Positions 1 to 64,000 of a DNA stretch of 64,000 nt are shown here, in pieces (position 1 is the first letter of the stretch; each line of letters opens with the position of its first letter). The position numbers and the translations under genes are program-made. The notes beneath the pieces were generated by a model. It did no database searches, had not been told where the DNA came from, and saw only the letters and a program-made list of their open reading frames with translations. Source of the stretch: Methylocystis heyeri (lineage in GTDB: Bacteria > Pseudomonadota > Alphaproteobacteria > Rhizobiales > Beijerinckiaceae); assembly GCF_004802635.2 (NCBI RefSeq), contig NZ_CP046052.1:2666001-2730000 (forward strand), given 5' to 3'.

Positions 1-647
1 ATCGAGGCGCCGTTGCCGAGGTGGGCGACGACGACGCGGCCGGCGGCGTGAGCCGGCGAAATCTGCGCCAGCCTTCTCGCGATATATTCGTAGGACAGGC
101 CATGAAAGCCGTAGCGGCGCACGCCCTCGGCGTAAAATCGCCGCGGCAGCGCGAAGACGTCGTTGACGAAAGGATGATTGCGGTGGAACGCGGTATCGAA
201 ACAGGCGACCTGGCGCGCCTGCGGCCAGGCGTTGCGCGCCGCGACGATGCCGTCGATATTGTGCGGCTGATGCAGCGGGGCGAGCGGAACAAGCGCCCGG
301 AGGCGGTCGAGGACCTCGCCGGCGACGAGCACGGGCGCGTCGTAATGAACCCCGCCATGCACGACACGATGCCCGACTGCGCTTATTTCGGCGCCCGGCA
401 GGGCTCGGCCCCGCCAGGAGAGAATGCGCCTCAGAGCCTCGTCGTGAAAAGAGCTCCCGTCGCTCTGCGACCAGCGGTCCTCCTGCAAGGTCGCGCCGGC
501 GGCGTCATGCGCCTCGATATGCCGGTCTCTCCCCGTCATCTCGGCGAGGCCCGAAGCCAGCATCGAGACTTCGTTCTCTTTCCGCTGGAACAAAGCGAAT
601 TTGATGGAGGAGGAGCCGGCGTTGAGCGTGACGATGTGTGAATTCAT
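1..647 (-). CDS. ackA: Acetate kinase (C-terminal part outside the window)
   Basis: Reading leftwards from an ATG at 647, the frame stays open to the window edge and gives about 215 residues. It starts MNSHIVTLNAGSSSIKFALF, the N-terminal acetate/butyrate kinase signature with its nucleotide/Mg-binding Asn. Further in are GHRVVHGG (substrate Arg region), FDTAFH (catalytic Asp) and RRYGFHGLS (phosphate-binding His). The last visible residues are AHLGNGAS, also conserved. The enzyme interconverts acetate + ATP and acetyl phosphate + ADP in the cytosol. Full-length members are about 400 aa, so roughly half is missing here because of the window boundary, not through truncation of the gene. It lies 74 bp downstream of the 3-hydroxybutyrate dehydrogenase gene on the same strand, so co-transcription is possible. 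Confidence 0.95.
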   Translation of the reverse strand, partial: MNSHIVTLNAGSSSIKFALFQRKENEVSMLASGLAEMTGRDRHIEAHDAAGATLQEDRWSQSDGSSFHDEALRRILSWRGRALPGAEISAVGHRVVHGGVHYDAPVLVAGEVLDRLRALVPLAPLHQPHNIDGIVAARNAWPQARQVACFDTAFHRNHPFVNDVFALPRRFYAEGVRRYGFHGLSYEYIARRLAQISPAHAAGRVVVAHLGNGAS

Positions 648-721
648 TGCGACGCTTCCTGCAGGGGCTTCGCCGGGACGGCGCACTGGAGCCGGACATC
701 AACCGTGAAAACGAATGCGCT

Positions 722-1504
722 TTAATGCGCGGTCCAGCCGCCGTCGATGCTGAGAACGGCGCCGGTGATGGATTTGGCTTCGTCCGAGGCGAGGAAGACC
801 GCGAGCGCGGCGACCTGTTCCGGGGTGACGAATTCCTTGGTCGGCTGGGCTTCCAGCAAGACGTCGTTGACCACCTGATCGCGCGTGAGATTGCGCGCGG
901 CCATGGTGTCCGGGATCTGCCGCTCGACCAGCGGCGTCCAGACATAGCCGGGGGCGATGGCGTTGACGGTGATTCCATCGCGCGCGAATTCCAGAGCCGC
1001 GGTTTTGGTCAGGCCGGCGAGGCCGTGCTTGGCCGCGACATAGGCGGACTTGAACGGAGACGCCACCAGGGCGTGAGCGGAGGCCGTGTTGATGATGCGC
1101 CCCCATCCGCGCGCCTTCATGCCGGGAGCGGCGGCGCGAATGGTGTGGAACGCCGACGAGAGATTGACGGCGATGATGGCGTCCCATTTTTCGACCGGAA
1201 AACTCTCGATCGGTTCGACATGCTGGATTCCCGCATTGTTGACCAGCACGTCGACCGAGCCGAAAACCCGCTCCGCCTCGGCCATCATCTGCGCAATCTG
1301 GGCGGGAACGCTCATATCCGCGGCCAGATAAAGCGCTTTCACCGAAAAGTCGCGCTCGATCCCAACGCGGGCGAGCTCGATCTCGTCGGGGCTGCGGGAG
1401 CCGTTGAGGACGACATTGGCGCCTTTTTCCGCAAAGGCGCGCGCCATCGCCAAGCCGATTCCGCTGGTGGAGCCCGTGACGAGCGCGATCTTGCCTTTGA
1501 GCAT
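722..1504 (-). CDS. bdhA: D-3-hydroxybutyrate dehydrogenase (SDR family)
   Basis: A 260-residue classical short-chain dehydrogenase. The NAD-binding loop TGSTSGIG is at residues 10-17 and NNAG at 89-92. The catalytic residues Ser142, Tyr155 and Lys159 fall at the positions known for 3-hydroxybutyrate dehydrogenases, and the C-terminus ends DGGWTAH, typical of that subfamily. It oxidises (R)-3-hydroxybutyrate to acetoacetate with NAD+, the entry step for re-using polyhydroxybutyrate. The start at 1504 (MLKGKIALVTG) is chosen because a GGAGGA ribosome site lies about 5 bases upstream and the Rossmann fold begins at once; a longer reading from 1591 would add 29 residues without family support. 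The substrate call rests on family resemblance and the tail; a general SDR is the alternative. Confidence 0.9.
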   Translation of the reverse strand: MLKGKIALVTGSTSGIGLAMARAFAEKGANVVLNGSRSPDEIELARVGIERDFSVKALYLAADMSVPAQIAQMMAEAERVFGSVDVLVNNAGIQHVEPIESFPVEKWDAIIAVNLSSAFHTIRAAAPGMKARGWGRIINTASAHALVASPFKSAYVAAKHGLAGLTKTAALEFARDGITVNAIAPGYVWTPLVERQIPDTMAARNLTRDQVVNDVLLEAQPTKEFVTPEQVAALAVFLASDEAKSITGAVLSIDGGWTAH

Positions 1505-1626
1505 CTGATGTCCTCCGTAAAAGCGGCGCCCGGCGCCCTTCCCCGGCCCATACGACGATAGGGAGTTTACAAGACCGGCAGAAGAAAACATCGAGAGAAT
1601 CTATCCGGCCCGACGGCTCTTTTGCC

Positions 1627-3774
1627 TCAAAAGCCCGCGCGATACCTCACGCCGAAGACATTTACCGGACCGCGAGCGCTGTTGTGCCCGGGGTTGATCA
1701 GCAGCTGGTGGTCGAAGGTCACGTCCATCCAGTCGTTGATCCACAGCTTGTAATAAAGTTCGGACGCTTTTTCGCCGGCATAGCTCAACGCGCCGTCGCC
1801 GATATAGACGCTGGTCCCGCCGCTGCCGAAATAGCGGATCTGCGGGCCGGAAAGGCCGCCGAAAGCGACGGCTCCGCCGATCTCGTCCTTCTCGTGGTCC
1901 CATAGCGTTCCGGCGGCGACGAGGCCCAATGAGAGCTGACGCTGGACGTCGGTGTAATCCACGGTCTCATAGCGGCCGTCCAGCATACTGGCCCGCATGA
2001 AGAACCCGAGCCCCGGCATGAGCTGCTGCTTGAGATTGATTCCGCCGCCGATCTTGACGCTGCGGCGTCTCAGATTGTCGATGCTGGGCGGAAAATCCCC
2101 GGCAGCGTAGGCGAGCGCCGTAACCTGATCGAGTTTGCTGAGATAGCCGTTGTCGGCATAAAAAAGGAACTTGAGCGCGCCGTCCTGCCCGAAAAGCTCA
2201 TAGCGCCCTTCGAGCTCCGTGACGCCCATATATTGCCGCCCGATCACCGGTTCGATCTCGGGTCCGTTGGGAACCTGCGAGAGCTGGAACAGGCCGCCGC
2301 GCAAGGTCCACCAGGATTGTTTCCACTCCGCGGCGGCGCCGTAGGTATAGCCCCAGGAATCGGCGGCGTAATCGAAGGCGCCCATCGAGTTGAACGCGAA
2401 GTTCAGAAAACCCGTGGTCGGGTCATGGGCGTAAACATTGTCGTCGAAGACATCGCCGACGGCGAATTTGCCGATCGTGAAGATCAGCCGGTCCTTGTCC
2501 ACCCTGCCGGCGAGCTGGTTTTGCGTCGCCTCCAGCACTTCGCTGTGCGAGCCTTCGTCACGATCCCCGCCGGGCCCGCCGAGGCCGATGATCTGGCGCA
2601 GGAAATAGCGCTGGAAACGCATATAGGGGGCCGAGGCCCCGACCTTGGCGACGGCGCCGTTGACATAGGCCGCGGCGCCGGTCGAATCCGACAGGCCGTA
2701 GCCCTGGTCGATTTCCGGATTGACGAAGACGCCTGATCCCTCCCACAGGCGCGCGCCCAGATAGAGGCCGGAGGTCGAGCCGCCGCGCGCCTGCCCATAG
2801 GGCGTGAAGCTGTTCTTGCCGGAGTAGAGCGCGGGGAATTTGGGATAGCCCTGCCCGACCGCGGTGGTCTGGCCATGCGCGCTGAATCTCTCCTCCTCGA
2901 CGCCTTTGTCGGACTCGCCGTGCTCCTTCGCTTCATATTGGGGGCCGAGATTGTAATTGAGCCCGAGGCGCACGATGTTGTTCTCGTTGCGGACCCTCGA
3001 GAAATACTGGGTATCTGCACCATTGTCGAACAATTGCGTATTGAGCGACTGGCTCAAAAACAAATATTCGAGCCGCGCCGACCAGTTGTCGGTCATCGCA
3101 TATTCGACTCCCGCCCCGAGGATATATTTCATCCTCGATGATTGCGAGGTCCCGGCGACGTAATAGTCCTCCGGACTGCCGCTGAAGAGGAGCTTTGCGG
3201 GTCCGCGCGCGCCCCCGGCCGCGACGCCGCCGGTGGCATAGATCAACATGCGATCGAAGGCATAGCCGAAACGCGCCTTGAGGCTGGCGAAATAATTGGC
3301 CGGGGTCGCATAGCTGAGGGCATAGGAGCGGACGCCGAGCGGCCAGAAGGCGGGCGAAGCGGGAAAAATGCCGCTCATGCCGCCGCGTCCGTTGAAGAAA
3401 TTGAAATCCGTCCCCACGCCGACCACCCAGGAGCCGAATTGCCAGCCATAGCCGGCCTGGGCGCCGAAGCTGACGGCGGAACGCTCTCGGCTCGCCGGAT
3501 AGAGGTCATAAGCGGGCGAGACAAAACCGCTGCCGGCCTGGAGGCGCTCCCCGACGTTCAACGGAAAGCCGCCGCCGAAATTGACGCCGGTGTAGAAGCC
3601 GGCCCAACTGACTTGCGGGGAAGAACCGCCGCTTTCCGCCGCCCTCGCGCCGCCGACACCGACAATCGTCGGAACGACGAGGGAAAACAGGGCGCCGGCG
3701 AGCCCGATCGCCGCCGTGATCCTTCCCGTCGCCTTACCCGCAATCACGCCGCCTCGCTTTCGGGTCCCGCGCAT
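1627..3774 (-). CDS. Outer-membrane porin: N-terminal beta-barrel fused to an OprB-type carbohydrate porin
   Basis: A 715-residue exported protein. Residues 1-45 form a signal peptide with a basic start, a hydrophobic core and cleavage near GARA|AES. Residues about 50-280 look like a small OMP25/OmpA-type beta-barrel (WAGFYTGVNFGGGF at its start, RLGLNYNLGPQY at its closing strand). After a charged linker, residues about 305-715 resemble the OprB carbohydrate-selective porin family, with aromatic-rich alternating strands and a terminal Phe. OprB porins are usually about 400-450 aa, so this is a two-barrel fusion or one enlarged barrel. Predicted role: diffusion of sugars or other small solutes across the outer membrane. 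The upstream flank has AGGA about 14 bases before the ATG. The two-domain architecture is inferred by eye. Confidence 0.8.
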   Translation of the reverse strand: MRGTRKRGGVIAGKATGRITAAIGLAGALFSLVVPTIVGVGGARAAESGGSSPQVSWAGFYTGVNFGGGFPLNVGERLQAGSGFVSPAYDLYPASRERSAVSFGAQAGYGWQFGSWVVGVGTDFNFFNGRGGMSGIFPASPAFWPLGVRSYALSYATPANYFASLKARFGYAFDRMLIYATGGVAAGGARGPAKLLFSGSPEDYYVAGTSQSSRMKYILGAGVEYAMTDNWSARLEYLFLSQSLNTQLFDNGADTQYFSRVRNENNIVRLGLNYNLGPQYEAKEHGESDKGVEEERFSAHGQTTAVGQGYPKFPALYSGKNSFTPYGQARGGSTSGLYLGARLWEGSGVFVNPEIDQGYGLSDSTGAAAYVNGAVAKVGASAPYMRFQRYFLRQIIGLGGPGGDRDEGSHSEVLEATQNQLAGRVDKDRLIFTIGKFAVGDVFDDNVYAHDPTTGFLNFAFNSMGAFDYAADSWGYTYGAAAEWKQSWWTLRGGLFQLSQVPNGPEIEPVIGRQYMGVTELEGRYELFGQDGALKFLFYADNGYLSKLDQVTALAYAAGDFPPSIDNLRRRSVKIGGGINLKQQLMPGLGFFMRASMLDGRYETVDYTDVQRQLSLGLVAAGTLWDHEKDEIGGAVAFGGLSGPQIRYFGSGGTSVYIGDGALSYAGEKASELYYKLWINDWMDVTFDHQLLINPGHNSARGPVNVFGVRYRAGF

Positions 3775-4079
3775 CCCGTTGATTTATCCTGTGTGCCAAG
3801 GGCGAATGACGATTACACGACAGAACCGCGCGAGCGCCGAGCGAGGGATCGTAATCGAAGGCGCGCGCCGCCATCCGCCTTTGCGGATCATAAGAGAAGC
3901 GCATCGGGAAGGCGCCCGAGATGGCCTCGAGCCGGATCTGGTTGAAAAGAATGATCTATCGACTGTGGATGCATCCAACTCCACGACATCAGCGCCCGCA
4001 AGCAGTCTTTGCTCAAGAGCTTTGGCGGCGTCGGCGCGTGCAACCCGACGACGTAGGTTAGGAGGCGGACGGCGCCGTC
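3775..4079. other. Intergenic stretch without a supported gene
   Basis: About 305 bp between the porin start and the end of the SWIM-protein gene. It should hold the porin promoter and leader on the minus strand. Short open frames exist on both strands but none has a ribosome site, a recognisable motif or a sensible composition. I could not identify a clear terminator. Confidence 0.6.
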
Positions 4080-5954
4080 TCACATGTCGCGCAGCGCCTC
4101 GACCAATATCGCCGCACGCAAAAAGGCGCCGGCGTCTCGCGGATTGTGAAGCCAGCCCTCAAAGCGCTCCGCCGTCCGCGTCCAGCCCGAGTCGACGAGT
4201 CCCCGAAGGACGCCCGCCCCGTCACGCTTGAAATCATGGCCGATTCGCTTGACGCCGGCATGCAACGCTCCGGCGAGTAGAAGCCGCGCCGTTCCTAGCG
4301 CGTCGCCCTGCTTCTCTCTTTGGGCGACGGGCGGCGCCGACGGCGCGTGCGCATCATCGAGGTCGGGAACGATGAAGCGTTCCGATGTCGATAGCGACCA
4401 CGGATCGCAGACAGCCTCGCCATCGACGAAGCGGACGACGCCCGCGATCTGCCGCAGGCCGCCGTAATCGAATATGCGCGACAAAACGTCGATCGCCTGC
4501 GGCGCGCCCGCATCCCAGCGCCTTTCCAGCATCAATCGCTCGCCGTCGACGAGCGTGACCGCGCCTCGCCAGATTTGTTCGCTCGGCTGCCAAATATGGC
4601 CGAGAATTTCCGCGACCTGAAAGACGTGGAAATCATGGACAAGGCTGCGAGGACGAATGAATCCGGGCGGCCGATGCGCGATGGCTTCCCGCAGTGGAGC
4701 GAGCAATGGGGCGAAAACCGGTCCCGGCGCGCTCATGAGTGGTCCACGCGCCATAACCGACGTCTTGTCTCGCGCCGCGCTTGAGAATGTGACGACGCCG
4801 TCGGCGCGCCGCCTGGCGGTAGAGCTCAACGCCTGACCATGGGCCAGAGCGTCGAGCCTGACGCCGCGCAGCATCGAACGCCTGGAAACCAACGCCTCGC
4901 CCGACCCGTCCTTCGGCGCTGAAGCAAACGTCTTGCGCATCAACATCGGCGCGCCCGTATCGCTGTCGACCAGCATGACGGCGGCGTCGAATTCGCGCCC
5001 CTGTCGGACGACGCGGGCTCCGAGCGAGACCAGCCTGGTCTTCGCCATGGCGGTCTCCATCGGCTCGCCAAAACCGAGCGCCGAAGCCGACCCCGCTCGG
5101 GGGCGCGCAAAAAGTTCGACGACGAGCGCAAGCAGCTCCGCCGAATCATAGCGCGCGCTACGCGCTTCATAGGAGACGATCTGCCCCTGAAGCGCTTCGA
5201 GCGCGAGCGCGAGCCAGGCGGCGCCGGCAGAGCGTGCTTCCTCGAGCGCATGATCGAGCGCCCGGCCATGCGCTATGACGCCGGCCGTCGCGCCTTCCGT
5301 GAGCAGGCTCTCGATCAGCGCGTCGCAAGTGGCGACCAGCGCCTCGCTCGCTTCGATCCGCGGGGGCTCTCCGATCGTCGCCTCCGCTGCGCCATTGGCG
5401 CGATGAAAAGCCTCGACCGCCAGAACGACATGGGCGCAGCCACCGCCGCGCGCGCAATCGCATCGGGCGTAGTTGGGGTCGTTGGGAGCAAGAAAACGCA
5501 CATTGGCCATCGCCAGAGCCGCGGCCGGGGTCGCCCCCCGCGTCAGGCGGATATGAACGCCGCCGCGACGCAATTTTGCGAGGCTCGCGTGTTCGCCGGC
5601 GTCGAGGGCGTTTTCGAGAGCGGCGAGATCTAGCGTCCCGGGATCCCATTCCCGCGGGGCGTCGGCCGCGCCGCGATGCGCTTCCCGATAGGCGACCACC
5701 AGTCCGATGCGATGTCGGCACATGCCACTCGCCGGGCACGAGCAATCGGCCTCCAGCGGCGTCTTTCCCGGAGAAAGGCGGGTGAGCGCGCCATCCGCAA
5801 ACCGCGCCTCTATCGCGCCGTCGGAAGTTTCGGCGAGCGTGGGGCTTCTTCCTTCCGTCTGGTCGCGTAGCGCGCGTTTGAGCAGGCCGGCGTTGGCGAG
5901 CTGGATGAGAGCGTCGTCGGCGAGAGCGACGAGATCGGGGCGCGAGATCATCAT
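4080..5954 (-). CDS. yehQ: SWIM zinc-finger protein (YehQ-like)
   Basis: A 624-residue protein with two zinc-finger motifs of SWIM type (CxCx(n)CxH): Cys71, Cys73, Cys79, His81 and again Cys165, Cys167, Cys173, His175. SWIM domains bind DNA or protein; in this setting the protein is presumed to be the target-recognition or adaptor component of the ATPase system encoded upstream. The remainder is helical and Ala/Arg-rich with no motif I recognise. It is the last gene of a five-gene operon; its ATG at 5954 overlaps the TGA of the VWA gene by 4 bases, indicating translational coupling. E. coli yehQ is the counterpart by content and position next to a VWA gene. The symbol is assigned by analogy; the function is unproven. 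Confidence 0.8.
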   Translation of the reverse strand: MMISRPDLVALADDALIQLANAGLLKRALRDQTEGRSPTLAETSDGAIEARFADGALTRLSPGKTPLEADCSCPASGMCRHRIGLVVAYREAHRGAADAPREWDPGTLDLAALENALDAGEHASLAKLRRGGVHIRLTRGATPAAALAMANVRFLAPNDPNYARCDCARGGGCAHVVLAVEAFHRANGAAEATIGEPPRIEASEALVATCDALIESLLTEGATAGVIAHGRALDHALEEARSAGAAWLALALEALQGQIVSYEARSARYDSAELLALVVELFARPRAGSASALGFGEPMETAMAKTRLVSLGARVVRQGREFDAAVMLVDSDTGAPMLMRKTFASAPKDGSGEALVSRRSMLRGVRLDALAHGQALSSTARRRADGVVTFSSAARDKTSVMARGPLMSAPGPVFAPLLAPLREAIAHRPPGFIRPRSLVHDFHVFQVAEILGHIWQPSEQIWRGAVTLVDGERLMLERRWDAGAPQAIDVLSRIFDYGGLRQIAGVVRFVDGEAVCDPWSLSTSERFIVPDLDDAHAPSAPPVAQREKQGDALGTARLLLAGALHAGVKRIGHDFKRDGAGVLRGLVDSGWTRTAERFEGWLHNPRDAGAFLRAAILVEALRDM

Positions 5955-7069
5955 TTGATCTTGCTCGCGAGCCAGGACGCGAGTTCCCCCGGCGTCATCG
6001 CGCCGACTTCCGCGCCGGCGGCGACGAGTTTTTCCGCCGCGAGACGGTCATAGGCAGGGTCGGCGGCCTCGTCGAGCGCCGCGAGGCCGAGCACCAGCGT
6101 GCGCTGCTCCGTGAGCGACTTCACACGCCGGATCATCATCGCCTCGCTCGCGCCTTCATAGAAATCCGAGATCAGCACGACGATGGCGCGGGCCGGCTGC
6201 TCGATCAGCTCCTGCGCATAGGCCAGCGCTCCCTGAATATCGGTTCCGCCGCCGAGTTGAACTTTCATCAGAAGCTCGACCGGGTCCTGCGCATCGCGCG
6301 TCATATCGACGATTGCGGTGTCGAAGGCGACGAGATGAGTCTTCACGCCGGGCAGGCCCATGAGGCAAGCCGCGGTGACAGCCGAATGAATGACCGAGCC
6401 GACCATGGAGCCGGATTGATCGACCAGCAGTATGATTTGCCAGGGCTGGAGCGTGCGCTGGTTGCGCGCGAAGAAATGGAGACGCTCGACCGTTATGCGC
6501 CGCGTCTTCGGATCGTAATGCCGCAGATTGTCGCGCAGCACGCGCTTGAAATCGAGATTGGCGCCGGCTTTCAGCGGGGTGTGGCGCCTGCGGTCGACGG
6601 CGCCGGAGAAGGCAATCGCCACATCGCGCGCCAGCTTCTCCATCAGCTGCCGGACGACATCCTGCACGAGCTTGCGGGCCATATCGAGCACCTGCGGATT
6701 CATCAGGTGCTTGGTTCTCAGCACGGCTCGCAGCAGCGTCTCGTTCGGCGTCACGCGCGAGAGAACGTCCGGGCTCGTGACGATATCGTCTATCGCGAAG
6801 CGCTCGATCGCGTCCCGTTCCAGCCGTTCGATGGTCTCCTTGGGAAAAAGGCGATGGATCTCGTTGATCCATTGGGGCGAAGAGAGCACGGAGCCGCCGC
6901 GAGCTCCCTGCTTGTTCCTCAGGCCGCGCTCCGCGAGGTCGGGGTCGCGGCCATAGAGCCATTCTATGGCTGCATCCATCGCGCTCGCGGTCTCGCCGAG
7001 CCCACCGCATGCGCCCTCCGCGGCCTCGCCGAGAATCAGCCGCCAACGTTCGAGGTGGGCGACGCTCAT
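5951..7069 (-). CDS. yehP: VWA-domain protein, CoxE/YehP-like
   Basis: A 372-residue protein. The C-terminal half is a von Willebrand factor A domain with the metal-dependent adhesion motif DQSGSMVGS around residues 216-224, followed by the second MIDAS Thr region (GGGTDIQGAL) and ISDFYEG. The N-terminal half is helical. VWA proteins of this type pair with MoxR-family AAA+ ATPases, which remodel or insert cofactors into partner proteins; such an ATPase heads this operon. It overlaps by 4 bases both the upstream DUF4132 gene and the downstream SWIM gene. E. coli yehP is the counterpart. Cytosolic: no signal or membrane segment is seen. The partner or substrate is unknown. Confidence 0.85.
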   Translation of the reverse strand: MSVAHLERWRLILGEAAEGACGGLGETASAMDAAIEWLYGRDPDLAERGLRNKQGARGGSVLSSPQWINEIHRLFPKETIERLERDAIERFAIDDIVTSPDVLSRVTPNETLLRAVLRTKHLMNPQVLDMARKLVQDVVRQLMEKLARDVAIAFSGAVDRRRHTPLKAGANLDFKRVLRDNLRHYDPKTRRITVERLHFFARNQRTLQPWQIILLVDQSGSMVGSVIHSAVTAACLMGLPGVKTHLVAFDTAIVDMTRDAQDPVELLMKVQLGGGTDIQGALAYAQELIEQPARAIVVLISDFYEGASEAMMIRRVKSLTEQRTLVLGLAALDEAADPAYDRLAAEKLVAAGAEVGAMTPGELASWLASKIK

Positions 7070-10000
7070 GCCGGCGCCTTCCCGGCGGATTGCGCGATTG
7101 TCGCCACGTCGCGCAAGATTTCGCTCGCGACCAGCGGATCGAGCGCGCCGAAAGTCCTGGCGCCCGGCGCCTGTGCGCCGCGGCGCACGCCATACCAGTT
7201 TGGTTCTCCGAGCATGATCTTGCCGAGCTTCTGGGTCGCGTTCCCAGCGTCTGGCGCGCCGGCGTAGATCCCGTCCTCAAAGGGAAGATAAGCGACGAGT
7301 TTTTCGCCGCCGGGGAGACTCATGTGACGCTCGATCCAGTGAATGCCGCCGGCGTCCTGCGGCTGTCCGAGACGCCATCCGCGCCCGCGCATGCCCCACA
7401 GGCGCGGCGATTCGATTTCGACGCCGTCGAACCGCCCGATCTCGCTTGCGCTTTTCTCGCTTTCGGTCAAAGCGAAAATCTCGCGGCCGAGCTGCGGGAA
7501 AGGCTGTACGATCTCGTAATCGCCAAACAGGGCCCCCCAGCCGATGCGCTCGTCATCGCTCATATAGATCGGATGGGCGAGGCCGATCTTCCCCTTTGCC
7601 TGCGCGGTCACATCGATCTCGATCGGATCGTCATTGGCGTCGGTGAAGGAGAGATCGTCGGCGACGCGAAAGAAGGTCGCCGCTCCGTCTTCGTCATAGG
7701 CGGCCCAGACGAGCCGCTGGGCGAGATGGCGAATGAACGGATGCGCGGCGAAGAAGGTCCAGAAGACTTCGGGCGAGACCCGCCGCGCGGAACCGAGCAT
7801 GGTTTCGAGTCGAGTGATTTGCAAAGCGGCGGCGGCGCGCGCGTCCTTCTTCAGCGTCGACCAACGGGCCTGGGCCGCGGCGGCTTTTTCCGCATCGTCG
7901 GATTTGTTCGGCTTGGGCAGGTCCTTGATCCGCGCGCCGCTCGAATCTTTCACCCAGGGTTTCAGAAATTCATCGAAGCCGACACGGAATTTGCGCTCGC
8001 CGAAATCGAGATCGAGACCGCCGCGCGAGTCGAGATCGAGATCGGGCGCGAGACGATCGGCGAGTTCCTCGGGCGTCAGATCGCGCGCCTCGGCGATTGC
8101 GGCGATCTTCTCGCGGGCCTTGTCTTGCAGCCCCTTGAACTTCACCTTCTCGGCGACGCCGTTGAGATGCATCAGCGCGACGTCGCTGCCGATGTCCGCA
8201 AGCACGTCGAGCGCGCTCACGGCGCGGGCATGCGCGGATTCGCCCGGCCATTTGCGGAGCAGCGGGGTCAGCTTGCGCGCGCATTCGTCGTCGCCGATCC
8301 AGCCCATGGCGCGCATCGCCCAGCCGTCCTTGCCCGGCGCGCCGGCGCCGAGCCAGGCGGAGAAGAGATCGAAGGCGAAAGCGGAAAGACTTTTCGGGTC
8401 GCAGGCCTCCCGCACTTGCGCGACGCCTGGATAGACATCGTCGGACTTGACGAAAGACAGCATCTCCAGCAGCGCAACGACCGCCTCTTGCGGCAGAGCG
8501 CCGCCGGAACGCAGCTTCGGCGAGACAAGCGCTGCGGGCGCGAGCCATGCGGGGAGCTTTGCGACCTTTGCAGGCGTCTGCCTCAGCGGATCTCGCGTCA
8601 GCACTTGTTTTACGGCTTCTTCTACGCGCGGCTCGATCTGCGCATAATCGCGAGTCGCTTCTTGCAATAATGCAGCGTTCGCCTCTTTCGCCGCGGCCAT
8701 CCAGCGTAGCGCATATTCGGCCTCTTCACGCGCCTGGCCCGGCGCGCCGATGGCCTGGGGAAGCAGATTGTAGATCGCCGTGCGCGGATGAGCGCGCAGC
8801 CAGTCGCGCCCGGCGTCGCGCGCCTTTTTGAGCCGCAACATGGCGCGCGCCGCTATCGGCGCAATCTCCGGAGCGCCGATAGCAGCGACGATGGGAAGGA
8901 TCTCGACGGGGTTGGACCGCAAATGCCCGAGCAAGCCTTCGAGCGCTTTGTCGCCGAAACGGCTCATCATTTCGGGAACGACGAGTCTCCACTCGACACT
9001 GCAGATCGCCATGAATCGTGGGCGCGACCACAACAGCATGGCGAGTTCTTCTGGCTGACGCGCGACAGCGCGGCACATATTTGCATAGGTCCCCCACAAC
9101 CAGCTCTCGCTCCCCGCGAGAGCGTCGCACCGCGCCCCGAGCCAGCTTACCCATTGCACAGCGTCGGCGCCCTCGGCAGGCATGGGTTCGGCGGCGGGCC
9201 ATGGCTCGCGGATGGGAGCCTGTGTCTCGGCAAAGGCGATCTGCTTGGGCAATTCCTTAAGATCGCTCAATGCGCCGTATCGACGATAGGGGTCGGGAGC
9301 GGGCGCTGCCATCGCGCCGATCACAGTCGGGGTGGATATCGGCTCCAGCGTCAGCCGGATGTCCTCGCTCTTTGCCCGCTTCGCGCGCCAGGGCGGAGCC
9401 GAAAGCACGGTGGGCCACGCCTCGCGCGGCGCCGACTCCCCCGCGAGATCGAGCAGCGCGCCGAGGCTTTTTTGCGCTTTGGCGTCGAGGCTTTGTGCGA
9501 TCGCCTGCGCGACGTCCTGGCCGATCTCGTTCAGAAGCAAGAAAAGCCGTCCCCTTATCGCCGGATCGACCCGGCCCGTAGAATAGGCGATCAGAAGGCG
9601 TGCGAACATGCGACGCGGATAGGTTTTTTGCGCGAGATCGAAAGCGGCGCGGATCGGCTTCTCCATGAGCCGTGAATAGAGACCATCCGCCGACTCGAAC
9701 GCCTCGTCGTCGAGAATCGCGCAAGCTATGTCGCAGCGCTGGTTTTCTTCGAGCACGCGCGAGAGCCATTCGAGCACCGACGTCGGCGATTCTCCATGCG
9801 CCCGCGCCACAGCCTGCGCGGTTGCGGCCATGCAGGCGGCGGTGACATCGGAGCCATGGAAGGACTGAAAAAGCCCGCGTTGGATACGACAGGGCTCGGT
9901 TTGCGAGGGTGGCGCATCGAGAACCAAATGCGCAAATTCAGGATGGAGCCGGGTGTCGAATGACAGGCTCGCTGCTTCGTGCAGAACGGCCAGCGGCTTC

Positions 10001-10974
10001 AAGGCATGTTCGCCTGGGCGGTCGTCTGCGAGGACGAAGGCAAAGAGACCGTCGCGATAGATGTTTCCGTCGCGAGATTCGAGCGCGAAGGCGAGCGCTG
10101 CGTCATAGTCCGTCTCCGGCGCGCGCGACAGCGCTTCCCGAAAGGCGCAAGCGCTCACCGTCCTGAAGTGACGGTTAAGGCCCCGTTTCTGCGCGAGTGC
10201 GGCGACGGTCAGAGCCGCAGTAGCGCCCTGGGACTGCACCGTCCAGGCCGCCAATGCCCGGTGGGCGGCGACATAGTCCGTCCATCGCTTGTCTTCGGAC
10301 ATAGCATAGAAAAAACAATCGCGGAAAGCATTCTCGACGCACTCCATCCACTCGACCATCGCTTCGATCGAGAAGGGCGGCGGCGCCGTTCGAGCCGACG
10401 CGCTTTCGCGCAACGCGCTCAGCGCGTCGCAGTGCTTCTGCGCCGTATGCACTTGGCCGTGGAGCGCTCCAATATGAATATTGTTTTGGAACGCTGGGAG
10501 CGACGACAGCCTGTCAAGCACTTCGCGCGCCACTGTCTCGGCCTTGAGCAAGCGTGTGGCCAAATCCGCCCAATGAGCCTTCCAATCGACGGGCTCAGGC
10601 GCCGGCGCCGGCCGCGAGCGGGAAGGAAGCGGCGCCGCCGTCACGATGCGCGCGGTTTCAAGAAGGATCGGCTGTTCGGCCGCGGCGGCGCTCGCAGGCG
10701 CTTCGGGGAGGGGCGAGCTTTCCGGCTTTACTGTTTCTTCGCGATCATCGCAGATGGGCGCATCGCTCTCGCCTGCCGTCACATAGCCTTTGCTGGTCTT
10801 TTCCTTGGTCAGCTTGTCGAATTCCTTCTGCGCCGCCGCGGCGCTGGCAAAAGTTTTATCCTTCGTCTGGCCATTGGTCCCGATGCGGCCGAAACGTACG
10901 GTCAAGGTCTCGCCGTCGACCCGCCCTTCCCAGAATTTGGCGGATTTATCGTCGCGATATTCGTAACGAATCAT
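7066..10974 (-). CDS. yehI: WGR-DUF4132 giant protein (YehI/MolR-like)
   Basis: A 1302-residue protein. The N-terminus is a WGR domain (residues about 1-75, with KFWEGRV and VRFGRIG), a fold found in poly(ADP-ribose) polymerases and in bacterial DNA-linked proteins. After a low-complexity linker the long helical repeat region (many Ala/Leu helices, HEAT-like) leads to the DUF4132 domain in the C-terminal third. An earlier ATG would extend the frame to 11352, but that overlaps the upstream gene; the ATG at 10974 is preferred because GAGGAG lies about 11 bases upstream and WGR starts immediately. It sits 20 bp after the DUF5682 gene and overlaps the VWA gene by 4 bases. E. coli yehI (formerly molR) is the counterpart; the old molybdate-regulator label has no support in this sequence. 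Confidence 0.85.
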   Translation of the reverse strand: MIRYEYRDDKSAKFWEGRVDGETLTVRFGRIGTNGQTKDKTFASAAAAQKEFDKLTKEKTSKGYVTAGESDAPICDDREETVKPESSPLPEAPASAAAAEQPILLETARIVTAAPLPSRSRPAPAPEPVDWKAHWADLATRLLKAETVAREVLDRLSSLPAFQNNIHIGALHGQVHTAQKHCDALSALRESASARTAPPPFSIEAMVEWMECVENAFRDCFFYAMSEDKRWTDYVAAHRALAAWTVQSQGATAALTVAALAQKRGLNRHFRTVSACAFREALSRAPETDYDAALAFALESRDGNIYRDGLFAFVLADDRPGEHALKPLAVLHEAASLSFDTRLHPEFAHLVLDAPPSQTEPCRIQRGLFQSFHGSDVTAACMAATAQAVARAHGESPTSVLEWLSRVLEENQRCDIACAILDDEAFESADGLYSRLMEKPIRAAFDLAQKTYPRRMFARLLIAYSTGRVDPAIRGRLFLLLNEIGQDVAQAIAQSLDAKAQKSLGALLDLAGESAPREAWPTVLSAPPWRAKRAKSEDIRLTLEPISTPTVIGAMAAPAPDPYRRYGALSDLKELPKQIAFAETQAPIREPWPAAEPMPAEGADAVQWVSWLGARCDALAGSESWLWGTYANMCRAVARQPEELAMLLWSRPRFMAICSVEWRLVVPEMMSRFGDKALEGLLGHLRSNPVEILPIVAAIGAPEIAPIAARAMLRLKKARDAGRDWLRAHPRTAIYNLLPQAIGAPGQAREEAEYALRWMAAAKEANAALLQEATRDYAQIEPRVEEAVKQVLTRDPLRQTPAKVAKLPAWLAPAALVSPKLRSGGALPQEAVVALLEMLSFVKSDDVYPGVAQVREACDPKSLSAFAFDLFSAWLGAGAPGKDGWAMRAMGWIGDDECARKLTPLLRKWPGESAHARAVSALDVLADIGSDVALMHLNGVAEKVKFKGLQDKAREKIAAIAEARDLTPEELADRLAPDLDLDSRGGLDLDFGERKFRVGFDEFLKPWVKDSSGARIKDLPKPNKSDDAEKAAAAQARWSTLKKDARAAAALQITRLETMLGSARRVSPEVFWTFFAAHPFIRHLAQRLVWAAYDEDGAATFFRVADDLSFTDANDDPIEIDVTAQAKGKIGLAHPIYMSDDERIGWGALFGDYEIVQPFPQLGREIFALTESEKSASEIGRFDGVEIESPRLWGMRGRGWRLGQPQDAGGIHWIERHMSLPGGEKLVAYLPFEDGIYAGAPDAGNATQKLGKIMLGEPNWYGVRRGAQAPGARTFGALDPLVASEILRDVATIAQSAGKAPA

Positions 10975-10994
10975 CGAACAGACTCCTCGAATGT

Positions 10995-13268
10995 CTAATT
11001 GAAACCCCAGCGCGCGAGCCGCTCCAGCGCCCGCGCCTCCGCATCCATCGCCTGCGCCTGGCTCTCGACGGATTTGCGCTGACGCATCCAATCGAGCGCG
11101 ATCGCTTCCGCATCGGCGGCCTCGCGGCCGCTGAGCTGCAAGATGACGCGCGCGAGAGCCTCGCGCTCGCGCGGCGGAAACCAGGCGAAGGCGCCGCGCA
11201 TCGCCGGAAGCGCGGCGAGAAACTCCTGTTGCGTCCAGCCGGCAACCAGGCCGTCGACGGCGACGAGCGCCGGCGCCGCCGTGCCAATCTCCTCGCGCGC
11301 GAGCGCGAAAAGCCCGCCGAGAAAATCGCCGAGATTTTCCGGCCGCGCACATGATTTGATCCGTGCGGCGGCCCCGTCTCCGGCGTCGCCGAAACCCATG
11401 GCGACAAGCCAGCCCAGCGCCGCGCCCGCGAGCGCCGGCGGGGTTTCGGCATTGGCGACTATGCGCTCGAAAACCTCGCGCGCGGCGGAGAGGGAAAGCG
11501 CGAGCCCGTCGCAGCCGCGCGCAAAATCGCGCGCCGCGATCACGGCGTCGATCGACGGGCGCCCGTCTCCGACCGGTCCTTCCAGCAGAAACAAAATACG
11601 CTCGAACATGGTTTGCGCCAGCGGCGCCAGCGCGCGCGTCGCACCGAAGACATCGCCGAAACGATAGAGCCGCGTCACCCGGCGGGCGGCGCGGCCGAGC
11701 GGCCCGATCTCGCGGCAGGCGGCGGCATGTTTTTCGAGTTCCACGGTGGAACTGGCCGCCTCATAGAGGCCGGCGAACAGCCCGTCCGACAGCGCCGCGG
11801 CCAGCGTATCGACATTGCCCGGCGCATCGTCGAGCCGCGCACGAAGCCGCGCCGTCGCGGCCATCGGCAGATCGCCGCCCCAGCGTGAAGCTTCGATCAC
11901 CGCCGCCATCCAATCAGAATGCTTGGCGATCTCGAATGTCTCGGTCAGGTCGCGCGCGTCGGCATGGGGCGGCCCCGCGATGCGGAGGACGCCGGGAAGC
12001 TCCAGCAGCCGCATCTGATGCAGCGTATGAGCTTTGCCCCTGCGCGTCTTGTCGCGCCAGTCAATGGCGACGAGCTTTTTCACGCGGTCGGGAGTCAGCT
12101 GATATTGGGCGAGGCGGCGTTCGAGATCTTGGATGAGCGGCGGCAGGCGAACGCCGCTCGCCAGCCGCCCCTCTTTATCGTCGCAGAGCGCGAACAGCAT
12201 TTCGACGACAATATCGTCGGCCGCCCCGGTCACCGCGCCCGATCGCGTCCAGGCGGCGGGGCCGGAGAGTCCGTCCTTCACCAGGGCCGAGAGCGCCGCG
12301 TCGAGGAGGTCGGCGCGCAAAATCGCGCGATGGCCGCGCAGATTGGCGAGGGCGCAGGCGTGGGCGCGCCAGGCGATGCGGTCGGCGGTAGAGACCGGCA
12401 GACCTTTGTCGCGCAGCGCCGCGCCGATGCGCGTCATCGCCCAGTCGGCAGCCGCCTCGAGTCCCGATTGGTAAGCGACGTTCCAATAGCCGGGCGAGGG
12501 CATGCCCGCCGCATAGCCCGAAAATGCGTCTAGCCGCGCGAAGCTGTAGGGCGTCAGATAGCTCTCCGCACGCGCCCCCTCCGGCGGCTGCGGACAGATC
12601 GGCCGCGCGCCATCCGCCTCGCCGAGAAAGCGGCGCACGCCCCCGACATGCCAGCCGCCGCAGACCAGCGCGACCGGACGACCCGCGGCTTCCTTCAGCG
12701 CCCAAGCGACATGGGCGGCCATGAATTTTTCGCGTCCCGCCTCGCGCGCGTCTTCCGCGCCGTCCGGGCGCAGCAGCTCGAAATAGGTCTCCAGCAGTTT
12801 GGGCAGGCGCGCTTCTTCCGCCTGCTCGATCAGAGCGTCCCAGGCGGCGTCCGAACCTTCCGCTCGTAGATTAACCTGCAACGCCGCATCGGCCGCATGG
12901 CGGCGCGCGAGCAGAGGATGCGGATCGGCGTAACGATTGGCGCGCTCGCCGAAATCGGGATGCCAGGCGGGGAGATCGCAAAACAGCGGCGTCGCGCCGA
13001 TCTCGAAGGCGGTCCGCAAGGCGCGCCATTCCGGCGAATAGGCGCAAAAGGGCGAATAGGAGGAGCGAGATGTCGTCTCGTCGGCGCAATAGGAGAAGAT
13101 CGCGATCGGCGGCGTATGATCGAGCCGGAGATCTTCGATATGCGGATTGAAATCCGCCGGCCCTTCGATCAGCACGTAAGCCGGCCGATGCGCGCGGATC
13201 GTCGCCTCCACATGCCGCGCGCAAGCCGGGGAGTGATGACGAACGCCGAGGAGGAGCAGAGGAGCCAT
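10995..13268 (-). CDS. yehM: DUF5682 family protein (YehM-like)
   Basis: A 757-residue protein that begins MAPLLLLGVRHHSPACARHV, typical of DUF5682. The N-terminal segment has the layout of TraB/ChaN/erythromycin-esterase-like folds: GVRHHSPAC, then LIEGPAD about 20-30 residues later, then a His-rich loop (CGGWHVGG). Those folds are metal-dependent hydrolases or their relatives, so an enzymatic role is plausible. The C-terminal half is helical and Ala-rich. Gaps of 16 bp to the AAA+ gene and 20 bp to the DUF4132 gene support a single transcript. E. coli yehM is the counterpart by content. The family assignment is firm; the biochemical role is unknown. Confidence 0.8.
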   Translation of the reverse strand: MAPLLLLGVRHHSPACARHVEATIRAHRPAYVLIEGPADFNPHIEDLRLDHTPPIAIFSYCADETTSRSSYSPFCAYSPEWRALRTAFEIGATPLFCDLPAWHPDFGERANRYADPHPLLARRHAADAALQVNLRAEGSDAAWDALIEQAEEARLPKLLETYFELLRPDGAEDAREAGREKFMAAHVAWALKEAAGRPVALVCGGWHVGGVRRFLGEADGARPICPQPPEGARAESYLTPYSFARLDAFSGYAAGMPSPGYWNVAYQSGLEAAADWAMTRIGAALRDKGLPVSTADRIAWRAHACALANLRGHRAILRADLLDAALSALVKDGLSGPAAWTRSGAVTGAADDIVVEMLFALCDDKEGRLASGVRLPPLIQDLERRLAQYQLTPDRVKKLVAIDWRDKTRRGKAHTLHQMRLLELPGVLRIAGPPHADARDLTETFEIAKHSDWMAAVIEASRWGGDLPMAATARLRARLDDAPGNVDTLAAALSDGLFAGLYEAASSTVELEKHAAACREIGPLGRAARRVTRLYRFGDVFGATRALAPLAQTMFERILFLLEGPVGDGRPSIDAVIAARDFARGCDGLALSLSAAREVFERIVANAETPPALAGAALGWLVAMGFGDAGDGAAARIKSCARPENLGDFLGGLFALAREEIGTAAPALVAVDGLVAGWTQQEFLAALPAMRGAFAWFPPREREALARVILQLSGREAADAEAIALDWMRQRKSVESQAQAMDAEARALERLARWGFN

Positions 13269-13284
13269 CGGCGCGGCGAAGGCT

Positions 13285-14373
13285 TCAGACAGTCAGAAGG
13301 TGACGCGCTGCATGCAGCGCGCGCCAGGCGTCCCCTTTGCGGGCTCCGGCGCGCTGCTCGAGATAGCGCCGCAATTTGGCGAGGTCCTCGGGATTGTCCT
13401 TGGCAGCCGCGCCGGCGAGACATTCCACGATGTCCTCCGGACGGCCGCGATCGCCGCGCAGAAAATGCCCGCGCACCCCGATGGCATGGGCGACGCTCAC
13501 CGCCTCCGCCGTGCTCATGGCGGAGGTCAGTCGCTCGATCGCGACGCCGCTCCCGTCGACGCCCGAGCGCAATTCGCGGAAGCAGGAGACCAGCACCTCG
13601 AGCACGTCGTCCTCCGGCGGCGCCGGAACGCCGGAGCGCAGCAGCAGTTTTTCCGCCTCGCGCTTGACCAGCGCCATCTCCTCGTCGGCGTCGCGAATGG
13701 GGAAGACGGTCTCGAAATTGAATCGGCGCTTCAACGCCGCCGACATGTCGTTGACGCCGCGGTCGCGCGTGTTGGCGGTGGCGATGAGATTGAAGCCCTC
13801 CGCCGCAAAGACCATGGCCTCGTCGCCGAGCTCCGGTATCGCCATCACGCGGTCGGAAAGGATCGACAAGAGGCCGTCCTGCACCTCGGCGGGACAGCGG
13901 GTGATCTCCTCGAAACGGGCGATTTTGCCCCCGCTCATCGCCCTGTGCAGCGGCGCCGGCACGAGCGCGCGCGGGGTCGGCCCCTCCGAGACCAGCAGAG
14001 CGTAATTCCAGCCATATTTGATCTGGTCCTCGGTGAGCGCGGCGCCGCCCTGGATGGTGAGCGTCGACTCGCCGCAGATCGCCGCCGCGAGCAGCTCCGA
14101 GAGCAGGCTCTTCGCCGTGCCGGGCTCGCCGATCAGCAGCAGCGCGCGCGAGGTCGCCAGCGTCACCATCGCGCGCTCTATGAGAGAGCGGGCGCAGACG
14201 ATCTTGGCGGGGCGTCCATCGCCGCCGAGGATGAAGGTCTCGACCGCGCGCAGCGACAGGCGCCAGCCCGGCGGTTTCGGAGCCTTATCGGTTCGCCGAA
14301 GCGCCTCCAGCTCCTCGAAATAGAGAGTTTCGGCGGGCGGACGCTGCCTGTCATCGGTTTTGCGGGCCACCAT
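13285..14373 (-). CDS. yehL: MoxR-type AAA+ ATPase (YehL-like)
   Basis: A 362-residue AAA+ ATPase. Walker A is GEPGTAKS at residues 82-89; it is followed by a Walker B region (KIARFEEITR, with Glu-Glu in place of Asp-Glu), sensor 1 (NLIATANTRD) and an Arg-finger region (ALKRRFNFETVFPI). MoxR-family ATPases act as chaperone-like remodellers together with VWA partners, and such a partner is encoded three genes downstream. It is the first gene of the operon: GGAGGG lies 6 bases before the ATG at 14373, and nearly 500 bp of non-coding DNA lies upstream. E. coli yehL is the counterpart. Confidence 0.88.
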   Translation of the reverse strand: MVARKTDDRQRPPAETLYFEELEALRRTDKAPKPPGWRLSLRAVETFILGGDGRPAKIVCARSLIERAMVTLATSRALLLIGEPGTAKSLLSELLAAAICGESTLTIQGGAALTEDQIKYGWNYALLVSEGPTPRALVPAPLHRAMSGGKIARFEEITRCPAEVQDGLLSILSDRVMAIPELGDEAMVFAAEGFNLIATANTRDRGVNDMSAALKRRFNFETVFPIRDADEEMALVKREAEKLLLRSGVPAPPEDDVLEVLVSCFRELRSGVDGSGVAIERLTSAMSTAEAVSVAHAIGVRGHFLRGDRGRPEDIVECLAGAAAKDNPEDLAKLRRYLEQRAGARKGDAWRALHAARHLLTV

Positions 14374-14867
14374 CGATTTCCCTCCGGGGAGAAAGCATCA
14401 GTGAAAAAGCTTGGAGCTTTATTAGCTTCGAAGTCGAAAAACTTTGCTAAAGGCTCGGGCGGACGCGTCGCGCTTCGACGGGTTCGCAGCCGCCGCGAAC
14501 GACATGATCGGCGCGTTGCGCTATCTTCACCGGCCTGCCGAGCCTTCTATCTGAGGCGCTTCGGCGGGCTCGCCGCAGCGGCCCTCGGCGACAGTGAGAA
14601 TTTTTCAATTTGAATGTTTAGGCGCGAAAAACTCCACGAAAGTTCACAAATAATACGGCTTTGCGCGAGATCGCTTCGCGATCCGAAGCGACAGCCGCAA
14701 AAAATCACTGGTGGGCATCGATTCTTGCGGCGAACGAATACGAAATGCCGCTCCAATCGAGCGGATTTCTCATAAGATCCCCAAGCCCACTGTGAACCGG
14801 GAATCTCCAACGGCAAGATGCATCCCGACAACGGGTAACCGCTGAAACGCTGATCACAGGCCAACCC
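14374..14867. other. Intergenic region upstream of the yeh-type operon and downstream of ribA
   Basis: About 494 bp with no supported gene. It should contain the promoter and leader of the five-gene operon that begins at 14373 on the minus strand and the end of the ribA transcript. The part around 14590-14700 is noticeably AT-richer than its surroundings. I see no classical hairpin with a T-tract and no riboswitch-like structure. Confidence 0.5.
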
Positions 14868-15965
14868 TCAGAAATCATGCTCGAAATAGTGACCCGCGCG
14901 GTCCCGCTTGGCCGCGATGTAGCGCACATTGTGGTCGGTGCGGCGGCCGACGATGCGATGGTCCGAAACCACGTCCAGGCCTGCGTCCTTCAGCGCCGCA
15001 ATCTTGGACGGATTGTTGGTCATGACGCGCACGCTCCGAACGCCGAGCTGCGCCAGCATGTCAGCTGCGAAGTCAAAGCCTCGTTGGTCCTGGCCATGGC
15101 CCAGGATCTCATCCGCCTCGAAGGTGTCATAGCCTCGCGCTTGCAATTCATAGGCTCGGATTTTGGTCGAGAGACCATTGCCGCGTCCTTCCTGGTCGAT
15201 ATAAAGCAAGATGCCGCCCCCGGTGGCCGCCATCTCGCCGACCGTGTGACGCAACTGATCGCCGCAATCGCATTTGAGACTGCCGAAAAGATCTCCGGTC
15301 AGGCAGGCGGAATGGAGCCGCACGCGGACCGGCTGAGATAAATCGGGTCGGCCGATAATGACCGCGACTTGATCGCGCAGTCCCTCGCCGCCTCGGAACA
15401 CAACGAATTCGGTATTCGTGGCGCCTTCCAGCGGAACCTGCGCGCGGCTGACGATGCGCAGCGCCGCGCGGCGCCCGACGCGATAGGCGTTCAAATTCAT
15501 GAGTGACACGGAGAGCAGATGGGGGAGCAGCGCCTCCGCCTCCGCGCTCGTGAGAATGATGGCCGCAGGCAAGACCATCGCCAGACGCATGAGTTCGAGA
15601 GCGCCGACGTGAAGAGGCGTCAGGCCGGCGACCGGAGCGTCGATACGCGCATCGGCTTCATAAGAAAGATGCTGCACGCGATCGACGTCGATTCGGGGCA
15701 GCGCGACACAGCCGGATTCCGATCGATCCAACCCAAGCCGGCGCAACCGCGGCGCCGAAAGGACGAGGCAGGCGGAGCCCTTCGCCGCCAGCTCGAGCTC
15801 CTCGGCGCCCGCTCTCTCCAGCGTATCTACCGCAGAAACGACGAATCGCTCCGAGCCGTGAAGGAGGACGACCGGGCGTCCAGCGCGGATCTCGGCGATG
15901 GCGCGCTCGACCTCGATCTGGCCGACTGGGGTCGGGACACGTCTATTGGACACGAAAGCTCCCAT
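14868..15965 (-). CDS. ribA: GTP cyclohydrolase II with a degenerate N-terminal RibB-like domain
   Basis: A 365-residue protein. Residues about 160-360 are GTP cyclohydrolase II: RLHSACLTGDLFGSLKCDCG holds the three zinc cysteines, followed by YIDQEGRGNGLSTKIRAYELQ shortened here to its key Gln-Glu-Gly-Arg core, and MTNNPSKI. The enzyme converts GTP to 2,5-diamino-6-ribosylamino-pyrimidinone phosphate, formate and pyrophosphate. The N-terminal 150 residues follow the RibB layout (AIAEIRAGRPVVLL) but the acidic motif needed for dihydroxybutanone-phosphate synthase (consensus DDEDRENEGD) is replaced by HGSERFVVSA, so that activity is probably lost. Start: ATG at 15965 has no clear ribosome site; GTG at 15953 has GGGAG 5 bases upstream and is a good alternative. 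It is divergent from the RibD-like gene, so it may serve a special pathway rather than housekeeping riboflavin. Confidence 0.88.
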   Translation of the reverse strand: MGAFVSNRRVPTPVGQIEVERAIAEIRAGRPVVLLHGSERFVVSAVDTLERAGAEELELAAKGSACLVLSAPRLRRLGLDRSESGCVALPRIDVDRVQHLSYEADARIDAPVAGLTPLHVGALELMRLAMVLPAAIILTSAEAEALLPHLLSVSLMNLNAYRVGRRAALRIVSRAQVPLEGATNTEFVVFRGGEGLRDQVAVIIGRPDLSQPVRVRLHSACLTGDLFGSLKCDCGDQLRHTVGEMAATGGGILLYIDQEGRGNGLSTKIRAYELQARGYDTFEADEILGHGQDQRGFDFAADMLAQLGVRSVRVMTNNPSKIAALKDAGLDVVSDHRIVGRRTDHNVRYIAAKRDRAGHYFEHDF

Positions 15966-16068
15966 CGAGCTTGTTGGACAGCTCAGAAAGGTATAATGAC
16001 TTTATCCGATAGAACAAGCATGATTTAAGCGCGCGGACAGGGCACAGGCTTCGAGGAAAGGAAACAGC
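15966..16068. promoter_or_regulatory. Divergent promoter region between ribA and the RibD-like reductase
   Basis: This 103-bp gap serves both directions. On the plus strand a consensus TATAAT lies at 15992-15997 with a weak TTGTTG 15 bases upstream (15971-15976). On the minus strand TTGTTC and TATACC are about 16 bases apart and overlap the same core. Overlapping divergent promoters would coordinate the two genes. No FMN-riboswitch-like sequence fits in the short leaders. Confidence 0.55.
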
Positions 16069-16809
16069 GTGAGGTTCGAGGGCGCAGGGGGGAACGGCGA
16101 AGGCCGGAGATCTCATCCTATCCTTGGAGACGTTTTCGCCCCTTTTCGAGAGGCGTCGCCGGATCGCCCCTTCGTGGTCGGTCAGCTCGGTCAGTCCCTT
16201 GACGGACGGATCGCCACAATCAGCGGCGAATCGCGCGACATCAGCGGCGAGGCGGCGCTGGACCATCTGCATCGCATCAGAGCTCATGTCGATGCAGTAG
16301 TGGTAGGCGCCCACACCATCGTCACAGACGATCCGCGGCTCTCGGTCCGCCGAGTCGAGGGCAAAAGTCCGGCGCGTGTGGTGATTGACCCTTCGGGTCG
16401 CCTCGACTCCACGGGAAAATGGCTAGCCGAAGACGGCGCGCGGCGCATTCTCGTCATGGACGAAAGCGCGACCGGCTCCGGCTCCGCGGAGACGATTCGC
16501 CTCCAGGCGCGCGCGGGCGTTATCCCGCCGGCCGCGATCGTCGAGGCTCTTTTCGCGAGAGGCCTGAAACGAATCCTCATCGAGGGCGGCGCCCGAACGC
16601 TCTCGACCTTCCTCGACGCTGGACGTCTCGACCGGCTGCATATGCTCGTTGCGCCGATGATAATCGGATCGGGCCGAACAGGATTGGAGCTGCAGCCGAT
16701 CGTAAGGCTGCACAGCGCGCTGCGACCCCGCGTTCAAGCCCATTTCCTGGAGGGAGGCGACGTGCTTTTCGATTGCGATTTTTCCGCATGTCATCGCTGG
16801 GAGATTTAA
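16069..16809 (+). CDS. RibD C-terminal (dihydrofolate-reductase-like) reductase
   Basis: A 246-residue protein made only of the reductase half of RibD. It has RPFVVGQLGQSLDGRIAT at the start of the fold, HLHRIRAHVDAVVVGAHTIV and DDPRLSVR (NADPH and substrate loops), LIEGGARTLSTFL and a final VLFDCDF strand. The N-terminal deaminase domain of bifunctional RibD, with its zinc-binding HAE and PCxxxG motifs, is absent. The product of GTP cyclohydrolase II is the natural substrate type, so the protein may reduce the ribosylamino chain to ribitylamino as in the archaeal/fungal order of riboflavin synthesis, or do an analogous step in another pathway. GTG start at 16069 with AGGAAAGGA upstream. It faces away from ribA across a 100-bp divergent promoter. 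Role is inferred from neighbours. Confidence 0.8.
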   Translation: MRFEGAGGNGEGRRSHPILGDVFAPFREASPDRPFVVGQLGQSLDGRIATISGESRDISGEAALDHLHRIRAHVDAVVVGAHTIVTDDPRLSVRRVEGKSPARVVIDPSGRLDSTGKWLAEDGARRILVMDESATGSGSAETIRLQARAGVIPPAAIVEALFARGLKRILIEGGARTLSTFLDAGRLDRLHMLVAPMIIGSGRTGLELQPIVRLHSALRPRVQAHFLEGGDVLFDCDFSACHRWEI

Positions 16810-16836
16810 GCTCGCCCGGCAAGGATGCTGAGGCGC

Positions 16837-17682
16837 CTAAACGGCCTGTGGCGCCTTTGCAAAAATATCGACGTGGTGGATTTCGCAAGCCGTCGATGCG
16901 CGGCGGACCCTGCGCCAGTCATCGACCGTCTCGCCTGAGACCAGCGCCGTTTCGATGACGGCCTGCGCCGAACCCTCGACCAGAGCCTCGATCAATCCGG
17001 CCTCGGATCTCCCCAGGCGCCAGGGGCTGGCGCCACAGGCGACAACATACCCGTGTCGCGCGAGGGCTTGCTGGAGCAAAGTCGCCGCCCTTGGGCCCGC
17101 GGCGGGTCCAAAGCCCTTGTCGCCCATCTGATGTTTCAAAAAGGCGTCGAGCATCGCCGCATCTGCGTGATGCTCCGGCCGCCACTGTTCCACGCCCTCA
17201 TAGGAAAGCGCTGCGTAGAAGGGAAGCCCCAGCCGCGCCAACTCATCGCAGAATTTCTCGATCCAGTCGGCAGAGACGAGATCTATGAATGCCGCCGTCG
17301 TGACGAGATCGAGCGACGCGTCAAAGACGCCGCTGCCGAGGACGGCGAGATCCGCGAGGTCGAACGAAATCTCAAGCCGGCGATCGGCCTTGTGTACTAT
17401 GAGCGGATCAAAAGATTCCACCCGATCCGCCCAATCGCTGAGCGCTGTTCGAGCCACTGCGAGCAGGGCCTCGTCATGATCGATCAGTCGCCAATGCTGC
17501 CGATACGGCAAGCGCAACGCTAGGGCGCGCAGATTCGATCCCGCGCCGCAGGCGAGGTCGAGGATCGACACAGCGGGCCGCGTGGCGAATGCGGCCTCCA
17601 CCAGAGCCTCCAGCCGCCGATTGCGCGCCGCATGATCAGCCGCTTCGCGAAGCGCGAGCCATTCGGCCGAAAAACCGCTCAT
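16837..17682 (-). CDS. Class I SAM-dependent methyltransferase
   Basis: A 281-residue protein with a Rossmann-type methyltransferase fold: motif I is ILDLACGAGSN near residue 40, followed by WRLIDHDEALL (acidic end of strand 2) and LVTTAAFIDLVS (motif IV region). Start at 17682 (MSGFSAEWLALR) is chosen because its ATG overlaps the TGA of the glycosyltransferase gene (ATGA), so translation is coupled; the longer frame from 17769 would run deep into that gene. It is the last gene of a four-gene minus-strand operon (dehydrogenase, PTPS-like, GT4, methyltransferase). The probable substrate is the operon's small-molecule product, perhaps an N- or O-methylated heterocycle or sugar. Substrate unknown. 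Confidence 0.78.
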   Translation of the reverse strand: MSGFSAEWLALREAADHAARNRRLEALVEAAFATRPAVSILDLACGAGSNLRALALRLPYRQHWRLIDHDEALLAVARTALSDWADRVESFDPLIVHKADRRLEISFDLADLAVLGSGVFDASLDLVTTAAFIDLVSADWIEKFCDELARLGLPFYAALSYEGVEQWRPEHHADAAMLDAFLKHQMGDKGFGPAAGPRAATLLQQALARHGYVVACGASPWRLGRSEAGLIEALVEGSAQAVIETALVSGETVDDWRRVRRASTACEIHHVDIFAKAPQAV

Positions 17683-18737
17683 TCGCCCTTGGCTCCCATC
17701 TCGGCGACAACGCCGGCAACGATGCGGGCGGTTTGCTCCCAGCGCGGCAGCTCTCGACCCGCGCGCCAAGCCGCCTCGGACAATTCAAACCGCAGATCCG
17801 GATCGGCGATCGCATTGCGTAGCGCCCGTTGCAGATCGACGACACCGCCCGGCGCGACTTTCAAACCGGCGCCGTCTGGAACCGTCTCCGCGGCTGCGCC
17901 CCCGGTTGAAGAGACGATGGCCAATCCGCGCGTCATCGCTTCGGTGAGAGACATTCCATAGCCTTCATAGTAGGAGGCCGAAACAAAGAGATCGGCTCTG
18001 TCGAAAATGCTCGCGAGGTCTTCGCTTGCGACCTCCCCCAAGATTTCAATGCGGCTTTCCAGAGATTTTGCCGCGATCAGCCCTTTGAGCGCCCCGGTTG
18101 TGAGGGGATCACGGGAATCGTTTCCGACAATGCGCAGGCGCCAGTCGAGATCGACAAGGCCTGAAAGCGCCTCCACCAGCACGTCGAAAGCTTTGCGCGG
18201 AACGATCGCACCCACCGCTAGGAGCGTTGTCGCGCCGCCGGACCCTTGCGCCCGTGGAGCCGAATCGACGCCGGGCGGCGCAACGGCGATCTTTGCGTGA
18301 TCAACTCCAAACTCGCGGGCGAGCAGCGCACGGGTGTGTGCGCTGGTGACGATCACATGCGACGCGAGCGCGAGCGCGCGCCTCTCGCTCTCGAACAGCG
18401 ATTCCGCGCGCTCCGGCGAAAGGCCCGTCTCGAGCGCAAGCGGATGATGACAGAGCGTGACGATCCGCGGGCCGATCGCAAGAACAGCCGCTTCCGGCAG
18501 AACGCCATAGGCGAGTCCGTCGATAAGAATGACATCCCCGTCGCGCCGGCGCCGCGCAATCGCGTCGACGCTCGACGCGACATCCTCGGCGGATGGAGCG
18601 GGAAAGCTCTCTGGCAGGGGACAGTAGTCAACCTCTATGCCCTGCTCTCCCAACGCTTCGATCAGGCGCCGATCATATTCGTAGCCGCCAGTCCGCACTC
18701 GGATATCGCCGGGGATCGCAAAGACGACCCTCGTCAT
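17679..18737 (-). CDS. GT4-family glycosyltransferase
   Basis: A 352-residue GT-B enzyme. The N-terminal half begins MTRVVFAIPGDIRVRTGGYEYD with the Gly-Gly acceptor loop. The C-terminal half contains LLAVGAIVPRKAFDVLVEAL, RLRIVGN and the donor-binding E-x7-E region (SYYEGYGMSLTEAMTRGLAIV). It would transfer a sugar from a nucleotide-sugar donor, retaining the anomer. It overlaps the PTPS-like gene upstream (ATGA at 18734-18737) and the methyltransferase downstream (ATGA at 17679-17682). Being locked between a pterin-synthase relative and a methyltransferase suggests that it decorates the small-molecule product rather than a cell-wall polymer, but that is inference. Confidence 0.82.
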   Translation of the reverse strand: MTRVVFAIPGDIRVRTGGYEYDRRLIEALGEQGIEVDYCPLPESFPAPSAEDVASSVDAIARRRRDGDVILIDGLAYGVLPEAAVLAIGPRIVTLCHHPLALETGLSPERAESLFESERRALALASHVIVTSAHTRALLAREFGVDHAKIAVAPPGVDSAPRAQGSGGATTLLAVGAIVPRKAFDVLVEALSGLVDLDWRLRIVGNDSRDPLTTGALKGLIAAKSLESRIEILGEVASEDLASIFDRADLFVSASYYEGYGMSLTEAMTRGLAIVSSTGGAAAETVPDGAGLKVAPGGVVDLQRALRNAIADPDLRFELSEAAWRAGRELPRWEQTARIVAGVVAEMGAKGE

Positions 18738-19138
18738 CCCGAGACTGGTCCCTCGAACCAGGCGCGCGCTACATGCGACTCGTGCAGCGTCACGCGAATG
18801 CGGGAAACGCCGTCCCCCCCTGGCCCGAGCGCGCCGGAACGCGCAGCCAGAGCTATAGCTTCGAAAACATGGCGTGTGAGGAATTCGGTTGTGGTCTGCT
18901 GACCCTTGAACGCTTCTACCTCGTCGAGATTGCGATAATTAAGGGGCGCCAGCGTCGCTTTCAACGCCTCATGGGCGCGGCCGATGTCGACGACGATGTT
19001 GTCCTCGGTGAGCCGCTCACGGAAGAAAGCCACGTCGACGACGAAAGTTGCGCCGTGCAGCCTCTGAGCCGGCCCGAATAATTCCCCGCGGAAACTATGG
19101 GCGATCATGATGTGGTCGCGAACTTCGACGGCGTACAC
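18734..19138 (-). CDS. Divergent 6-pyruvoyl-tetrahydropterin synthase / QueD-like protein
   Basis: A 134-residue member of the T-fold PTPS/QueD superfamily. The fold markers are present: AHSFRGE (first zinc His), RLHGATF (second zinc His), VVDIGRAHEAL, LNYRNLDEV, TTTEFLTRHVFEAI and a C-terminal LHESHVARAWFE with the substrate-anchoring Glu. In the usual C-x3-HGH motif the catalytic Cys is replaced by Ala and the third zinc His by Ala (HGATF), so standard PTPS or QueD chemistry is doubtful. Start is GTG at 19138 with AAGGAG about 6-7 bases upstream, which fits better than the longer frame from 19231 that overlaps the dehydrogenase gene. It is tightly coupled to the glycosyltransferase (ATGA). 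The substrate is predicted to be pterin- or pyrimidine-like. Confidence 0.75.
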   Translation of the reverse strand: MYAVEVRDHIMIAHSFRGELFGPAQRLHGATFVVDVAFFRERLTEDNIVVDIGRAHEALKATLAPLNYRNLDEVEAFKGQQTTTEFLTRHVFEAIALAARSGALGPGGDGVSRIRVTLHESHVARAWFEGPVSG

Positions 19139-19160
19139 GAGCGTCTCCTTATCGAGTGGA

Positions 19161-20180
19161 TCAATAGCGAATGAGGGTCGCAAGGCCCGGCGCGTCCGCG
19201 GCGAGAAGTCGCGGCAGTTCCCGCGCGACATCGGCGAACGCGACTTCCTCGGTGATGAGCAGGTCGAGGCGCGGGTCGGAAAGAAGCTCCAGCGCCTTGT
19301 CCAACCGACGGGCGTAGGTCCAGCGTGGATGGCGGGAGGGCGCCACTCGACCGACCTGCGACGAGATCAATTGCAAGCGCTTGGCGTGGAAGGCGCCGCC
19401 GAGCGGAACCGGCGTATCGCCTGCGCCGTGCCAGCTCGTCTCGACGATCTTGGCTTCCAGGCCTGCGCAAGCCAGAGCGAGCGCCAGTCCCGCGGCCGAG
19501 GCGCTGGCATGAAAAACGACGTCGGCCTCGATATCTTCAGGCGCGAATTTTCCCGACGACTGGAACTTCGCTCCAAACTCGAGAACCACAGATCGGCGGG
19601 ATTCGTCCTTGTCGACGACGGTGACCTCGGCGCCCGGAAGCCCGGCTACGAGATAAGCGATCAGCAACCCGACCACGCCGGCGCCGATGATCACGATCCG
19701 GTCTCCGGGGCCCGCGCCCGCGTCCCAAACCGCGTTGAGCGCCGTCTCCATATTGGCGCCGAGCGTCGCCCGTCGCAGCGGCGTGGACGAAGGGATTGGG
19801 CGCAGCGCCGAAAGCGGCGCGACGAAACGATCCTGATGCGGGTGAAGACAGAACACCGCGCGACCGACCCAATCCGCCGGGCCCGCTTCCACGACGCCGG
19901 CGGCGCAGTAGCCGTATTTTACAGGAAAGCAAAAGTCGCCCTGCTGAAAAGGCGCGCGCATCCGCTCATGCTCGGCGCCGGGAATGCGCCCTTCGAACAC
20001 CAAGCGCTCCGTGCCTCGGCTGATCGCGCTCCAAATCGTGCCGACCTGCGCCTCTTCAGCGCCGGGAGCCCGAAGAGCCTGCGCGCGCAAACTCGGCCGC
20101 CACGACGCTTCAAACCACAAGGCGCGCGACTCATTCTCCTGTTCCTGGTAGGATTTTATTCCCAGAGACAATTTACGCAC
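19161..20180 (-). CDS. MDR-family dehydrogenase, BchC-like
   Basis: A 339-residue medium-chain dehydrogenase/reductase. The N-terminal catalytic domain has SAISRGTERLVFEGRIP, which resembles BchC (bacteriochlorophyllide dehydrogenase) and its relatives rather than classical zinc alcohol dehydrogenases; the usual catalytic Cys and structural four-Cys lobe are absent. The NAD(P)-binding motif is VIIGAGVVGLLIAYLVAG. The start is uncertain: GTG at 20180 gives the full frame, while a CAGGAG sequence further in could support a TTG start near ALWFEASW, where homologues often begin. It is the first gene of the operon and lies 22 bp before the PTPS-like gene. No other bacteriochlorophyll gene is nearby, so it more likely oxidises the cluster's own hydroxylated product. 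Confidence 0.75.
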   Translation of the reverse strand: MRKLSLGIKSYQEQENESRALWFEASWRPSLRAQALRAPGAEEAQVGTIWSAISRGTERLVFEGRIPGAEHERMRAPFQQGDFCFPVKYGYCAAGVVEAGPADWVGRAVFCLHPHQDRFVAPLSALRPIPSSTPLRRATLGANMETALNAVWDAGAGPGDRIVIIGAGVVGLLIAYLVAGLPGAEVTVVDKDESRRSVVLEFGAKFQSSGKFAPEDIEADVVFHASASAAGLALALACAGLEAKIVETSWHGAGDTPVPLGGAFHAKRLQLISSQVGRVAPSRHPRWTYARRLDKALELLSDPRLDLLITEEVAFADVARELPRLLAADAPGLATLIRY

Positions 20181-20258
20181 CCCATGTTCCCAAGCTATTA
20201 CTAGTCCATAGCGTGATCATACGCCAGAGTTTTCCCATGATCATAGTAGGAACATAAG
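20181..20258. promoter_or_regulatory. Divergent control region with nested inverted repeats
   Basis: The 78 bp between the BchC-like operon and the OpgH-like gene contain an outer inverted repeat ATGTTCC (20184-20190) / GGAACAT (20249-20255). Inside are two copies of the self-complementary TGATCA core, at 20214-20219 and within ATGATCAT at 20237-20244. Two identical boxes about 24 bp apart, flanked by a dyad, in a divergent promoter are typical of a regulator binding two adjacent helix faces. The regulator is not identifiable from this window. Confidence 0.55.
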
Positions 20259-22001
20259 ATGCATGGCCGCATTCCGTCCATGACGCCCACCGGCCTGCAA
20301 AGTCTCACGGAGCTCCGAAGGCGACGCCTCTTTGTCCTATGCCTGAACGGACTGGTTTATTTCGCGCTGCTGTTCTGGCTTGCGGCAAGCCTCGGCGCCG
20401 GCGGCTGGAGCTTCCCGCGCGCCGGCATCCTAGCGGCCTTCGCGATCGCGGCGCCATGGAGCGTGCTCGGATTATGCAATGCGGCGATCGGTTTTTGGCT
20501 GCTGCATTTCCATGGCGACGGCCTCGCCGTCACGGCGCCCTTCGCACGTTCCGCCGAAGGCCGCGGATGGCCGCGCAGCCGAACGGCGATGCTGCTGACA
20601 TTGCGCAATGAGGATCCCGCGCGAGCCTTCGCAAGGTTGGGCGCAATGATGGAGAGCGTGGCGGCGACCGGCGCCGCCGATCGTTTCGACTGGTTCGTGT
20701 TGAGCGATACGAGCGATCCGCGGATCGCCGCGCAGGAAGAGACCGAGTTCGCGTGTTGGAAATCGCAAGCTCGCCAGGATGGGGTCCGGCTGCATTACCG
20801 GCGCCGGATCGACAACGCGGGGTACAAGGCGGGCAATATCCGCGATTTTTGCGAGAATCGGGGCGCCGAATTCGAGTTCATGATCCCGCTCGACGCGGAC
20901 AGTCTGATGGATGGAGAAACGATCTTGCGACTGGTGCGCATGGGCGAGGCGCATCCAAGGATCGGCATCCTGCAAAGCCTCGTCGTCGGGGCGCCGTCGC
21001 GGTCGGCCTTTGCGCGAATCTTTCAGTTTGGGATGCGCCACGGAATGAGAACATACACGATGGGCGCGACATGGTGGGCGGGGGATTGCGGGCCCTTCTG
21101 GGGGCACAATGCTCTCGTCCGCGTCGCGCCTTTCGCAAGACACTGCGTCCTGCCCAGGCTGGAGGGCGACCGGCACATCCTTTCCCACGATCAAATAGAG
21201 GCGGCGCTCATGCGCCGCGCCGGTTTCGAGGTGCGCGCGCTGCCTCTCGAATGCGGCAGCTACGAGGAGAATCCGCCCGAATTGCTTGGATTCGTCATGC
21301 GCGATCTGCGCTGGTGCCAAGGCAATATGCAATATTTCAAATTGCTTGGCCTTCCCGGACTCTTGCCCACGAGCCGTTTTCAACTCGTCTGGGCGATCAG
21401 CATGTTCATGGGCGCTCCCGCCTGGACAGCGGTCATTGCGCTCGGCGCGTCGACGGTCGCCTTCGAAGACGTCTCGTCTATTCCCGCGGCTTCGCTAAAA
21501 GCGATTTATCTCACCTTTCTCGGCTTCAGCCTCGCACCCAAAATTTTCGGCTTCGGAGATGTCCTGCTCACGCCAGGAGGCCTCGCGCGCTATGGCGGCG
21601 CGGGAAAATTCTTCTTCGGAGCGACGGTCGAAATCGTGAGCTCGCTCATCATCGGAGCCGTCACCTCGCTGAGCGAGACGATTTTTCTCCTCGGTCTCGC
21701 GCTCGGCCACACGATGGGCTGGCCGGCGCAGACGCGCGACGCAAAGGGACTTAAGTTCCGCGAGACGGCGATCAGTCTTTCTCCCCATTTTCTATTCGGC
21801 TGCATAACCCTTGCGCTGAGCGCCTGCTTCGCGCCGCGGCTCGCGATATGGTCCCTGCCCGTGACCGCCGGATACATATTCGCGGTTCCTTTCGCTCTCG
21901 CAACCGCCGCGCCGAGAATCGGGAAGTGGTTTCGACGCCGAGCCCTTTGTGCAACGCCAGAGGAAATCCTGCCTCCAAAAATACTCGCGCCTTTCCTGTG
22001 A
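20259..22001 (+). CDS. OpgH/MdoH-like membrane glucosyltransferase (GT2)
   Basis: A 580-residue membrane protein. Two transmembrane helices (about residues 27-47 and 54-83) precede a cytosolic GT2 domain with TLRNEDP, FVLSDTSDP, IPLDADSLM (DxD), GPFWGHNALVR, HDQIEAA and the acceptor motif LRWCQGNMQ (the RW of QxxRW-type enzymes). At least four further transmembrane helices follow. These motifs match OpgH, which makes the backbone of osmoregulated periplasmic glucans from UDP-glucose. OpgH of E. coli is about 850 aa, so this is a short form, and no opgG or opgD lies beside it. ATG at 20259 has AGGAAC upstream; MTPTG at 20280 is an alternative. It shares its control region with the BchC-like operon, so it may glycosylate or export the same product. 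Confidence 0.78.
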   Translation: MHGRIPSMTPTGLQSLTELRRRRLFVLCLNGLVYFALLFWLAASLGAGGWSFPRAGILAAFAIAAPWSVLGLCNAAIGFWLLHFHGDGLAVTAPFARSAEGRGWPRSRTAMLLTLRNEDPARAFARLGAMMESVAATGAADRFDWFVLSDTSDPRIAAQEETEFACWKSQARQDGVRLHYRRRIDNAGYKAGNIRDFCENRGAEFEFMIPLDADSLMDGETILRLVRMGEAHPRIGILQSLVVGAPSRSAFARIFQFGMRHGMRTYTMGATWWAGDCGPFWGHNALVRVAPFARHCVLPRLEGDRHILSHDQIEAALMRRAGFEVRALPLECGSYEENPPELLGFVMRDLRWCQGNMQYFKLLGLPGLLPTSRFQLVWAISMFMGAPAWTAVIALGASTVAFEDVSSIPAASLKAIYLTFLGFSLAPKIFGFGDVLLTPGGLARYGGAGKFFFGATVEIVSSLIIGAVTSLSETIFLLGLALGHTMGWPAQTRDAKGLKFRETAISLSPHFLFGCITLALSACFAPRLAIWSLPVTAGYIFAVPFALATAAPRIGKWFRRRALCATPEEILPPKILAPFL

Positions 22002-22410
22002 ACCTGCCTGATCGCGACTCTCCGCCCGAGCCACGATGAGTTGGCCTACAGTCGTGTTACCGGATCTATTAATAGGATTACATCGCCGTTCTGGAATTTT
22101 TATCGAGACAGACGCCGACCGGGACGCCGAGCCGTTGTTCGGGGCGGCGACAGGCGTTCAAGATTTATGACGCACTTAAATTATAGCATTATTACAAAGT
22201 CTTATTGAAAAATGCAACCTGGGCCGCAGAGAACACGGCGCCGGCGAGGCCGCGCGCCAACGCGCGCAACGCTTCCAAAGCAGCCGTTCGAAGTTGACGC
22301 CGCGCGCCTTTTAATCTACCTTGTCTATATGATTTAACAAGCATCCAGCGCGCGCCCAGCTCGACTGAGCGACGAGGCGACGTTGCCTTCGAAGCGAGCC
22401 CCTTCCCGCC
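22002..22410. other. Intergenic region after the OpgH-like gene
   Basis: About 409 bp. It is AT-rich at 22040-22090 and 22165-22210. A TTGACG hexamer at 22294-22299 with TACCTT 17 bases later may be the promoter of the next gene. A long open frame on the minus strand covers part of the region but reads mostly as the complement of the next gene. No RNA gene or terminator with a T-tract was recognised. Confidence 0.45.
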
Positions 22411-22764
22411 ATGCAAGTGCGAAAGACTGTCGACTTCGACCTTAAATACGCGGTCCTCCTCGCCGTCTGCGCGCTTTGCGTCACCCCGGCGGCCGCCAAT
22501 TACGGTTACTGCTTCACGCCGGGTTTGATGGGCGGAACGAAGGTCTTCATTCACGAAGCGGTTCGTGAAGACGAGTTCTGGGACGGCGCAGTGGTCAAGG
22601 CCTACCGCAGCGACCTCGAAAACGCGCGGCGCTTTCGCTTTACGGCTCTGTCCTGCCCGAGCTTCGACACAGAAAGCGAAGCGCAGGAGCATCTCGCAGC
22701 CACGCGCACGCAGTTTCTGCGTCGAGGCTTTACCGAGTTCCTTTACCCGATGCGCCCGGACTGA
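22411..22764 (+). CDS. Small secreted protein of unknown function
   Basis: A 117-residue protein with a convincing signal peptide (basic start MQVRK, hydrophobic core YAVLLAVCALCVTPAAA, cleavage near AAA|NYG). The mature part is about 87 residues, with two Cys (in YGYCFTP and LSCPSF) that could form a disulfide in the periplasm, and mixed charged/aromatic composition. I do not recognise a family. It lies about 90 bp upstream of a membrane-protein gene on the same strand and may be co-transcribed with it. The plus-strand reading is preferred over the overlapping minus-strand frame because of the signal peptide. Confidence 0.55.
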   Translation: MQVRKTVDFDLKYAVLLAVCALCVTPAAANYGYCFTPGLMGGTKVFIHEAVREDEFWDGAVVKAYRSDLENARRFRFTALSCPSFDTESEAQEHLAATRTQFLRRGFTEFLYPMRPD

Positions 22765-22852
22765 CGCTTCACGCTTCGAAACTTCTACCGCCGGCACGGG
22801 TTCGATACGAGCCCCCCGCCCTTCCAAAAGCCCATGATCAAGGAGAGCAATC

Positions 22853-23590
22853 GTGACAAGCGCCGCTTCAGCTATTCCCGCAACCAATCGACGAATCGAG
22901 GATTGGTTCGTCGGCCTCGCTCTTCTTCTCCTGGTGGTTGGGTTTGCGCCGACCTTTTATCTGAAACCCGTATTCGAGGCGGGAAAGCCGCTGACGCTGC
23001 TCGTGATTGCTCACGGCGTGACAACTACGGCCTGGATCGTCGTTTTTGCATTTCAATATTTCGCAGTGAACGCGGGGTCGCGGGAGAGGCATAAAACAGT
23101 CGGCGTCATCGGCGCAGTCCTGTTCGGACTGGTTGTCGCATTGTCGCTTGTCACCGCAGTCGCTCGGGTCGCTTCTGCATCCCCCCAAGTGTCGGGACCC
23201 GCGCCCTTGATTGGGCTGGCCTATCCGTTCTGGGTGCTCTTCGAGGTCACGCTCTTCGGCATCGGGGCTCTCGCTTCGGTTCGTCGCCCGGAGTGGCATC
23301 GCCACTTCCAATTCGCCGGTTTCTTTTCCTTCATCGCGCCCGCGACGGCGCGCGCATTGCGCTTCGTCGTTCCCGCAGGACCCATAGTGACCTATGGTTC
23401 ATTGCTGATTTCCATCCTGCTCTATGTCGGCGCGACCCGTCTCAAGGATGTTCGCTCAGGAAGAATATCACGTGCGGCCGTGGTCGCCCTGGGCATTCAG
23501 TTTTTGACGCTCCTCCTTCTTTTCTTCAGCCTGGACGGCGCATCCTTATGGCTTCAGTTTGCTTCCGCCCTGACGGGATATCCGCAGTAG
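22853..23590 (+). CDS. Multi-spanning membrane protein of unknown function
   Basis: A 245-residue integral membrane protein with about seven hydrophobic helices, starting at GTG 22853 with AAGGAG about 7 bases upstream. The loops carry conserved-looking His/Arg motifs: RERHKTVGVIGA between helices 2 and 3 and RRPEWHRHFQFAG before helix 5. Such His placements in membrane helices recall cytochrome-b561-like or DUF2306-like proteins, but I cannot assign either. The C-terminus ends in the last helix. It forms a likely transcription unit with the preceding secreted protein and is followed by a strong hairpin about 45 bp after its stop. Confidence 0.65.
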   Translation: MTSAASAIPATNRRIEDWFVGLALLLLVVGFAPTFYLKPVFEAGKPLTLLVIAHGVTTTAWIVVFAFQYFAVNAGSRERHKTVGVIGAVLFGLVVALSLVTAVARVASASPQVSGPAPLIGLAYPFWVLFEVTLFGIGALASVRRPEWHRHFQFAGFFSFIAPATARALRFVVPAGPIVTYGSLLISILLYVGATRLKDVRSGRISRAAVVALGIQFLTLLLLFFSLDGASLWLQFASALTGYPQ

Positions 23591-23632
23591 AACACGGCTG
23601 CAGGATGCACACATTTCCAAAGTCGTCAGTCC

Positions 23633-23663
23633 CGCCCTGGCCGGAATCGTCCCGGCCAGGGCG
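23633..23663. terminator. Perfect 12-bp hairpin after the membrane-protein gene
   Basis: CGCCCTGGCCGG (23633-23644) and CCGGCCAGGGCG (23652-23663) are perfect complements with a 7-base loop. It lies 43 bp after the stop of the upstream gene. There is no T-tract, so it may stabilise the 3' end or act with Rho rather than as a classical intrinsic terminator. Confidence 0.6.
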
Positions 23664-24020
23664 ACCCTGCGAGATGTGTGACGCCATTAGATAGCCCATG
23701 GCGACCGCGGACCAGACATCCGCAGCGACGCCATTCGGACTGTCGCCGTTCAGACTGAGCGCATGCCGATATGCCGGGAGCCCCTGCACATTGGCGCGCG
23801 CTTTATCGCGTTATGGCGCTCACGCTACGCCCTGTCGACTGAGAGTCTTTCGCCATTCGGACCAGCTTATCGCGCCGCCGACGACACCGGGTAAATTGCC
23901 CGGCTCATGTCAGGCTGCTCGCCCGATACGCCATAGAGGACGGCGGTTATTGTCGGGAGAATATCTATCGGAAAACAGGCGGTCGAGATCGTTTGCGCCG
24001 CGGGACCGAGGAAGAGAAAC
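23664..24020. other. Intergenic region upstream of the DUF3047 gene
   Basis: About 357 bp without a gene I can support. It should contain the promoter of the DUF3047 gene. A minus-strand frame near 23867-24076 contains a peptide vaguely like a sulfatase metal-site loop (FPIDILPTI) but has no start, length or partner to back it. Confidence 0.4.
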
Positions 24021-25247
24021 ATGTGCCTCTCTTGTCTGGAGCCTTTTGCCCCCAACACGGGGACGCTCGGCGGCATTTCCAGGCGCGATATTTTGCGCTG
24101 CGCCGTAATTCTTGGCGCTGCGGCGCCATTTTCGGCCAGCCTACCGAACGGCGTGTCCGCTACGGAGCGCAGTCTTACGTCCTCGGAAGACTTCCGAAAC
24201 GGCGTCGAGGGCCTCGTCGCGCGAGCGAGATCGCCGGAACTCGCAGACTATCGGCTTTTCGAAATAAGCGGCTCGGATCTGCCATGGATCGATCTCGGCC
24301 TCGCGGCCTCGAAGGGACAGCAGGTCTCCTTTCTCCTCACCGGGCGCATGTGGATCGCGCGCCAACTCGACCTCTGGTTCCCGCCCGGCCTCGTATTCCA
24401 TGTACGCGCGCGTGGGAAACGGCCGATCTACAGCCCGGGAACCGACACCGGCACGATGACCGCGGCCCATGACGGCCCCCTCGAGATCGCCCGCGCCGCT
24501 GCGCAATTCGCGGACGAGGACGGAACGCTCTGGACCCCAGTGGACGAATATCGCAAGCAGGAGGCGAGGATTGCGGGCGTCGCGCTTTTGTGGAACGGCG
24601 ACGCCGCCGCCGGCCTCGCCAGTCTCGCGGCGCATGGCGATGTCGACGGTCTCGTCGCCGCCGAGATCGCCCGGCTGAAACGCGGACGCAAGCTGCCGGA
24701 AGGCTGGTCGAACTACTTCGGCCTCGGCGGCGGCGCAGAGGTTTTCACCCGCGCCGAGAATGGCGACATCGTCTGCGAGAGCGCCGGCTCGGCCTCGATC
24801 ATCGAGCGCCCGCTCCCGCTTCCCTTTTCGTCGCGCCCCAAGCTCGGCTGGCGCTGGAAGATCGATGAGCTTCCTTCGGCCGTGGCGGAGGATCAGGCGC
24901 CGTTCCACGACTATCTCTCGATCGGCGTGAAGTTCGAGGACGGACAGGACCTCACCTATATTTGGAGCGCGGCGCTGCCAACCGGAAAAGTGTTTCGTTG
25001 TCCGCTCGCGGGCTGGAGCAAGATCGAAACGCATATGATCGTCGATTCCGGGGCCGGCGGTCTCGGCTCCTGGCGCGCGTTCGAGCGCGACGTGGCCGCG
25101 GATTATGCGGCCCATATCGGCGGGCCGGCGAAGGAGATCAGCCACGTCTGGCTGCTCGCGGTCACGCCGTTCCAGCGCCGCCGTGGCGCGTGCCGTTACG
25201 CGGACATCAATATCGTCACCGCGGATGGCGCGGCGCGCAAATTATAG
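24021..25247 (+). CDS. Exported DUF3047 protein
   Basis: A 408-residue protein. The N-terminus carries a twin-arginine-like signal (SRRDILRCAVILGAAAPFSA), implying export of a folded or cofactor-bearing protein through Tat. The middle region (about 60-200) resembles a beta-sandwich with FLLTGRMWIAR. The C-terminal 200 residues match DUF3047 (LPLPFSSRPKLGWRWKIDEL, YLSIGVKFEDG, HMIVDSGAGGLGSWRAFERD, HVWLLAVTPFQ). DUF3047 proteins are mostly periplasmic and uncharacterised. Start ATG 24021 is supported by GGAAGAG about 5 bases upstream. It is followed by a small membrane-protein gene about 100 bp downstream. No catalytic motif is recognised. Confidence 0.75.
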   Translation: MCLSCLEPFAPNTGTLGGISRRDILRCAVILGAAAPFSASLPNGVSATERSLTSSEDFRNGVEGLVARARSPELADYRLFEISGSDLPWIDLGLAASKGQQVSFLLTGRMWIARQLDLWFPPGLVFHVRARGKRPIYSPGTDTGTMTAAHDGPLEIARAAAQFADEDGTLWTPVDEYRKQEARIAGVALLWNGDAAAGLASLAAHGDVDGLVAAEIARLKRGRKLPEGWSNYFGLGGGAEVFTRAENGDIVCESAGSASIIERPLPLPFSSRPKLGWRWKIDELPSAVAEDQAPFHDYLSIGVKFEDGQDLTYIWSAALPTGKVFRCPLAGWSKIETHMIVDSGAGGLGSWRAFERDVAADYAAHIGGPAKEISHVWLLAVTPFQRRRGACRYADINIVTADGAARKL

Positions 25248-25345
25248 CTGCGCCCATCAAGCTGAGGTCCATCGACCGGAGAAGAGCGCGGTTCCCGTTT
25301 CCTGATCTGTTCGGCAGATGTTTGCACCGCAAAGGACATGAGTGC

Positions 25346-25936
25346 ATGTTGCCCTATTCTCTGATCGGCCTCGCCGTAGTCTGCGTCTTCCTGGTTTTTC
25401 CCGTCGGGAAAAATTCCGGGAGCATGCGCATCCCCTTTCTTCTCGGATTTGCCGGCTTCTTGCTCATTCTTGCGCTGGTCGCGGCCTGGATTCTCGGCAT
25501 AGCGATGTTTTTTCCCCACGGCGACCTGGCGCAACTCGTGAAAGACCGTCACCGTCTGATCCAAGGGCATATCGATCTTTTGCTGATGGCGCAGTTCCTG
25601 TTCATTTTCGCCGGTCTGTTCCGGCTCTATGCAATCGAGCCGCCGCGATGGCTGCTGGCGTTGTGCTGTTACGGCGCTTTCTTGAACGCGTTCGGCTTTA
25701 TGAGGGCTGGGTTCATCGCGAAGCCGCCCGTGGATGTCGCGGCCCCGACGCCCGAGCCGAGTTTCCCACTCCCCGCAGCGTTGAGTTTTACGGCCGTCAC
25801 GCTCGGCTTCCTGGCGGCGTCCATACTGATCGTCCGGGCCGCGTGGCGCGCTCTTCGCGCCGATCAAGAACGACTCCGTGCGATGAACACAGCTCCGGCG
25901 GGCGGCGGCAAAACAAACGCCGACGCGAGCGCTTGA
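25346..25936 (+). CDS. Small polytopic membrane protein of unknown function
   Basis: A 196-residue protein with about five hydrophobic helices and a short charged C-terminal tail (RADQERLRAMNTAP). The second loop and third helix contain DRHRLIQGHIDLLLMAQ; a His-x6-Gly-His-type placement in a helix also occurs in styrene-oxide-isomerase-like heme membrane proteins, but this is a loose resemblance. Start ATG 25346 (MLPYSLIG) is chosen because the first helix begins there; AAAGGAC lies about 10 bases upstream. The frame extends back to 24962 but that part overlaps the DUF3047 gene. Possibly in one transcript with that gene. Confidence 0.65.
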   Translation: MLPYSLIGLAVVCVFLVFPVGKNSGSMRIPFLLGFAGFLLILALVAAWILGIAMFFPHGDLAQLVKDRHRLIQGHIDLLLMAQFLFIFAGLFRLYAIEPPRWLLALCCYGAFLNAFGFMRAGFIAKPPVDVAAPTPEPSFPLPAALSFTAVTLGFLAASILIVRAAWRALRADQERLRAMNTAPAGGGKTNADASA

Positions 25937-25970
25937 CAAAAGAGCCGCTTTAATACTACCCATTTAGTAT
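25933..25970 (+). promoter_or_regulatory. Putative arylsulfatase promoter with ATACT/AGTAT dyad
   Basis: A consensus TTGACA lies at 25933-25938, overlapping the stop of the upstream gene. A plausible -10 is TACTAC at 25954-25959 (15-base spacer). The inverted repeat ATACT (25953-25957) / AGTAT (25966-25970) overlaps it, which would let a bound regulator block or recruit polymerase. Similar TAGT/ACTA dyads occur before other genes of the island. Confidence 0.5.
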
Positions 25971-26070
25971 GTAAGTAATATCCTGTCACGCCGGATGTAC
26001 GCGAGGCGGGAAACAAGCGCCCGGATGGTGTCTCCCCCCGTCCGGGCGTTTGCATCGTCAGGGTCTCCCC

Positions 26071-28389
26071 ATGCGCGTCGTTCCGCTTCTTTTCGTCTCT
26101 GCAGCTCTTGTCCTGTCGTCACGCGTTCAGGCCGAGGAAACCTTGCCCAAACCCGAACCTGCAACCGCCGCGATCCTCGATCCTTCGCGCGACGCCACGC
26201 CGGCCGCCTGGCCAACAGCGGTCAAAGCGAATGAGGGCGCCCCCAATGTGGTGCTGGTGCTGTTGGATGACGCAGGCTTCGGCGCCGCCTCCACCTTCGG
26301 CGGACCGGCAAAAACCCCGGAACTGGATAGGCTCGCGGCACGAGGATTGAAATACAACGCGTTCCATGTCAGCGCCCTGTGCTCGCCGACCCGAGCCGCG
26401 CTCTTGTCGGGCCGCACCGATCATCAGATCGGATTCGGCTCCGTCGCCGACGGCGCAACGGGCTATCCAGGCTACAACGCCCATTGGCCGAAAAGCGCCG
26501 CCAGCCTTGCCCGCGTGCTGCGCGACAACGGCTACAGCACCGCCGCCTTCGGCAAATGGCACAACACGCCCTATGATGAAATCTCCCCGGTCGGTCCCTT
26601 CGACCGCTGGCCGACGGGACTCGGCTTCGAATATTTTTACGGCTTCCTCGCCGGCTACGACAGCCAGTTCGCCCCGCGGCTTTATCGCAACACGACGCCC
26701 GTAGATCAAACGCGCACAGAAAAGGACGGATATCATCTCACCACGGATCTTGTTGAAGACGCGGTGAAGTGGCTCCACGCCCATGAGGCGGTGGCCCCGC
26801 AAAAACCGTTCTTCCTCTATTTCGCGCCGGGCGCCACTCATTGGCCACATCAGGTCCAGAAGGACTGGATCAGGAAATACCGCGGCAAATTCGATCAGGG
26901 CTGGGATAAACTGCGCGAAGAAACCTTCGCGCGGCAGAAGGCTTTGGGCGTCATTCCCGCCAATGCGGCGCTGACCCCGCGCCCCGCAGAGCTGCCCGCA
27001 TGGGATTCTCTGAACGACGACCAGAAGAAACTCTTCGCCCGGCAGATGGAGGTCTATGCCGCTTTCATGGAGCAGACCGATTTCGAAATCGGACGTCTGC
27101 TGAAGAGCATCGAGAAGGACGGCTTCGCCGACAACACTCTGGTGCTCTACATCGCCGGCGACAACGGCGGATCAGGCGAAGGCGGCGTCGATGGCCGCGA
27201 CGTCATCAATGCCGACGGTACAGTCCCCCCGGCCGCAGCGCGACTGCAGCGGGCCGACGAATTCGGCGAGGAGATTTTCGATAATCACTACGCCGCGGCC
27301 TGGGCGTGGGCGAGTTCGACGCCGTTCCAATGGACCAAACAGGTCGCTTCGCATCTCGGCGGGACGCGAGACCCTCTCATCGTATCCTGGCCTGCGAAGA
27401 TCAAAACGCACGGGGAATTGCGCACGCAATTCCAGCACGTCACGGACATTGCGCCGACGATCTACGAACTGGCGGGGATCACCCCGCCCGATAAGGTCGA
27501 CGGCTTCGCGCAGACGCCGCTGGAAGGGAAAAGTTTCGCCGCGAGCTTTTTTGACGCCGCGGCGCCGAGCAGCCACAAGCAGCAGGTCTTCGAGACTTCC
27601 GGCAATCGCGCCATCTACCAGGGCGGCTGGTGGGCCGGGGCGCGTCACGCGGCGCCCTGGTCGGCGCGTCGCGGCGAGCTTGCGATCGGCCAGAATCCTT
27701 GGGAACTCTATAATCTCGACCAGGATTTTTCGCAGGCGCGCGATCTCGCCAAAGATCGCCCCGACAAATTGCGGGAACTGACCGCGTTGTTCGACAGCGA
27801 GGCGAGGCGCACGCAAATCTATCCTTTGCTCCCGGCGCGCAAGGAGCCGCCCTCGCCCGCCGACGGACGAACCGTCTTCGACTATCGCCCGGGCGCCGAT
27901 CACATTCCCCAGCGCATCGGCCCGAAGTTCAACCGCCGCGCCCACAGCATTGTTGCCGACGTGACGCTGCCGGAGGCTCCAGAGGGCGTTATTTTCGCCG
28001 ACGGCGGCGATTACGGCGGCTTCTCGCTCTATGTGAAAGACGGCAAGCTGGTCTATCTCGCGACGGCCTGGGGCAATGTGACGGGAAAAATCGTCTCGCG
28101 CGAAAAGCTTTCGCGCGGCGCGGCGCGGATCGGCGTCGAATTCATCCCCGATGCGACGAATCCGCCGCCGGTCCTCACATCTTTCGAGCCGCGCGTCGTC
28201 TATGCCGGCAAAGTCGTCCTCAGCGTCGATGGCGCCGAGGCAGCGCAGGGACGGATCGAAAATCTGCAGTTTTCTTATAACGAGACGCTCGACGTCGGCC
28301 TCGATTCCGGCGCGCCGGTAAGTCCGGACTACGCCTCGCCTTTCCCGTTCAACGGGCAGATCGATAAAGTGCGCGTGGAGTTGCGGTGA
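26071..28389 (+). CDS. Periplasmic arylsulfatase (formylglycine-dependent)
   Basis: A 772-residue type I sulfatase. The signal peptide is MRVVPLLFVSAALVLSSRVQA. The metal-binding start of the fold is LVLLDDAGFG (Asp66, Asp67). The modification motif is CSPTR with Cys104, Pro106 and Arg108, followed by ALLSGR; Cys104 must be oxidised to formylglycine to be active. Later metal ligands are in AGDNGGSGEG. The C-terminal ~200 residues form an extra beta-rich domain seen in the long arylsulfatases. It hydrolyses sulfate esters and releases sulfate in the periplasm. Start at 26071 is preferred over a TTG seven codons earlier because the signal peptide begins there. No formylglycine-generating enzyme gene is in this window. 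It is followed after 41 bp by the amidase gene. Confidence 0.92.
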   Translation: MRVVPLLFVSAALVLSSRVQAEETLPKPEPATAAILDPSRDATPAAWPTAVKANEGAPNVVLVLLDDAGFGAASTFGGPAKTPELDRLAARGLKYNAFHVSALCSPTRAALLSGRTDHQIGFGSVADGATGYPGYNAHWPKSAASLARVLRDNGYSTAAFGKWHNTPYDEISPVGPFDRWPTGLGFEYFYGFLAGYDSQFAPRLYRNTTPVDQTRTEKDGYHLTTDLVEDAVKWLHAHEAVAPQKPFFLYFAPGATHWPHQVQKDWIRKYRGKFDQGWDKLREETFARQKALGVIPANAALTPRPAELPAWDSLNDDQKKLFARQMEVYAAFMEQTDFEIGRLLKSIEKDGFADNTLVLYIAGDNGGSGEGGVDGRDVINADGTVPPAAARLQRADEFGEEIFDNHYAAAWAWASSTPFQWTKQVASHLGGTRDPLIVSWPAKIKTHGELRTQFQHVTDIAPTIYELAGITPPDKVDGFAQTPLEGKSFAASFFDAAAPSSHKQQVFETSGNRAIYQGGWWAGARHAAPWSARRGELAIGQNPWELYNLDQDFSQARDLAKDRPDKLRELTALFDSEARRTQIYPLLPARKEPPSPADGRTVFDYRPGADHIPQRIGPKFNRRAHSIVADVTLPEAPEGVIFADGGDYGGFSLYVKDGKLVYLATAWGNVTGKIVSREKLSRGAARIGVEFIPDATNPPPVLTSFEPRVVYAGKVVLSVDGAEAAQGRIENLQFSYNETLDVGLDSGAPVSPDYASPFPFNGQIDKVRVELR

Positions 28390-28430
28390 CAAAAGCGATC
28401 CCGGCCGAACGCCCAGCATGACGACTCACT

Positions 28431-29813
28431 GTGGAGAACATTTTGCCTCAGGATCTCACACAACTCTCCGCGGTCGACCTCATCGCCGCCTATCGCACGA
28501 CAGCTCTCTCCCCTGTCGAAGTGACCACGGCGACGTTGCAGCGCATCAGGGAGCTTCAGCCGCATTACAACGTCTATCGCGCTGTTGACGTCGAATCTGC
28601 GCTGGCTCAAGCGAAGGCGTCCGAAGCGCGCTGGTTGCGCGGCGCTCCGCTTGGACTGCTCGATGGCGTTCCCGCGGGCTTCAAGGACCTGCTCCATGTT
28701 CAGGGCTTCCCGACGCGCAAAGGCAGCCTCGCGACTCCGGATACGGTCCAACAGGCCGACTCGCCGCCCGCCGCGCGCTTGCGTGAAGCGGGGGCCGTCA
28801 TTCTCGGCAAGACGCAAACCGCGGAATTTGGGCTGAAAGGCCTCACCGAAACCCGGCTCGCCGGCGTGACGCCCAACGCCTGGGACCGCCAATATGTCAG
28901 CGGCGGCAGCAGCGGCGGCGCGGCGGTAGCCGCCGCCCTCGGCCTCGGACCATTGCAGATCGGCACGGACGGCGGCGGCTCGATCCGCGCCCCGGCCGCT
29001 GTGAATGGCGTCTTCGGGTTCAAGCCGACATTCGGACGTGTGGCGGGATACCCGCATAATGGCTCGCTGTTTCATATCGGGCCCATCACGCGTACGGTTA
29101 CAGACGCCGCTCTGCTCCTCGACGTCATCGCTCAACCGGACGTGCGCGATTGGCAAAGTCCGCCGAACGATATTCGCGATTGGAAGGAAAATCTCGACAG
29201 CGGCGTCAAAGGAGTCCGCATCGCCTACAGCCGGACGCTCGGATATTTGAAAGTCGATCCCGGCGTCGTGGCGATCGTCGATCGCGCGGTTGCGCGTCTC
29301 TCGGAATTGGGCGCTATCGTGGAAGACGCCGACCCGGGGTTCGACGATCCCTCGCCGATCATCGACGCCGTCAATTCCGAACGCGCCATAAGACTGCGCA
29401 GCGAGATCGGCGCGGCGGGGTTGGAACTGATCGATCCGGACATTCGGCGGCGCGTCGAGCGGCTCGAGCGTTATACGCTGGCCGAAGTCGTGGAGGCCAA
29501 TGAACGCCGCACCGAACTCGCGATACGGATGCGCCGCTTCCACCAAAAATACGATCTGCTCGTAACTCCCGTGCAGTCGCAGCCTGTCCCGCGTCTCGGA
29601 ACGCCGCCGCAGACGCCCTTCGCATTCCCTTTCAACCTCACGCAGCAGCCAGCCGCTTCCATTCCCGCCGGATTCGACGTGAACGGCCTGCCGGTCGGTC
29701 TGCATGTGGTTGGGCCGCAATACGGCGACCTTGCCGTGCTTCGTCTTGCACGGGCGCTCGAGCAGCTACAGCCGTTTGCGACGCCGCATCTCGAGTCGTT
29801 GGGTCGGCTGTAA
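28431..29813 (+). CDS. Amidase-signature family hydrolase
   Basis: A 460-residue amidase-signature enzyme. The Ser-Ser-Lys triad is visible: Lys85 in GVPAGFKDLL, the cis-Ser pair 160-161 in SGGSSGGAAV and the nucleophile Ser184 in GTDGGGSIRAPAA. It has no signal peptide, so it should act in the cytosol on a carboxamide. GTG start at 28431 directly precedes ENILPQDL; no ATG fits the frame. It is 41 bp downstream of the arylsulfatase gene on the same strand, so the two probably form a transcript and may process the same sulfated, amide-containing compounds. The GatA role is unlikely because gatB and gatC are absent and the C-terminal part differs. Substrate unknown. Confidence 0.88.
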   Translation: MENILPQDLTQLSAVDLIAAYRTTALSPVEVTTATLQRIRELQPHYNVYRAVDVESALAQAKASEARWLRGAPLGLLDGVPAGFKDLLHVQGFPTRKGSLATPDTVQQADSPPAARLREAGAVILGKTQTAEFGLKGLTETRLAGVTPNAWDRQYVSGGSSGGAAVAAALGLGPLQIGTDGGGSIRAPAAVNGVFGFKPTFGRVAGYPHNGSLFHIGPITRTVTDAALLLDVIAQPDVRDWQSPPNDIRDWKENLDSGVKGVRIAYSRTLGYLKVDPGVVAIVDRAVARLSELGAIVEDADPGFDDPSPIIDAVNSERAIRLRSEIGAAGLELIDPDIRRRVERLERYTLAEVVEANERRTELAIRMRRFHQKYDLLVTPVQSQPVPRLGTPPQTPFAFPFNLTQQPAASIPAGFDVNGLPVGLHVVGPQYGDLAVLRLARALEQLQPFATPHLESLGRL

Positions 29814-29876
29814 TGTCGTCCCCTACGAAACATGCGTCCGTCTGCACGAATGAATGAAAGCCGCTCGAGTTCGTCC

Positions 29877-30845
29877 TCAGGGCGCGCTGTTGATGAGATG
29901 AATCGACCAGCGCGCGATCTTGCGCACGTCCGGATCAGGGTCGTCTACCGCGCCGGTAAGATAGGGCAATGCTTCGGGTCGCCCAATTTCTCCGAGCGCG
30001 GCCGCGATCTCCTTGCGCAGATTGCTGACGGGATGGGAGAGCAGCATTCCGAGCGCGGGAATCGCCTCCACCGATGGAAGCCGGCCTAGCGCGTGGGCCG
30101 CCTTGAGCGCGACCTGCCAGGCCTCGTCCGAAAGAGACCGTATCAGTGCGTGCTCGGCGGCGTCGGCACGGATTTTTGCGGCGAGGTTCGCCGCAGCCTC
30201 CCGCACTTGCCAGTGCGTGTCCCCCAATCTTGAAAGAATGGCGTCGATCACGGCTTCTGGAGTGGCGAAGGCGAGCGCCGAAATGGCCGCGCGCCTCACC
30301 TCAAAGTGATCGTCGCGAGTGGCGACGATCAGCGCCGGAAGCAGTTCTTCACGTTTGAAATAGGCCAGGACGCCAACCGACTCTCGCCGAACGTGGGGAT
30401 TCGGGTCGGCGAGCGCTTCGGTCGCTTTCTCGAGAACCGAGTCGACACGCAGATTGCGAAGGCCGCGCCAAGCCGCAGCGCGCACTTCGGAGCGTTCGTG
30501 ACCAACCAGCGCAAGAAGCGGGCTTGCCGCCTCAGGCGCACGCAATTCGCAAAGGCTCGCTCCGGCGGCGACGGCGACAGACTCGTCTTCGTCCAGAAGA
30601 GCGCTGGCGAGGGCCTGCGCGACTCGAAGCCCGTCGAACTGCTCCAGTCCCATCGCCGCAGCGCGGCGCACGCCGGCGTCGGGATCACTGAGCGCTCGGA
30701 TAAGAAGCTCCACTCCGCTCGCGTCAGCGCTTTCGGCCAGCGCGATGATCGCCATCCGGCGCTCGTGTGGGTCCACGCTTCCGTAACGGGCAGAGATACT
30801 ATTCAGATCCACGTCCTGCGCCTCGAAAACACCTTCTCTCGTCAT
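29877..30845 (-). CDS. HEAT-repeat protein associated with an AprAB-like pair
   Basis: A 322-residue protein consisting of about nine HEAT/PBS-lyase-type helical repeats (units such as DPDAGVRRAAAMGLEQF, DPNPHVRRESVGVLAYF, DDHFEVRRAAISALAF, DPDPDVRKIARWSIH). Such solenoids act as scaffolds or as lyase/assembly factors. No cofactor-binding motif is seen. The start at 30845 (MTREGVFEAQ) is 5 bases after the ferredoxin stop; the longer frame from 30899 would run into that gene. It is third in the operon flavoprotein-ferredoxin-HEAT, so it presumably helps assemble or partner the redox pair. No signal peptide. Confidence 0.8.
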   Translation of the reverse strand: MTREGVFEAQDVDLNSISARYGSVDPHERRMAIIALAESADASGVELLIRALSDPDAGVRRAAAMGLEQFDGLRVAQALASALLDEDESVAVAAGASLCELRAPEAASPLLALVGHERSEVRAAAWRGLRNLRVDSVLEKATEALADPNPHVRRESVGVLAYFKREELLPALIVATRDDHFEVRRAAISALAFATPEAVIDAILSRLGDTHWQVREAAANLAAKIRADAAEHALIRSLSDEAWQVALKAAHALGRLPSVEAIPALGMLLSHPVSNLRKEIAAALGEIGRPEALPYLTGAVDDPDPDVRKIARWSIHLINSAP

Positions 30846-30850
30846 TGGAA

Positions 30851-31084
30851 TCACCGCAGGAGATAGGGAATTGAAACTCGAACCGCCTGGGTCGGGCAAT
30901 CGAGTTCACAGGGCAGGCAATACCAGCATTCGTCGTAACGCATATGCGCTTTGCCGGTTTGCGGATCTACCCGCAGAACATCGAGCGGACAGACGTCTAT
31001 GCAGACGGTGCAGCCCTTGTCGGCGATGCACTTGTCAGCGTCGATCGTGACCGGAAACTCGGTAGGGTTCTCCGCAAAGGTCAT
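30851..31084 (-). CDS. Ferredoxin-type 2x[4Fe-4S] protein, AprB-like
   Basis: A 77-residue iron-sulfur protein. Cluster 1 is formed by CIADKGCTVCIDVCP and cluster 2 by CWYCLPCELDCP, the compact double-cluster arrangement of the beta subunit of adenylylsulfate reductase-like enzymes. It would pass electrons to or from the flavoprotein encoded just upstream. Start at 31084 (MTFAENPTEF) lies 7 bases after the flavoprotein stop, with GAGG upstream; the frame could be read from 31243 but that overlaps the flavoprotein. Cytosolic. The partnership is inferred from gene order and from the AprA-AprB pattern. Confidence 0.85.
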   Translation of the reverse strand: MTFAENPTEFPVTIDADKCIADKGCTVCIDVCPLDVLRVDPQTGKAHMRYDECWYCLPCELDCPTQAVRVSIPYLLR

Positions 31085-31091
31085 GCGCGCC

Positions 31092-32828
31092 TCAGTTTTG
31101 TGCGGGAATGCGAAGGCGGTGATAGGCGTCCCGCTCGGTCGCCTGCACTGGAACGATGTAAGGATCCACCGGCCGCTTGCGGCAGGCCATGGCTCCGCGC
31201 GCATCCTTGTAGAGCTGCGTATGGCAGAACCACTCCGCGTCATTCGATTCGGGATAGTCTGAACGAAGGTGATAGAGGCCCCATCGGCTCTCGGTGCGAT
31301 AGAGCGAGGCCGCAGCCGCCATGTCGGCGCAGTCGAGAATGGAATGGATCTCCAACGCCCGCATCAACTCGTGCGGATCGCGAGCTACAAGACGGGGCAG
31401 ATCTTCGCGAATCTCGGCAAAGCGCTTTTGCGCGATCTCGTATTTTCGCGTCACTTTCGGCGGCTGGAGATAATCATTTACGAAGCGGCGAATCTTGTAT
31501 TCGACCTGGTTGGGAGGCAGACCGGTTTCATTGGCCAGCGGGGCTCGCGTGCGGGCGCGCTCGGACTCGACCTGATCGGCGTCGAATTCGGCGAGATCGA
31601 CTTCCTCGGCGAAGCTGGCCGAATGCTCGCCCGCGATGGCGCCGTTGACGAATGCGCCGAGCATATAGTTGTGCGGTACGCTCGCCATGTCTCCTGCCGC
31701 ATAGAGGCCAGAAACTGTCGTGCGCGCGTATTCGTCCACCCAGACCCCCGACGCGCTATGACCGGAACAAAACCCAATTTCCGAAATATGCATTTCCACC
31801 ATGTCGCGGCGGTAATCCGTTCCTCTTCCCGCGTGAAACAGGCCTCGCGACGGGCGTTCGACTTTGTGGAGAATGTTTTCGACTTCAGAAACGGTCTCGG
31901 GAGCAAGGTGGTCGAATTTGAGAAAAACCGGTCCGCCTCCTCCCTGAAGCTCACGATAAAACTCCAGCATCATCTGACCGGACCAATAGTCGCATTCGAT
32001 AAACCGTGCGCCGCCGCTGTTCGCCGTATAGGCTCCGAATGGGCCGCCCACATAGGCGCAGGCGGGGCCGTTGTAGTCCTTTATCAACGGATTGATCTGA
32101 AAGCATTCCAGATTGGCGAGTTCCGCGCCGGCATGATACGCCATGGAGTAGCCGTCGCCCGAATTAGCTGGATTCTCGTAGGTTCCCCATAAATAGCCCG
32201 AGGCCGGCAAGCCGAGGCGTCCCGCCGCGCCGGTCGCCAGAACGACCGCTTTGGCTCGAATGACCAGAATTTGGGCGTTCCGACTGTTGATCGCGATGGC
32301 CCCGGCGATACGATTATCGACGCCGGTTAGAAGCCGCGTCGCCATAAAGCGGTTGGAAATAAGCACCTGCGCCTTGCGCAATTGCCGATAGAGCGCCTTC
32401 TTTATCGACGCCCCTTCCGGCATCGGCAGCACATAAGTCCCGAGGTGATGCACCTTTTTGACATCATAGTCGCCGTTTTCGTCCTTGAGGAATTTTACGC
32501 CCCACTCATCGAGTTCACGGATCATGTCGAAAGAGCGCTCGGCATAAGCTAGGAGCGCCTTCTGATTCACGATCCCATCATTGGCGATCGTGATTTCGCG
32601 GACATATTGTTCGGGGGTCGCAAAGCCCGGCACGACCGCATTGTTCAGCCCGTCCATCCCGACAGCGATGGCGCCCGAGCGCTTGACATTGGCCTTTTCG
32701 AGAAGAACGACTTTGAGATTAGGGTTCGCGAGTTTCGCCTTGTAGGCGGCGAGAGGTCCTGCCGTTCCGCCGCCAATGACCAGCACGTCGGCTTCGAACA
32801 GGGTTGCTTGCTCCTCGATCGCAGTCAC
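31092..32828 (-). CDS. FAD-dependent flavoprotein, AprA/fumarate-reductase-like
   Basis: A 578-residue flavoprotein of the FrdA/SdhA/AprA superfamily. The FAD-binding motif is ADVLVIGGGTAGPLAAYKA, followed by LLEKANVKRSGAIAVGMDGL. The mid region has AVVLATGAAGRLG and NPANSGDGYSMAYHAGAEL, and the second FAD signature is GLYAAGDMASVPHN. The C-terminal helical domain (LPRLVARDPHELMRAL) is as in AprA. Genuine AprA enzymes interconvert APS and sulfite + AMP; here the pair sits beside a sulfonate-type importer and no sat or qmo genes are seen, so a related reaction on an organosulfur compound is more likely. Start is GTG at 32828 with GGAG about 8 bases upstream. It is divergent from the ABC importer across about 100 bp. 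Confidence 0.8.
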   Translation of the reverse strand: MTAIEEQATLFEADVLVIGGGTAGPLAAYKAKLANPNLKVVLLEKANVKRSGAIAVGMDGLNNAVVPGFATPEQYVREITIANDGIVNQKALLAYAERSFDMIRELDEWGVKFLKDENGDYDVKKVHHLGTYVLPMPEGASIKKALYRQLRKAQVLISNRFMATRLLTGVDNRIAGAIAINSRNAQILVIRAKAVVLATGAAGRLGLPASGYLWGTYENPANSGDGYSMAYHAGAELANLECFQINPLIKDYNGPACAYVGGPFGAYTANSGGARFIECDYWSGQMMLEFYRELQGGGGPVFLKFDHLAPETVSEVENILHKVERPSRGLFHAGRGTDYRRDMVEMHISEIGFCSGHSASGVWVDEYARTTVSGLYAAGDMASVPHNYMLGAFVNGAIAGEHSASFAEEVDLAEFDADQVESERARTRAPLANETGLPPNQVEYKIRRFVNDYLQPPKVTRKYEIAQKRFAEIREDLPRLVARDPHELMRALEIHSILDCADMAAAASLYRTESRWGLYHLRSDYPESNDAEWFCHTQLYKDARGAMACRKRPVDPYIVPVQATERDAYHRLRIPAQN

Positions 32829-32924
32829 ATGGCGCTCCAGCCGCTGCGGCGGCGTTGTTCTGTGGCGGCGGGGCGACCCCCGACCTTGTTGCGTTCACCA
32901 TACCTCTTAGTCTATATATTTTAT
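32829..32924. promoter_or_regulatory. Divergent promoter region: AprA-like operon and ABC importer
   Basis: The region ends in an AT-rich block with an ACCATA (32897-32902) / TATGGT (32924-32929) inverted repeat spanning the importer's start codon. Inside is TAGTCTAT at 32908-32915, an 8-mer that recurs on the minus strand upstream of the MBL-hydrolase gene (37881-37888). No clear ribosome site precedes the ATG at 32925, so the importer's first gene may be translated from a very short leader. Confidence 0.5.
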
Positions 32925-33767
32925 ATGGTAAAGTCTCCGACACCGACGCTTTCCAGCCCCAGGTCCGGCGCCGCCACGGGGCGTGTCGAGCTAAGAAAGG
33001 TCTCAGTCGCCTTTGGCGCAGAGGCCGTTCTGAGCAATGTCGACCTCACCGTCGAGGCGGGTGAGTTCGTTTGTGTCATCGGGCCTTCAGGCAGCGGGAA
33101 ATCGACGGCTCTAAACCTTATTGCGGGCTTGCTAACCCCGGCTTCCGGCGAGGTTCTGGTCAGTGGAGAGCCGGTTCGCGAACCTGGAGCAGAGCGCGGG
33201 GTCGTTTTCCAGAACTACTCTCTTTTTCCATGGAAAACGGCGCTCGACAATGTTGCATTCGGTCCGCGAATGCAGGGAAACTCTCGCGCCGAAGCACGCC
33301 GCGCCGCATTTGTATGGCTCGAAAAGGTGGGGCTGTCCGCCTACGCTTCCCGCTTTCCCGCAACGCTTTCGGGAGGCATGCAGCAACGAGTGGCCATCGC
33401 GCGCGCGCTGATCAATCGGCCCGCCGTATTGTTGATGGACGAGCCCTTCGGCGCGCTCGATGCGCAGACCCGGGCGCTGATGCAGGAATTGCTGCTCGAC
33501 CTTTGGAGCAATTCTCGCTGCACAGTCTTTTTCGTCACGCACGACGTCGAGGAAGCGCTAATTCTTGCCGATCGCGTGATCGTCCTGAGCGCTTCCCCGG
33601 GGCGCATCCTCCTCGATCTGCCGGTACGCCTGCCACGACCGCGGCCGTCCGACGTTTTTGCTTATCAAGCCTTCAATTGCGCCAAAATGACCTGCCTGAA
33701 ATTGATCCGGCAGGAAAGTCGGTTGGCCTTCGACGCGCCGGAAGTCGTGCAATGCTTTCCGCGATAG
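32925..33767 (+). CDS. ABC transporter ATPase, SsuB/TauB/NrtD type
   Basis: A 280-residue ATPase. Walker A is GPSGSGKST, the Q-loop is in VVFQNYSLFPWKT, the signature motif is LSGGMQQR, Walker B is AVLLMDEPFGALD and the H-loop is FVTHDVEEA. The FPWKT sequence after the Q-loop is typical of the sulfonate/nitrate/taurine importer class. Start ATG 32925 is chosen because the conserved domain begins soon after; the frame itself is open back to 32607. The last 16 bases overlap the permease gene, so the two are translationally coupled. It energises import of the ligand bound by the NosL-tailed binding protein encoded third in the operon. Confidence 0.9.
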   Translation: MVKSPTPTLSSPRSGAATGRVELRKVSVAFGAEAVLSNVDLTVEAGEFVCVIGPSGSGKSTALNLIAGLLTPASGEVLVSGEPVREPGAERGVVFQNYSLFPWKTALDNVAFGPRMQGNSRAEARRAAFVWLEKVGLSAYASRFPATLSGGMQQRVAIARALINRPAVLLMDEPFGALDAQTRALMQELLLDLWSNSRCTVFFVTHDVEEALILADRVIVLSASPGRILLDLPVRLPRPRPSDVFAYQAFNCAKMTCLKLIRQESRLAFDAPEVVQCFPR

Positions 33768-34624
33768 GCGCCCTCGTGCGCCCTGCCGCCCGGGAGCGCA
33801 TAAGAACGGCGGCGGTCGCCTTCAACAATAGGCCGCTCCGCTGGCTCATCCGCGCTCTTTCTATCGCGGTTCTCCTCGTAGCCTGGCAATATGCATCGGA
33901 TGCGAAGGCCCGCCTGTCGTTCATGACATTCGCGCTGGCGCCCTCCCCGTCACAGGCATTCGACTCGCTCATGGAACTGGGCCGCTCAGGAAAGCTGCTT
34001 GCCCATGTCGAGGCGAGCCTCATGCGCGTGCTGGCGGGCTATGCGATCGCGGTCATTATCGGGATTGCGCTCGGTTGCGTCATCGCCCGCAACCGCTTCT
34101 TCGAGGATCTTCTGCTGACTCCGCTCGAACTGCTACGGCCGATCCCGGCGGTCGCCTGGATACCGCTCGCGATCTTGATGTTCCCGTCATCTGAGGCGTC
34201 CATGATTTTCATCACCTGCGCCGGCGCCCTATTTCCCATTCTATTGAACACAATTCAGGGCGTTCGCGATATCGACGAACGTTTGATCGCCTCGGCGCGA
34301 ACGCTTGGCGCGAGCGGCAGGGTTATCGTAATCGAAATAATTGGCCCCGGCGCCCTTCCCAGCATTTTCACAGGACTTTCCATCGGCATGGGAACCAGCT
34401 GGTTTTGCCTGGTTACCGCTGAAATGATCTCGGGCCAGTTCGGCATTGGCTATTTCACCTGGGAATCGTACTCGCTTCAGAACTATCCAGACATCGTCGC
34501 CGGGATGGTCATCATAGGATCCCTCGGCTTTCTGAGCAGCGCCGCCATTGCGCGGATCGGAGCAGCCCTGACGCCATGGCGGACCAAAAAATCAATGCTA
34601 CACAAAAGCCGCGATCCACAATGA
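33752..34624 (+). CDS. ABC transporter permease, SsuC/TauC/NrtB type
   Basis: A 290-residue inner-membrane protein with about six transmembrane helices. The cytoplasmic coupling loop (EAA-type) is visible as IASARTLGASGRVIVIEIIGPGALPSIFTGL, shortened here to its ARTLGAS-x7-EI core. ELLRPIPAVAWIPLAI is a hallmark of the sulfonate/nitrate/taurine permease family. It overlaps the ATPase gene by 16 bases, and its own TGA overlaps the ATG of the binding-protein gene (ATGA at 34621-34624). It forms the translocation channel for the importer. Confidence 0.9.
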   Translation: MLSAIGALVRPAARERIRTAAVAFNNRPLRWLIRALSIAVLLVAWQYASDAKARLSFMTFALAPSPSQAFDSLMELGRSGKLLAHVEASLMRVLAGYAIAVIIGIALGCVIARNRFFEDLLLTPLELLRPIPAVAWIPLAILMFPSSEASMIFITCAGALFPILLNTIQGVRDIDERLIASARTLGASGRVIVIEIIGPGALPSIFTGLSIGMGTSWFCLVTAEMISGQFGIGYFTWESYSLQNYPDIVAGMVIIGSLGFLSSAAIARIGAALTPWRTKKSMLHKSRDPQ

Positions 34625-36036
34625 GATTTACTGCGCGGGCCACCCTCGTCGGTTCTCTGTGTTGGCTCGCGGGCATGACCTCCCCGCGTGCGGAGATGAT
34701 CCGCATCGCCATTGGCGCGCAGGATACGACCATAAATTGCGCAGCCGGCGGATTGATGATTCGCGAACTCGATCTCCTGCGGCGTTATCTGCCGCATGAT
34801 GGGAAGTATAAGGACGCGACTTACGATATCCAGTGGAAAAACTTCACCACCGGCGCTCCAATCACCAATGAAATGGTGGCGGGCAAGCTGGATATCGGCG
34901 TTATGGCCGATTTCCCCGGCGCGCTAAACGGCATGGCCTTCAAAAAGGCCGGCAAGAGCAGCCGGTTTATCACCGTCCTTTCCGGCAGCGTTAACGGAAG
35001 CGGCAATGGCGTCGTCGTGCCGATCGCTTCGCCAGTGCAATCGCTTCGGGAATTGAAGGGCAAGACGATCTCAGTGCCCTTTGCTTCGACCGCGCACGGC
35101 ATGTTGCTGCGCGCGATCGCCAATCTTGGTTGGGACCCCGAGCGCGACGTGAAAATCATCGCTCAGGCGCCCGAGGTCGCTGGTTCAGCGTTGCTGAGCG
35201 GACAAATCGATGCGCACGCCGACTTTGCCCCTTTTGCCGAGCTTTTTCCCGCGCGAGGCTTCGCGCGCAAAATCCTCGACGGGGCGCAAGTTGGGGTTCC
35301 GACTTTCCACGGCGCTCTCGTCGACTTGAGTTACGCCGAGAAATATCCTGAAATTGTCGTTGCCTATATCCGCGCCGTCATCGACGCCAACAGGTTGCTT
35401 GCCGACGAGCCGGAAAAATACAGCGAGCTGATCGCCAAAATCACTGGAGTCGACGCCCCCGTCGTTTATCTCTTTCTTGGTCCGCTGGGACTTCAAACGC
35501 GAGACCTCACCTGGAAGAAGGAATACAGGCAAGACATTGCGACGTCGGTGGAAACGCTCAGGTTCCTGAAGCGCGCCGATCCCGGGTTCGATGCCGAAAC
35601 CTTCATCGACGACCGATTTGTGCGCGCCGCCTTCAAGGCGTCCGGACTCGACTACGAAACGCAGCTTGCAGATCACGCGCCCTCAACACTTTCCGCAAAG
35701 GAAGACACGGCGGTCAATGCAAGCCGTTCCGCAGAGCTGTGGCTGGAAGGAGAGTCCAGGGTCCGCCATTTCGCATCGACAGATGCGGCTTTGGCGACCC
35801 TCGCCGAATTCGAAGCCCAGGGAAAGAAGATCCGCGCCGCCTATGTGCAGGACTACCGCAACGGCATCAAGCTTTTCGCAGATCGCGGATGGTATGTGGC
35901 CCAACCGTCAGGGCAAATCGACGCTTTTCTTTCGAAATCCGACGCAGAGGCTTTCGCGGCGAATTACGGGGGACAGGTGGAGGGTCTCGGCGGGGTTCTT
36001 CTAAGCAAGGCCGGCCCCGCTCAGAACCCAAGATGA
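34621..36036 (+). CDS. ABC substrate-binding protein fused to a NosL-like domain
   Basis: A 471-residue exported protein. Residues 1-25 form a signal peptide (MRFTARATLVGSLCWLAGM). Residues about 30-350 match the NMT1/SsuA/NrtA type of periplasmic binding protein (IGVMADFPGALNGMAF, APEVAGSALLSGQIDAHADF). Residues about 370-465 resemble the NosL family: ELWLEGESRVRHFASTDAAL, then AAYVQDYRNG and SKSDAEAFAANYGGQV. NosL proteins are copper-binding accessories of nitrous oxide reductase, but here the domain has no Met or Cys that could bind Cu(I). Start at 34621 overlaps the permease stop (ATGA); an ATG at 34576 would lengthen the protein without a signal peptide at its front. Ligand unknown; a sulfonate or related anion is the family expectation. 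Confidence 0.82.
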   Translation: MRFTARATLVGSLCWLAGMTSPRAEMIRIAIGAQDTTINCAAGGLMIRELDLLRRYLPHDGKYKDATYDIQWKNFTTGAPITNEMVAGKLDIGVMADFPGALNGMAFKKAGKSSRFITVLSGSVNGSGNGVVVPIASPVQSLRELKGKTISVPFASTAHGMLLRAIANLGWDPERDVKIIAQAPEVAGSALLSGQIDAHADFAPFAELFPARGFARKILDGAQVGVPTFHGALVDLSYAEKYPEIVVAYIRAVIDANRLLADEPEKYSELIAKITGVDAPVVYLFLGPLGLQTRDLTWKKEYRQDIATSVETLRFLKRADPGFDAETFIDDRFVRAAFKASGLDYETQLADHAPSTLSAKEDTAVNASRSAELWLEGESRVRHFASTDAALATLAEFEAQGKKIRAAYVQDYRNGIKLFADRGWYVAQPSGQIDAFLSKSDAEAFAANYGGQVEGLGGVLLSKAGPAQNPR

Positions 36037-36132
36037 CTCGGTTATTCGCGAATATAGACGCGCTCTGTTTCCAATGCCGGGAAGTTATGCGCAGACCCGT
36101 CGCTCCGCCCGGTCAATTCGCCATCAACAAGG

Positions 36133-36177
36133 AGGCGCCTGACGTCCCGGCATTCCGCCGGACGTCAGGCGCCTTTT
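36133..36177 (+). terminator. Intrinsic terminator after the ABC importer operon
   Basis: AGGCGCCTGACGTCC (36133-36147) and GGACGTCAGGCGCCT (36160-36174) are perfect 15-bp complements with a 12-base loop, followed by TTTT at 36174-36177. It lies about 100 bp after the stop of the binding protein and between convergent genes. Confidence 0.85.
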
Positions 36178-36226
36178 GGTTCGTCGCGTCGGGCCGGCGT
36201 GGCTATTTCGCCGGCCAGACTTCTGA

Positions 36227-37702
36227 TTACTGGGACAAGCTCGGCTGTCCGATCGCGCTACGCAGATCGTCCAGGGTCGTGACACGGGGACCGTGCAATG
36301 CCGCGATCTGCTTCACGTCGAGCTTCAGTTTACCGATGTTTTCAAGGAGATTGACCGAATAGGGATTAGGCGACTTGGGCAGAGGCGCGTCGGCGGCAAG
36401 GGGGGTGAAAGCGTCGGCCTCGATCAGAACCTTCTCCGCCGGCAGATAGATCACTCCGAGATCGTCGCTGTGTCCATTGCCGGCCAGGCGGTGGAATTCG
36501 ATGCTGCGCCGCCCGTCCGAAAGCACATGTTTATCCTGCCAAGTTTCGAATTTCGGTGTCTTTTTGGACTGGGAGAGCTTATCGGGCCGAATGGTGCGCG
36601 GTTCGGCCCAGGCCTTCTCGAAATAGGCCTTGTCGGCGTCTTGCGCGACCACCGTGGCGCCGGCGTCGACCAGCGTGCGCAGGCCGCCCGCATGATCGAA
36701 ATGCACATGGGTCGCGACCACATATTTGATCGGCTTTGCGGGCGCGAGTTCTCCGAGTTTCTGGATCAATGCGAGCGAACGCTCTTCATTGAGCGGCGCC
36801 TCGACCAGCACCCAATGATCCTGCTGCTCCACGGCGACGCTGTGATGCGTGCCGCCCGTAAGGTAGTACACCCCATCCGCGATTTTATCGGCTTTGACGA
36901 CGACCGCCGGCGGTTTCGCCTCCGCGATATTCGCCGGAACCGCCACCGCGACCGGCTGGTCGAGCTTGGCCGACGAAACATGCAAGTGAAGGACCGGATA
37001 GCCTCCCGCTAGACGGGTGATCTCGCCCGGGAATGCGACGCCAGCGAAGTCCTTGTAGTCCTTGAACCGCGTCTCGACCAGCGTGTCGCCCAGCACCGGA
37101 GAGTCGATCCAGGTCTTGATCCAGTCCACACGATCATTGGCGTCGATGCAGCCGACATAGCGGTATTTGCCGCCGAGCGTGAAGGACACCTCTACGCCGT
37201 CGCCATCAGGCCGCGATTGTGCGCCGTTGGCGAGCGCGGCTTTAAGAAAGCCCTGCGGGGTCCCCCAGATTTCAGCGGTGCGCTCTTCGAGCGTCGCCTG
37301 CGCCGGCGTGGGCGACGGAGCTGCGCCGGGCTGCGCATTGGGCGCAAGCGCGACGTTCCAGGCCTTGTCGCCGCTGACATACCAATCGAGCTTTTGTTCC
37401 GTCGGAGCCGGACGCGAGCGGCCGGGCTCGATCGTTTGAATACGCGTGAGCTGGACGCGCTCCGCCGGCGCCTGGAAGTCGATCGCGGCGGCGTAGCTGC
37501 TGACGTCGAATTGCGGCCAGGCTCCTCCGGGAACCGGCGCCTGACCGAACTGATACCAATGGCCCGAGCCGGCAAACTCCAGCGTCTTGGCGTCGGCTGC
37601 GTGAAGCGCCGCAGCGGCCGACTGCAAAGATGCGGCCTGCGCGCCGCTTAAAGGCACACACAGCGCGAGAACAGGAAGAGAGGGTCTTATTCTCTTTAAC
37701 AT
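36227..37702 (-). CDS. Exported metallo-beta-lactamase-fold hydrolase
   Basis: A 491-residue protein with a signal peptide (MLKRIRPSLPVLALCVPLSGAQA). Residues about 30-270 form an extra N-terminal beta-rich domain. The C-terminal half is the MBL fold with the zinc motif THVHFDHAGG (H-x-H-x-D-H), GNGHSDD (third-site His), the bridging Asp in LIEADAF and the terminal LHGP His. It hydrolyses an ester, sulfate ester, lactone or similar bond in the periplasm. Start at 37702 is preceded by a perfect AGGAGGT ribosome site 3 bases upstream; the longer frame to 37816 lacks one. The neighbourhood suggests sulfate-ester or lactone substrates, but alkylsulfatase-specific motifs cannot be confirmed. Convergent with the importer operon. 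Confidence 0.85.
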   Translation of the reverse strand: MLKRIRPSLPVLALCVPLSGAQAASLQSAAAALHAADAKTLEFAGSGHWYQFGQAPVPGGAWPQFDVSSYAAAIDFQAPAERVQLTRIQTIEPGRSRPAPTEQKLDWYVSGDKAWNVALAPNAQPGAAPSPTPAQATLEERTAEIWGTPQGFLKAALANGAQSRPDGDGVEVSFTLGGKYRYVGCIDANDRVDWIKTWIDSPVLGDTLVETRFKDYKDFAGVAFPGEITRLAGGYPVLHLHVSSAKLDQPVAVAVPANIAEAKPPAVVVKADKIADGVYYLTGGTHHSVAVEQQDHWVLVEAPLNEERSLALIQKLGELAPAKPIKYVVATHVHFDHAGGLRTLVDAGATVVAQDADKAYFEKAWAEPRTIRPDKLSQSKKTPKFETWQDKHVLSDGRRSIEFHRLAGNGHSDDLGVIYLPAEKVLIEADAFTPLAADAPLPKSPNPYSVNLLENIGKLKLDVKQIAALHGPRVTTLDDLRSAIGQPSLSQ

Positions 37703-38076
37703 TGTACCTCCTAAGTTCTTTTGAGCGACTATCCAGGAGCATTTTGGCCGCGCCGGCGACGGTGTGGGGGAGATCAAAATCCTTTCGCTTTGTGAGAGAC
37801 GCTTCGGAATGAGCATCAGCTTTGTGTCCGCGCCAGCGAAGCTCTGGGATAGAGCTAATCCTACTTTTTCGATGGTGTAAATAGACTATGCTCTTCCGCG
37901 GCCATTTTTTGCAGCATGTCGTGAACGGATTTCGGGATCCCAGGCGGTCGCCAATCGCCTCGCGTCGTCGGGTTTTAGCTGCGAGCAGGGGAAGCTCAGA
38001 ACTCCCACGGTCAGGAATGGGAGACGAATGTTCGTAGGCGCTAAAAGACCGGCGCGGGATGTCGAGCCCGCCGACG
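37703..38076. promoter_or_regulatory. Upstream region of the MBL hydrolase gene with TAGTCTAT box
   Basis: About 370 bp without a gene. On the minus strand TAGTCTAT (37881-37888 as ATAGACTA on the plus strand) is identical to the box in front of the ABC importer, and the following ATTTACACCATC is AT-rich like a core promoter. The long leader (about 170 bp) of the MBL gene shows no riboswitch I recognise. Confidence 0.45.
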
Positions 38077-38110
38077 AAAAAAAGGCGCCTTTGCAGAAGC
38101 AAAGAGCGCC
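38077..38110 (-). terminator. Intrinsic terminator of the DUF1549-DUF1501 operon
   Basis: Read on the minus strand: GGCGC-T-CTTTGC (38110-38099) pairs with GCAAAGGCGCC (38094-38084) with one bulged T and a 4-base loop, followed by seven Ts (38083-38077). It lies about 90 bp beyond the stop of the DUF1501 gene. Confidence 0.85.
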
Positions 38111-38200
38111 AAGTTCAGGAGTAAGGCTCAAATTGAACGACGAACGATGTGAATCCTCCTTTGCGATGAGGGAAAGAACGAGGGCTTCGCCGCAATACCG

Positions 38201-39655
38201 CTAAGCAAGTATGTCGGCTACGACCTTTCCGTAAACGACCGTCGGGCGTTCGGCGCGCCCGGCCCGCTTATAGATCGTCTTCAAATGATCGAGACCGAGC
38301 AGTTGCAGCACGGTCGCATGCAGATCGTAAGTGTCGACCGGATTTTCCACCGTCTTCAGGCCGATCTCGTCGGTCGCGCCGTAGGTGAATCCGTGCTTGA
38401 GGCCGCCTCCGGCGAGCCATTGCGTGTATCCCCAGGGATTATGATCTCGGCCGTCGCCGCTCTGGCCATAAGAGGTGCGACCGAATTCGGAGGTCCACAC
38501 GATGAGCGTCTCGTCGAGCAGCCCGCGGGCGGCGAGGTCGGCGAGCAATCCGGCGATGGGCTTGTCTACGGCGCGCGTCTGTGCGCCGTGGTTTTCTTCG
38601 AGTTTACGATGAGCATCCCAGTTCTTGTTATCGTCCGAGATGCTGTCTACCGGGCCTGACACTACCTGAATGAAGCGCACGCCGCGTTCAACCAAGCGAC
38701 GCGCGCGCAAGAGCACGGTGCCGTAATCCTTGGTCGCATCGTCGTTCAACCCATAGAGCGCTTTGGTCGCCGCCGTCTCCTTGCTGAGGTCGACCGCCTC
38801 CGGCGCAGAGGATTCCATGCGATACGCGAGTTCATAAGACCGGCTGCGCGCCTGAAGTTCGGTATCGGTCGGAAACGCGCCGGACTTGTGCGCGTTGAGC
38901 GTTGCAAGAAGATCGAGATTATCGCGCTGCTGCTCCGTCGTGATCAGTTCAGGCCGGTCGAGGTTGAGAATCGGCGATGCGCCGGGGCGGAATGCCGTTC
39001 CCTGATAGACTGCGGGCAGGAAGCCGGAATTCCAATTCACCGAACCGCCGCGCGGTTCGCGCTTGCCGCTATAGAGCACGACATAGGGCGGCAGGTCGGG
39101 ATTGGCCGAGCCGAGCGCATAAGTGACCCAGGCGCCGAGCGAAGGACGGCCCGGGGTCACATCTCCGGTATTGAGCTTGAGGATGGAAATGTCATGCGTT
39201 GCGCCGACGGTCACGCTCGACTTGATGAAGGTGATCTTGTCGGCGTGCTGCGCCAGATTGGGCGTCAGATCGGAAAACCACGCGCCGCTTTCGCCATATT
39301 GCTTCCAGCTCCTGTTCGAAGCAAAGAGCTTTCCCGCGCCGCCCGAAGTCGTGACCTGCAATCCCTTCAGAAAGGATTGCGGAACCTCCTGTCCCGCCAG
39401 CCGAACAAGTTCCGGCTTATAGTCGAAGAGATCGAGCGTGCTCGGGGCGCCATCCATATGGAGCCAGATCACCGATTTCACTTTTGACGCAAAATGCGGC
39501 TCCCTTTTTGCGAGCGGATCGACATAACCGCCCGCCGCCGCCTGCGCGAGCGGAACTGAAAAGACTCCGCTCCCCGGCATAAAGCCGCTCAAAGCCAGGC
39601 CGCTTACGCCGAATCCGGCGGAAAACAGCCAATCACGACGCGTCTTGTTGTTCAT
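38201..39655 (-). CDS. DUF1501 (sulfatase-like) secreted protein
   Basis: A 484-residue protein with a Tat-type signal (TRRDWLFSAGFGVSGLALSG). The body is DUF1501, an alkaline-phosphatase/sulfatase superfamily relative: VIWLHMDGAPSTLDLFDYKP at the start of the fold, FIKSSVTVGATHD, IVWTSEFGRTSYG-x6-RDHNPWG with the metal-ligand-like Glu and Asp-His, and TYDLHATVLQLLGLDH at the end. No CxPxR motif is present. DUF1501 genes are typically paired with DUF1549/DUF1553 genes, abundant in Planctomycetes; the pair is preserved here with 30 bp between. Function unknown; Tat export suggests metal loading before secretion. Confidence 0.85.
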   Translation of the reverse strand: MNNKTRRDWLFSAGFGVSGLALSGFMPGSGVFSVPLAQAAAGGYVDPLAKREPHFASKVKSVIWLHMDGAPSTLDLFDYKPELVRLAGQEVPQSFLKGLQVTTSGGAGKLFASNRSWKQYGESGAWFSDLTPNLAQHADKITFIKSSVTVGATHDISILKLNTGDVTPGRPSLGAWVTYALGSANPDLPPYVVLYSGKREPRGGSVNWNSGFLPAVYQGTAFRPGASPILNLDRPELITTEQQRDNLDLLATLNAHKSGAFPTDTELQARSRSYELAYRMESSAPEAVDLSKETAATKALYGLNDDATKDYGTVLLRARRLVERGVRFIQVVSGPVDSISDDNKNWDAHRKLEENHGAQTRAVDKPIAGLLADLAARGLLDETLIVWTSEFGRTSYGQSGDGRDHNPWGYTQWLAGGGLKHGFTYGATDEIGLKTVENPVDTYDLHATVLQLLGLDHLKTIYKRAGRAERPTVVYGKVVADILA

Positions 39656-39685
39656 GTGCCTATTCCTTCGACAATGGTTGCACTT

Positions 39686-41998
39686 CTAGAAGCGGTAGAT
39701 GAACTCGTTTGAATTCGCGACCGTATGGACGAGGTCGACGAAAGCCGATGCGCGGACGGGATCGGTCACCTTCACGTCGCCCGTCGGCTCCGCCACGGAG
39801 AATTTTCCGTTTGCCGCCTTGCCGGCGACGATCCTCACATGCTCGTCGAGAAAGGCCTTCAACACGCTCTTTTCGTAAGCGTCCGGGTTGCGTGAAAAGA
39901 GGATCTGATAGAGGCGATCGATCCGCGCAGATTCGTCCTCCCCGCTTTCGCGGATTACGCGTCCGGCGAGCGCCTGGGACCACTGGAAGACGATATCGCT
40001 GTTGATGAGCGTCAACGCCTGCAAGGGCGTCGTGGTCACGTCGCGCTTGCTGTGGGCCTGTTGCGGGTTGGCGAGGTCGAAAGTCTCCAGCAACGGATAA
40101 GGCACGCTGCGGCGCGTGAACACATAGAGGCTCCGCCGGTTGGTCTGGCGAGGATCGTCGGATGCTTCCCAAGCCGGGCCGACGTTCAGATTGGCGGGAA
40201 GCGGCGGGAACACCGCGGGGCCGCCGAGCTGCTGTTCCAGTTTGCCTGAGGCGACGAGATAGGAGTCGCGGATCTGCTCGGCGTCGAGCCGCTTGCGCGG
40301 GAAAACGGCAAGAAGCTTGTTTTCGGGGTCCGCGGCGGCGACGTCTTCCCGATAGGCCGACGATTGACGATAGACGCTGGACAGCAGTATCTGCCGGTGC
40401 AGCTTCTTGACGCTCCAGCCGTCTTTTACGAAACTGTCGGCAAGATAATCGAGCAGCTCCGGATTGGTCGGCTTGTCGCCCGCTTTGCCGAAATCGCTGA
40501 CCGTTCCCACGACGCCCTTGCCGAAATATTCGTTCCACACCCGGTTCACGAAAACCCGAGCGGTCAACGGATTGCTCGGGCTCGTAAGCCAGGAGGCGAG
40601 CGCCGTTCGACGTCCCGAAGATGTCGGCAGCGGAGAGATATTGGGCTTCTCCGAGCTGATCGCCTCGGGGAATGCGGGTTGAACTTCATCGAGCGGGCGT
40701 TCGTGATTGCCGCCGAAAAACACATAGGTCGGCGGCGCGTCGGAATGGCCGAGCTCGGTCGCGGCGGTGTATGTGTCGGCGCCCCGCGTGGGCTTGAGCT
40801 TTTCGAACTTCTTCAGCTCTTCGGCGAGCTTCTGATATTCACGCCATTGAGCGATGAGCTCCGGCGTGCGGTCCGGGTTTTTCTCGTCATTGACGACGTC
40901 GCGAATATAGTTCGACAAGGCCTGCTGATCGGTAACCGTTTCGGCGCGATAGTTCACCCAGCGGTCGAGAGCGTTCCATTCGCTCTTCGGCTTGAAGATC
41001 GAGGTCCGCGCGTCGGGATTATAGCGTTCGTTGTAAAATTGCGTGGCCTTCTCGCGAACCGAATCGATAATCGCCTTTTGCCTCGGCAGAATGTCCCTGG
41101 CGGCGGCCTCGTAATTTGCCTGGGCTTTTTCGTAGTCGAGCTCCTGAGGACCTTTTTCCGCCGAAAGCTTCTCGTTCACGGCGGTGTTGGCGAAGAAGGC
41201 CTGGAGAGAGAAATAGTCTTTCTGGGTGATCTTGTCGGACTTGTGATTGTGGCATCGGGCGCAGCCGATGGTCGTGCCGAGAATCGCAGTCCCGATGGTG
41301 TCCACTATGTCCGTGGTGATCTGATATTTGCGGCCGATGAGATCGCGGGCGTTGGGATTGTCCGGATATCCCGCCAGAAAACCCGTGGCGACGAGGACCT
41401 TCTGGTCGCCCGGCGCGATCTCGTCGCCCGCGATCTGCTCCTGAATGAAGCGCGAATAGGGTTTGTCTTCGTTGAAGGCCTGAACGACATAATCGCGATA
41501 GCGAAAAAAATTGGGGCGGGTGACGTCGTTTTGGAATCCGACGCTGTCCGCATAGCGCGCGAGATCGAGCCAACGACGCGCTTGGCGCTCGCCATATTGC
41601 GGCGAAGCAAGCAAGCGGTCGACAAGCTTTTCATATGCATCCGGCGACGTGTCGTTCACAAACGCCGCGACTTCTTCCGGCTGGGGAATTAGCCCGAGGA
41701 CATCGAGCGTAGCCCTTCGGATGAAGGTCGCGCGATCGGCGTCGGGGGAAGCGTTCAATTTTGCCGCTTCGATCTTCGAGAGAACGAAAGCGTCGATCGG
41801 AGTGCGCACCCAGCGCTGGTCGGCGATCTGCGGAACCGCGTCGCTGCGAATGGGCTGATAGGCCCAATGAGGCGCACGCGCTGCGGAGGCCTGGGATGGG
41901 GGCGCGTCGAGAGTTTTCGTGTCCGCCGCCACTGCAATCGCCGAAGTCGATGCGCTCAGGAACAAAGCCAGGAGCTTTGTTTTTGAGAATCGTTTCAT
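39686..41998 (-). CDS. DUF1549/DUF1553 secreted protein with CxxCH motif
   Basis: A 770-residue exported protein. A signal peptide (MKRFSKTKLLALFLSASTSA) precedes HWAYQPIRSDAVP, a typical linker. DUF1549 follows (residues about 55-270: TPIDAFVLSKIE, FIRRATLDVLGLIPQPEEV, RWLDLARYADSVGFQND, and CARCHNHKSD at about 247-256). DUF1553 occupies about 450-720 (RTALASWLTSPSNPLTARVFVNR, RVWNEYFGKGVVGT, LLSSVYRQSS). The CARCH sequence fits a c-type heme site or a metal site. Start at 41998 is chosen over 42013 because of GGAG upstream and the signal peptide. It precedes DUF1501 by 30 bp; the two are a co-operating set in Planctomycetes. Role unknown. Confidence 0.87.
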   Translation of the reverse strand: MKRFSKTKLLALFLSASTSAIAVAADTKTLDAPPSQASAARAPHWAYQPIRSDAVPQIADQRWVRTPIDAFVLSKIEAAKLNASPDADRATFIRRATLDVLGLIPQPEEVAAFVNDTSPDAYEKLVDRLLASPQYGERQARRWLDLARYADSVGFQNDVTRPNFFRYRDYVVQAFNEDKPYSRFIQEQIAGDEIAPGDQKVLVATGFLAGYPDNPNARDLIGRKYQITTDIVDTIGTAILGTTIGCARCHNHKSDKITQKDYFSLQAFFANTAVNEKLSAEKGPQELDYEKAQANYEAAARDILPRQKAIIDSVREKATQFYNERYNPDARTSIFKPKSEWNALDRWVNYRAETVTDQQALSNYIRDVVNDEKNPDRTPELIAQWREYQKLAEELKKFEKLKPTRGADTYTAATELGHSDAPPTYVFFGGNHERPLDEVQPAFPEAISSEKPNISPLPTSSGRRTALASWLTSPSNPLTARVFVNRVWNEYFGKGVVGTVSDFGKAGDKPTNPELLDYLADSFVKDGWSVKKLHRQILLSSVYRQSSAYREDVAAADPENKLLAVFPRKRLDAEQIRDSYLVASGKLEQQLGGPAVFPPLPANLNVGPAWEASDDPRQTNRRSLYVFTRRSVPYPLLETFDLANPQQAHSKRDVTTTPLQALTLINSDIVFQWSQALAGRVIRESGEDESARIDRLYQILFSRNPDAYEKSVLKAFLDEHVRIVAGKAANGKFSVAEPTGDVKVTDPVRASAFVDLVHTVANSNEFIYRF

Positions 41999-42317
41999 AG
42001 GTTCAGGCTCCAATTGTCATAATCGCGCGCGCCGCGGCAGGCCTGGCAGGGCGTCTAAACAGCGCTCCTTGACCTGGCGCCTTTTTGGATCGCGTCGCGA
42101 CGCGCGCTTCGCCGCTTTGATCGAGAGGACTTCGGAACATGCCCGAAGGGGCGCCGAGCGCGCCCAATGAGCTATTTATCTATATATCTAGTATGGTACT
42201 AGAGTCAAGCTACCAGAATCAACCCCGAGACTCACCCCAAAATGGCGGTCAACTATCTAAAATATATCGTTTTTTTAGCGATTTTGCGCCTTCGCGCGAG
42301 AAGACGTCACTTGCGGA
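41999..42317. promoter_or_regulatory. Divergent region with CTAGTATGGTACTAG palindrome
   Basis: About 320 bp between the DUF1549 gene and the TonB-receptor promoter. A palindrome CTAGTA-TGG-TACTAG lies at 42188-42202 in an AT-rich block (TATATATC just upstream). It is placed about 190 bp before the DUF1549 start and 180 bp before the receptor start, so it could control either. A second AT-rich stretch lies at 42240-42290. Confidence 0.5.
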
Positions 42318-42346
42318 TTGACGTTATAACTCTAGTACTATTATAT
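42318..42346 (+). promoter_or_regulatory. Promoter of the TonB receptor with TAGTACTA operator
   Basis: TTGACG at 42318-42323, a 17-base spacer and TTATAT at 42341-42346 make a good sigma-70-type promoter. The 8-bp palindrome TAGTACTA (42333-42340) fills the spacer and abuts the -10, an ideal place for a repressor. It repeats the core of the palindrome at 42188-42202. Confidence 0.6.
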
Positions 42347-42384
42347 GATTAAATATCTTCCCTAGCCCCATCAAGGAACCAGCG

Positions 42385-44946
42385 ATGAACCGGCGGCAAT
42401 CAATAAAAAGCCGAAAGCTCTCCAAAGTCTCTTTCGCCGCGCTCGCCTGCGGCATCGCCTTAGGGTTCCCGTGCACGCCCGCCGGCGCGCAATCCACGCA
42501 TGAAGGCCATTCGCATGACGGGGCGGCCCAAGCGGAAGGAAAACACGACGCCGCTCAGGATCAGGGAGGCCCAGCCTCTGCGAATGTCGCCGATGTCGAC
42601 GTCACCATGGGGCATTCGCATGGCGGCGGACCGGGCGAGAAACTGAAGGACGAAGTCCTCACCAAGACGTCGCGCTCCGGTAATGTGATCACAAACACCA
42701 CGATCAATGATCAACAGATCGACAATCTGACGGACGTTTCCCACTATGTCGCGGGCTACCGCCCGCTGATCTCCACCCCGCGTCAGTCGCGCATGGCGAT
42801 TCGCGGCGTCGGCGTGGCGTCAGGGTCCGGGGGCTCGGGATCGGCCTCGGACACGGGCTACATCGTGGACGACGTCTATTGGAGCTTCGCCGGCTGGCAA
42901 TGGGGCGATCTCGTCGACATGAGTTCGGTCGAAGTGCTCTATGGGCCGACCGGCACGGCGGGAAACAAGAACACCAATGTGGGTTCGCTCATTTTTCACA
43001 CGCAGCTGCCGTCGTTCGAGGACAAAACGACCATCAGCGTGAGCTATGGCAACTACAACCGCACGCGAGACACGGTCAATTCCACCGGCACGGTGATCAA
43101 CGACGCTCTCGCCTATCGCGTCGCCGCCTATCTCGACTACGCCGATGGCTGGATTCGCGACGGTTACAGCGGCTCCACCTATCAGGACACCGCACGCGCG
43201 GGGATTCACGCCCAGCTTCTCGGCGTCGGCGACGACTGGAGCGACCGGCTGAGCTTCAACTACAACGGCTCGAACGAACACAACGACTATCTTACCGGAA
43301 CCATCGGCGACACCAGCCTCGAATACGCCAATTTCACTTTCCCCACCTCATTCTTCCAAAATATGCGGAACAAGCTCAACTGGCCTGTGCTCACGACCGA
43401 CCCCAATACGCCTTTCATCGCGCGCAACGGGCGCGATCCCGCCAATGTGTTCATGCTGACCAACACCTTCAACAAGCAGGCCGGAGAAAATACGTTTAAG
43501 TCGATCTCAGCCGTCGGCTATGGCGCCTGGCGCAACAACGGCTTTTCCGACAACCAGCTGCTGCAGCTCGGCTTCGGCTCAGGCGGCATGGACACCTATG
43601 CGTTGCAGACCTCCCAGGAATTCAGGCTGTCCTCCCCGAAAGATCAGCCGATCGAATGGACGACCGGCCTCTTCACTTTTTACGAGGCGCTCGAAGATCG
43701 GATGCACCATTGGGATTTCGGCTATAATTCGGCTGCATGGCTCGGTTATCAGGGCGCGCTTCCCGGCCTGACCCCCTGGTGGCTCAACAAGGCCGGAGAC
43801 TTCCAGGCCGCCGCCTATGGACAAGCCACCTGGCACGCGACCGAACAGGCGGAAATCACCTTCGGTCTACGCGACAGCTACGAAGTGCGCTACAGCGCGA
43901 GCAAATTCGCCGCGGGCTGGCTCTATGGACTGCCGATCACGCCCAACGCGCAGAATTACGCGCTCGCGAGATCGGGCGGGTATTTCCCCTCGGATTCGGG
44001 CGGCTTCACCAGCTACCACAACGGCCTGGTGGGCATCTTGAATCCCAAATACCAGCTCAACGAAAACATCCTGCTCTATGCTCTGCTCGGCCATGGCGAC
44101 AAGCCGCCGTCCGTGAACACGCAATCCCTCGGCGTTTACAGCTACAACAAAACAACCAGCCAGTTCAGCGTGGCGCCATTCTCCCAGCCCTTCGATGGGT
44201 CCGAGAAATCATGGGATTACGAGCTCGGCGTCAAGACCAACTGGTTCGACGGCAAGCTGATTTCCAACGTCAACCTTTATTGGAACGACCTCTATAATTT
44301 CCAGATCAGCCAGACCAAGACCCTTCAAACCTCGCCGCTGCTCATCACCCAGTCTTATCTCGGCAATGCGCCGCATGTGAGATTGCGCGGCATCGAATTC
44401 GTGCAGCAGTGGTCGCCGATCGAGCATCTCACCTTCAATCTGAACGGCGCCTACACCGAAGCCCGCTACGTGAACTATCCCGACGCGCCCGCTCCAACGG
44501 ATTGGACCTTCACCGGCGTTCCCGCCACGGCCGCGACAATCTCCCTCAGCAACACCCGCATCACCGGCCTGCCCTGGTGGCAGATCAACGGCGGCTACGC
44601 CTACCATGTGCCGGTCGGGCGCGCGCTCGCAGCCTTGGGCGGCTGGCTCGGCGGGCAGAGTTACACCTTCTTTCATTATACCAATGCGAGCTGGTTCAAT
44701 AAGCAGCAATACACGAACCCCTATTCGCTCATTCAATATTGGCAGCCGGCCTATGTCATGTTCGACGCGGGCTTTGGGCTTCATACCGACGATCGACGTT
44801 TCCAGATCACGCTGTGGGCAAAGAATCTGTTCAACAACAGACCCTGGACCTCATGGTCTCCCGGCTCGAGCTCCGCGCCCACGACGGTCGGCATCTCTAC
44901 GCAAGGCCCGCGCCTGTTTGGCCTCACGTCTTCTGTCACTTTCTGA
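42385..44946 (+). CDS. TonB-dependent outer-membrane receptor with His-rich N-terminus
   Basis: An 853-residue receptor. After a signal peptide ending near AGAQ|S, the mature N-terminus is His-rich: His39, 42, 44, 54 and again His77 and 79 (THEGHSHDG, MGHSHGGG), which could capture metal ions. The plug domain follows (TNTTINDQQIDNLTDVSHYV, RMAIRGVG, SSVEVLYGPTGTAGNKNT), then a long beta-barrel rich in aromatic strand ends, closing with RLFGLTSSVTF and a terminal Phe. It transports a ligand across the outer membrane with TonB energy. AAGGA lies 7 bases before the ATG. It is followed 54 bp later by the lipoprotein gene. Ligand unknown; the His clusters suggest a metal or metal complex, the neighbours organosulfur compounds. 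Confidence 0.9.
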   Translation: MNRRQSIKSRKLSKVSFAALACGIALGFPCTPAGAQSTHEGHSHDGAAQAEGKHDAAQDQGGPASANVADVDVTMGHSHGGGPGEKLKDEVLTKTSRSGNVITNTTINDQQIDNLTDVSHYVAGYRPLISTPRQSRMAIRGVGVASGSGGSGSASDTGYIVDDVYWSFAGWQWGDLVDMSSVEVLYGPTGTAGNKNTNVGSLIFHTQLPSFEDKTTISVSYGNYNRTRDTVNSTGTVINDALAYRVAAYLDYADGWIRDGYSGSTYQDTARAGIHAQLLGVGDDWSDRLSFNYNGSNEHNDYLTGTIGDTSLEYANFTFPTSFFQNMRNKLNWPVLTTDPNTPFIARNGRDPANVFMLTNTFNKQAGENTFKSISAVGYGAWRNNGFSDNQLLQLGFGSGGMDTYALQTSQEFRLSSPKDQPIEWTTGLFTFYEALEDRMHHWDFGYNSAAWLGYQGALPGLTPWWLNKAGDFQAAAYGQATWHATEQAEITFGLRDSYEVRYSASKFAAGWLYGLPITPNAQNYALARSGGYFPSDSGGFTSYHNGLVGILNPKYQLNENILLYALLGHGDKPPSVNTQSLGVYSYNKTTSQFSVAPFSQPFDGSEKSWDYELGVKTNWFDGKLISNVNLYWNDLYNFQISQTKTLQTSPLLITQSYLGNAPHVRLRGIEFVQQWSPIEHLTFNLNGAYTEARYVNYPDAPAPTDWTFTGVPATAATISLSNTRITGLPWWQINGGYAYHVPVGRALAALGGWLGGQSYTFFHYTNASWFNKQQYTNPYSLIQYWQPAYVMFDAGFGLHTDDRRFQITLWAKNLFNNRPWTSWSPGSSSAPTTVGISTQGPRLFGLTSSVTF

Positions 44947-45000
44947 ACGGCCACGCCTCACGGCAAACCGATCTCGGCCGCAATCGACCAAGGACATTCA

Positions 45001-45216
45001 ATGAAACCAATCTCCCTCATTGTCGCACTCTTCGGAGCAGCAGCGCTGGTTGGATGCAACTCGCCCAAGGCGGCGATCGATCCAAACGCGGCCGCGCAGA
45101 CGGCCCCAAACGCCGGAAGCAGAAAAATTGTCGGCTATTCCAATGATCCGCAAGCAGCGCCGAGCTATGGCGACGCCGCGGGCGGCGGCGGGGGCGGTGG
45201 GGGACACCACCATTAG
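45001..45216 (+). CDS. Small lipoprotein with Gly-rich, His-terminated tail
   Basis: A 71-residue protein. Residues 1-19 are a lipoprotein signal with lipobox LVGC (Cys19 acylated). The mature part of about 53 residues is Ala/Pro-rich and ends in a run of eight Gly followed by three His, a likely metal-binding tail. AAGGA lies 6 bases before the ATG. It is 54 bp downstream of the receptor gene, and both carry His clusters, so a shared role in binding a metal or metal-ligand complex at the outer membrane or periplasm is likely. No family is recognised; it is easily missed because of its size. Confidence 0.75.
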   Translation: MKPISLIVALFGAAALVGCNSPKAAIDPNAAAQTAPNAGSRKIVGYSNDPQAAPSYGDAAGGGGGGGGHHH

Positions 45217-45445
45217 ATAGCTTGCCGCAGATGGCCCATTCAGAGCGGCGATCACTCTTTCGCGACGATAAGAGCCGCCCATGCGGATCGTATTGGAAGC
45301 GCATCGGGGAGGCGCCGCTGATCGCGTCGAGAGGACGAGATCATGCGACTCTAAGGGGTAAAGGGACTTTGATCTCCAAAGCGTCTCTTCGAGCATCTTC
45401 AAATAGGCCTGATCGAAAACCTTGAGAGCCGCTTGAAAGCAAGTG

Positions 45446-47692
45446 CTACGTAATCAACCGAGAAGATGGCCGCTTTGAGACTAACGCCGAAGCAGTAATC
45501 GGGATCGAAGGGATATCGAGCCGCTCGACTACCGTTACGAGCTGCATCAGGTCAGGAGGAAGATAGGCATCGAACTTCGCGCGGGCGGGCTTTGCGACGC
45601 GTGCGGCAAGGACGCGTGCGGCAGGCGCGTCTTCTTGTGCGGCTCGCTCGAGCAGAACCCGCGCAGCGTCGACATTGATTTTTGGCAATTCGATCGCGTG
45701 ACCAAGTGTAGAGGCATCCACCTCACGCGCGTTCAGTGCGAGCGCGAGAGAACACAATTTCTTCGTGCCGACCCAAGGCAAGAGTAACGAACCTTCGCCG
45801 ACCTGGACTATCGATCGAGTATCAAGCGAGAACTCGCGCGCCGCATCGCGAGCTTCTGAAAGCAGGCGTTTCGCTTCCGCGTCGAGATAATGCGGCACCT
45901 TGTCGGAAAGCAGAAGCTCGTACATGAGTGAAACGATGTGATCGTGAAGTCCCGTCCATTCGCTACCGAATTTCGGAGGCCGCCCAGAGGGATTGGGTTT
46001 AACCAAGATCACTTTTGCGGGGACGTCGATTTCGAGAATCCGCCATCGGCGCCCGCCAAAGATGAGCGACTGACCAGGAGTGAGCGGAGAACTCGCTGGA
46101 TAGACCCCAAGGCTTCGACCATCGTGCACTACACGGAAATCCTGCTCTGTGACAAAGACCGTATAAAATTCATGTGACTCGGTGAGGCGCTCGCCGCCCG
46201 CGCCAATCATTAGTAATTTATCGGGCGACTGCTCGATTAGGCGACGTTCCGGCGCCGCCAAGGCTCGTAAGAGATCTGCAAACAGGGCCTTGTCGACCGT
46301 GCGGAATGCACCGCGCTCACACAGTAGCCGATACGTCGCAGATGCTGAGATACCGCCTGTTTGCAGGATAAGCGCGAGAATTTGATGAATCAGCGTAGAA
46401 AGGTGCAGCCCCTGCGGCGCGGGCGGTTCGCACCAGCCTGTGCGTAACGCCTCGATCATGGCTATCGACTGAATCAAGCCGAGCCGCAAACGGTCTAGGG
46501 GATGGCCGCCTCGCGGCGCCTCATCCTCCAGGACAAAAATTCTGAGTATCGCTGGCTTTCCGGGGCGCCGGCCCGATCTTCCAAGCCTTTGGCGTAGTGA
46601 AGCAACGGAAGTTCCGGGACCGATTTGGGCGACAGTCTCAACGTCGCCGATGTCGATGCCGAGTTCAAGCGTCGTGGTTGCAACGGCAGTCGTCGGGCGC
46701 GGATCATCGCGCAACCGTGTCTCGACTGCTTCCCGCTCCGGCTTCGACAGGCTGCCGTGATGAGGAAAGAACTCGTTCGGGAAGCCCAGTCGCTCACTTT
46801 CGGCGCGCAATGCGTCCGCGTAGATTTCCACATTCGCTCGAGAACCCGCGAACAGCAGGTTCACGCGTCCGCGTAACAGGCGAAGCAAATCGTCGACGAC
46901 GGGTTTCGGCGCCAAGGACGGCGTTTCCTCGACATCATCAGCGGCATTCGAGCCAACGAATAAAGCTGTTTGCGCTTCCTGCTGGGGAATCTCGTACCCT
47001 CGGATTTGCACTTTGAGCGCGGAGCCTGCGTCCCGGCCTTCCACGATCTCGACCGACGAAGCTTCGCCGGGGCGCAAAGCCGCAGCCGCCAAGCGCATGT
47101 CGCCGAGCGTCGCCGAAAGACCCACGCGATCGATCCTTTGCTTTCCCGTCGCGATTTCCAAACGGGAAAGTATCGATTGAAGCTGGATGCCGCGTTCTGT
47201 TCCGATGAAGGCGTGCAATTCGTCAATGATAAACGCCTCGACCAGACCGAACAACGGAACGACTTCGTGTCCGCGCCGCACGAGAGTCGCTTCGAGTGAT
47301 TCAGGAGTGATCAGCAGAATCCCTGACGGTCGATCGCGTGCACGCTTCTTGTCGCCGGCCGATACGTCTCCGTGCCAGCGATGAACTGCTACTTCGCATG
47401 TCCTACAAAGGCTTTCGAGCCGGCGGTATTGGTCGTTGATCAGAGCTTTGAGCGGGCTCACATATACGACTCCGAATCCATCGACAGCCTCTGCACGACG
47501 GGCAAGCAGTCGTGTCAGGAGCGGCAGCATCGCGGCTTCTGTCTTTCCGGCTGCTGTGCGCGCGGAAATGACGACATCTCCACCTGCCAGAATTTTTGGG
47601 ATCGCCTTTTCCTGCACCTCTCGCAAATGCGACCAGTTCTGATCGAACATCCATCGACGAATCGGCTCAGCGAGAAGTTCGACGGCCTGCAT
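45446..47692 (-). CDS. sngC: Lhr-like DEAD/DEAH helicase (Shango SngC)
   Basis: A 748-residue superfamily 2 helicase: Walker A ARTAAGKTEA, motif Ia YVSPLKALINDQ, DELH box IIDELHAF, motif III GLSATLGD, motif IV region NLLFAGSRANVE, motif V TTTLELGIDIGDV and motif VI LRQRLGRSGRR. The long C-terminal extension is of the Lhr type. Start at 47692 (MQAVELLAEP) follows the sngB stop by 7 bases and has a GGGGGG/GTGA ribosome site inside the end of sngB; the longer frame from 47755 overlaps sngB. In Shango, an anti-phage defence system, a TerB-domain protein, an ATPase and a helicase act together; all three are present in that order. Cytosolic DNA translocation is expected. Confidence 0.85.
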   Translation of the reverse strand: MQAVELLAEPIRRWMFDQNWSHLREVQEKAIPKILAGGDVVISARTAAGKTEAAMLPLLTRLLARRAEAVDGFGVVYVSPLKALINDQYRRLESLCRTCEVAVHRWHGDVSAGDKKRARDRPSGILLITPESLEATLVRRGHEVVPLFGLVEAFIIDELHAFIGTERGIQLQSILSRLEIATGKQRIDRVGLSATLGDMRLAAAALRPGEASSVEIVEGRDAGSALKVQIRGYEIPQQEAQTALFVGSNAADDVEETPSLAPKPVVDDLLRLLRGRVNLLFAGSRANVEIYADALRAESERLGFPNEFFPHHGSLSKPEREAVETRLRDDPRPTTAVATTTLELGIDIGDVETVAQIGPGTSVASLRQRLGRSGRRPGKPAILRIFVLEDEAPRGGHPLDRLRLGLIQSIAMIEALRTGWCEPPAPQGLHLSTLIHQILALILQTGGISASATYRLLCERGAFRTVDKALFADLLRALAAPERRLIEQSPDKLLMIGAGGERLTESHEFYTVFVTEQDFRVVHDGRSLGVYPASSPLTPGQSLIFGGRRWRILEIDVPAKVILVKPNPSGRPPKFGSEWTGLHDHIVSLMYELLLSDKVPHYLDAEAKRLLSEARDAAREFSLDTRSIVQVGEGSLLLPWVGTKKLCSLALALNAREVDASTLGHAIELPKINVDAARVLLERAAQEDAPAARVLAARVAKPARAKFDAYLPPDLMQLVTVVERLDIPSIPITASALVSKRPSSRLIT

Positions 47693-47699
47693 GGTTTCA

Positions 47700-49025
47700 T
47701 CACCCCCCGAGATCGAGTCCCACAAGCTCGTCGTCGGGATCATCCTCCCCAACATCGGTCATGAGATCGCCTGTTGCGCCCGCGTCGGCGGCAACCTCGA
47801 CGGCACCGAGGAGCGGCTGCCAATCGGAACCTGGATTCTGTTGCAGCACAGCTAAAAGATCGAGAAATGCTTTCACGGTATTTCGTGGCGTCCGGAAATA
47901 GGCGTCTCCAATGCGCTTGCCGCAATGTTCCATGAAGGCCACCAGCGCCTCGTCGGGAATGAGATAGCGTTCTTTGACGCCTCCGGCCTGGACATGGCGC
48001 AGACGTTCGACCAGGTGATACAGCTCTTCTGGGGTTAGATTATTCAGCCGGATCACAGGCCCGGAGAAATCAGCAAGGCCGTTGACGGCAAAACTATTGC
48101 CCGCAAGCCGGGATTGGAGCGCATCGTAAGAGAAGACGCCTCGACGTGTGTCGAACAGAAATTCGGGAGTGCCGCTGAGCGCAAATCCGATCCCCTCCGT
48201 CATTCCCTGCAGGACGTCATTTAGAATTCGGAGTATTTGTTCGTAATTTTGCTGGCGAGCCCTGGAACTTTGCAATTTGTAGATGTTTACGAGTTCGTCG
48301 AGACATACGAGCAGACCTCCGAAGCCAGCAATACGGGCGAACCGGGCCAGCAGTTTGAGCCCGTCGTATAACCCGTCATCGCCGATGATGGTGCGAACGC
48401 CGAGATCGCCCCGGGCCTCGGTCTTCGTTGAATATTCTCCTCTGAGCCAACGCAGAGCCGCGTTCTGAATCGCATCATCGCCGTTTTCGTAACCACGCGC
48501 ATAGGCCGCCACAACCGTTGCGAAATCATAGCCGCATACCATTTCCCGGATATCTTCGAGCGCGGCGTGAATCGCCGTCTCGATCGCGGTCCCGTCTGCC
48601 TTGGCGCGTTCGCTAGTCTTCTGGACGAAGCTCTCCAAGATGTTCTTCAACGCGCCGCCGTCGGGAGACGTGCGGGTCGACAGGCTCTTGGCGAGTTCCG
48701 CATAAAGGTTTCGCGCTTGACCTCCGGTGGCGTGGATACGCCGGTCTGGGCTCAAATCGGCTTGGACCACGACGAGCTTGCGCTGAAGGGCGATCTGCCG
48801 GATCAGAAATAGAAAAAAAGTCTTGCCCGCCCCATAGTCGCCGATCACGAAGCGAAGGCTTGCTCCTCCTTGGGCAATCCGGTCAACATCCTGGATTAAT
48901 GCTTCGAGTTCACGCTGTCGGCCGACCTGAATATGCTGCAGGCCGATACGAGGAACGACGCCGGCGCGGAGAGCGCTGAGAATAGTGTCACGATCTCGCG
49001 GTTTTATGGTTGGAGCGGTATTCAT
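47700..49025 (-). CDS. sngB: DUF2791-type P-loop ATPase (Shango SngB)
   Basis: A 441-residue ATPase: Walker A GDYGAGKT, followed by LVVVQADLSP; Walker B is GLLVCLDELVNIYKL; a sensor-like loop GFALSGTPEFLFD follows and then a helical lid (RLNNLTPEELYHLVERL). This is the family also found as BrxD beside Lhr-like helicases in BREX. The ATG overlaps the TGA of the sngA gene (49022-49025), so the three genes are coupled. It probably remodels or loads the helicase or the TerB protein upon infection; the exact mechanism is not known. Confidence 0.85.
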   Translation of the reverse strand: MNTAPTIKPRDRDTILSALRAGVVPRIGLQHIQVGRQRELEALIQDVDRIAQGGASLRFVIGDYGAGKTFFLFLIRQIALQRKLVVVQADLSPDRRIHATGGQARNLYAELAKSLSTRTSPDGGALKNILESFVQKTSERAKADGTAIETAIHAALEDIREMVCGYDFATVVAAYARGYENGDDAIQNAALRWLRGEYSTKTEARGDLGVRTIIGDDGLYDGLKLLARFARIAGFGGLLVCLDELVNIYKLQSSRARQQNYEQILRILNDVLQGMTEGIGFALSGTPEFLFDTRRGVFSYDALQSRLAGNSFAVNGLADFSGPVIRLNNLTPEELYHLVERLRHVQAGGVKERYLIPDEALVAFMEHCGKRIGDAYFRTPRNTVKAFLDLLAVLQQNPGSDWQPLLGAVEVAADAGATGDLMTDVGEDDPDDELVGLDLGG

Positions 49026-51973
49026 GCGGAAACCTGTTGCGCCTCAGTTGAGAGAATGTGCAGATTGACGGCGATGGGGTCGTCACCTTCCAATAGGATC
49101 TCGTCATGGCGGTCTAGCGCCCATTCGTTGAGCGTTTCAAGCACGGCCCCCGGCATGAGATCGACAGAGCGAGCCATTTTCTCGAAATCTCGACGAGGCC
49201 ATTCTTCTCGATCCTTCAACTGGAGCAGAAGCGAATGATGGCGCGGGTCGAGTCCGCTGTCGCTCACGATGGGGCTAACCGCGTCTGGGGAGACGACCAA
49301 AGCCTCAGGGTCTTCATCTGCAAAAATTGCAGCCAACAAAGAAGCGGCGCCGGCGGTTTCGGCGCGAATGGATGCAAGGCGCGCGGAGTCAAGGCTTCCC
49401 GGCGAAGCGGCAAGTGGGGTGCTGCTCGGCAGTTCCCGTTTTTCCTGGCTACTCGTCGTCTTGGAACGATCCGATACAGTGATCGTCGTATTGAGGCGGC
49501 TGTAAAGATCAGACACATCTAAATCAAGCAGCCGAAACATCTTCTCGATAAACGTCACTTCACTCGGTTCAAGCTTACCATCGGCAGCGGCGACCTTGAT
49601 GACGTAATCCGCCATTTTGGAGCGTGTTCGAGAAGTAGTTTGCTTCAATCGAGAGCGTAATTCACTGAGAGTAAACGGATCAGCGGTTTGCATTATTATT
49701 TCTGCTCGCAATCTACACCCTTCGTCATCACGGAGTCCGGAGGCAGCGTCAATGAAATTGTATAGCATGTCACGCTCCCGCGCATCGAGATCACCGTCAG
49801 CAAGCGCAGTGGCGACCCCCAACGCGACGGCCGCCTGGGTAGACCGGAATGCTTCCGTTGGCGGTTCCAGAACATCAAAGGGCTTATCGAGCAAGAACAC
49901 GACGAATGCTGCGCATTCCCTGCGGCGGCGTAATGCAAACTGCGGATCGGCAGTTATTCCATAGCCGAAAGCCGCAAGAATCCGCGCCCATTCCCGAATC
50001 TGTCCGCTATCCGCGCGAGCGGGTTCGGGCAGATCGAGGCATTCTGCGAAGGTCCTCGGATCGACGGGAGCCCTTTTCTCGACAAGCTCTGCGAGACGCG
50101 CCAGCGGCGAGGAGGAAAGCGCTTGCGCGGCTTCAAACCTTATTTCGGCAGGAAGCCTGGCCACGGCAGCCAACGTCGGCTTCAGTCCTTTCGAACGCCC
50201 GATTTCACGCGAGAAAGCATCGAGCTGATCAGTGCATGCGTCGAGCAACCGTCGGGCCGTCGTGAGGGGCTCGGCAAGGCCGCAGACATCGGGAAGCCCC
50301 TGTTCCTTTGACAGAATCGGCGCTTCAAACGAGCCGCTGGCCGCCCTGTAATTCAGTTCGAGGCGGCGCGCTCTCCCAGCGCGGGAGAATCGCGCTCCGT
50401 TCGGGAAAGCCCGCCGAGCGGCGGCATCGAACAACAAACGCAGTTCCGGGAGCGCTTTCCTTGCTGGCGCCCTTACGCGCGTTTCCGGATGCGCCAGGAC
50501 AAATGCGAGCAGAAGGTCAGGTTCGACGGTTTGACCGTCGCGCGCCCTCCTACCGAGAGCAACGCGCAACGCCAGCGGTATTTCTCCGAAGTTCGATAAC
50601 TTATCGAGATCGGAAAGGGTGCCAATCGACAGGTCCAGGCTTGCTTCTCCCGAGCGGATATCCATTGCTTCCAATAATGCGGCAGCGTATCTATGGAAAG
50701 ACTGGTTCTGTCTATAAACATTGATAAGTCTATTTACTTCATTCAAAATGATAACAACTTCTCCAGATGTCGTATTATCTAAAAACAATCTCCGCTCTAG
50801 CCCATAGAAATATAAAAATATGCAACAAATGTCTGTTTTTTGATAATCACGAGACCCACTGAGCCAGTCCAGATATGCCTTTCTTGATGCTGGTGAGAGC
50901 CGCGCATAGTCCGGCCAATAGTCTAAATGCGTAGCGCCGTCTCCCTGTTCTTCAATTTTTAGGTCTGGGTTGATGAGGCAGTTTTCATTACCGCCTCCAC
51001 CTAGACGAGGTAAAACTCCGCCATAGTAAAATAAACCACCTTCGATGATCCGATTTTGGATACTTACGGACTGTCCTGACGGAATCCATTCCCCTCGTTT
51101 CTCAGCAGAATTGATTTTGCTGGAGCAATCTTCACCGCCAACAGATATTTTAGATTTTGTATCCTCTTCAATTTTCTCGATCGCTATTTTTTCTGAATTT
51201 GCTTCAGAGGAATGGAAAAGGGCTCCGCCAGTGAGCGCCTTAAGAGCCACCTCATAGGTGTCCAGGCGCCGCTCCAACAGCTCGTCATTTTCCCTCTCTG
51301 GCGGCCTGCCTATTGCCTGAGGAGGAACCCGCGTCGAGGATCGAATAGGATTATGCGCTCCAGCACTCTGCAATGGCGCGCTGCTCGCATCTGGCAACGA
51401 GCCTCGCAACACCCGCTGCCGCGCCGCGCGAAAGCGACGCCAAATCCCTATCGCGAGCGCGGAAACAATAAACGCCGCAATCCACAATCTGCTCGTTTCG
51501 CTTGGCTGTAGCGCTTTTTGAACGGGGACTTGAACTTCAGGGAGCGAGAATTGCGGTGTGGTTTTGAGAATCGGCGGAATTATTGCGGGATGCGTAGAAG
51601 GCGACCGCGTGGTTTTAGCGGGCGGCGGCGTGGGCGGCGCCGAAGCCTTCGGTAGCGGTGCGGGGAGCGTCGAAACGTTTGGGAGCGGCGCCAAAACCTT
51701 TAGCCGCGGCGCAGGAGGGAGCGTCGAGGCCTGGAGGATTGGGCTCAGGATCTTATGGTCGAGTTTGCGCCTTTCGAGCAATCCCTCCCAACGCTGCAAA
51801 TCCCACGACGCCGTGTTCCACTCTGGCCGTTGCTCGGCATCAACTGCGCCAGCGTAAAAAGGACGTTCTTTCAGGGCGCGTGGCGCTCCTACGCCACCGA
51901 CGCTTTGAGCGCTCGACCATCCTGGAGTGGCCAAGGCAAACCCAATGCTGAAACAAATTCGCGTTAAGCGCAT
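49022..51973 (-). CDS. sngA: TerB-domain protein with membrane anchor (Shango SngA)
   Basis: A 983-residue protein. TerB_N occupies about 295-500 (GEWIPSGQSVSIQNRIIEGG, DYWPDYARLSPASRKAYLDW), TerB about 712-815 (AVALGVATALADGDLDARER, KVAAADGKLEPSEVTFIEKM) and a TerB_C-like region about 870-980. The N-terminus is unusual: MRLTRICFSIGFALATPGW looks like a signal or signal anchor, then a Pro-rich stretch, and a second hydrophobic helix at about 165-183 (LWIAAFIVSALAIGIW) followed by RRFRAARQR. That predicts a short periplasmic loop and a cytosolic TerB body. The DNA for residues about 250-430 (50680-51230) is clearly AT-richer than the rest, a sign of transfer. ATG at 51973 is used; a TTG two codons earlier is possible. 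Confidence 0.8.
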   Translation of the reverse strand: MRLTRICFSIGFALATPGWSSAQSVGGVGAPRALKERPFYAGAVDAEQRPEWNTASWDLQRWEGLLERRKLDHKILSPILQASTLPPAPRLKVLAPLPNVSTLPAPLPKASAPPTPPPAKTTRSPSTHPAIIPPILKTTPQFSLPEVQVPVQKALQPSETSRLWIAAFIVSALAIGIWRRFRAARQRVLRGSLPDASSAPLQSAGAHNPIRSSTRVPPQAIGRPPERENDELLERRLDTYEVALKALTGGALFHSSEANSEKIAIEKIEEDTKSKISVGGEDCSSKINSAEKRGEWIPSGQSVSIQNRIIEGGLFYYGGVLPRLGGGGNENCLINPDLKIEEQGDGATHLDYWPDYARLSPASRKAYLDWLSGSRDYQKTDICCIFLYFYGLERRLFLDNTTSGEVVIILNEVNRLINVYRQNQSFHRYAAALLEAMDIRSGEASLDLSIGTLSDLDKLSNFGEIPLALRVALGRRARDGQTVEPDLLLAFVLAHPETRVRAPARKALPELRLLFDAAARRAFPNGARFSRAGRARRLELNYRAASGSFEAPILSKEQGLPDVCGLAEPLTTARRLLDACTDQLDAFSREIGRSKGLKPTLAAVARLPAEIRFEAAQALSSSPLARLAELVEKRAPVDPRTFAECLDLPEPARADSGQIREWARILAAFGYGITADPQFALRRRRECAAFVVFLLDKPFDVLEPPTEAFRSTQAAVALGVATALADGDLDARERDMLYNFIDAASGLRDDEGCRLRAEIIMQTADPFTLSELRSRLKQTTSRTRSKMADYVIKVAAADGKLEPSEVTFIEKMFRLLDLDVSDLYSRLNTTITVSDRSKTTSSQEKRELPSSTPLAASPGSLDSARLASIRAETAGAASLLAAIFADEDPEALVVSPDAVSPIVSDSGLDPRHHSLLLQLKDREEWPRRDFEKMARSVDLMPGAVLETLNEWALDRHDEILLEGDDPIAVNLHILSTEAQQVSA

Positions 51974-52288
51974 GAGCAAATCTCGTCTATTCCAGGCAGT
52001 CGAAACTCCGTATCTTGATTAGGAGAGTCCCGCTTGTCAGCCGAAATCTGACTTTTCACAAGTTTAGGAAGCCGACAAGCGTCGCGGACCGAAATCCCGT
52101 CGACTTTTGCGCGAGAGGATTAAACGGCCGTATTGCGGCACGTTGTTCACTGAGAGGGCCCCTCGGTATTGGAGAAACGTCGACGGGGCTACCCCGGGAA
52201 ACAAACCCGGTTGATCAAAGGCCTTTTTCGTTGGAAAATGCCTAGTCGCGACCATCGAGGGCGTGGCTGACGCTGACTCTAAAATTCC
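51974..52288. other. Region between Shango and the tRNA-Glu gene
   Basis: About 315 bp without a gene. It should hold the Shango promoter on the minus strand. A small hairpin CCGGG-aaacaaa-CCCGG lies near 52193-52211. No integrase gene, attachment-site duplication of the tRNA 3' end or IS end was found by eye. Confidence 0.45.
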
Positions 52289-52364
52289 TGGCGCTCCCTA
52301 GGGGACTCGAACCCCTGTTTTCGCCGTGAGAGGGCGACGTCCTAGACCGCTAGACGAAGGGAGC
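52289..52364 (-). tRNA. tRNA-Glu (anticodon CTC), CCA encoded
   Basis: Read on the minus strand, GCTCCCT (from 52364) pairs with AGGGAGC (ending 52293), followed by discriminator G and encoded CCA (52291-52289). The anticodon stem TCGCC/GGCGA encloses the loop CTCTCAC with anticodon CTC at 52330-52328, and the T-loop is GGTTCGAGTCC within CAGGGGTTCGAGTCCCCT. It reads GAG codons. The 3' end points towards the Shango operon, as at many tRNA-linked islands. Confidence 0.95.
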
Positions 52365-52418
52365 GGGAATGAATCGTTCTATAGACCGCGAAGGCTTCGG
52401 GCGCAAGCGGTGTTCTCT

Positions 52419-53669
52419 TTAGATGTTTTTCTCGCGCCTCGGAACGGAAAGCATCTCCCGATACAGCCCGATCAGCGCCTCGACATGGCGCTGCGGGGTC
52501 GAAGGCGACCGCCAATAGTTTTCATAGGCGGCGCGCGACATCCGCCCGGCGAGGTCGCGATCCTGCAAGCGCCCCATCGCCTCGGCGAGGGAGGCGGCGT
52601 CGCCGGAGGAGAACCACAGCCCCTCGACTCCGTTTTCGATTTCCTCTCGACCGGCGCATCGGTCCGCCACTATGGCCGGCAGGCCGAGCGCCTTGGCCTC
52701 CAGCACAGTGAGAGGCTGGCCCTCGTACCAGAGCGAGGGGAACGCCAGCGCCCGCGCCCGGCGCATCGCAGCCCTCACCTCCTCGCTGTTTTTCCAGCCG
52801 AGCAGGCAGGCGCCGGGAAAACGCGACCGCAATTCGCCGGCGAGCGGGCCGTCGCCGATGAAATTGGCCGCAACGCCCAGCCGGGCCGCGGCCTCGGCGA
52901 ACAGAAACACGCCTTTTTCGGGCGACAGGCGCCCGACGAACAGAAACGCGCCGTCGTCGGGGGCGGTTCTCGGCCCGAGGTCGGGAACGTCGATCGGGTT
53001 GGAAATAAGGCTCACCTGCGCGCCACGCGGGAGATAGGGCGCGACCAGGGCGTGCTGGAAGGCGGAAAGGCAGATGTAATCGGAGAAGACCTGCGGCAGG
53101 CCGGCGTAGCGCCGCGCCAATTCCAGCCGCGCGCTGCGCCAGAGCTTGCGGGCATAGGAAATCTGGTCGCAATGGGTCGCGACGCAGGCCGGCGACAATG
53201 GAGCAAGGCCGCAGATGTGGTTGTTCTGGTAATTGTAGAAGCCGCCGTTGGGGCAGAACAGAAAATATTCGTGAACCGTATAGACGGCGGGAAGGCCGCT
53301 GGCCGCGATGGGCCGCGCGATCGAGGGCGAGAGCGCCCGCGCCCAGCCATGCACATGGACGACGGTCCGGCCCCTCGGCGCTGCGGCCAGAGTTTCCGCG
53401 AGCCTGCTGGCGGCGAGACGATTCCATGTGCCCTGCGCCATGCCCGCGAGACGCGAGGAAGCGCCCAGCAGATCGGTCTGGCCGAGGCAGACGACTTCTA
53501 TCCCGGCTTCCGTCAGGCGCGCGTCGACGGGGGCCGCGGCGGTGAAGAAAATTACCCTGACCCCGGCCTGTTTCAGGCCGAGCGCGCTGTCGATCGCGAC
53601 CTTGGCCTGCCCGCCGGTGACGGAGCCGTGATCGGCGCAGATGACTGCCGTTAAAGACTCGTTCGCCAT
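52419..53669 (-). CDS. GT4-family glycosyltransferase
   Basis: A 416-residue GT-B glycosyltransferase. The N-terminal domain starts ESLTAVICADHGSVTGGQAK with the GG acceptor loop. Further motifs are VVHVHGWARALSP and AVYTVHEYFLFCPNGGFYNY; the latter His/Glu cluster is typical of enzymes acting on surface polysaccharides. The C-terminal domain has FLFVGRLSPEKGVFLFAEAA and SLWYEGQPLTVLEAKALGLP (E-x7-E donor site). Start at 53669 (MANESLTAV) is preferred over 53717, which lies in a GC-rich stretch with no ribosome site. The gene stands alone between tRNA-Glu and a small conserved gene. The sugar and acceptor are unknown; exopolysaccharide or lipopolysaccharide work is likely. Confidence 0.85.
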   Translation of the reverse strand: MANESLTAVICADHGSVTGGQAKVAIDSALGLKQAGVRVIFFTAAAPVDARLTEAGIEVVCLGQTDLLGASSRLAGMAQGTWNRLAASRLAETLAAAPRGRTVVHVHGWARALSPSIARPIAASGLPAVYTVHEYFLFCPNGGFYNYQNNHICGLAPLSPACVATHCDQISYARKLWRSARLELARRYAGLPQVFSDYICLSAFQHALVAPYLPRGAQVSLISNPIDVPDLGPRTAPDDGAFLFVGRLSPEKGVFLFAEAAARLGVAANFIGDGPLAGELRSRFPGACLLGWKNSEEVRAAMRRARALAFPSLWYEGQPLTVLEAKALGLPAIVADRCAGREEIENGVEGLWFSSGDAASLAEAMGRLQDRDLAGRMSRAAYENYWRSPSTPQRHVEALIGLYREMLSVPRREKNI

Positions 53670-53748
53670 GCGCACCCCCCCGCCGGCCCGACGCCGTGGG
53701 GGCAATGAAGCGCGCACGCGTTAACAAAGCGCTTTTGGATTGCGCCGC

Positions 53749-54015
53749 TTATTCGAACACGATGTTGAGGCCGTGTTTCTCCACCTGACGCTCGATCGCC
53801 TCCAGGATTTTCTGCAGTTCGGCGACCTCGATCTCCTGGTCGTCGTCCGGGGCGTCCCAATGCGCGATTTCATCGAGCAGGACGTAGAAGTCGATGTCCT
53901 CCTCGACATCGGGCGGCGGCGGGGCGTTGGCTATGGTCAGCACGCGGCCTGCGCTGCGAACGCGTATGGCCCCTTCGGTGATTTCGACTTCGACTCCAAC
54001 GCCACGACGCGCCAT
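53749..54015 (-). CDS. Small acidic protein, Imm74-like
   Basis: An 88-residue protein with IRVRSAGRVLTIANAP, then acidic DVEEDIDFYVLLDEIAHWDA and ending KHGLNIVFE. It resembles proteins labelled Imm74 (predicted immunity protein) in alphaproteobacteria, by memory of the family. No toxin gene is nearby, so an immunity role is unproven and a housekeeping role is equally possible. It lies 26 bp downstream of mutY on the same strand, within a possible common transcript. Start at 54015 (MARRGVGVEV) is chosen because GGAG lies upstream; a start four codons earlier is possible. Confidence 0.6.
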   Translation of the reverse strand: MARRGVGVEVEITEGAIRVRSAGRVLTIANAPPPPDVEEDIDFYVLLDEIAHWDAPDDDQEIEVAELQKILEAIERQVEKHGLNIVFE

Positions 54016-54041
54016 TTTTCTCCCCAATCGCCAAAAGGAAA

Positions 54042-55130
54042 CTATTTGCCCGCCAGTTCAGCGTGAACGGCGACTTTTCGCATCAGGCTCGACAAGCCTT
54101 CCTCGCGCAAGCGCGCCACGTCGGCCCAGCGATAGCCGTCGCAAGCGTCGAAATTCCGGTCGGGCGCCTCGCGCGACAGGAACACGGCCAGCTCCAGCGA
54201 AAAATGCGTGAACACATGGCGCACATGTCCTTCGAGTCGCCGCCACCGGATTTCCGCGGGAGCGTAACCCATCGCCTCGGCGAGGCCAAAATCCGCGGAA
54301 AGGGGCGTCGACGGAAATTCGCTCATACCGCCGAGCAGTCCCTTGGCCGGCCGCCGCCGCAGCAATGCCTCTCCGCCCCGCAGCAGCACGAAAGCCGCCC
54401 CGCGCCGGTGAGGCCGCGCCGGCTTTTCGCCCTTGACCGGAAAGCGCGTTTGCGCGCCGTCGGCCCGCGCCCGGCAATTCCCCGCCAGCGGGCAGCGCGA
54501 ACAATCCGGGCTGCGAGGAGTGCAGACGGTGGCGCCGAGATCCATCAGCGCCTGGGCGAAATCGCCGGGCCGCTGGCGCGAAAGGAAGCTCTCGGTATGG
54601 GCCTTGATGCGCCCCTTGGCCGCCGGGAGCGGCTCCTCGACGGCGAACAGCCGCGAAACCACCCGCTCGACATTGCCGTCCTGAGCCACGCAAGGACGGT
54701 TGAAGGCAATGGCGGCTATGGCGGCGGCCGTATAGGGCCCGACGCCGGGCAAGCCCAGCAGCGCCTCCGGCTCTTGCGGAAAGCGCCCGCCATGGCGGCG
54801 AACCACCTCCCCGGCGCAGGCGTGGAGGTTGCGTGCGCGGGCGTAATAACCGAGCCCGGCCCAAGCGGCGAGCACGTCTTCGAGCGGGGCGCGGGCCAGG
54901 GCCTCGACATTGGGCCAGCGCGACATGAATTTGCCGAAATAGCCCGTGACGCTCGCAACCGTGGTCTGCTGGAGCATGATTTCCGACAGCCAGACCGCGT
55001 AAGGGTCGGGCGCGCGGCCGGCGAGCGCGCGCCAGGGCAATTCCCGCCGGCTGACGTCCCACCATGCGAGGAGCTTGCCGCCCAGCTCTATTTCTGCGAC
55101 TGCTCCGGAAAGCCGATCGGCGGGAGCCAA
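54042..55130 (-). CDS. mutY: A/G-specific adenine DNA glycosylase MutY
   Basis: A 362-residue MutY. The N-terminal helical domain has LPWR, SEIMLQQTTVASV and the helix-hairpin-helix LLGLPGVGPYTAAAIAAIAF followed by the catalytic Asp in CVAQDGNVERV. The [4Fe-4S] cluster motif is CTPRSPDCSRCPLAGNC (C-x6-C-x2-C-x5-C). The C-terminal NUDIX-like domain (RRGAAFVLLRGGEALL, GLLGGMSEFPS) recognises 8-oxoguanine. It removes adenine mispaired with 8-oxoG. The frame begins with TTG at 55130 and I see no strong ribosome site, so the exact start is open. Divergent from the DUF721 gene, a common pairing in Rhizobiales. Confidence 0.93.
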   Translation of the reverse strand: MAPADRLSGAVAEIELGGKLLAWWDVSRRELPWRALAGRAPDPYAVWLSEIMLQQTTVASVTGYFGKFMSRWPNVEALARAPLEDVLAAWAGLGYYARARNLHACAGEVVRRHGGRFPQEPEALLGLPGVGPYTAAAIAAIAFNRPCVAQDGNVERVVSRLFAVEEPLPAAKGRIKAHTESFLSRQRPGDFAQALMDLGATVCTPRSPDCSRCPLAGNCRARADGAQTRFPVKGEKPARPHRRGAAFVLLRGGEALLRRRPAKGLLGGMSEFPSTPLSADFGLAEAMGYAPAEIRWRRLEGHVRHVFTHFSLELAVFLSREAPDRNFDACDGYRWADVARLREEGLSSLMRKVAVHAELAGK

Positions 55131-55169
55131 AGGAGAGGCGGAAGTCTGGATGGCGGGCTCCCTGATCCT

Positions 55170-55219
55170 GGAGCGAATTCCGAAAAAGCTGACGGACTTT
55201 TTCGATGAGAATTCGCTCC
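55170..55219. repeat. Short palindromic element, nested hairpin type (copy 1)
   Basis: Outer arms GGAGCGAATTC (55170-55180) / GAATTCGCTCC (55209-55219) and inner arms CGAAAAAG (55181-55188) / CTTTTTCG (55197-55204), with ATGA unpaired on the right side. The same architecture is found after the DUF721 gene. Such elements are widespread between genes in Rhizobiales. Confidence 0.8.
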
Positions 55220-55353
55220 AAATTTTTGAATGGGCGCGATTTCTTGTCGATCGGACGTTTCCGTCGGATCGGAAAGCGCGCCAAGCATAGCGGGCTTGCG
55301 TTTCTTATCATGGAAACGGCTATTTTCCGCCAGCGCGCGAGAGAGAATCGAAA

Positions 55354-55956
55354 GTGCGGAACGCCAGCCTTCCCCCGACCGCCCCGCCCCGCGCCCGGCG
55401 CCTGGCCTCGAAGCCGCTGGGCGAACTCGTCAACCGCACGCTCGATCCGCTGATCGCCAAGCAGGGCTTCAGCGAGACCGCGCTGCTGACGAGATGGGAC
55501 GCCATCGTCGGAACGCGCGTCGGCGCCCTGTGCCAGCCGATCCGGCTCAACTGGCCGCCGCGCCCGCGCGGCAAGTCGCGCGCGGGAGATGCCCGCGGCG
55601 TGGAGGCTCGCGGCGCAAAGACTCCTGGAGACGGCGCCGAGCGCAGCCGAGGCGAAGCCGGCGCGGCGACGCTGGTGCTGCGGGTCGAACCGGGCTTCGG
55701 GCTCGACATTCAGCATTCCGGCGCCGCGATCATGGAACGCGTGAACACCTTTCTGGGCTGGCGCTGCGTCGGGCGCATCGCCTTCAAGCAGGAGCCCTTG
55801 CAGCGCGCGATCCAAAAGCGTCGCGAACCGCCGCCGCCGGATCCGCTGGCGCGAGAGCGGGCGTCGGAAATAGCCGAAGGGTTCGGCGACGGGGCGTTGA
55901 AAGAGGCGCTGGTCCGGCTCGGGGAGCGTGTTCTTTCAAAGCAGACGCGGCGGTAG
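55354..55956 (+). CDS. dciA: DUF721 / DciA-like protein
   Basis: A 200-residue protein with the DUF721 start (SKPLGELVNRTLDPLIAKQGF, LLTRWDAIVGTRVGALCQPI) and the second conserved stretch (TLVLRVEPGFGLDIQHSG, MERVNTFLGWRCVGRIAFKQ). DciA proteins help load the replicative helicase DnaB in bacteria that lack DnaC; the alphaproteobacterial DUF721 proteins are presumed equivalents. Between the two halves is a disordered, Arg/Gly/Ala-rich insert (about residues 72-100) absent from short members. GTG start at 55354. It is divergent from mutY, and a palindromic element begins at its stop codon. Confidence 0.75.
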   Translation: MRNASLPPTAPPRARRLASKPLGELVNRTLDPLIAKQGFSETALLTRWDAIVGTRVGALCQPIRLNWPPRPRGKSRAGDARGVEARGAKTPGDGAERSRGEAGAATLVLRVEPGFGLDIQHSGAAIMERVNTFLGWRCVGRIAFKQEPLQRAIQKRREPPPPDPLARERASEIAEGFGDGALKEALVRLGERVLSKQTRR

Positions 55957-56055
55957 AGCATGTTCCCAAAAAGTGCGAAGCGGTTTTTGGAAAGGAACAT
56001 GCTCCGTCAATGAGATTTGGAGCGCGTTCGACTGTGTTTAAACCGAACGCGCTCC
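55956..56055. repeat. Short palindromic elements, tandem pair (copies 2 and 3)
   Basis: Copy 2: outer arms GAGCATGTTCC (55956-55966) / GGAACATGCTC (55994-56004), inner arms CCAAAAA / TTTTTGG (55966-55972 / 55984-55990). Copy 3: GGAGCGCGTTCG (56019-56030) / CGAACGCGCTCC (56044-56055). Copy 2 starts at the last base of the DUF721 stop codon, so transcription of that gene runs into it and may be stabilised or ended there. Confidence 0.8.
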
Positions 56056-56120
56056 AGACGCCCTGCGGCGATTGCGCATGACGCCGGCCGCGTGATGGGT
56101 GAAAGGCTGTACAAACCGTT

Positions 56121-56155
56121 TTGACAGCATCCTTGCGTATGCTAATGTCATACGC
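56121..56155 (+). promoter_or_regulatory. Toxin-antitoxin promoter and operator
   Basis: TTGACA (56121-56126), a 16-base spacer and TAATGT (56143-56148) form the promoter. The inverted repeat GCGTATG (56135-56141) / CATACGC (56149-56155) with a 7-base centre covers the -10 and ends at the base before the antitoxin ATG. It is the expected binding site for a ribbon-helix-helix antitoxin that represses its own operon. Confidence 0.75.
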
Positions 56156-56434
56156 ATGGCGAACACTCCACAATCCACCTCGATCCTGAGCGTCCGGGTC
56201 AATCCCGACGAGCGCGCGATCCTGGAGGCCGCCGCCGAACAGGCCCACACGACGCTGAGCGAATTCGTGCGCCGCAAGGCTTTGGAGTCGGCCGAGGCCG
56301 AAGTGCTCAACCGCCCGATCGTCACCATTCCGGCGAAGGATTGGGAAGCCTTCGAGGCCTGGATCAATCGCCCGGCCGAGACGATCCCGGCGCTCGCCGC
56401 ACTGGCGCGCCGCCGCCCCACATGGGAGCAATAG
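56156..56434 (+). CDS. tacA: DUF1778 ribbon-helix-helix antitoxin (TacA-like)
   Basis: A 92-residue protein. The N-terminal ribbon-helix-helix is SILSVRVNPDERAILEAAAE followed by LSEFVRRKAL, typical of DUF1778 antitoxins; the C-terminal tail (IPAKDWEAFEAWINRPAETI) is the toxin-neutralising region. The antitoxin binds the acetyltransferase toxin encoded 3 bases downstream and represses the operon through the palindrome just upstream. Start at 56156 is chosen because the promoter -10 element lies at 56143-56148, so the transcript must begin at or next to this ATG; upstream in-frame codons would not be transcribed. Confidence 0.9.
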   Translation: MANTPQSTSILSVRVNPDERAILEAAAEQAHTTLSEFVRRKALESAEAEVLNRPIVTIPAKDWEAFEAWINRPAETIPALAALARRRPTWEQ

Positions 56435-56437
56435 GGC

Positions 56438-56944
56438 GTGGCGGTCAGCCCGCCGCGTCCGCTCGCCGCGAGCGACAACCGCGAATTATTCGACTGCGGG
56501 CGAGACTCGCTCAACACTTGGTTCCGTCGCCACGCCTGGGCCAATCAGATCGGCGGCGCGTCGCGGGTCAACGTAATGACGGAGGCGAACTCGGGAAGGA
56601 TCGTCGGCTTTGTCACCCTTAGCGCCGCGCAAATCGAGCGCGCCTTCCTTCCCAAGCCGCAGCAGCGCAACCGTCCCGATCCCTTGCCCGCGACGCTGCT
56701 CGGTCAACTTTCCGTCGACAAAGATTTCCAAGAGCAAGGCCATGCCGCCTCGCTGCTTCTGTTCGCGCTCAAAACAGCGATGAGCGCGTCGCAAGTCATC
56801 GGAAGCGTTGGCGTCATTACGCATCCCCTCGACGAAGGCGTGCGCGCCTTTTATGCCCTCCGGGGCTTTCAAGACCTGCCCTTCGATCCCCGGCGCGCAA
56901 TGATGGTGCGCATGGTCGATTTGGAGCGCGCCTTTGACGCCTGA
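56438..56944 (+). CDS. tacT: GNAT-family toxin (TacT-like)
   Basis: A 168-residue GNAT acetyltransferase. It has FDCGRDSLNTWFRRHAWANQ at the N-terminus, the acetyl-CoA loop LLGQLSVDKDFQEQGHAASLL, and the catalytic Tyr region RAFYALRGFQDLP; these are the landmarks of TacT toxins, which acetylate the amino group of charged tRNAs and halt translation. The pyrophosphate loop reads QEQGHA in place of RGQGxG, so the Gly that contacts CoA is partly changed. GTG start at 56438, 3 bases after the antitoxin stop. Neutralised by the upstream antitoxin. Confidence 0.88.
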   Translation: MAVSPPRPLAASDNRELFDCGRDSLNTWFRRHAWANQIGGASRVNVMTEANSGRIVGFVTLSAAQIERAFLPKPQQRNRPDPLPATLLGQLSVDKDFQEQGHAASLLLFALKTAMSASQVIGSVGVITHPLDEGVRAFYALRGFQDLPFDPRRAMMVRMVDLERAFDA

Positions 56945-57022
56945 TCCTTCGTCGCCTTCCAATCTCAAAGAATGATCGCCGCATAGGCTCCGTTCGTCGG
57001 TTGCCCCGCGCAACGACACGCT

Positions 57023-57562
57023 CTACGCGGCGACGCCCTCGCGCCTCAATAATTCGCGCTTGCGCTCCACGCCCCAGTAATAGCCCGAGATCGCGCCGTC
57101 GCTGCGCAGCACGCGATGGCAGGGAATGGCGACCGCGATATTATTGGCCGCGCAGGCTGCAGCCACGGCCCGCACCGCTCTGGGCATGCCGATGCGGCGG
57201 GCGACATCCGCGTAGCTCGCGGTCGCGCCCGTGGGAATGTCGCAGAGCGCATCCCAAACAAGGCGCTGGAACGGCGTGCCCGTTGCAATATCCAAGGGGA
57301 ATTCTCGCGGCGACTGCGGCTGCTCGATCAATCGCGCCACAGCGCAGACATAGCCGCGGAAGCGATCGTCGCCTTGCGTGATTTCGCGCGGAGAGAAACG
57401 CATTTGCAAAGCCTGGAGCATCGGTTCCGGCTCGTCGGCGAGATAGATCGCCGATATGCCCTGGTCCCCGCCGGCCGCCAATGCGAGGCCGAGCGAGGTT
57501 TCGAAGAGCGCGCTGGCGATCGACAGCCTCGGCTGCCTCGATCCGTCGGGAACTTTCAGCAT
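57023..57562 (-). CDS. ogt: Methylated-DNA-protein-cysteine methyltransferase
   Basis: A 179-residue protein. The C-terminal domain has LDIATGTPFQRLVWDALCDI, the DNA-binding helix GATASYADVARRIG, the active-site IPCHRVLRSDG (acceptor Cys) and YYWGVERKRELLRRE. The N-terminal ~85 residues are the ribonuclease-H-like cap. It transfers a methyl or alkyl group from O6-alkylguanine in DNA to its own Cys in a single-turnover repair. It lacks the Ada metal-binding domain and so is Ogt/AGT type. ATG at 57562 with GAGAGGG upstream. Stands alone. Confidence 0.92.
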   Translation of the reverse strand: MLKVPDGSRQPRLSIASALFETSLGLALAAGGDQGISAIYLADEPEPMLQALQMRFSPREITQGDDRFRGYVCAVARLIEQPQSPREFPLDIATGTPFQRLVWDALCDIPTGATASYADVARRIGMPRAVRAVAAACAANNIAVAIPCHRVLRSDGAISGYYWGVERKRELLRREGVAA

Positions 57563-57769
57563 GGCGCCGGCCCTCTCGCTTCAAACATCTGGCGATCCAA
57601 CCATCGTGTTCTAATTTTGCACTCTGGACCACTCTTTAAAAGGGCGCCGGGCGGCGTTCCGCAGGGCTTTGCGGACGACATCGGAGCGAGGGAGTAGCGC
57701 CGTCCGAGATTATGCTGTAAGATGTTGAAAATCAAGCTTGTTTACAATCTTTCCAAAGTAGGGAGCGTC

Positions 57770-58003
57770 ATGATCCTGTGTTCCTGCAACGTGCTCTCGG
57801 ATCGAGACATTCGCGAGCGGCTCGGCGACAGTCCCTCCCGGCGCAGCCCGGGCGCCCTGTTCCGCCAGCTCGGCTGCGAGCCGAAATGCGGCCGCTGCAT
57901 CCGCAACATTCTGGCGACGATAGACCAACATCGCGCGACGGCGGGGGAATGCGCCGGCGAGGGCGCCTGCGACAGCTGCCGCGCCGACGAATTGGCGGCT
58001 TAG
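57770..58003 (+). CDS. bfd: Bacterioferritin-associated ferredoxin
   Basis: A 77-residue [2Fe-2S] protein. The four cluster cysteines are in MILCSCNVLSD (C-x-C) and CEPKCGRCIRNIL (last C-x2-C). Bfd reduces the iron core of bacterioferritin so that iron can be released; the bacterioferritin gene lies 107 bp downstream. An extra Cys-rich tail (ECAGEGACDSC) follows the domain. Start at 57770 is chosen because GGGAG lies upstream; the frame itself is open to 57722. The self-complementary CAAGCTTG at 57733-57740 in its AT-rich leader may be part of an iron-responsive site. Confidence 0.92.
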   Translation: MILCSCNVLSDRDIRERLGDSPSRRSPGALFRQLGCEPKCGRCIRNILATIDQHRATAGECAGEGACDSCRADELAA

Positions 58004-58040
58004 CGTTTTCGACCGGATGGAATCGGTCGAGCAGAAACCG
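58003..58040. repeat. Degenerate palindromic element between bfd and bfr
   Basis: TCGACCG (58009-58015) / CGGTCGA (58024-58030) plus GTTT / AAAC (58005-58008 / 58035-58038) give a nested hairpin with an unpaired right-side segment, like the elements flanking DUF721. It begins at the bfd stop and may affect the mRNA between bfd and bfr. Confidence 0.45.
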
Positions 58041-58110
58041 GCTCAAGACGATAGGGTAGCGCGGCTTTCGCGGCTCGAATGCTTACGTCATAGACAGAAA
58101 GGACGATATT

Positions 58111-58590
58111 ATGCGCGGGGATGAAAAGGTCATTGAATATCTCAATCGCGGCTTGAGAAGCGAGCTCACCGCGGTCAACCAGTACTGGCTGCATTACAGG
58201 ATTTTCGACAATTGGGGCTTCGAAGAACTCGCGAAGAAATGGCGCGAGGAATCGATCGAGGAAATGGTCCACGCCGACAAATTCGTGAAGCGCATCCTGT
58301 TTCTCGAAGGCTTCCCCAATATGCAGAAGCTGGACGCCTTGCGCATCGGCCAGACCGTCGAGGAGATCATCGACGCCGACCTCGCGACCGAGATGGAGGC
58401 GCGGGCGCTCTACCTCGAGGCCGCCGCCTATTGCCTCTCGATCAACGATCGGGTCTCGGAGCAGCTTTTCGAGGAGATCGCGGCCAGCGAAGAGCGGCAC
58501 ATAGATTTCCTCGAGACCCAGAAGGAACTGATCAAACAGCTCGGCGTGCAGCTCTATTCGCAGGGACGCATGGGAGAAATGAAATCATAG
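58111..58590 (+). CDS. bfr: Bacterioferritin
   Basis: A 159-residue four-helix ferritin. Ferroxidase ligands are visible: Glu in NRGLRSELTAVNQY, Glu and His in SIEEMVHADKF, Glu in DLATEMEARALY and Glu/His in ASEERHIDFLE. The Met in EEMVHAD is the heme ligand between two subunits, so this is a heme bacterioferritin, not a plain ferritin. It stores iron as a mineral core in a 24-subunit shell. Length equals the family norm (about 158). AAAGGA is upstream of the ATG. It pairs with bfd for iron release. Confidence 0.95.
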   Translation: MRGDEKVIEYLNRGLRSELTAVNQYWLHYRIFDNWGFEELAKKWREESIEEMVHADKFVKRILFLEGFPNMQKLDALRIGQTVEEIIDADLATEMEARALYLEAAAYCLSINDRVSEQLFEEIAASEERHIDFLETQKELIKQLGVQLYSQGRMGEMKS

Positions 58591-58664
58591 ACGTCCGCCT
58601 GGAAATTTCTGGGACGAAGCCCCCGGGGAAAGGCGGAGCCACCGGCTCCGCCTGGTTTTCCCGA

Positions 58665-59057
58665 TCACATTCGCGCGTGGCCGAGCCGCTCCTCCGCCGG
58701 AGCAAGGAATCCGACCAGAAGCAGGATCGCGGCGACGGCCGCATGCAACCAGTTGTCGGCCATGTTCATCGCAATGGCGTCGAAAAGCATCGGGCCGCGC
58801 CAGGCGAAGCCGATGATCGTGATGACGACATAAAGCACCGCGATGGCTCTGATCGTCATGACCGGAGTTCTCATATAGGCGCCCGCCAGAAACAGCAGGC
58901 CCGTCACTATATGCAGCCAGTTGTGCGCGTCGTTCACATGGAACAGCCCTGTCGACGACACCACAGGGTTGTCGAAGAAGCCGAGAATGCCTACGACGAT
59001 GAAGATGCCGCCGAACACTTTCGCCAGAAGATCGGCGTTCCAGTGCCTCTCGATCAT
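58665..59057 (-). CDS. DUF4383 membrane protein
   Basis: A 130-residue protein with four hydrophobic helices: KVFGGIFIVVGILGFF, then HNWLHIVTGLLFLAGAY, IRAIAVLYVVITIIGF and NWLHAAVAAILLLVGFL. The repeated NWLHxxxxxxxLL pattern in helices 2 and 4 is the DUF4383 signature. The family is uncharacterised; stress-related expression is reported for some members by general annotation only. GGAG is about 9 bases before the ATG. It is convergent with bfr and divergent from the TldD-family gene. Confidence 0.8.
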   Translation of the reverse strand: MIERHWNADLLAKVFGGIFIVVGILGFFDNPVVSSTGLFHVNDAHNWLHIVTGLLFLAGAYMRTPVMTIRAIAVLYVVITIIGFAWRGPMLFDAIAMNMADNWLHAAVAAILLLVGFLAPAEERLGHARM

Positions 59058-59322
59058 GTTAAGTCTCCATCACTCGAGCGTCGTGGTCCGCTGAACGCTT
59101 CGCCCTCGCCCGTCTGCCTGGAATCGTGACGGCTGCGTCGCTGAAGGGATCGCAAGTTCCGGATTCCTCCGATCACTCGACGGCCGAGCGCCGAGCGCGC
59201 GGATCACGGGCGGATATCTGGAGCGGCCTCGAAAGATTGCGAATTTTTATCGGCGCCGCATGGCGCGAAAGGCGGCGTGGAATAAGGCGCGCAGCCCGGC
59301 AAGCTGGAGCGGAAGGCGAAAG

Positions 59323-60657
59323 ATGTTTCTCTCGAGAGAAGACGCCAGAGCGATTTGCGAGCGGCTGTTGTCCAACTCCCGCGCCGACGGCTGCGAAATC
59401 GAAATCTCGGGCGGCGCCGAGCAGAATTTGCGCTTTGCCCGGGGAGAGGCCACCACCAACGCTGCCCTGGCGCGCGTCTCGTTCCGTATTTCATCGCATG
59501 TCGACCGCAGGATCGGCTCGGTCAGCGTCTCTTCGCTGGAGGAGAGCGAACTCCTCGCCGCCTTGTCGCGATCGGAAGCGATAGCCCGATCCCTGCCCCA
59601 GGACCCCGATTACGTCGCGCCTCTAGGTCCGCAAAATTATTCGGCCGCCTCCCGCTATGACGAGGGCACGGCGGCGCTGCGGCTGAACGATCTCGCCGAT
59701 TGGGCTCGCCTCGTCATCGAGGAGGGAGAAAGAAGATCGGTGGAGACATTCGGCTGCGCCGCCGCCGGAAGGAGATTCCACGCTCTCGCCACGAGCGAAG
59801 GATTGTTCGCCTATGACCGCGTCAGCGAAGCGGAAATGTCGGCGACCGCTCGCGACAAGGCCGACGGCTGGTCGGGCTGGGCCGGAGACAACCAGTTCTT
59901 CGTTTCACGCTTCGATGCCGCGGAAGTGGCGCGACGCGCCTGCGAAAAGGCGGCTCAGGCCGCGCCGCCGCGCGATCTGGAGCCCGGCGAATATACGGTG
60001 GTTTTCGAGCCTGCTGCTGTCGCCGAACTGGCGCACTGGCTGGTCTCGTCGCTCAACGCCCGCGCCGCGGACGAAGGCCGCAGCTTCTTTTCCGGCAAAG
60101 GAGGAGGAACCCGGCTGTTCGAGCGGCTCTTCGACGAAAAACTGACCATCCGCTCGGACCCGGGCGACGCGCTCGCGCCCGAAAGCCCGATCGGCCAGGA
60201 AGGCGTCCCGCACAGGCCGCGGCTGTGGATCGACCGCGGCGCTCTGACCTCGCTTTATCGCGCCAGAGCCTATGCGCAGCGCGTCGGAGACGAAGCCGTC
60301 CCGCATCCCCGCAGCTTCCGCATGGAAGGCGGCCAGGCTTCTCTCGCGGATATGATCGGGTCGGTCCGCCGGGGCGTTCTCGTCACGCGGCTGTGGTATT
60401 CCAACATGCTCGATCCGCGCGGCCTGCTGCTCACCGGACTGACCCGCGACGGCAATTTTCTCATCGAAAACGGAAAACTGGCCGGACCCGCGCGCAACAT
60501 GCGCTTCAACCAGAGCCTGGCGCATTTGTTCGCCAGAATCGAAGCTCTGGGGCCGTCCGAGCGGACCTGGAGCGCCATCCGCGACGAAGGCGCGGCCGCA
60601 GCGCCGCCGATGCTGGTCGAAAAATTCTGTTTTTCCTCCAGATCCAGCGGCGTTTGA
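59323..60657 (+). CDS. TldD/PmbA-family protein
   Basis: A 444-residue member of the TldD/PmbA (TldE) family. It starts MFLSREDARAICERLLSNSR, with NLRFARGEATTNAALARVSF in the N-terminal domain. The C-terminal domain has EPAAVAELAHWLVSSLNARA, SFFSGKGGGTRLFERLFDEK and LVTRLWYSNMLDPRGLLLTG-x2-RDG. TldD uses an HExxxH zinc site; no such motif is seen here, so this is the PmbA/TldE-like inactive or regulatory type. Such proteins assist the cleavage of modified peptides. Start at 59323 is preferred (GGAAGG about 7 bases upstream) over 59260. No TldD partner is adjacent. Confidence 0.8.
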   Translation: MFLSREDARAICERLLSNSRADGCEIEISGGAEQNLRFARGEATTNAALARVSFRISSHVDRRIGSVSVSSLEESELLAALSRSEAIARSLPQDPDYVAPLGPQNYSAASRYDEGTAALRLNDLADWARLVIEEGERRSVETFGCAAAGRRFHALATSEGLFAYDRVSEAEMSATARDKADGWSGWAGDNQFFVSRFDAAEVARRACEKAAQAAPPRDLEPGEYTVVFEPAAVAELAHWLVSSLNARAADEGRSFFSGKGGGTRLFERLFDEKLTIRSDPGDALAPESPIGQEGVPHRPRLWIDRGALTSLYRARAYAQRVGDEAVPHPRSFRMEGGQASLADMIGSVRRGVLVTRLWYSNMLDPRGLLLTGLTRDGNFLIENGKLAGPARNMRFNQSLAHLFARIEALGPSERTWSAIRDEGAAAAPPMLVEKFCFSSRSSGV

Positions 60658-60829
60658 CCCGCCGCCCATGCTTTCCCGAAAGAAAAAACCCCCATGAAAT
60701 CATGGGCCCGCGCCCGAACCGCCGCTGCGCCCTGCTGTAGTGCAAGTCGCGCTGTCTCAAGGGAATTGTAAGGTCTACGCGCGGCGGGTATATAGGCGGC
60801 GCCTATGGCCCAACAGGGGATGCGCGGCA

Positions 60830-61246
60830 ATGGCGGTCGAACTGGATAGTAGTTACAAGCCTACTGAAGACGAGCCCTTTATGAACGAGCGGCAACGCGA
60901 GTATTTCAAGCGCAAGCTGCTGGCCTGGAAGGAAGAAATTTTGCAGGAAAGCCGGGAGACTCTGGCCGCTCTGCAAAGCGATAACGAAAACCACCCCGAT
61001 CTCGCGGATCGCGCCTCTTCGGAGACGGATCGCTCCATTGAACTGCGTTCGCGCGACCGCCAGCGCAAGCTGATCTCCAAGATCGAGGCGGCTCTGACCC
61101 GAATCGAGGAGGGGGTGTACGGCTATTGCGAGGAAACCGGGGAGCCTATTTCGCTGAAGCGCCTCGACGCCCGACCCATAGCCACGCTGTCGATAGAAGC
61201 GCAGGAGCGGCATGAGCGCAGGGAAAAAGTGTACCGGGACGATTGA
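60830..61246 (+). CDS. dksA: RNA-polymerase-binding transcription factor DksA
   Basis: A 138-residue DksA. The coiled-coil tip region is DLADRASSETDRSIELRSRD, with the Asp-x-Ala-DRAS motif inserted in the polymerase secondary channel. In the C-terminal finger the consensus C-x2-C...C-x2-C is reduced to YGYCEETGEPISLKRLDARP...LSIEAQ, leaving one Cys, as in other alphaproteobacterial DksA proteins that do not depend on zinc. DksA tunes promoter activity with ppGpp in starvation. Start at 60830 (MAVELDSSYKP) with AGGGG about 12 bases upstream; the frame is open further back. It is followed by two strong hairpins and then the convergent fliO-like gene. Confidence 0.92.
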   Translation: MAVELDSSYKPTEDEPFMNERQREYFKRKLLAWKEEILQESRETLAALQSDNENHPDLADRASSETDRSIELRSRDRQRKLISKIEAALTRIEEGVYGYCEETGEPISLKRLDARPIATLSIEAQERHERREKVYRDD

Positions 61247-61255
61247 TGCGTTTTT

Positions 61256-61279
61256 CGGCCGGACGGCGCCGTCCGGCCG
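61256..61279. other. 24-bp perfect palindrome after dksA
   Basis: CGGCCGGACGGCGCCGTCCGGCCG reads the same on both strands apart from orientation and is a continuous self-complement of 24 bp, preceded by TTTTT on the plus strand. It lies 10 bp after the dksA stop. With no T-tract after it on either reading it is not a classical terminator, but it can form a cruciform or mRNA hairpin. Confidence 0.65.
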
Positions 61280-61407
61280 ATAGAATCGCTTCAGCTCATA
61301 GGGTTGGACGGTGCGGCGATCCTTACAGCGAATCGCGAATTGAACTCGCGTAACCGCATAGATCCGATCGCGGGTCCCGGGCGCATGAGCGCCTGGAGAA
61401 CCCGTTC

Positions 61408-61446
61408 AAAAAAGCCGCCGCGTTCCTGAAACGCGGCGGCTTTTTT
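61408..61446. terminator. Bidirectional intrinsic terminator between dksA and fliO-like gene
   Basis: GCCGCCGCGTT (61414-61424) and AACGCGGCGGC (61430-61440) pair with a 5-base loop, with six As before (61408-61413) and six Ts after (61441-61446). The A/T tracts make it work for the plus-strand dksA and for the minus-strand fliO-like gene that ends at 61452, so it is a shared terminator. Confidence 0.92.
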
Positions 61447-61451
61447 CTTTG

Positions 61452-62546
61452 TCAGGCCTCCGGCCTGCCGAGCAAACGGGCCATTTCGGCTTCCAGCGAC
61501 TCGAGCGCGTCGGCAGGCTCCGACGACGGCGCAACGGCGTCTTTGGGTTTCTCCGCCGGCGAAGGCTCCCTCGGCGGCGCGGGTTCGCGCCGCGCTTCCT
61601 CGGGCCTGGGCTCGCGGGCCGGCTCGGCTCCATGCTTGGTCTGGGCCTCGACCGGCGGAGCGGCCGGCTCCTGGGGCGCGGCGGGCGGCGGAGCCAGATC
61701 CTTCTTGAGCTGCGGCGGAGCCACGCGCTGCGCGCGGGACAGGAACGGCGGCGCAGGAGGCCGCGGCGCCGTCGGGCGCGGCGTGAAGACGGGCCCGCCC
61801 ATCCGGGGAGCGGCCCCTACCGCAGGCGCGGACGGGGGAGCGGCCGGAGAAGGCTCGGCGGGGGGCGCAGGAGGCTGCTGCCGGCCGGAAGGCGGCGGCG
61901 CAGGCGGAGAGAACATATCCGCGGGCATCGGCGGCGCTTTCGGCGGCTCCGGCGCACGCGCCGGTTCCAGATGGCGCGCCGGCTCCGGCGCACGCGGCGG
62001 CTCGGGAGCGCGCACTGGTTCCGGGGCGCGCCCAGGCTCCGGAGCGCGAACCGCGGCTTCCTTCGGACGCGGCGGCTCGGGAGCGCGGCGTCTCAGGCTT
62101 TCGAGAGAGAAGGGAGCGGCCGCCGCCGGGGCGGACTCGCGAACCGGAGGCGGAACCATCGCGGCGGCTTCCGCCGGTACAGGCGCCGGCGCGGGGGCCG
62201 GAGGCCAGCCCGGCGCAGCGACCGCCGGTCTCGGCTCTCTCGGTTCGGCGCGGGAAGAGGCCTCCCCGCGATTGATCGCGCCCTCTACGAGCAGATCGTT
62301 GGGACCGCCGATCAGCAGCAGATGTTCGATATTGTCGCGCCGAACGATGATGAGCTGGCGCTCGCGGTCGAGATCGAAGGCGTCGACGATATCGAGCCTG
62401 CGCGGCCGATTGCGGGCCCCGGGAGCCCTTATGCGGCGTCCGAACAGCAGCCGGATGATGTACAGAATCAACAGCGTGGCCACCAAAAAGGCGGCGACCG
62501 CCAGCATGATCGGGAGCAGCTGCGACTGCGTGACGCTTTGTAACAT
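61452..62546 (-). CDS. fliO: FliO-like flagellar biosynthesis protein with long Pro-rich tail
   Basis: A 364-residue protein. The N-terminus has one transmembrane helix (LLPIMLAVAAFLVATLLILYII) followed by RRIRAPGARNRPRRLDIVDA and the FliO core DRERQLIIVRRDNIEHLLLI-GGPNDLLVEGAI. Residues about 105-364 are a long, disordered Pro/Ala/Arg/Glu-rich tail with repeats of RAPEP and similar units. FliO is a small membrane factor that assists assembly of the flagellar export gate; most are under 200 aa, so the tail is exceptional. No other flagellar gene is in the window. Position between dksA and cckA is common in Rhizobiales. It may work as a general scaffolding membrane protein. Confidence 0.72.
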   Translation of the reverse strand: MLQSVTQSQLLPIMLAVAAFLVATLLILYIIRLLFGRRIRAPGARNRPRRLDIVDAFDLDRERQLIIVRRDNIEHLLLIGGPNDLLVEGAINRGEASSRAEPREPRPAVAAPGWPPAPAPAPVPAEAAAMVPPPVRESAPAAAAPFSLESLRRRAPEPPRPKEAAVRAPEPGRAPEPVRAPEPPRAPEPARHLEPARAPEPPKAPPMPADMFSPPAPPPSGRQQPPAPPAEPSPAAPPSAPAVGAAPRMGGPVFTPRPTAPRPPAPPFLSRAQRVAPPQLKKDLAPPPAAPQEPAAPPVEAQTKHGAEPAREPRPEEARREPAPPREPSPAEKPKDAVAPSSEPADALESLEAEMARLLGRPEA

Positions 62547-62775
62547 GAAACTCTAATCTCTCGTTCGAACGGCAAGCGGATATTGACAAATTACCAGCAT
62601 TCTTAGCAAGCGCCTCCAAAAAGGTTAATCAATGGTTAACGGTTCTTTCACGCCCCCGGCCCCGCCCCGGAATCGTCGCCGCGACATTGCTTTGCGCGTC
62701 GCATGACGTCATTGTTCAAATTGATTCTATCTGCGGCCGAGAGCCGCGCCGCGAGCCCCCCGCGAGACGCTCAGC

Positions 62776-64000
62776 ATGACTGACAAGCCCGCGCCGTCAG
62801 CATACGACCGAACAGAAAGCCCTGGCAATGTGGGCCTCGTGCTCGCCCTGGCCATCGCTCTGGTCGGGGTCATGGCGGTGTTTTTTTTCGCCCCCGCGAT
62901 CGCGCCGCGTTTCACCATATTGGCGCTCGCGGTCTGCGCCGTGGTCGGGGTGTTTTCTCTCTTCGCCTATGCGGTCGGCCTGCTCCAGTTCTCCGGGAGG
63001 GCGGCGCGCAACGACGTCACCAAATCGCTCGCCGACACTTCGACCGAAGGGCTGCTGGTGACTGTCGGCGACGTCCAGACGATCTACGCCAACGAAGCCT
63101 ATCTCGCACTGTGCGGCGCCCGGGACCATTCCGGAATCCTGACCGTCGAACGGCTTTTTTCCGGACCGCCGGAAGTCTCGGACGCGATCTATCGGCTGGT
63201 TCAAGCGTCGAAGGCCGGCCACAGACAGGTGGAAGATCTGCGGCTTGCGCCGCCGCTCACCGGGCGCGGCGCCGCGGCCTGGTACCGAATCAAGGTTCGC
63301 CCGCTGCCGCATCTCGGTCCGAGGACGATGCTCTGGACCGTCGCGGACGTCACGGCCGAGCGGCAGCGCCAGGAAAATATTTTTCTCGAGCTCCAGCACG
63401 CCATCGACTTCCTGGACCACGCTCCCGCCGGTTTCTTTTCGTCGGCGCCGGGGGGCGACATCCCCTATATGAACAAGACCCTCGCCGGCTGGCTCGGCTA
63501 CGACCTCACCCAGGTCGGATCCGGAGGGCTCACGCTGTTCGACATCGTAGCCAACAACGGCGCCGCCCTGCTCGCCATGGGAACGGGCGGACCGGGAGAA
63601 GTCCGCACCCAGCAGATCGACCTCGATTTCAAATGCCGCAACGGCCGCTCGCTGCCCGTGCGCCTGCAACACCGCGTCGCATTCGGCCAGGACGGAGCTC
63701 CGGGCGCCTCGCGCACTCTCGTGCTCAACCGTGCCACGGGCGAGCAGCCGCAGGACGATCTGCGCGCCGCGGAAGTGAAATTCGCGCGGTTCTTCAACTC
63801 CACCCCGATGGCGATCGCCATCCTGGACGAACACGGACGGGTGCAGCGCTCCAACGGCGCCTTCGCCCGCCTGCTGCCGCAGGCGCTGCAGAAAACCGGC
63901 GCCGGCGCGGAAGACGGAACCGCCGCCTGGCCCCTTTTCACGGGGATGAGCGAAAGAGACCGCGCTTCCCTCAAGGAGGCGATAGAAGCCGCCCTCGACA
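62776..64000 (+). CDS. cckA: Cell-cycle histidine kinase CckA (C-terminal part outside the window)
   Basis: Open from ATG 62776 to the window edge, about 408 residues. Two transmembrane helices (about residues 20-43 and 47-70) are followed by PAS-type segments: LADTSTEGLLVTVGDVQTIY, then HAIDFLDHAPAGFFSSAPGG and ARFFNSTPMAIAILDEHGRV. CckA is a membrane histidine kinase/phosphatase that controls the CtrA cell-cycle pathway in alphaproteobacteria; the kinase and receiver domains would lie to the right. The visible part gives the sensor half only, so the name rests on the PAS/TM layout and on the dksA/fliO-like context. Confidence 0.85.
   Translation, partial: MTDKPAPSAYDRTESPGNVGLVLALAIALVGVMAVFFFAPAIAPRFTILALAVCAVVGVFSLFAYAVGLLQFSGRAARNDVTKSLADTSTEGLLVTVGDVQTIYANEAYLALCGARDHSGILTVERLFSGPPEVSDAIYRLVQASKAGHRQVEDLRLAPPLTGRGAAAWYRIKVRPLPHLGPRTMLWTVADVTAERQRQENIFLELQHAIDFLDHAPAGFFSSAPGGDIPYMNKTLAGWLGYDLTQVGSGGLTLFDIVANNGAALLAMGTGGPGEVRTQQIDLDFKCRNGRSLPVRLQHRVAFGQDGAPGASRTLVLNRATGEQPQDDLRAAEVKFARFFNSTPMAIAILDEHGRVQRSNGAFARLLPQALQKTGAGAEDGTAAWPLFTGMSERDRASLKEAIEAALD

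Follow-up and report, generated by a model that had tools for sequence, protein, structure and literature searches.

The locus at positions 14868–22001 of the window (the whole 64,000-nucleotide stretch of Methylocystis heyeri DNA analyzed here) is probably one copy of a widespread orphan gene cluster, referred to below as the PTPS-IV cluster, that would carry GTP through a ribosyl- or ribitylamino-diaminopyrimidinone to a glycosylated, methylated heterocycle. An earlier note on this DNA had proposed a decorated heterocycle made by a dedicated pathway rather than by housekeeping riboflavin genes. That broad idea holds, as the gene set and its order are conserved far beyond Rhizobiales and separate RibD, RibE, and RibB-domain genes occur in the genome; its canonical pterin step, its promoters, and its exact product are not supported.

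Organization and conservation of the locus

Domain-profile matches recovered all six of the genes previously named at this place. Five lie on the reverse strand: GTP cyclohydrolase II (GCHII; 14868–15965; PF00925, E 4e-48), a class I SAM-dependent methyltransferase (MT; 16837–17679; PF13649, E 3e-7), a GT4-family glycosyltransferase (17679–18737; PF00534, E 3e-26, and also PF13439), a T-fold protein of the PTPS-IV subgroup (18734–19138; PF01242, E 1e-19), and a BchC-like MDR oxidoreductase (19161–20180). The forward strand carries a stand-alone RibD C-terminal reductase (RibD_C; 16069–16809; PF01872, E 3e-38) and an MdoH/OpgH-like membrane glucosyltransferase (20259–22001); the latter gene falls within the interval covered by the earlier note, which did not count it. 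The tight coupling of four genes is evident, with 22 bp between the MDR stop and the PTPS start, a 4 bp overlap of PTPS and GT4, and 1 bp shared by GT4 and MT; the PTPS and MT starts were set from homologues, and a longer PTPS frame starts at 19231.

The two divergent gaps said to hold promoters, between the GCHII and RibD_C genes (15966–16068) and between the MDR and MdoH-like genes (20181–20258), are present, but a sigma-70 scan found no site in either; over the entire region it gave one site, where 1.3 would be expected. No motif common to homologous loci was found in the second gap, and a search for a shared promoter or regulator site 5′ of the MDR gene returned only weak k-mers among 85 upstream regions (TGATC in 29 of 85). 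Because, in addition, the ECF-like pair upstream of the MDR gene here is not common to homologous loci, assignment to a light- or singlet-oxygen regulon was dropped.

Across 289 alphaproteobacterial genomes sampled evenly, a PTPS homologue (E<=1e-3) occurred in 42, of which 40, including that of M. heyeri, were strong and two (G180 and G330) weak. Neighbors at the 39 other strong loci include MDR at 38, GT4 at 38, MT at 36, RibD_C at 32, and, within the stretch examined, GCHII at only 15; MDR, GT4, MT, and RibD_C are all present at 30. Accessory neighbors at the same loci are CDP-alcohol phosphatidyltransferase (11), MdoH (nine), cytochrome b561 (nine), and creatininase-family proteins (eight). 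The grouping exceeds chance; as the genomes share ancestry, these counts do not represent independent events. Conservation of gene order, which had been proposed as a check, extends far outside Rhizobiales: most of the cluster is found in betaproteobacterial loci and on plasmids from a gammaproteobacterium, a Streptomyces, and a Microbacterium. In the plasmid records, annotation of its proteins under queuosine, riboflavin, and alcohol-dehydrogenase genes hides the cluster. Carriers of PTPS-IV include AT-rich genomes of 1.4–1.6 Mb. Reduced versions occur as well; PTPS stands alone in Streptomyces anthocyanicus, MDR is its only cluster partner at one locus (L149), and GT4 is missing at four Rhodobacteraceae-type loci (L015, L071, L093, and L098).

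Cyclohydrolase, reductase, and the riboflavin pathway

The locus GCHII is PRK08815/NF006456-like, scoring 462.9 bits with NF006456, whose cut-off is 464. Alignment to E. coli RibA shows that it retains the residues expected of a GTP cyclohydrolase II, namely the zinc cysteines 54/65/67, Tyr105, and Arg128, along with Asp126 (E. coli numbering). Of 52 aligned rows, among which one place is represented twice, 48 have Tyr105; it is Met in Streptomyces and absent from the GCHII of locus L140. In line with the proposed loss of RibB activity, none is expected from this protein as judged by its sequence: the DDxxRExEGD motif is missing from its first 165 residues, and RibBA models match residues 150–362 only. 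A RibB origin for this N-terminal region was rejected, the match to the genome's own RibB not being significant (hhalign probability 2.4), and its origin is unproven.

PF01872 is the sole domain found in RibD_C, the N-terminal deaminase of bifunctional RibD being absent. Among solved sequences, it lies closest to 6p8c, a 2,5-diamino-6-ribosylamino-pyrimidinone 5′-phosphate reductase, and 2azn; the bacterial RibD and archaeal reductase models of NCBIfam score 115.6 and 100.4 bits, both below cut-off, and do not settle the substrate. In its GCHII residues and stand-alone reductase, the cluster resembles the early riboflavin route (RibA and RibD reductase; archaeal ArfA/B/C), in its reduce-first form; it differs from the riboflavin pathway in lacking a deaminase, and none of its proteins is RibH or RibE.

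It could nevertheless be that GCHII and RibD_C are the ordinary riboflavin genes, placed beside a polysaccharide locus by chance. We consider this unlikely, although the genome's second PF00925 protein lacks the zinc cysteines, leaving the locus GCHII as the only zinc-type GCHII found there, and long RibA proteins resembling it are common throughout Alphaproteobacteria. Against it, RibD_C lies within the cluster at most of the evenly drawn loci, and the genome's other RibD is bifunctional and adjoins RibE (riboflavin synthase) away from the locus. RibD, RibE, the RibB domain, QueE, and QueC all score above curated cut-offs elsewhere in the genome, with QueD just under. Furthermore, 30 of 33 congeners without PTPS-IV carry only one, low-scoring PF00925 copy (85–95 bits), and all four of these copies that were inspected lack the zinc cysteines; riboflavin synthesis in Methylocystis therefore seems, from these sequences, to have no need of a locus-type GCHII. 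Deletion of RibBA in Sinorhizobium meliloti is reported not to cause riboflavin auxotrophy (Yurgel 2022; PMC9478397). The riboflavin reading had been tied to the lack of a second ribBA/ribD set; a separate RibD and RibB are present, but for GCHII the caveat is real, and since no other zinc-type copy was found, the locus enzyme may feed riboflavin as well.

Among 61 relatives, a full-length GCHII of the window type occurs in eight of nine strong PTPS-IV genomes (M. heyeri included) and in none of the 52 others (Fisher p 3e-9, the window-type criterion having been picked after the hits were seen). In G007 and G055, the GCHII and PTPS-IV genes lie ~0.9 and ~1.2 Mb apart. Long GCHII proteins of 36–45% identity are common in Alphaproteobacteria without PTPS-IV; the tight co-occurrence is therefore limited to the relatives, and a GCHII dedicated to PTPS-IV across the class was not upheld. 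By our reading of the searches, eight of the 39 genomes have no well-scoring GCHII anywhere.

The creatininase-family proteins of some clusters belong to the same family as BrbF, a formamidase of Rhizobiales (PMC9478397), while the M. heyeri cluster contains none. In five that were scanned, MftE and creatininase models outscored ArfB, with MftE best and all below cut-off; a formamidase role was accordingly not taken as proven and remains a lead only. GCHII with Met105 coincides with a creatininase at one locus, and nine other creatininase loci keep Tyr.

The PTPS-IV protein and the oxidoreductase

The PTPS protein carries FGPAQ, the PTPS-IV signature according to passages of the AGeNNT paper (PMC5445326), at residues 21–25, and has both PF00925 and PF01872 neighbors. 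Its closest solved relative is SCO6650 of Streptomyces coelicolor (3d7j; E 7e-44 over 130 residues), deposited as uncharacterised. Canonical QueD/PTPS enzymes have three zinc histidines and a catalytic Asp/His pair. In PTPS-IV, the third zinc His of QueD is Ala in 95 of 95 rows, the catalytic His is replaced by Tyr in 94 of 95, and the Asp position holds Asn in 76 of 95; the substrate Glu is kept in all 95. Because this zinc ligand and the catalytic residues are lost, ordinary pterin synthesis by the protein appears unlikely, and its proposed role as a canonical pterin builder was not borne out.

These losses bear on whether the cluster makes a conventional reduced pterin (biopterin- or monapterin-like) glycoside in the manner of cyanobacteria, with the protein acting as a PTPS. 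Such a product is very unlikely, even though a PTPS fold, a GT4, and an oxidoreductase are all present and the GTP-derived ring and GT4-type sugar transfer expected for the cluster resemble cyanopterin. The cyanobacterial route starts with GCHI and a canonical PTPS, whereas the cluster pairs GCHII with PTPS-IV, whose zinc ligand and catalytic residues are gone in nearly all rows. The production of pterin glycosides by cyanobacteria is described in a review (PMC13259868).

For the MDR protein, the best NCBIfam model, BchC (TIGR01202), scores 37.5 bits, far below the cut-off of 291, and a conserved KYGY stands where the GHE motif of zinc-dependent MDR alcohol dehydrogenases is usual (as placed by eye); a glycine-rich nucleotide motif and D190 are conserved as well. 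An alignment of 49 MT sequences has 21 invariant columns, and no close solved relative was found for MT; GT4 has distant PDB matches only.

A toxoflavin-like azapteridine or F420-like deazaflavin pathway, as suggested previously, is extremely improbable. The GCHII, RibD-type, and MT genes are reminiscent of toxoflavin synthesis, but none of the cluster proteins matched domains of the further toxoflavin genes. For F420, a passage of a 2016 paper assigns PTPS-IV to the archaeal pathway on the strength of unpublished work (PMC5041015), but a search of the M. heyeri genome returned no match to CofH, and this reading was rejected.

Cluster subtypes and the predicted product

The MdoH-like protein scores 800.7 bits with NF003963 (cut-off 884) and above cut-off with other MdoH models; its predicted glucosyltransferase activity reflects this family match only. 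It belongs to the same family as the MdoH/OpgH osmoregulated glucan synthase but is tied to the PTPS-IV cluster and is 37% identical to the genome's only other copy (C1:2806177); no OpgG domain was found among the neighboring proteins scanned. The gene recurs beside the cluster in the nearest relatives, and of the 95 distinct loci closest to this one 71 carry it; it belongs to the cluster. In a second subtype, a CDP-alcohol phosphatidyltransferase replaces MdoH, sometimes accompanied by LPG-synthase-TM or sulfatase-fold genes. Repeated exchange of the two was rejected: because a FastTree of 126 rows needs only three changes over 100 labelled rows (L100, which matches both families, being labelled MdoH by hand), they look like markers of two subtypes.

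A glucan or surface-sugar locus, in which a polymer is the target of MdoH, GT4, and MT and the heterocycle enzymes are bystanders, would also fit the frequency of MdoH near this locus and the occurrence, in the second subtype, of CDP-alcohol phosphatidyltransferase and LPG-synthase-TM. This is highly improbable, as MdoH is present at so few of the evenly drawn loci and MDR, PTPS-IV, GT4, MT, and RibD_C persist without it.

For the heterocycle pathway, the conserved catalytic residues suggest that GCHII would open GTP to 2,5-diamino-6-ribosylamino-4(3H)-pyrimidinone 5′-phosphate. With no deaminase alongside, the RibD-type reductase would convert the ribosyl to a ribityl chain and leave the 2-amino group in place. 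PTPS-IV, which lacks the usual zinc site, may bind the 2-amino-4-oxo-pyrimidine edge through its retained Glu and, with the NAD(P)-dependent MDR, modify the ring or side chain. Judging by enzyme family, GT4 would attach a sugar and MT a methyl group. The MdoH-like membrane protein of this subtype could add further glucose and may move the product into the periplasm; the sequence of these reactions is conjectural. As a more specific and quite unlikely proposal, the product would be an exported 8-ribityl-type pterin glycoside of a new class: a riboflavin-pathway diaminopyrimidine from GCHII and the RibD reductase, closed or trimmed by PTPS-IV, glycosylated, methylated, and either extended by MdoH or anchored by CDP-alcohol phosphatidyltransferase. 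It might then serve as a periplasmic or surface redox molecule, with cytochrome b561 at some loci, though none was matched at that of M. heyeri.

The association of PTPS-IV with GCHII and RibD_C is already published, without a product: AGeNNT (2017) describes a PTPS-IV (COG0720) node of 561 sequences with the same FGPAQ signature and PF00925/PF01872 neighborhood (PMC5445326). The passages concerned name no product, term PF00925 GTP cyclohydrolase I/FolE2, and, unlike the present description, leave out MDR, GT4, methyltransferase, MdoH, and the division into two subtypes (PMC5445326). A literature search found no paper on the cluster's product, which is not proof, most subscription journals lying outside its coverage. 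The PTPS-IV gene is present in about one-seventh of the alphaproteobacterial species sampled. The core set, the two subtypes, and the exact residue losses make function directly testable, and the cluster is relevant to whether bacteria have pterin-like molecules beyond the cytoplasm.

Gene content and distribution of the PTPS-IV cluster

Domain searches place seven genes at 14868-22001, on both strands: GTP cyclohydrolase II (GCHII, minus strand) and after it a RibD reductase without deaminase (RibD_C, plus strand); a coupled minus-strand run of a BchC-like dehydrogenase (MDR), PTPS-IV, a GT4 glycosyltransferase and a methyltransferase (MT), in that order, with a 22 bp gap and then 4-bp and 1-bp overlaps; and an MdoH-like glucosyltransferase (plus strand), divergent from the MDR run. 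All six genes named in the earlier note are present; the MdoH-like gene lies within its coordinates, yet was left out of its set. The two divergent promoters proposed there found no support, as a sigma-70 scan returned no site in either divergent gap. Cluster G+C (0.61-0.65) is not distinct from flanking DNA. Alongside, on the minus strand at 7066-14373, genes for a MoxR-like AAA ATPase, a DUF5682 protein and a WGR/DUF4132 protein are mutually adjacent and presumably resemble MoxR-type conflict systems; a large sulfatase-family protein is also close by (26050-28389).

Among 61 relatives, PTPS-IV is strong in nine genomes (the window's included) and weak in one, and it occurs in 3/36 congeners; the cluster is thus patchy. 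The best plasmid match of the window PTPS (87% over 88% of the protein) is on pOB3b1 of Methylosinus trichosporium OB3b, where MdoH, MDR, PTPS, GT4, MT and RibD keep the window's order and GCHII is absent from the stretch read. A genome-collection scan gave at least 586 PTPS-IV relatives, the best 80 of which were kept, a choice biased towards the window; with the plasmid loci, relative loci and window, these make 96 loci with a PTPS match, or 95 distinct ones, L053 and L103 being the same place. Across these 95 window-biased loci, some on truncated contigs, we observed GT4 (90), MDR (88), MT (84), MdoH (71), RibD_C (60), cytochrome b561 (41), GCHII (36), FkbM methyltransferase (27), a secreted-looking protein (15), CDP-alcohol phosphatidyltransferase (10), sulfatase-fold proteins (7), LPG-synthase-TM (6) and creatininase (6). 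GT4 is missing at L015, L071, L093 and L098, and the locus of Streptomyces anthocyanicus (L018) has PTPS without any other set member.

An even draw of 289 alphaproteobacterial genomes is a fairer sample: PTPS was found in 42 at E≤1e-3, 40 of them strong, and each of the 39 strong loci besides the window's was read. These contain MDR (38), GT4 (38), MT (36), RibD_C (32), GCHII (15), CDP-alcohol phosphatidyltransferase (11), MdoH (9), cytochrome b561 (9), creatininase (8), FkbM (6), sulfatase-fold proteins (6) and the secreted-looking protein (2), with MDR, GT4, MT and RibD_C complete in 30. MdoH and CDP-alcohol phosphatidyltransferase, which define two subtypes, occur together in none of the 39 (neither was seen in 19) and at one of the 95 window-biased loci (L100); on a FastTree phylogeny of 126 rows, the subtypes need three changes. 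Drawn evenly from the whole phylum, 299 genomes gave 22 strong and 37 weak PTPS matches.

Three AT-rich loci (L154-L156; GC 0.26-0.28), from alphaproteobacterial genomes of 1.4-1.6 Mb, carry the core, GCHII and a creatininase gene, which suggests use of the cluster in streamlined bacteria. An ABC transporter family, which we take to be like the cyclic-glucan exporter NdvA, appears at 11 loci; at betaproteobacterial ones (L081, L083, L085, L087, L095 and others) it may occupy the 1.6-1.8 kb gap between MT and MdoH. The secreted-looking protein, which has no Pfam match (L020, 5314-6303, and 14 further loci), frequently has its gene immediately beyond that of MdoH or FkbM.

Divergence of PTPS-IV from QueD

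The window PTPS protein carries FGPAQ, the PTPS-IV signature given in PMC5445326. SCO6650 (PDB 3d7j) is the only protein of solved structure that matches it at E≤0.01. When 95 PTPS-IV rows are compared with the QueD of this genome, Ala replaces the third zinc His in 95/95, Tyr replaces the catalytic His in 94/95 and Asn replaces the Asp in 76/95, while the substrate Glu is retained in 95/95; we take the residue roles to be those usual in the family. Ordinary pterin synthesis by this protein is disfavored by the loss of a zinc ligand and of catalytic residues. With the substrate Glu kept and the zinc and catalytic residues replaced, the protein can probably still bind a pterin-like edge without performing the PTPS or QueD reaction; the SCO6650 structure paper reportedly took much the same view of that protein.

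GCHII and the riboflavin supply

The window GCHII retains the three zinc Cys, Tyr105 and Arg128. The other PF00925 protein of the genome (contig C1, ~1661758-1663014; L108, 6759-8015) has a RibB domain over cut-off and lacks the zinc Cys, leaving the window gene as the only canonical GCHII found; this second protein (C1:1661776) presumably resembles RibBX proteins. Elsewhere the genome encodes RibD (276 bits vs cut-off 156) and riboflavin synthase, QueE and QueC, each over cut-off, as well as QueD at 80 bits vs cut-off 89. The proposed separation of the cluster from riboflavin synthesis is therefore favored by RibD and riboflavin synthase but not by GCHII.

Among 33 congeners without PTPS-IV, PF00925 occurs just once in 30, at 85-95 bits; G014 adds a canonical copy to this, and two, both incomplete or fragmented drafts, have none; the zinc cysteines are absent in all four single copies inspected (L209-L212). 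According to Yurgel and colleagues (PMC9478397), Sinorhizobium meliloti does not need RibBA to make riboflavin but does require BrbF, a creatininase-family formamidase, and the first enzyme is still unknown. The Methylocystis heyeri genome encodes one full-length creatininase-family protein. Taken with the Sinorhizobium data, the single copies without zinc Cys make it probable that riboflavin synthesis in this genus is independent of the window GCHII, though it may profit from it. The only PF00925 protein found in 30/33 congeners is of the RibB-domain type, and in the four copies checked and in this genome its GCHII half lacks the zinc Cys; this leaves the first riboflavin step in the genus without an evident enzyme, as in Sinorhizobium (PMC9478397).

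Full-length window-type GCHII (matches starting by residue 16, reaching residue 360, at ≥40% identity) occurs in 8/9 strong PTPS-IV genomes, G060 being the exception, vs 0/52 others among the 61 relatives; the p of 3e-9 is only a guide, given shared ancestry and a criterion chosen after seeing the matches. GCHII and PTPS-IV lie ~0.9 Mb (G007) and ~1.2 Mb (G055) apart on the same contig, which favors a functional link over mere neighborhood. Long RibA proteins (36-45% identity) are common across the class without PTPS-IV, and co-occurrence is looser there: among the 39 even-draw PTPS-IV genomes, 14 have GCHII with Tyr105 and Arg128 within the stretch read, 17 have one elsewhere that scores 137 bits or more, counted by score alone (11-14 kb from PTPS in G256 and G287), and eight have no well-scoring GCHII, two of these with creatininase at the locus (L142, L152).

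Proposed pathway

The neighborhood is partly in print already. In the portions seen, AGeNNT (2017; PMC5445326) grouped PTPS-IV, PF00925 and PF01872 without giving a product, a 2016 review (PMC5041015) cited unpublished work that PTPS-IV serves F420, and PMC13259868, a review from 2026 on pterin signalling in bacteria, does not contain the terms "PTPS" or "cyclohydrolase II". CofH has no match in this genome. Searches of an open-access library returned no published product, and as far as found the cluster is uncharacterised. The earlier reading holds in its broad idea; its weaker points are pterin synthesis, the promoters and the separation from riboflavin.

Most likely, judging from conserved residues and nearest solved relatives, GCHII would open GTP and the RibD-type reductase would act ahead of any deamination; NCBIfam scores for RibD_C do not separate bacterial from archaeal-type reductases. 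From family membership, PTPS-IV and MDR, the latter with KYGY in place of the usual zinc motif, would most likely perform a ring or side-chain step, and GT4, MT and MdoH would decorate the product. The PTPS-IV cluster is a real, widespread biosynthetic cluster, and we infer, on a simple reading, that its pathway requires a diaminopyrimidine supply and provides GCHII itself in hosts that lack the enzyme.
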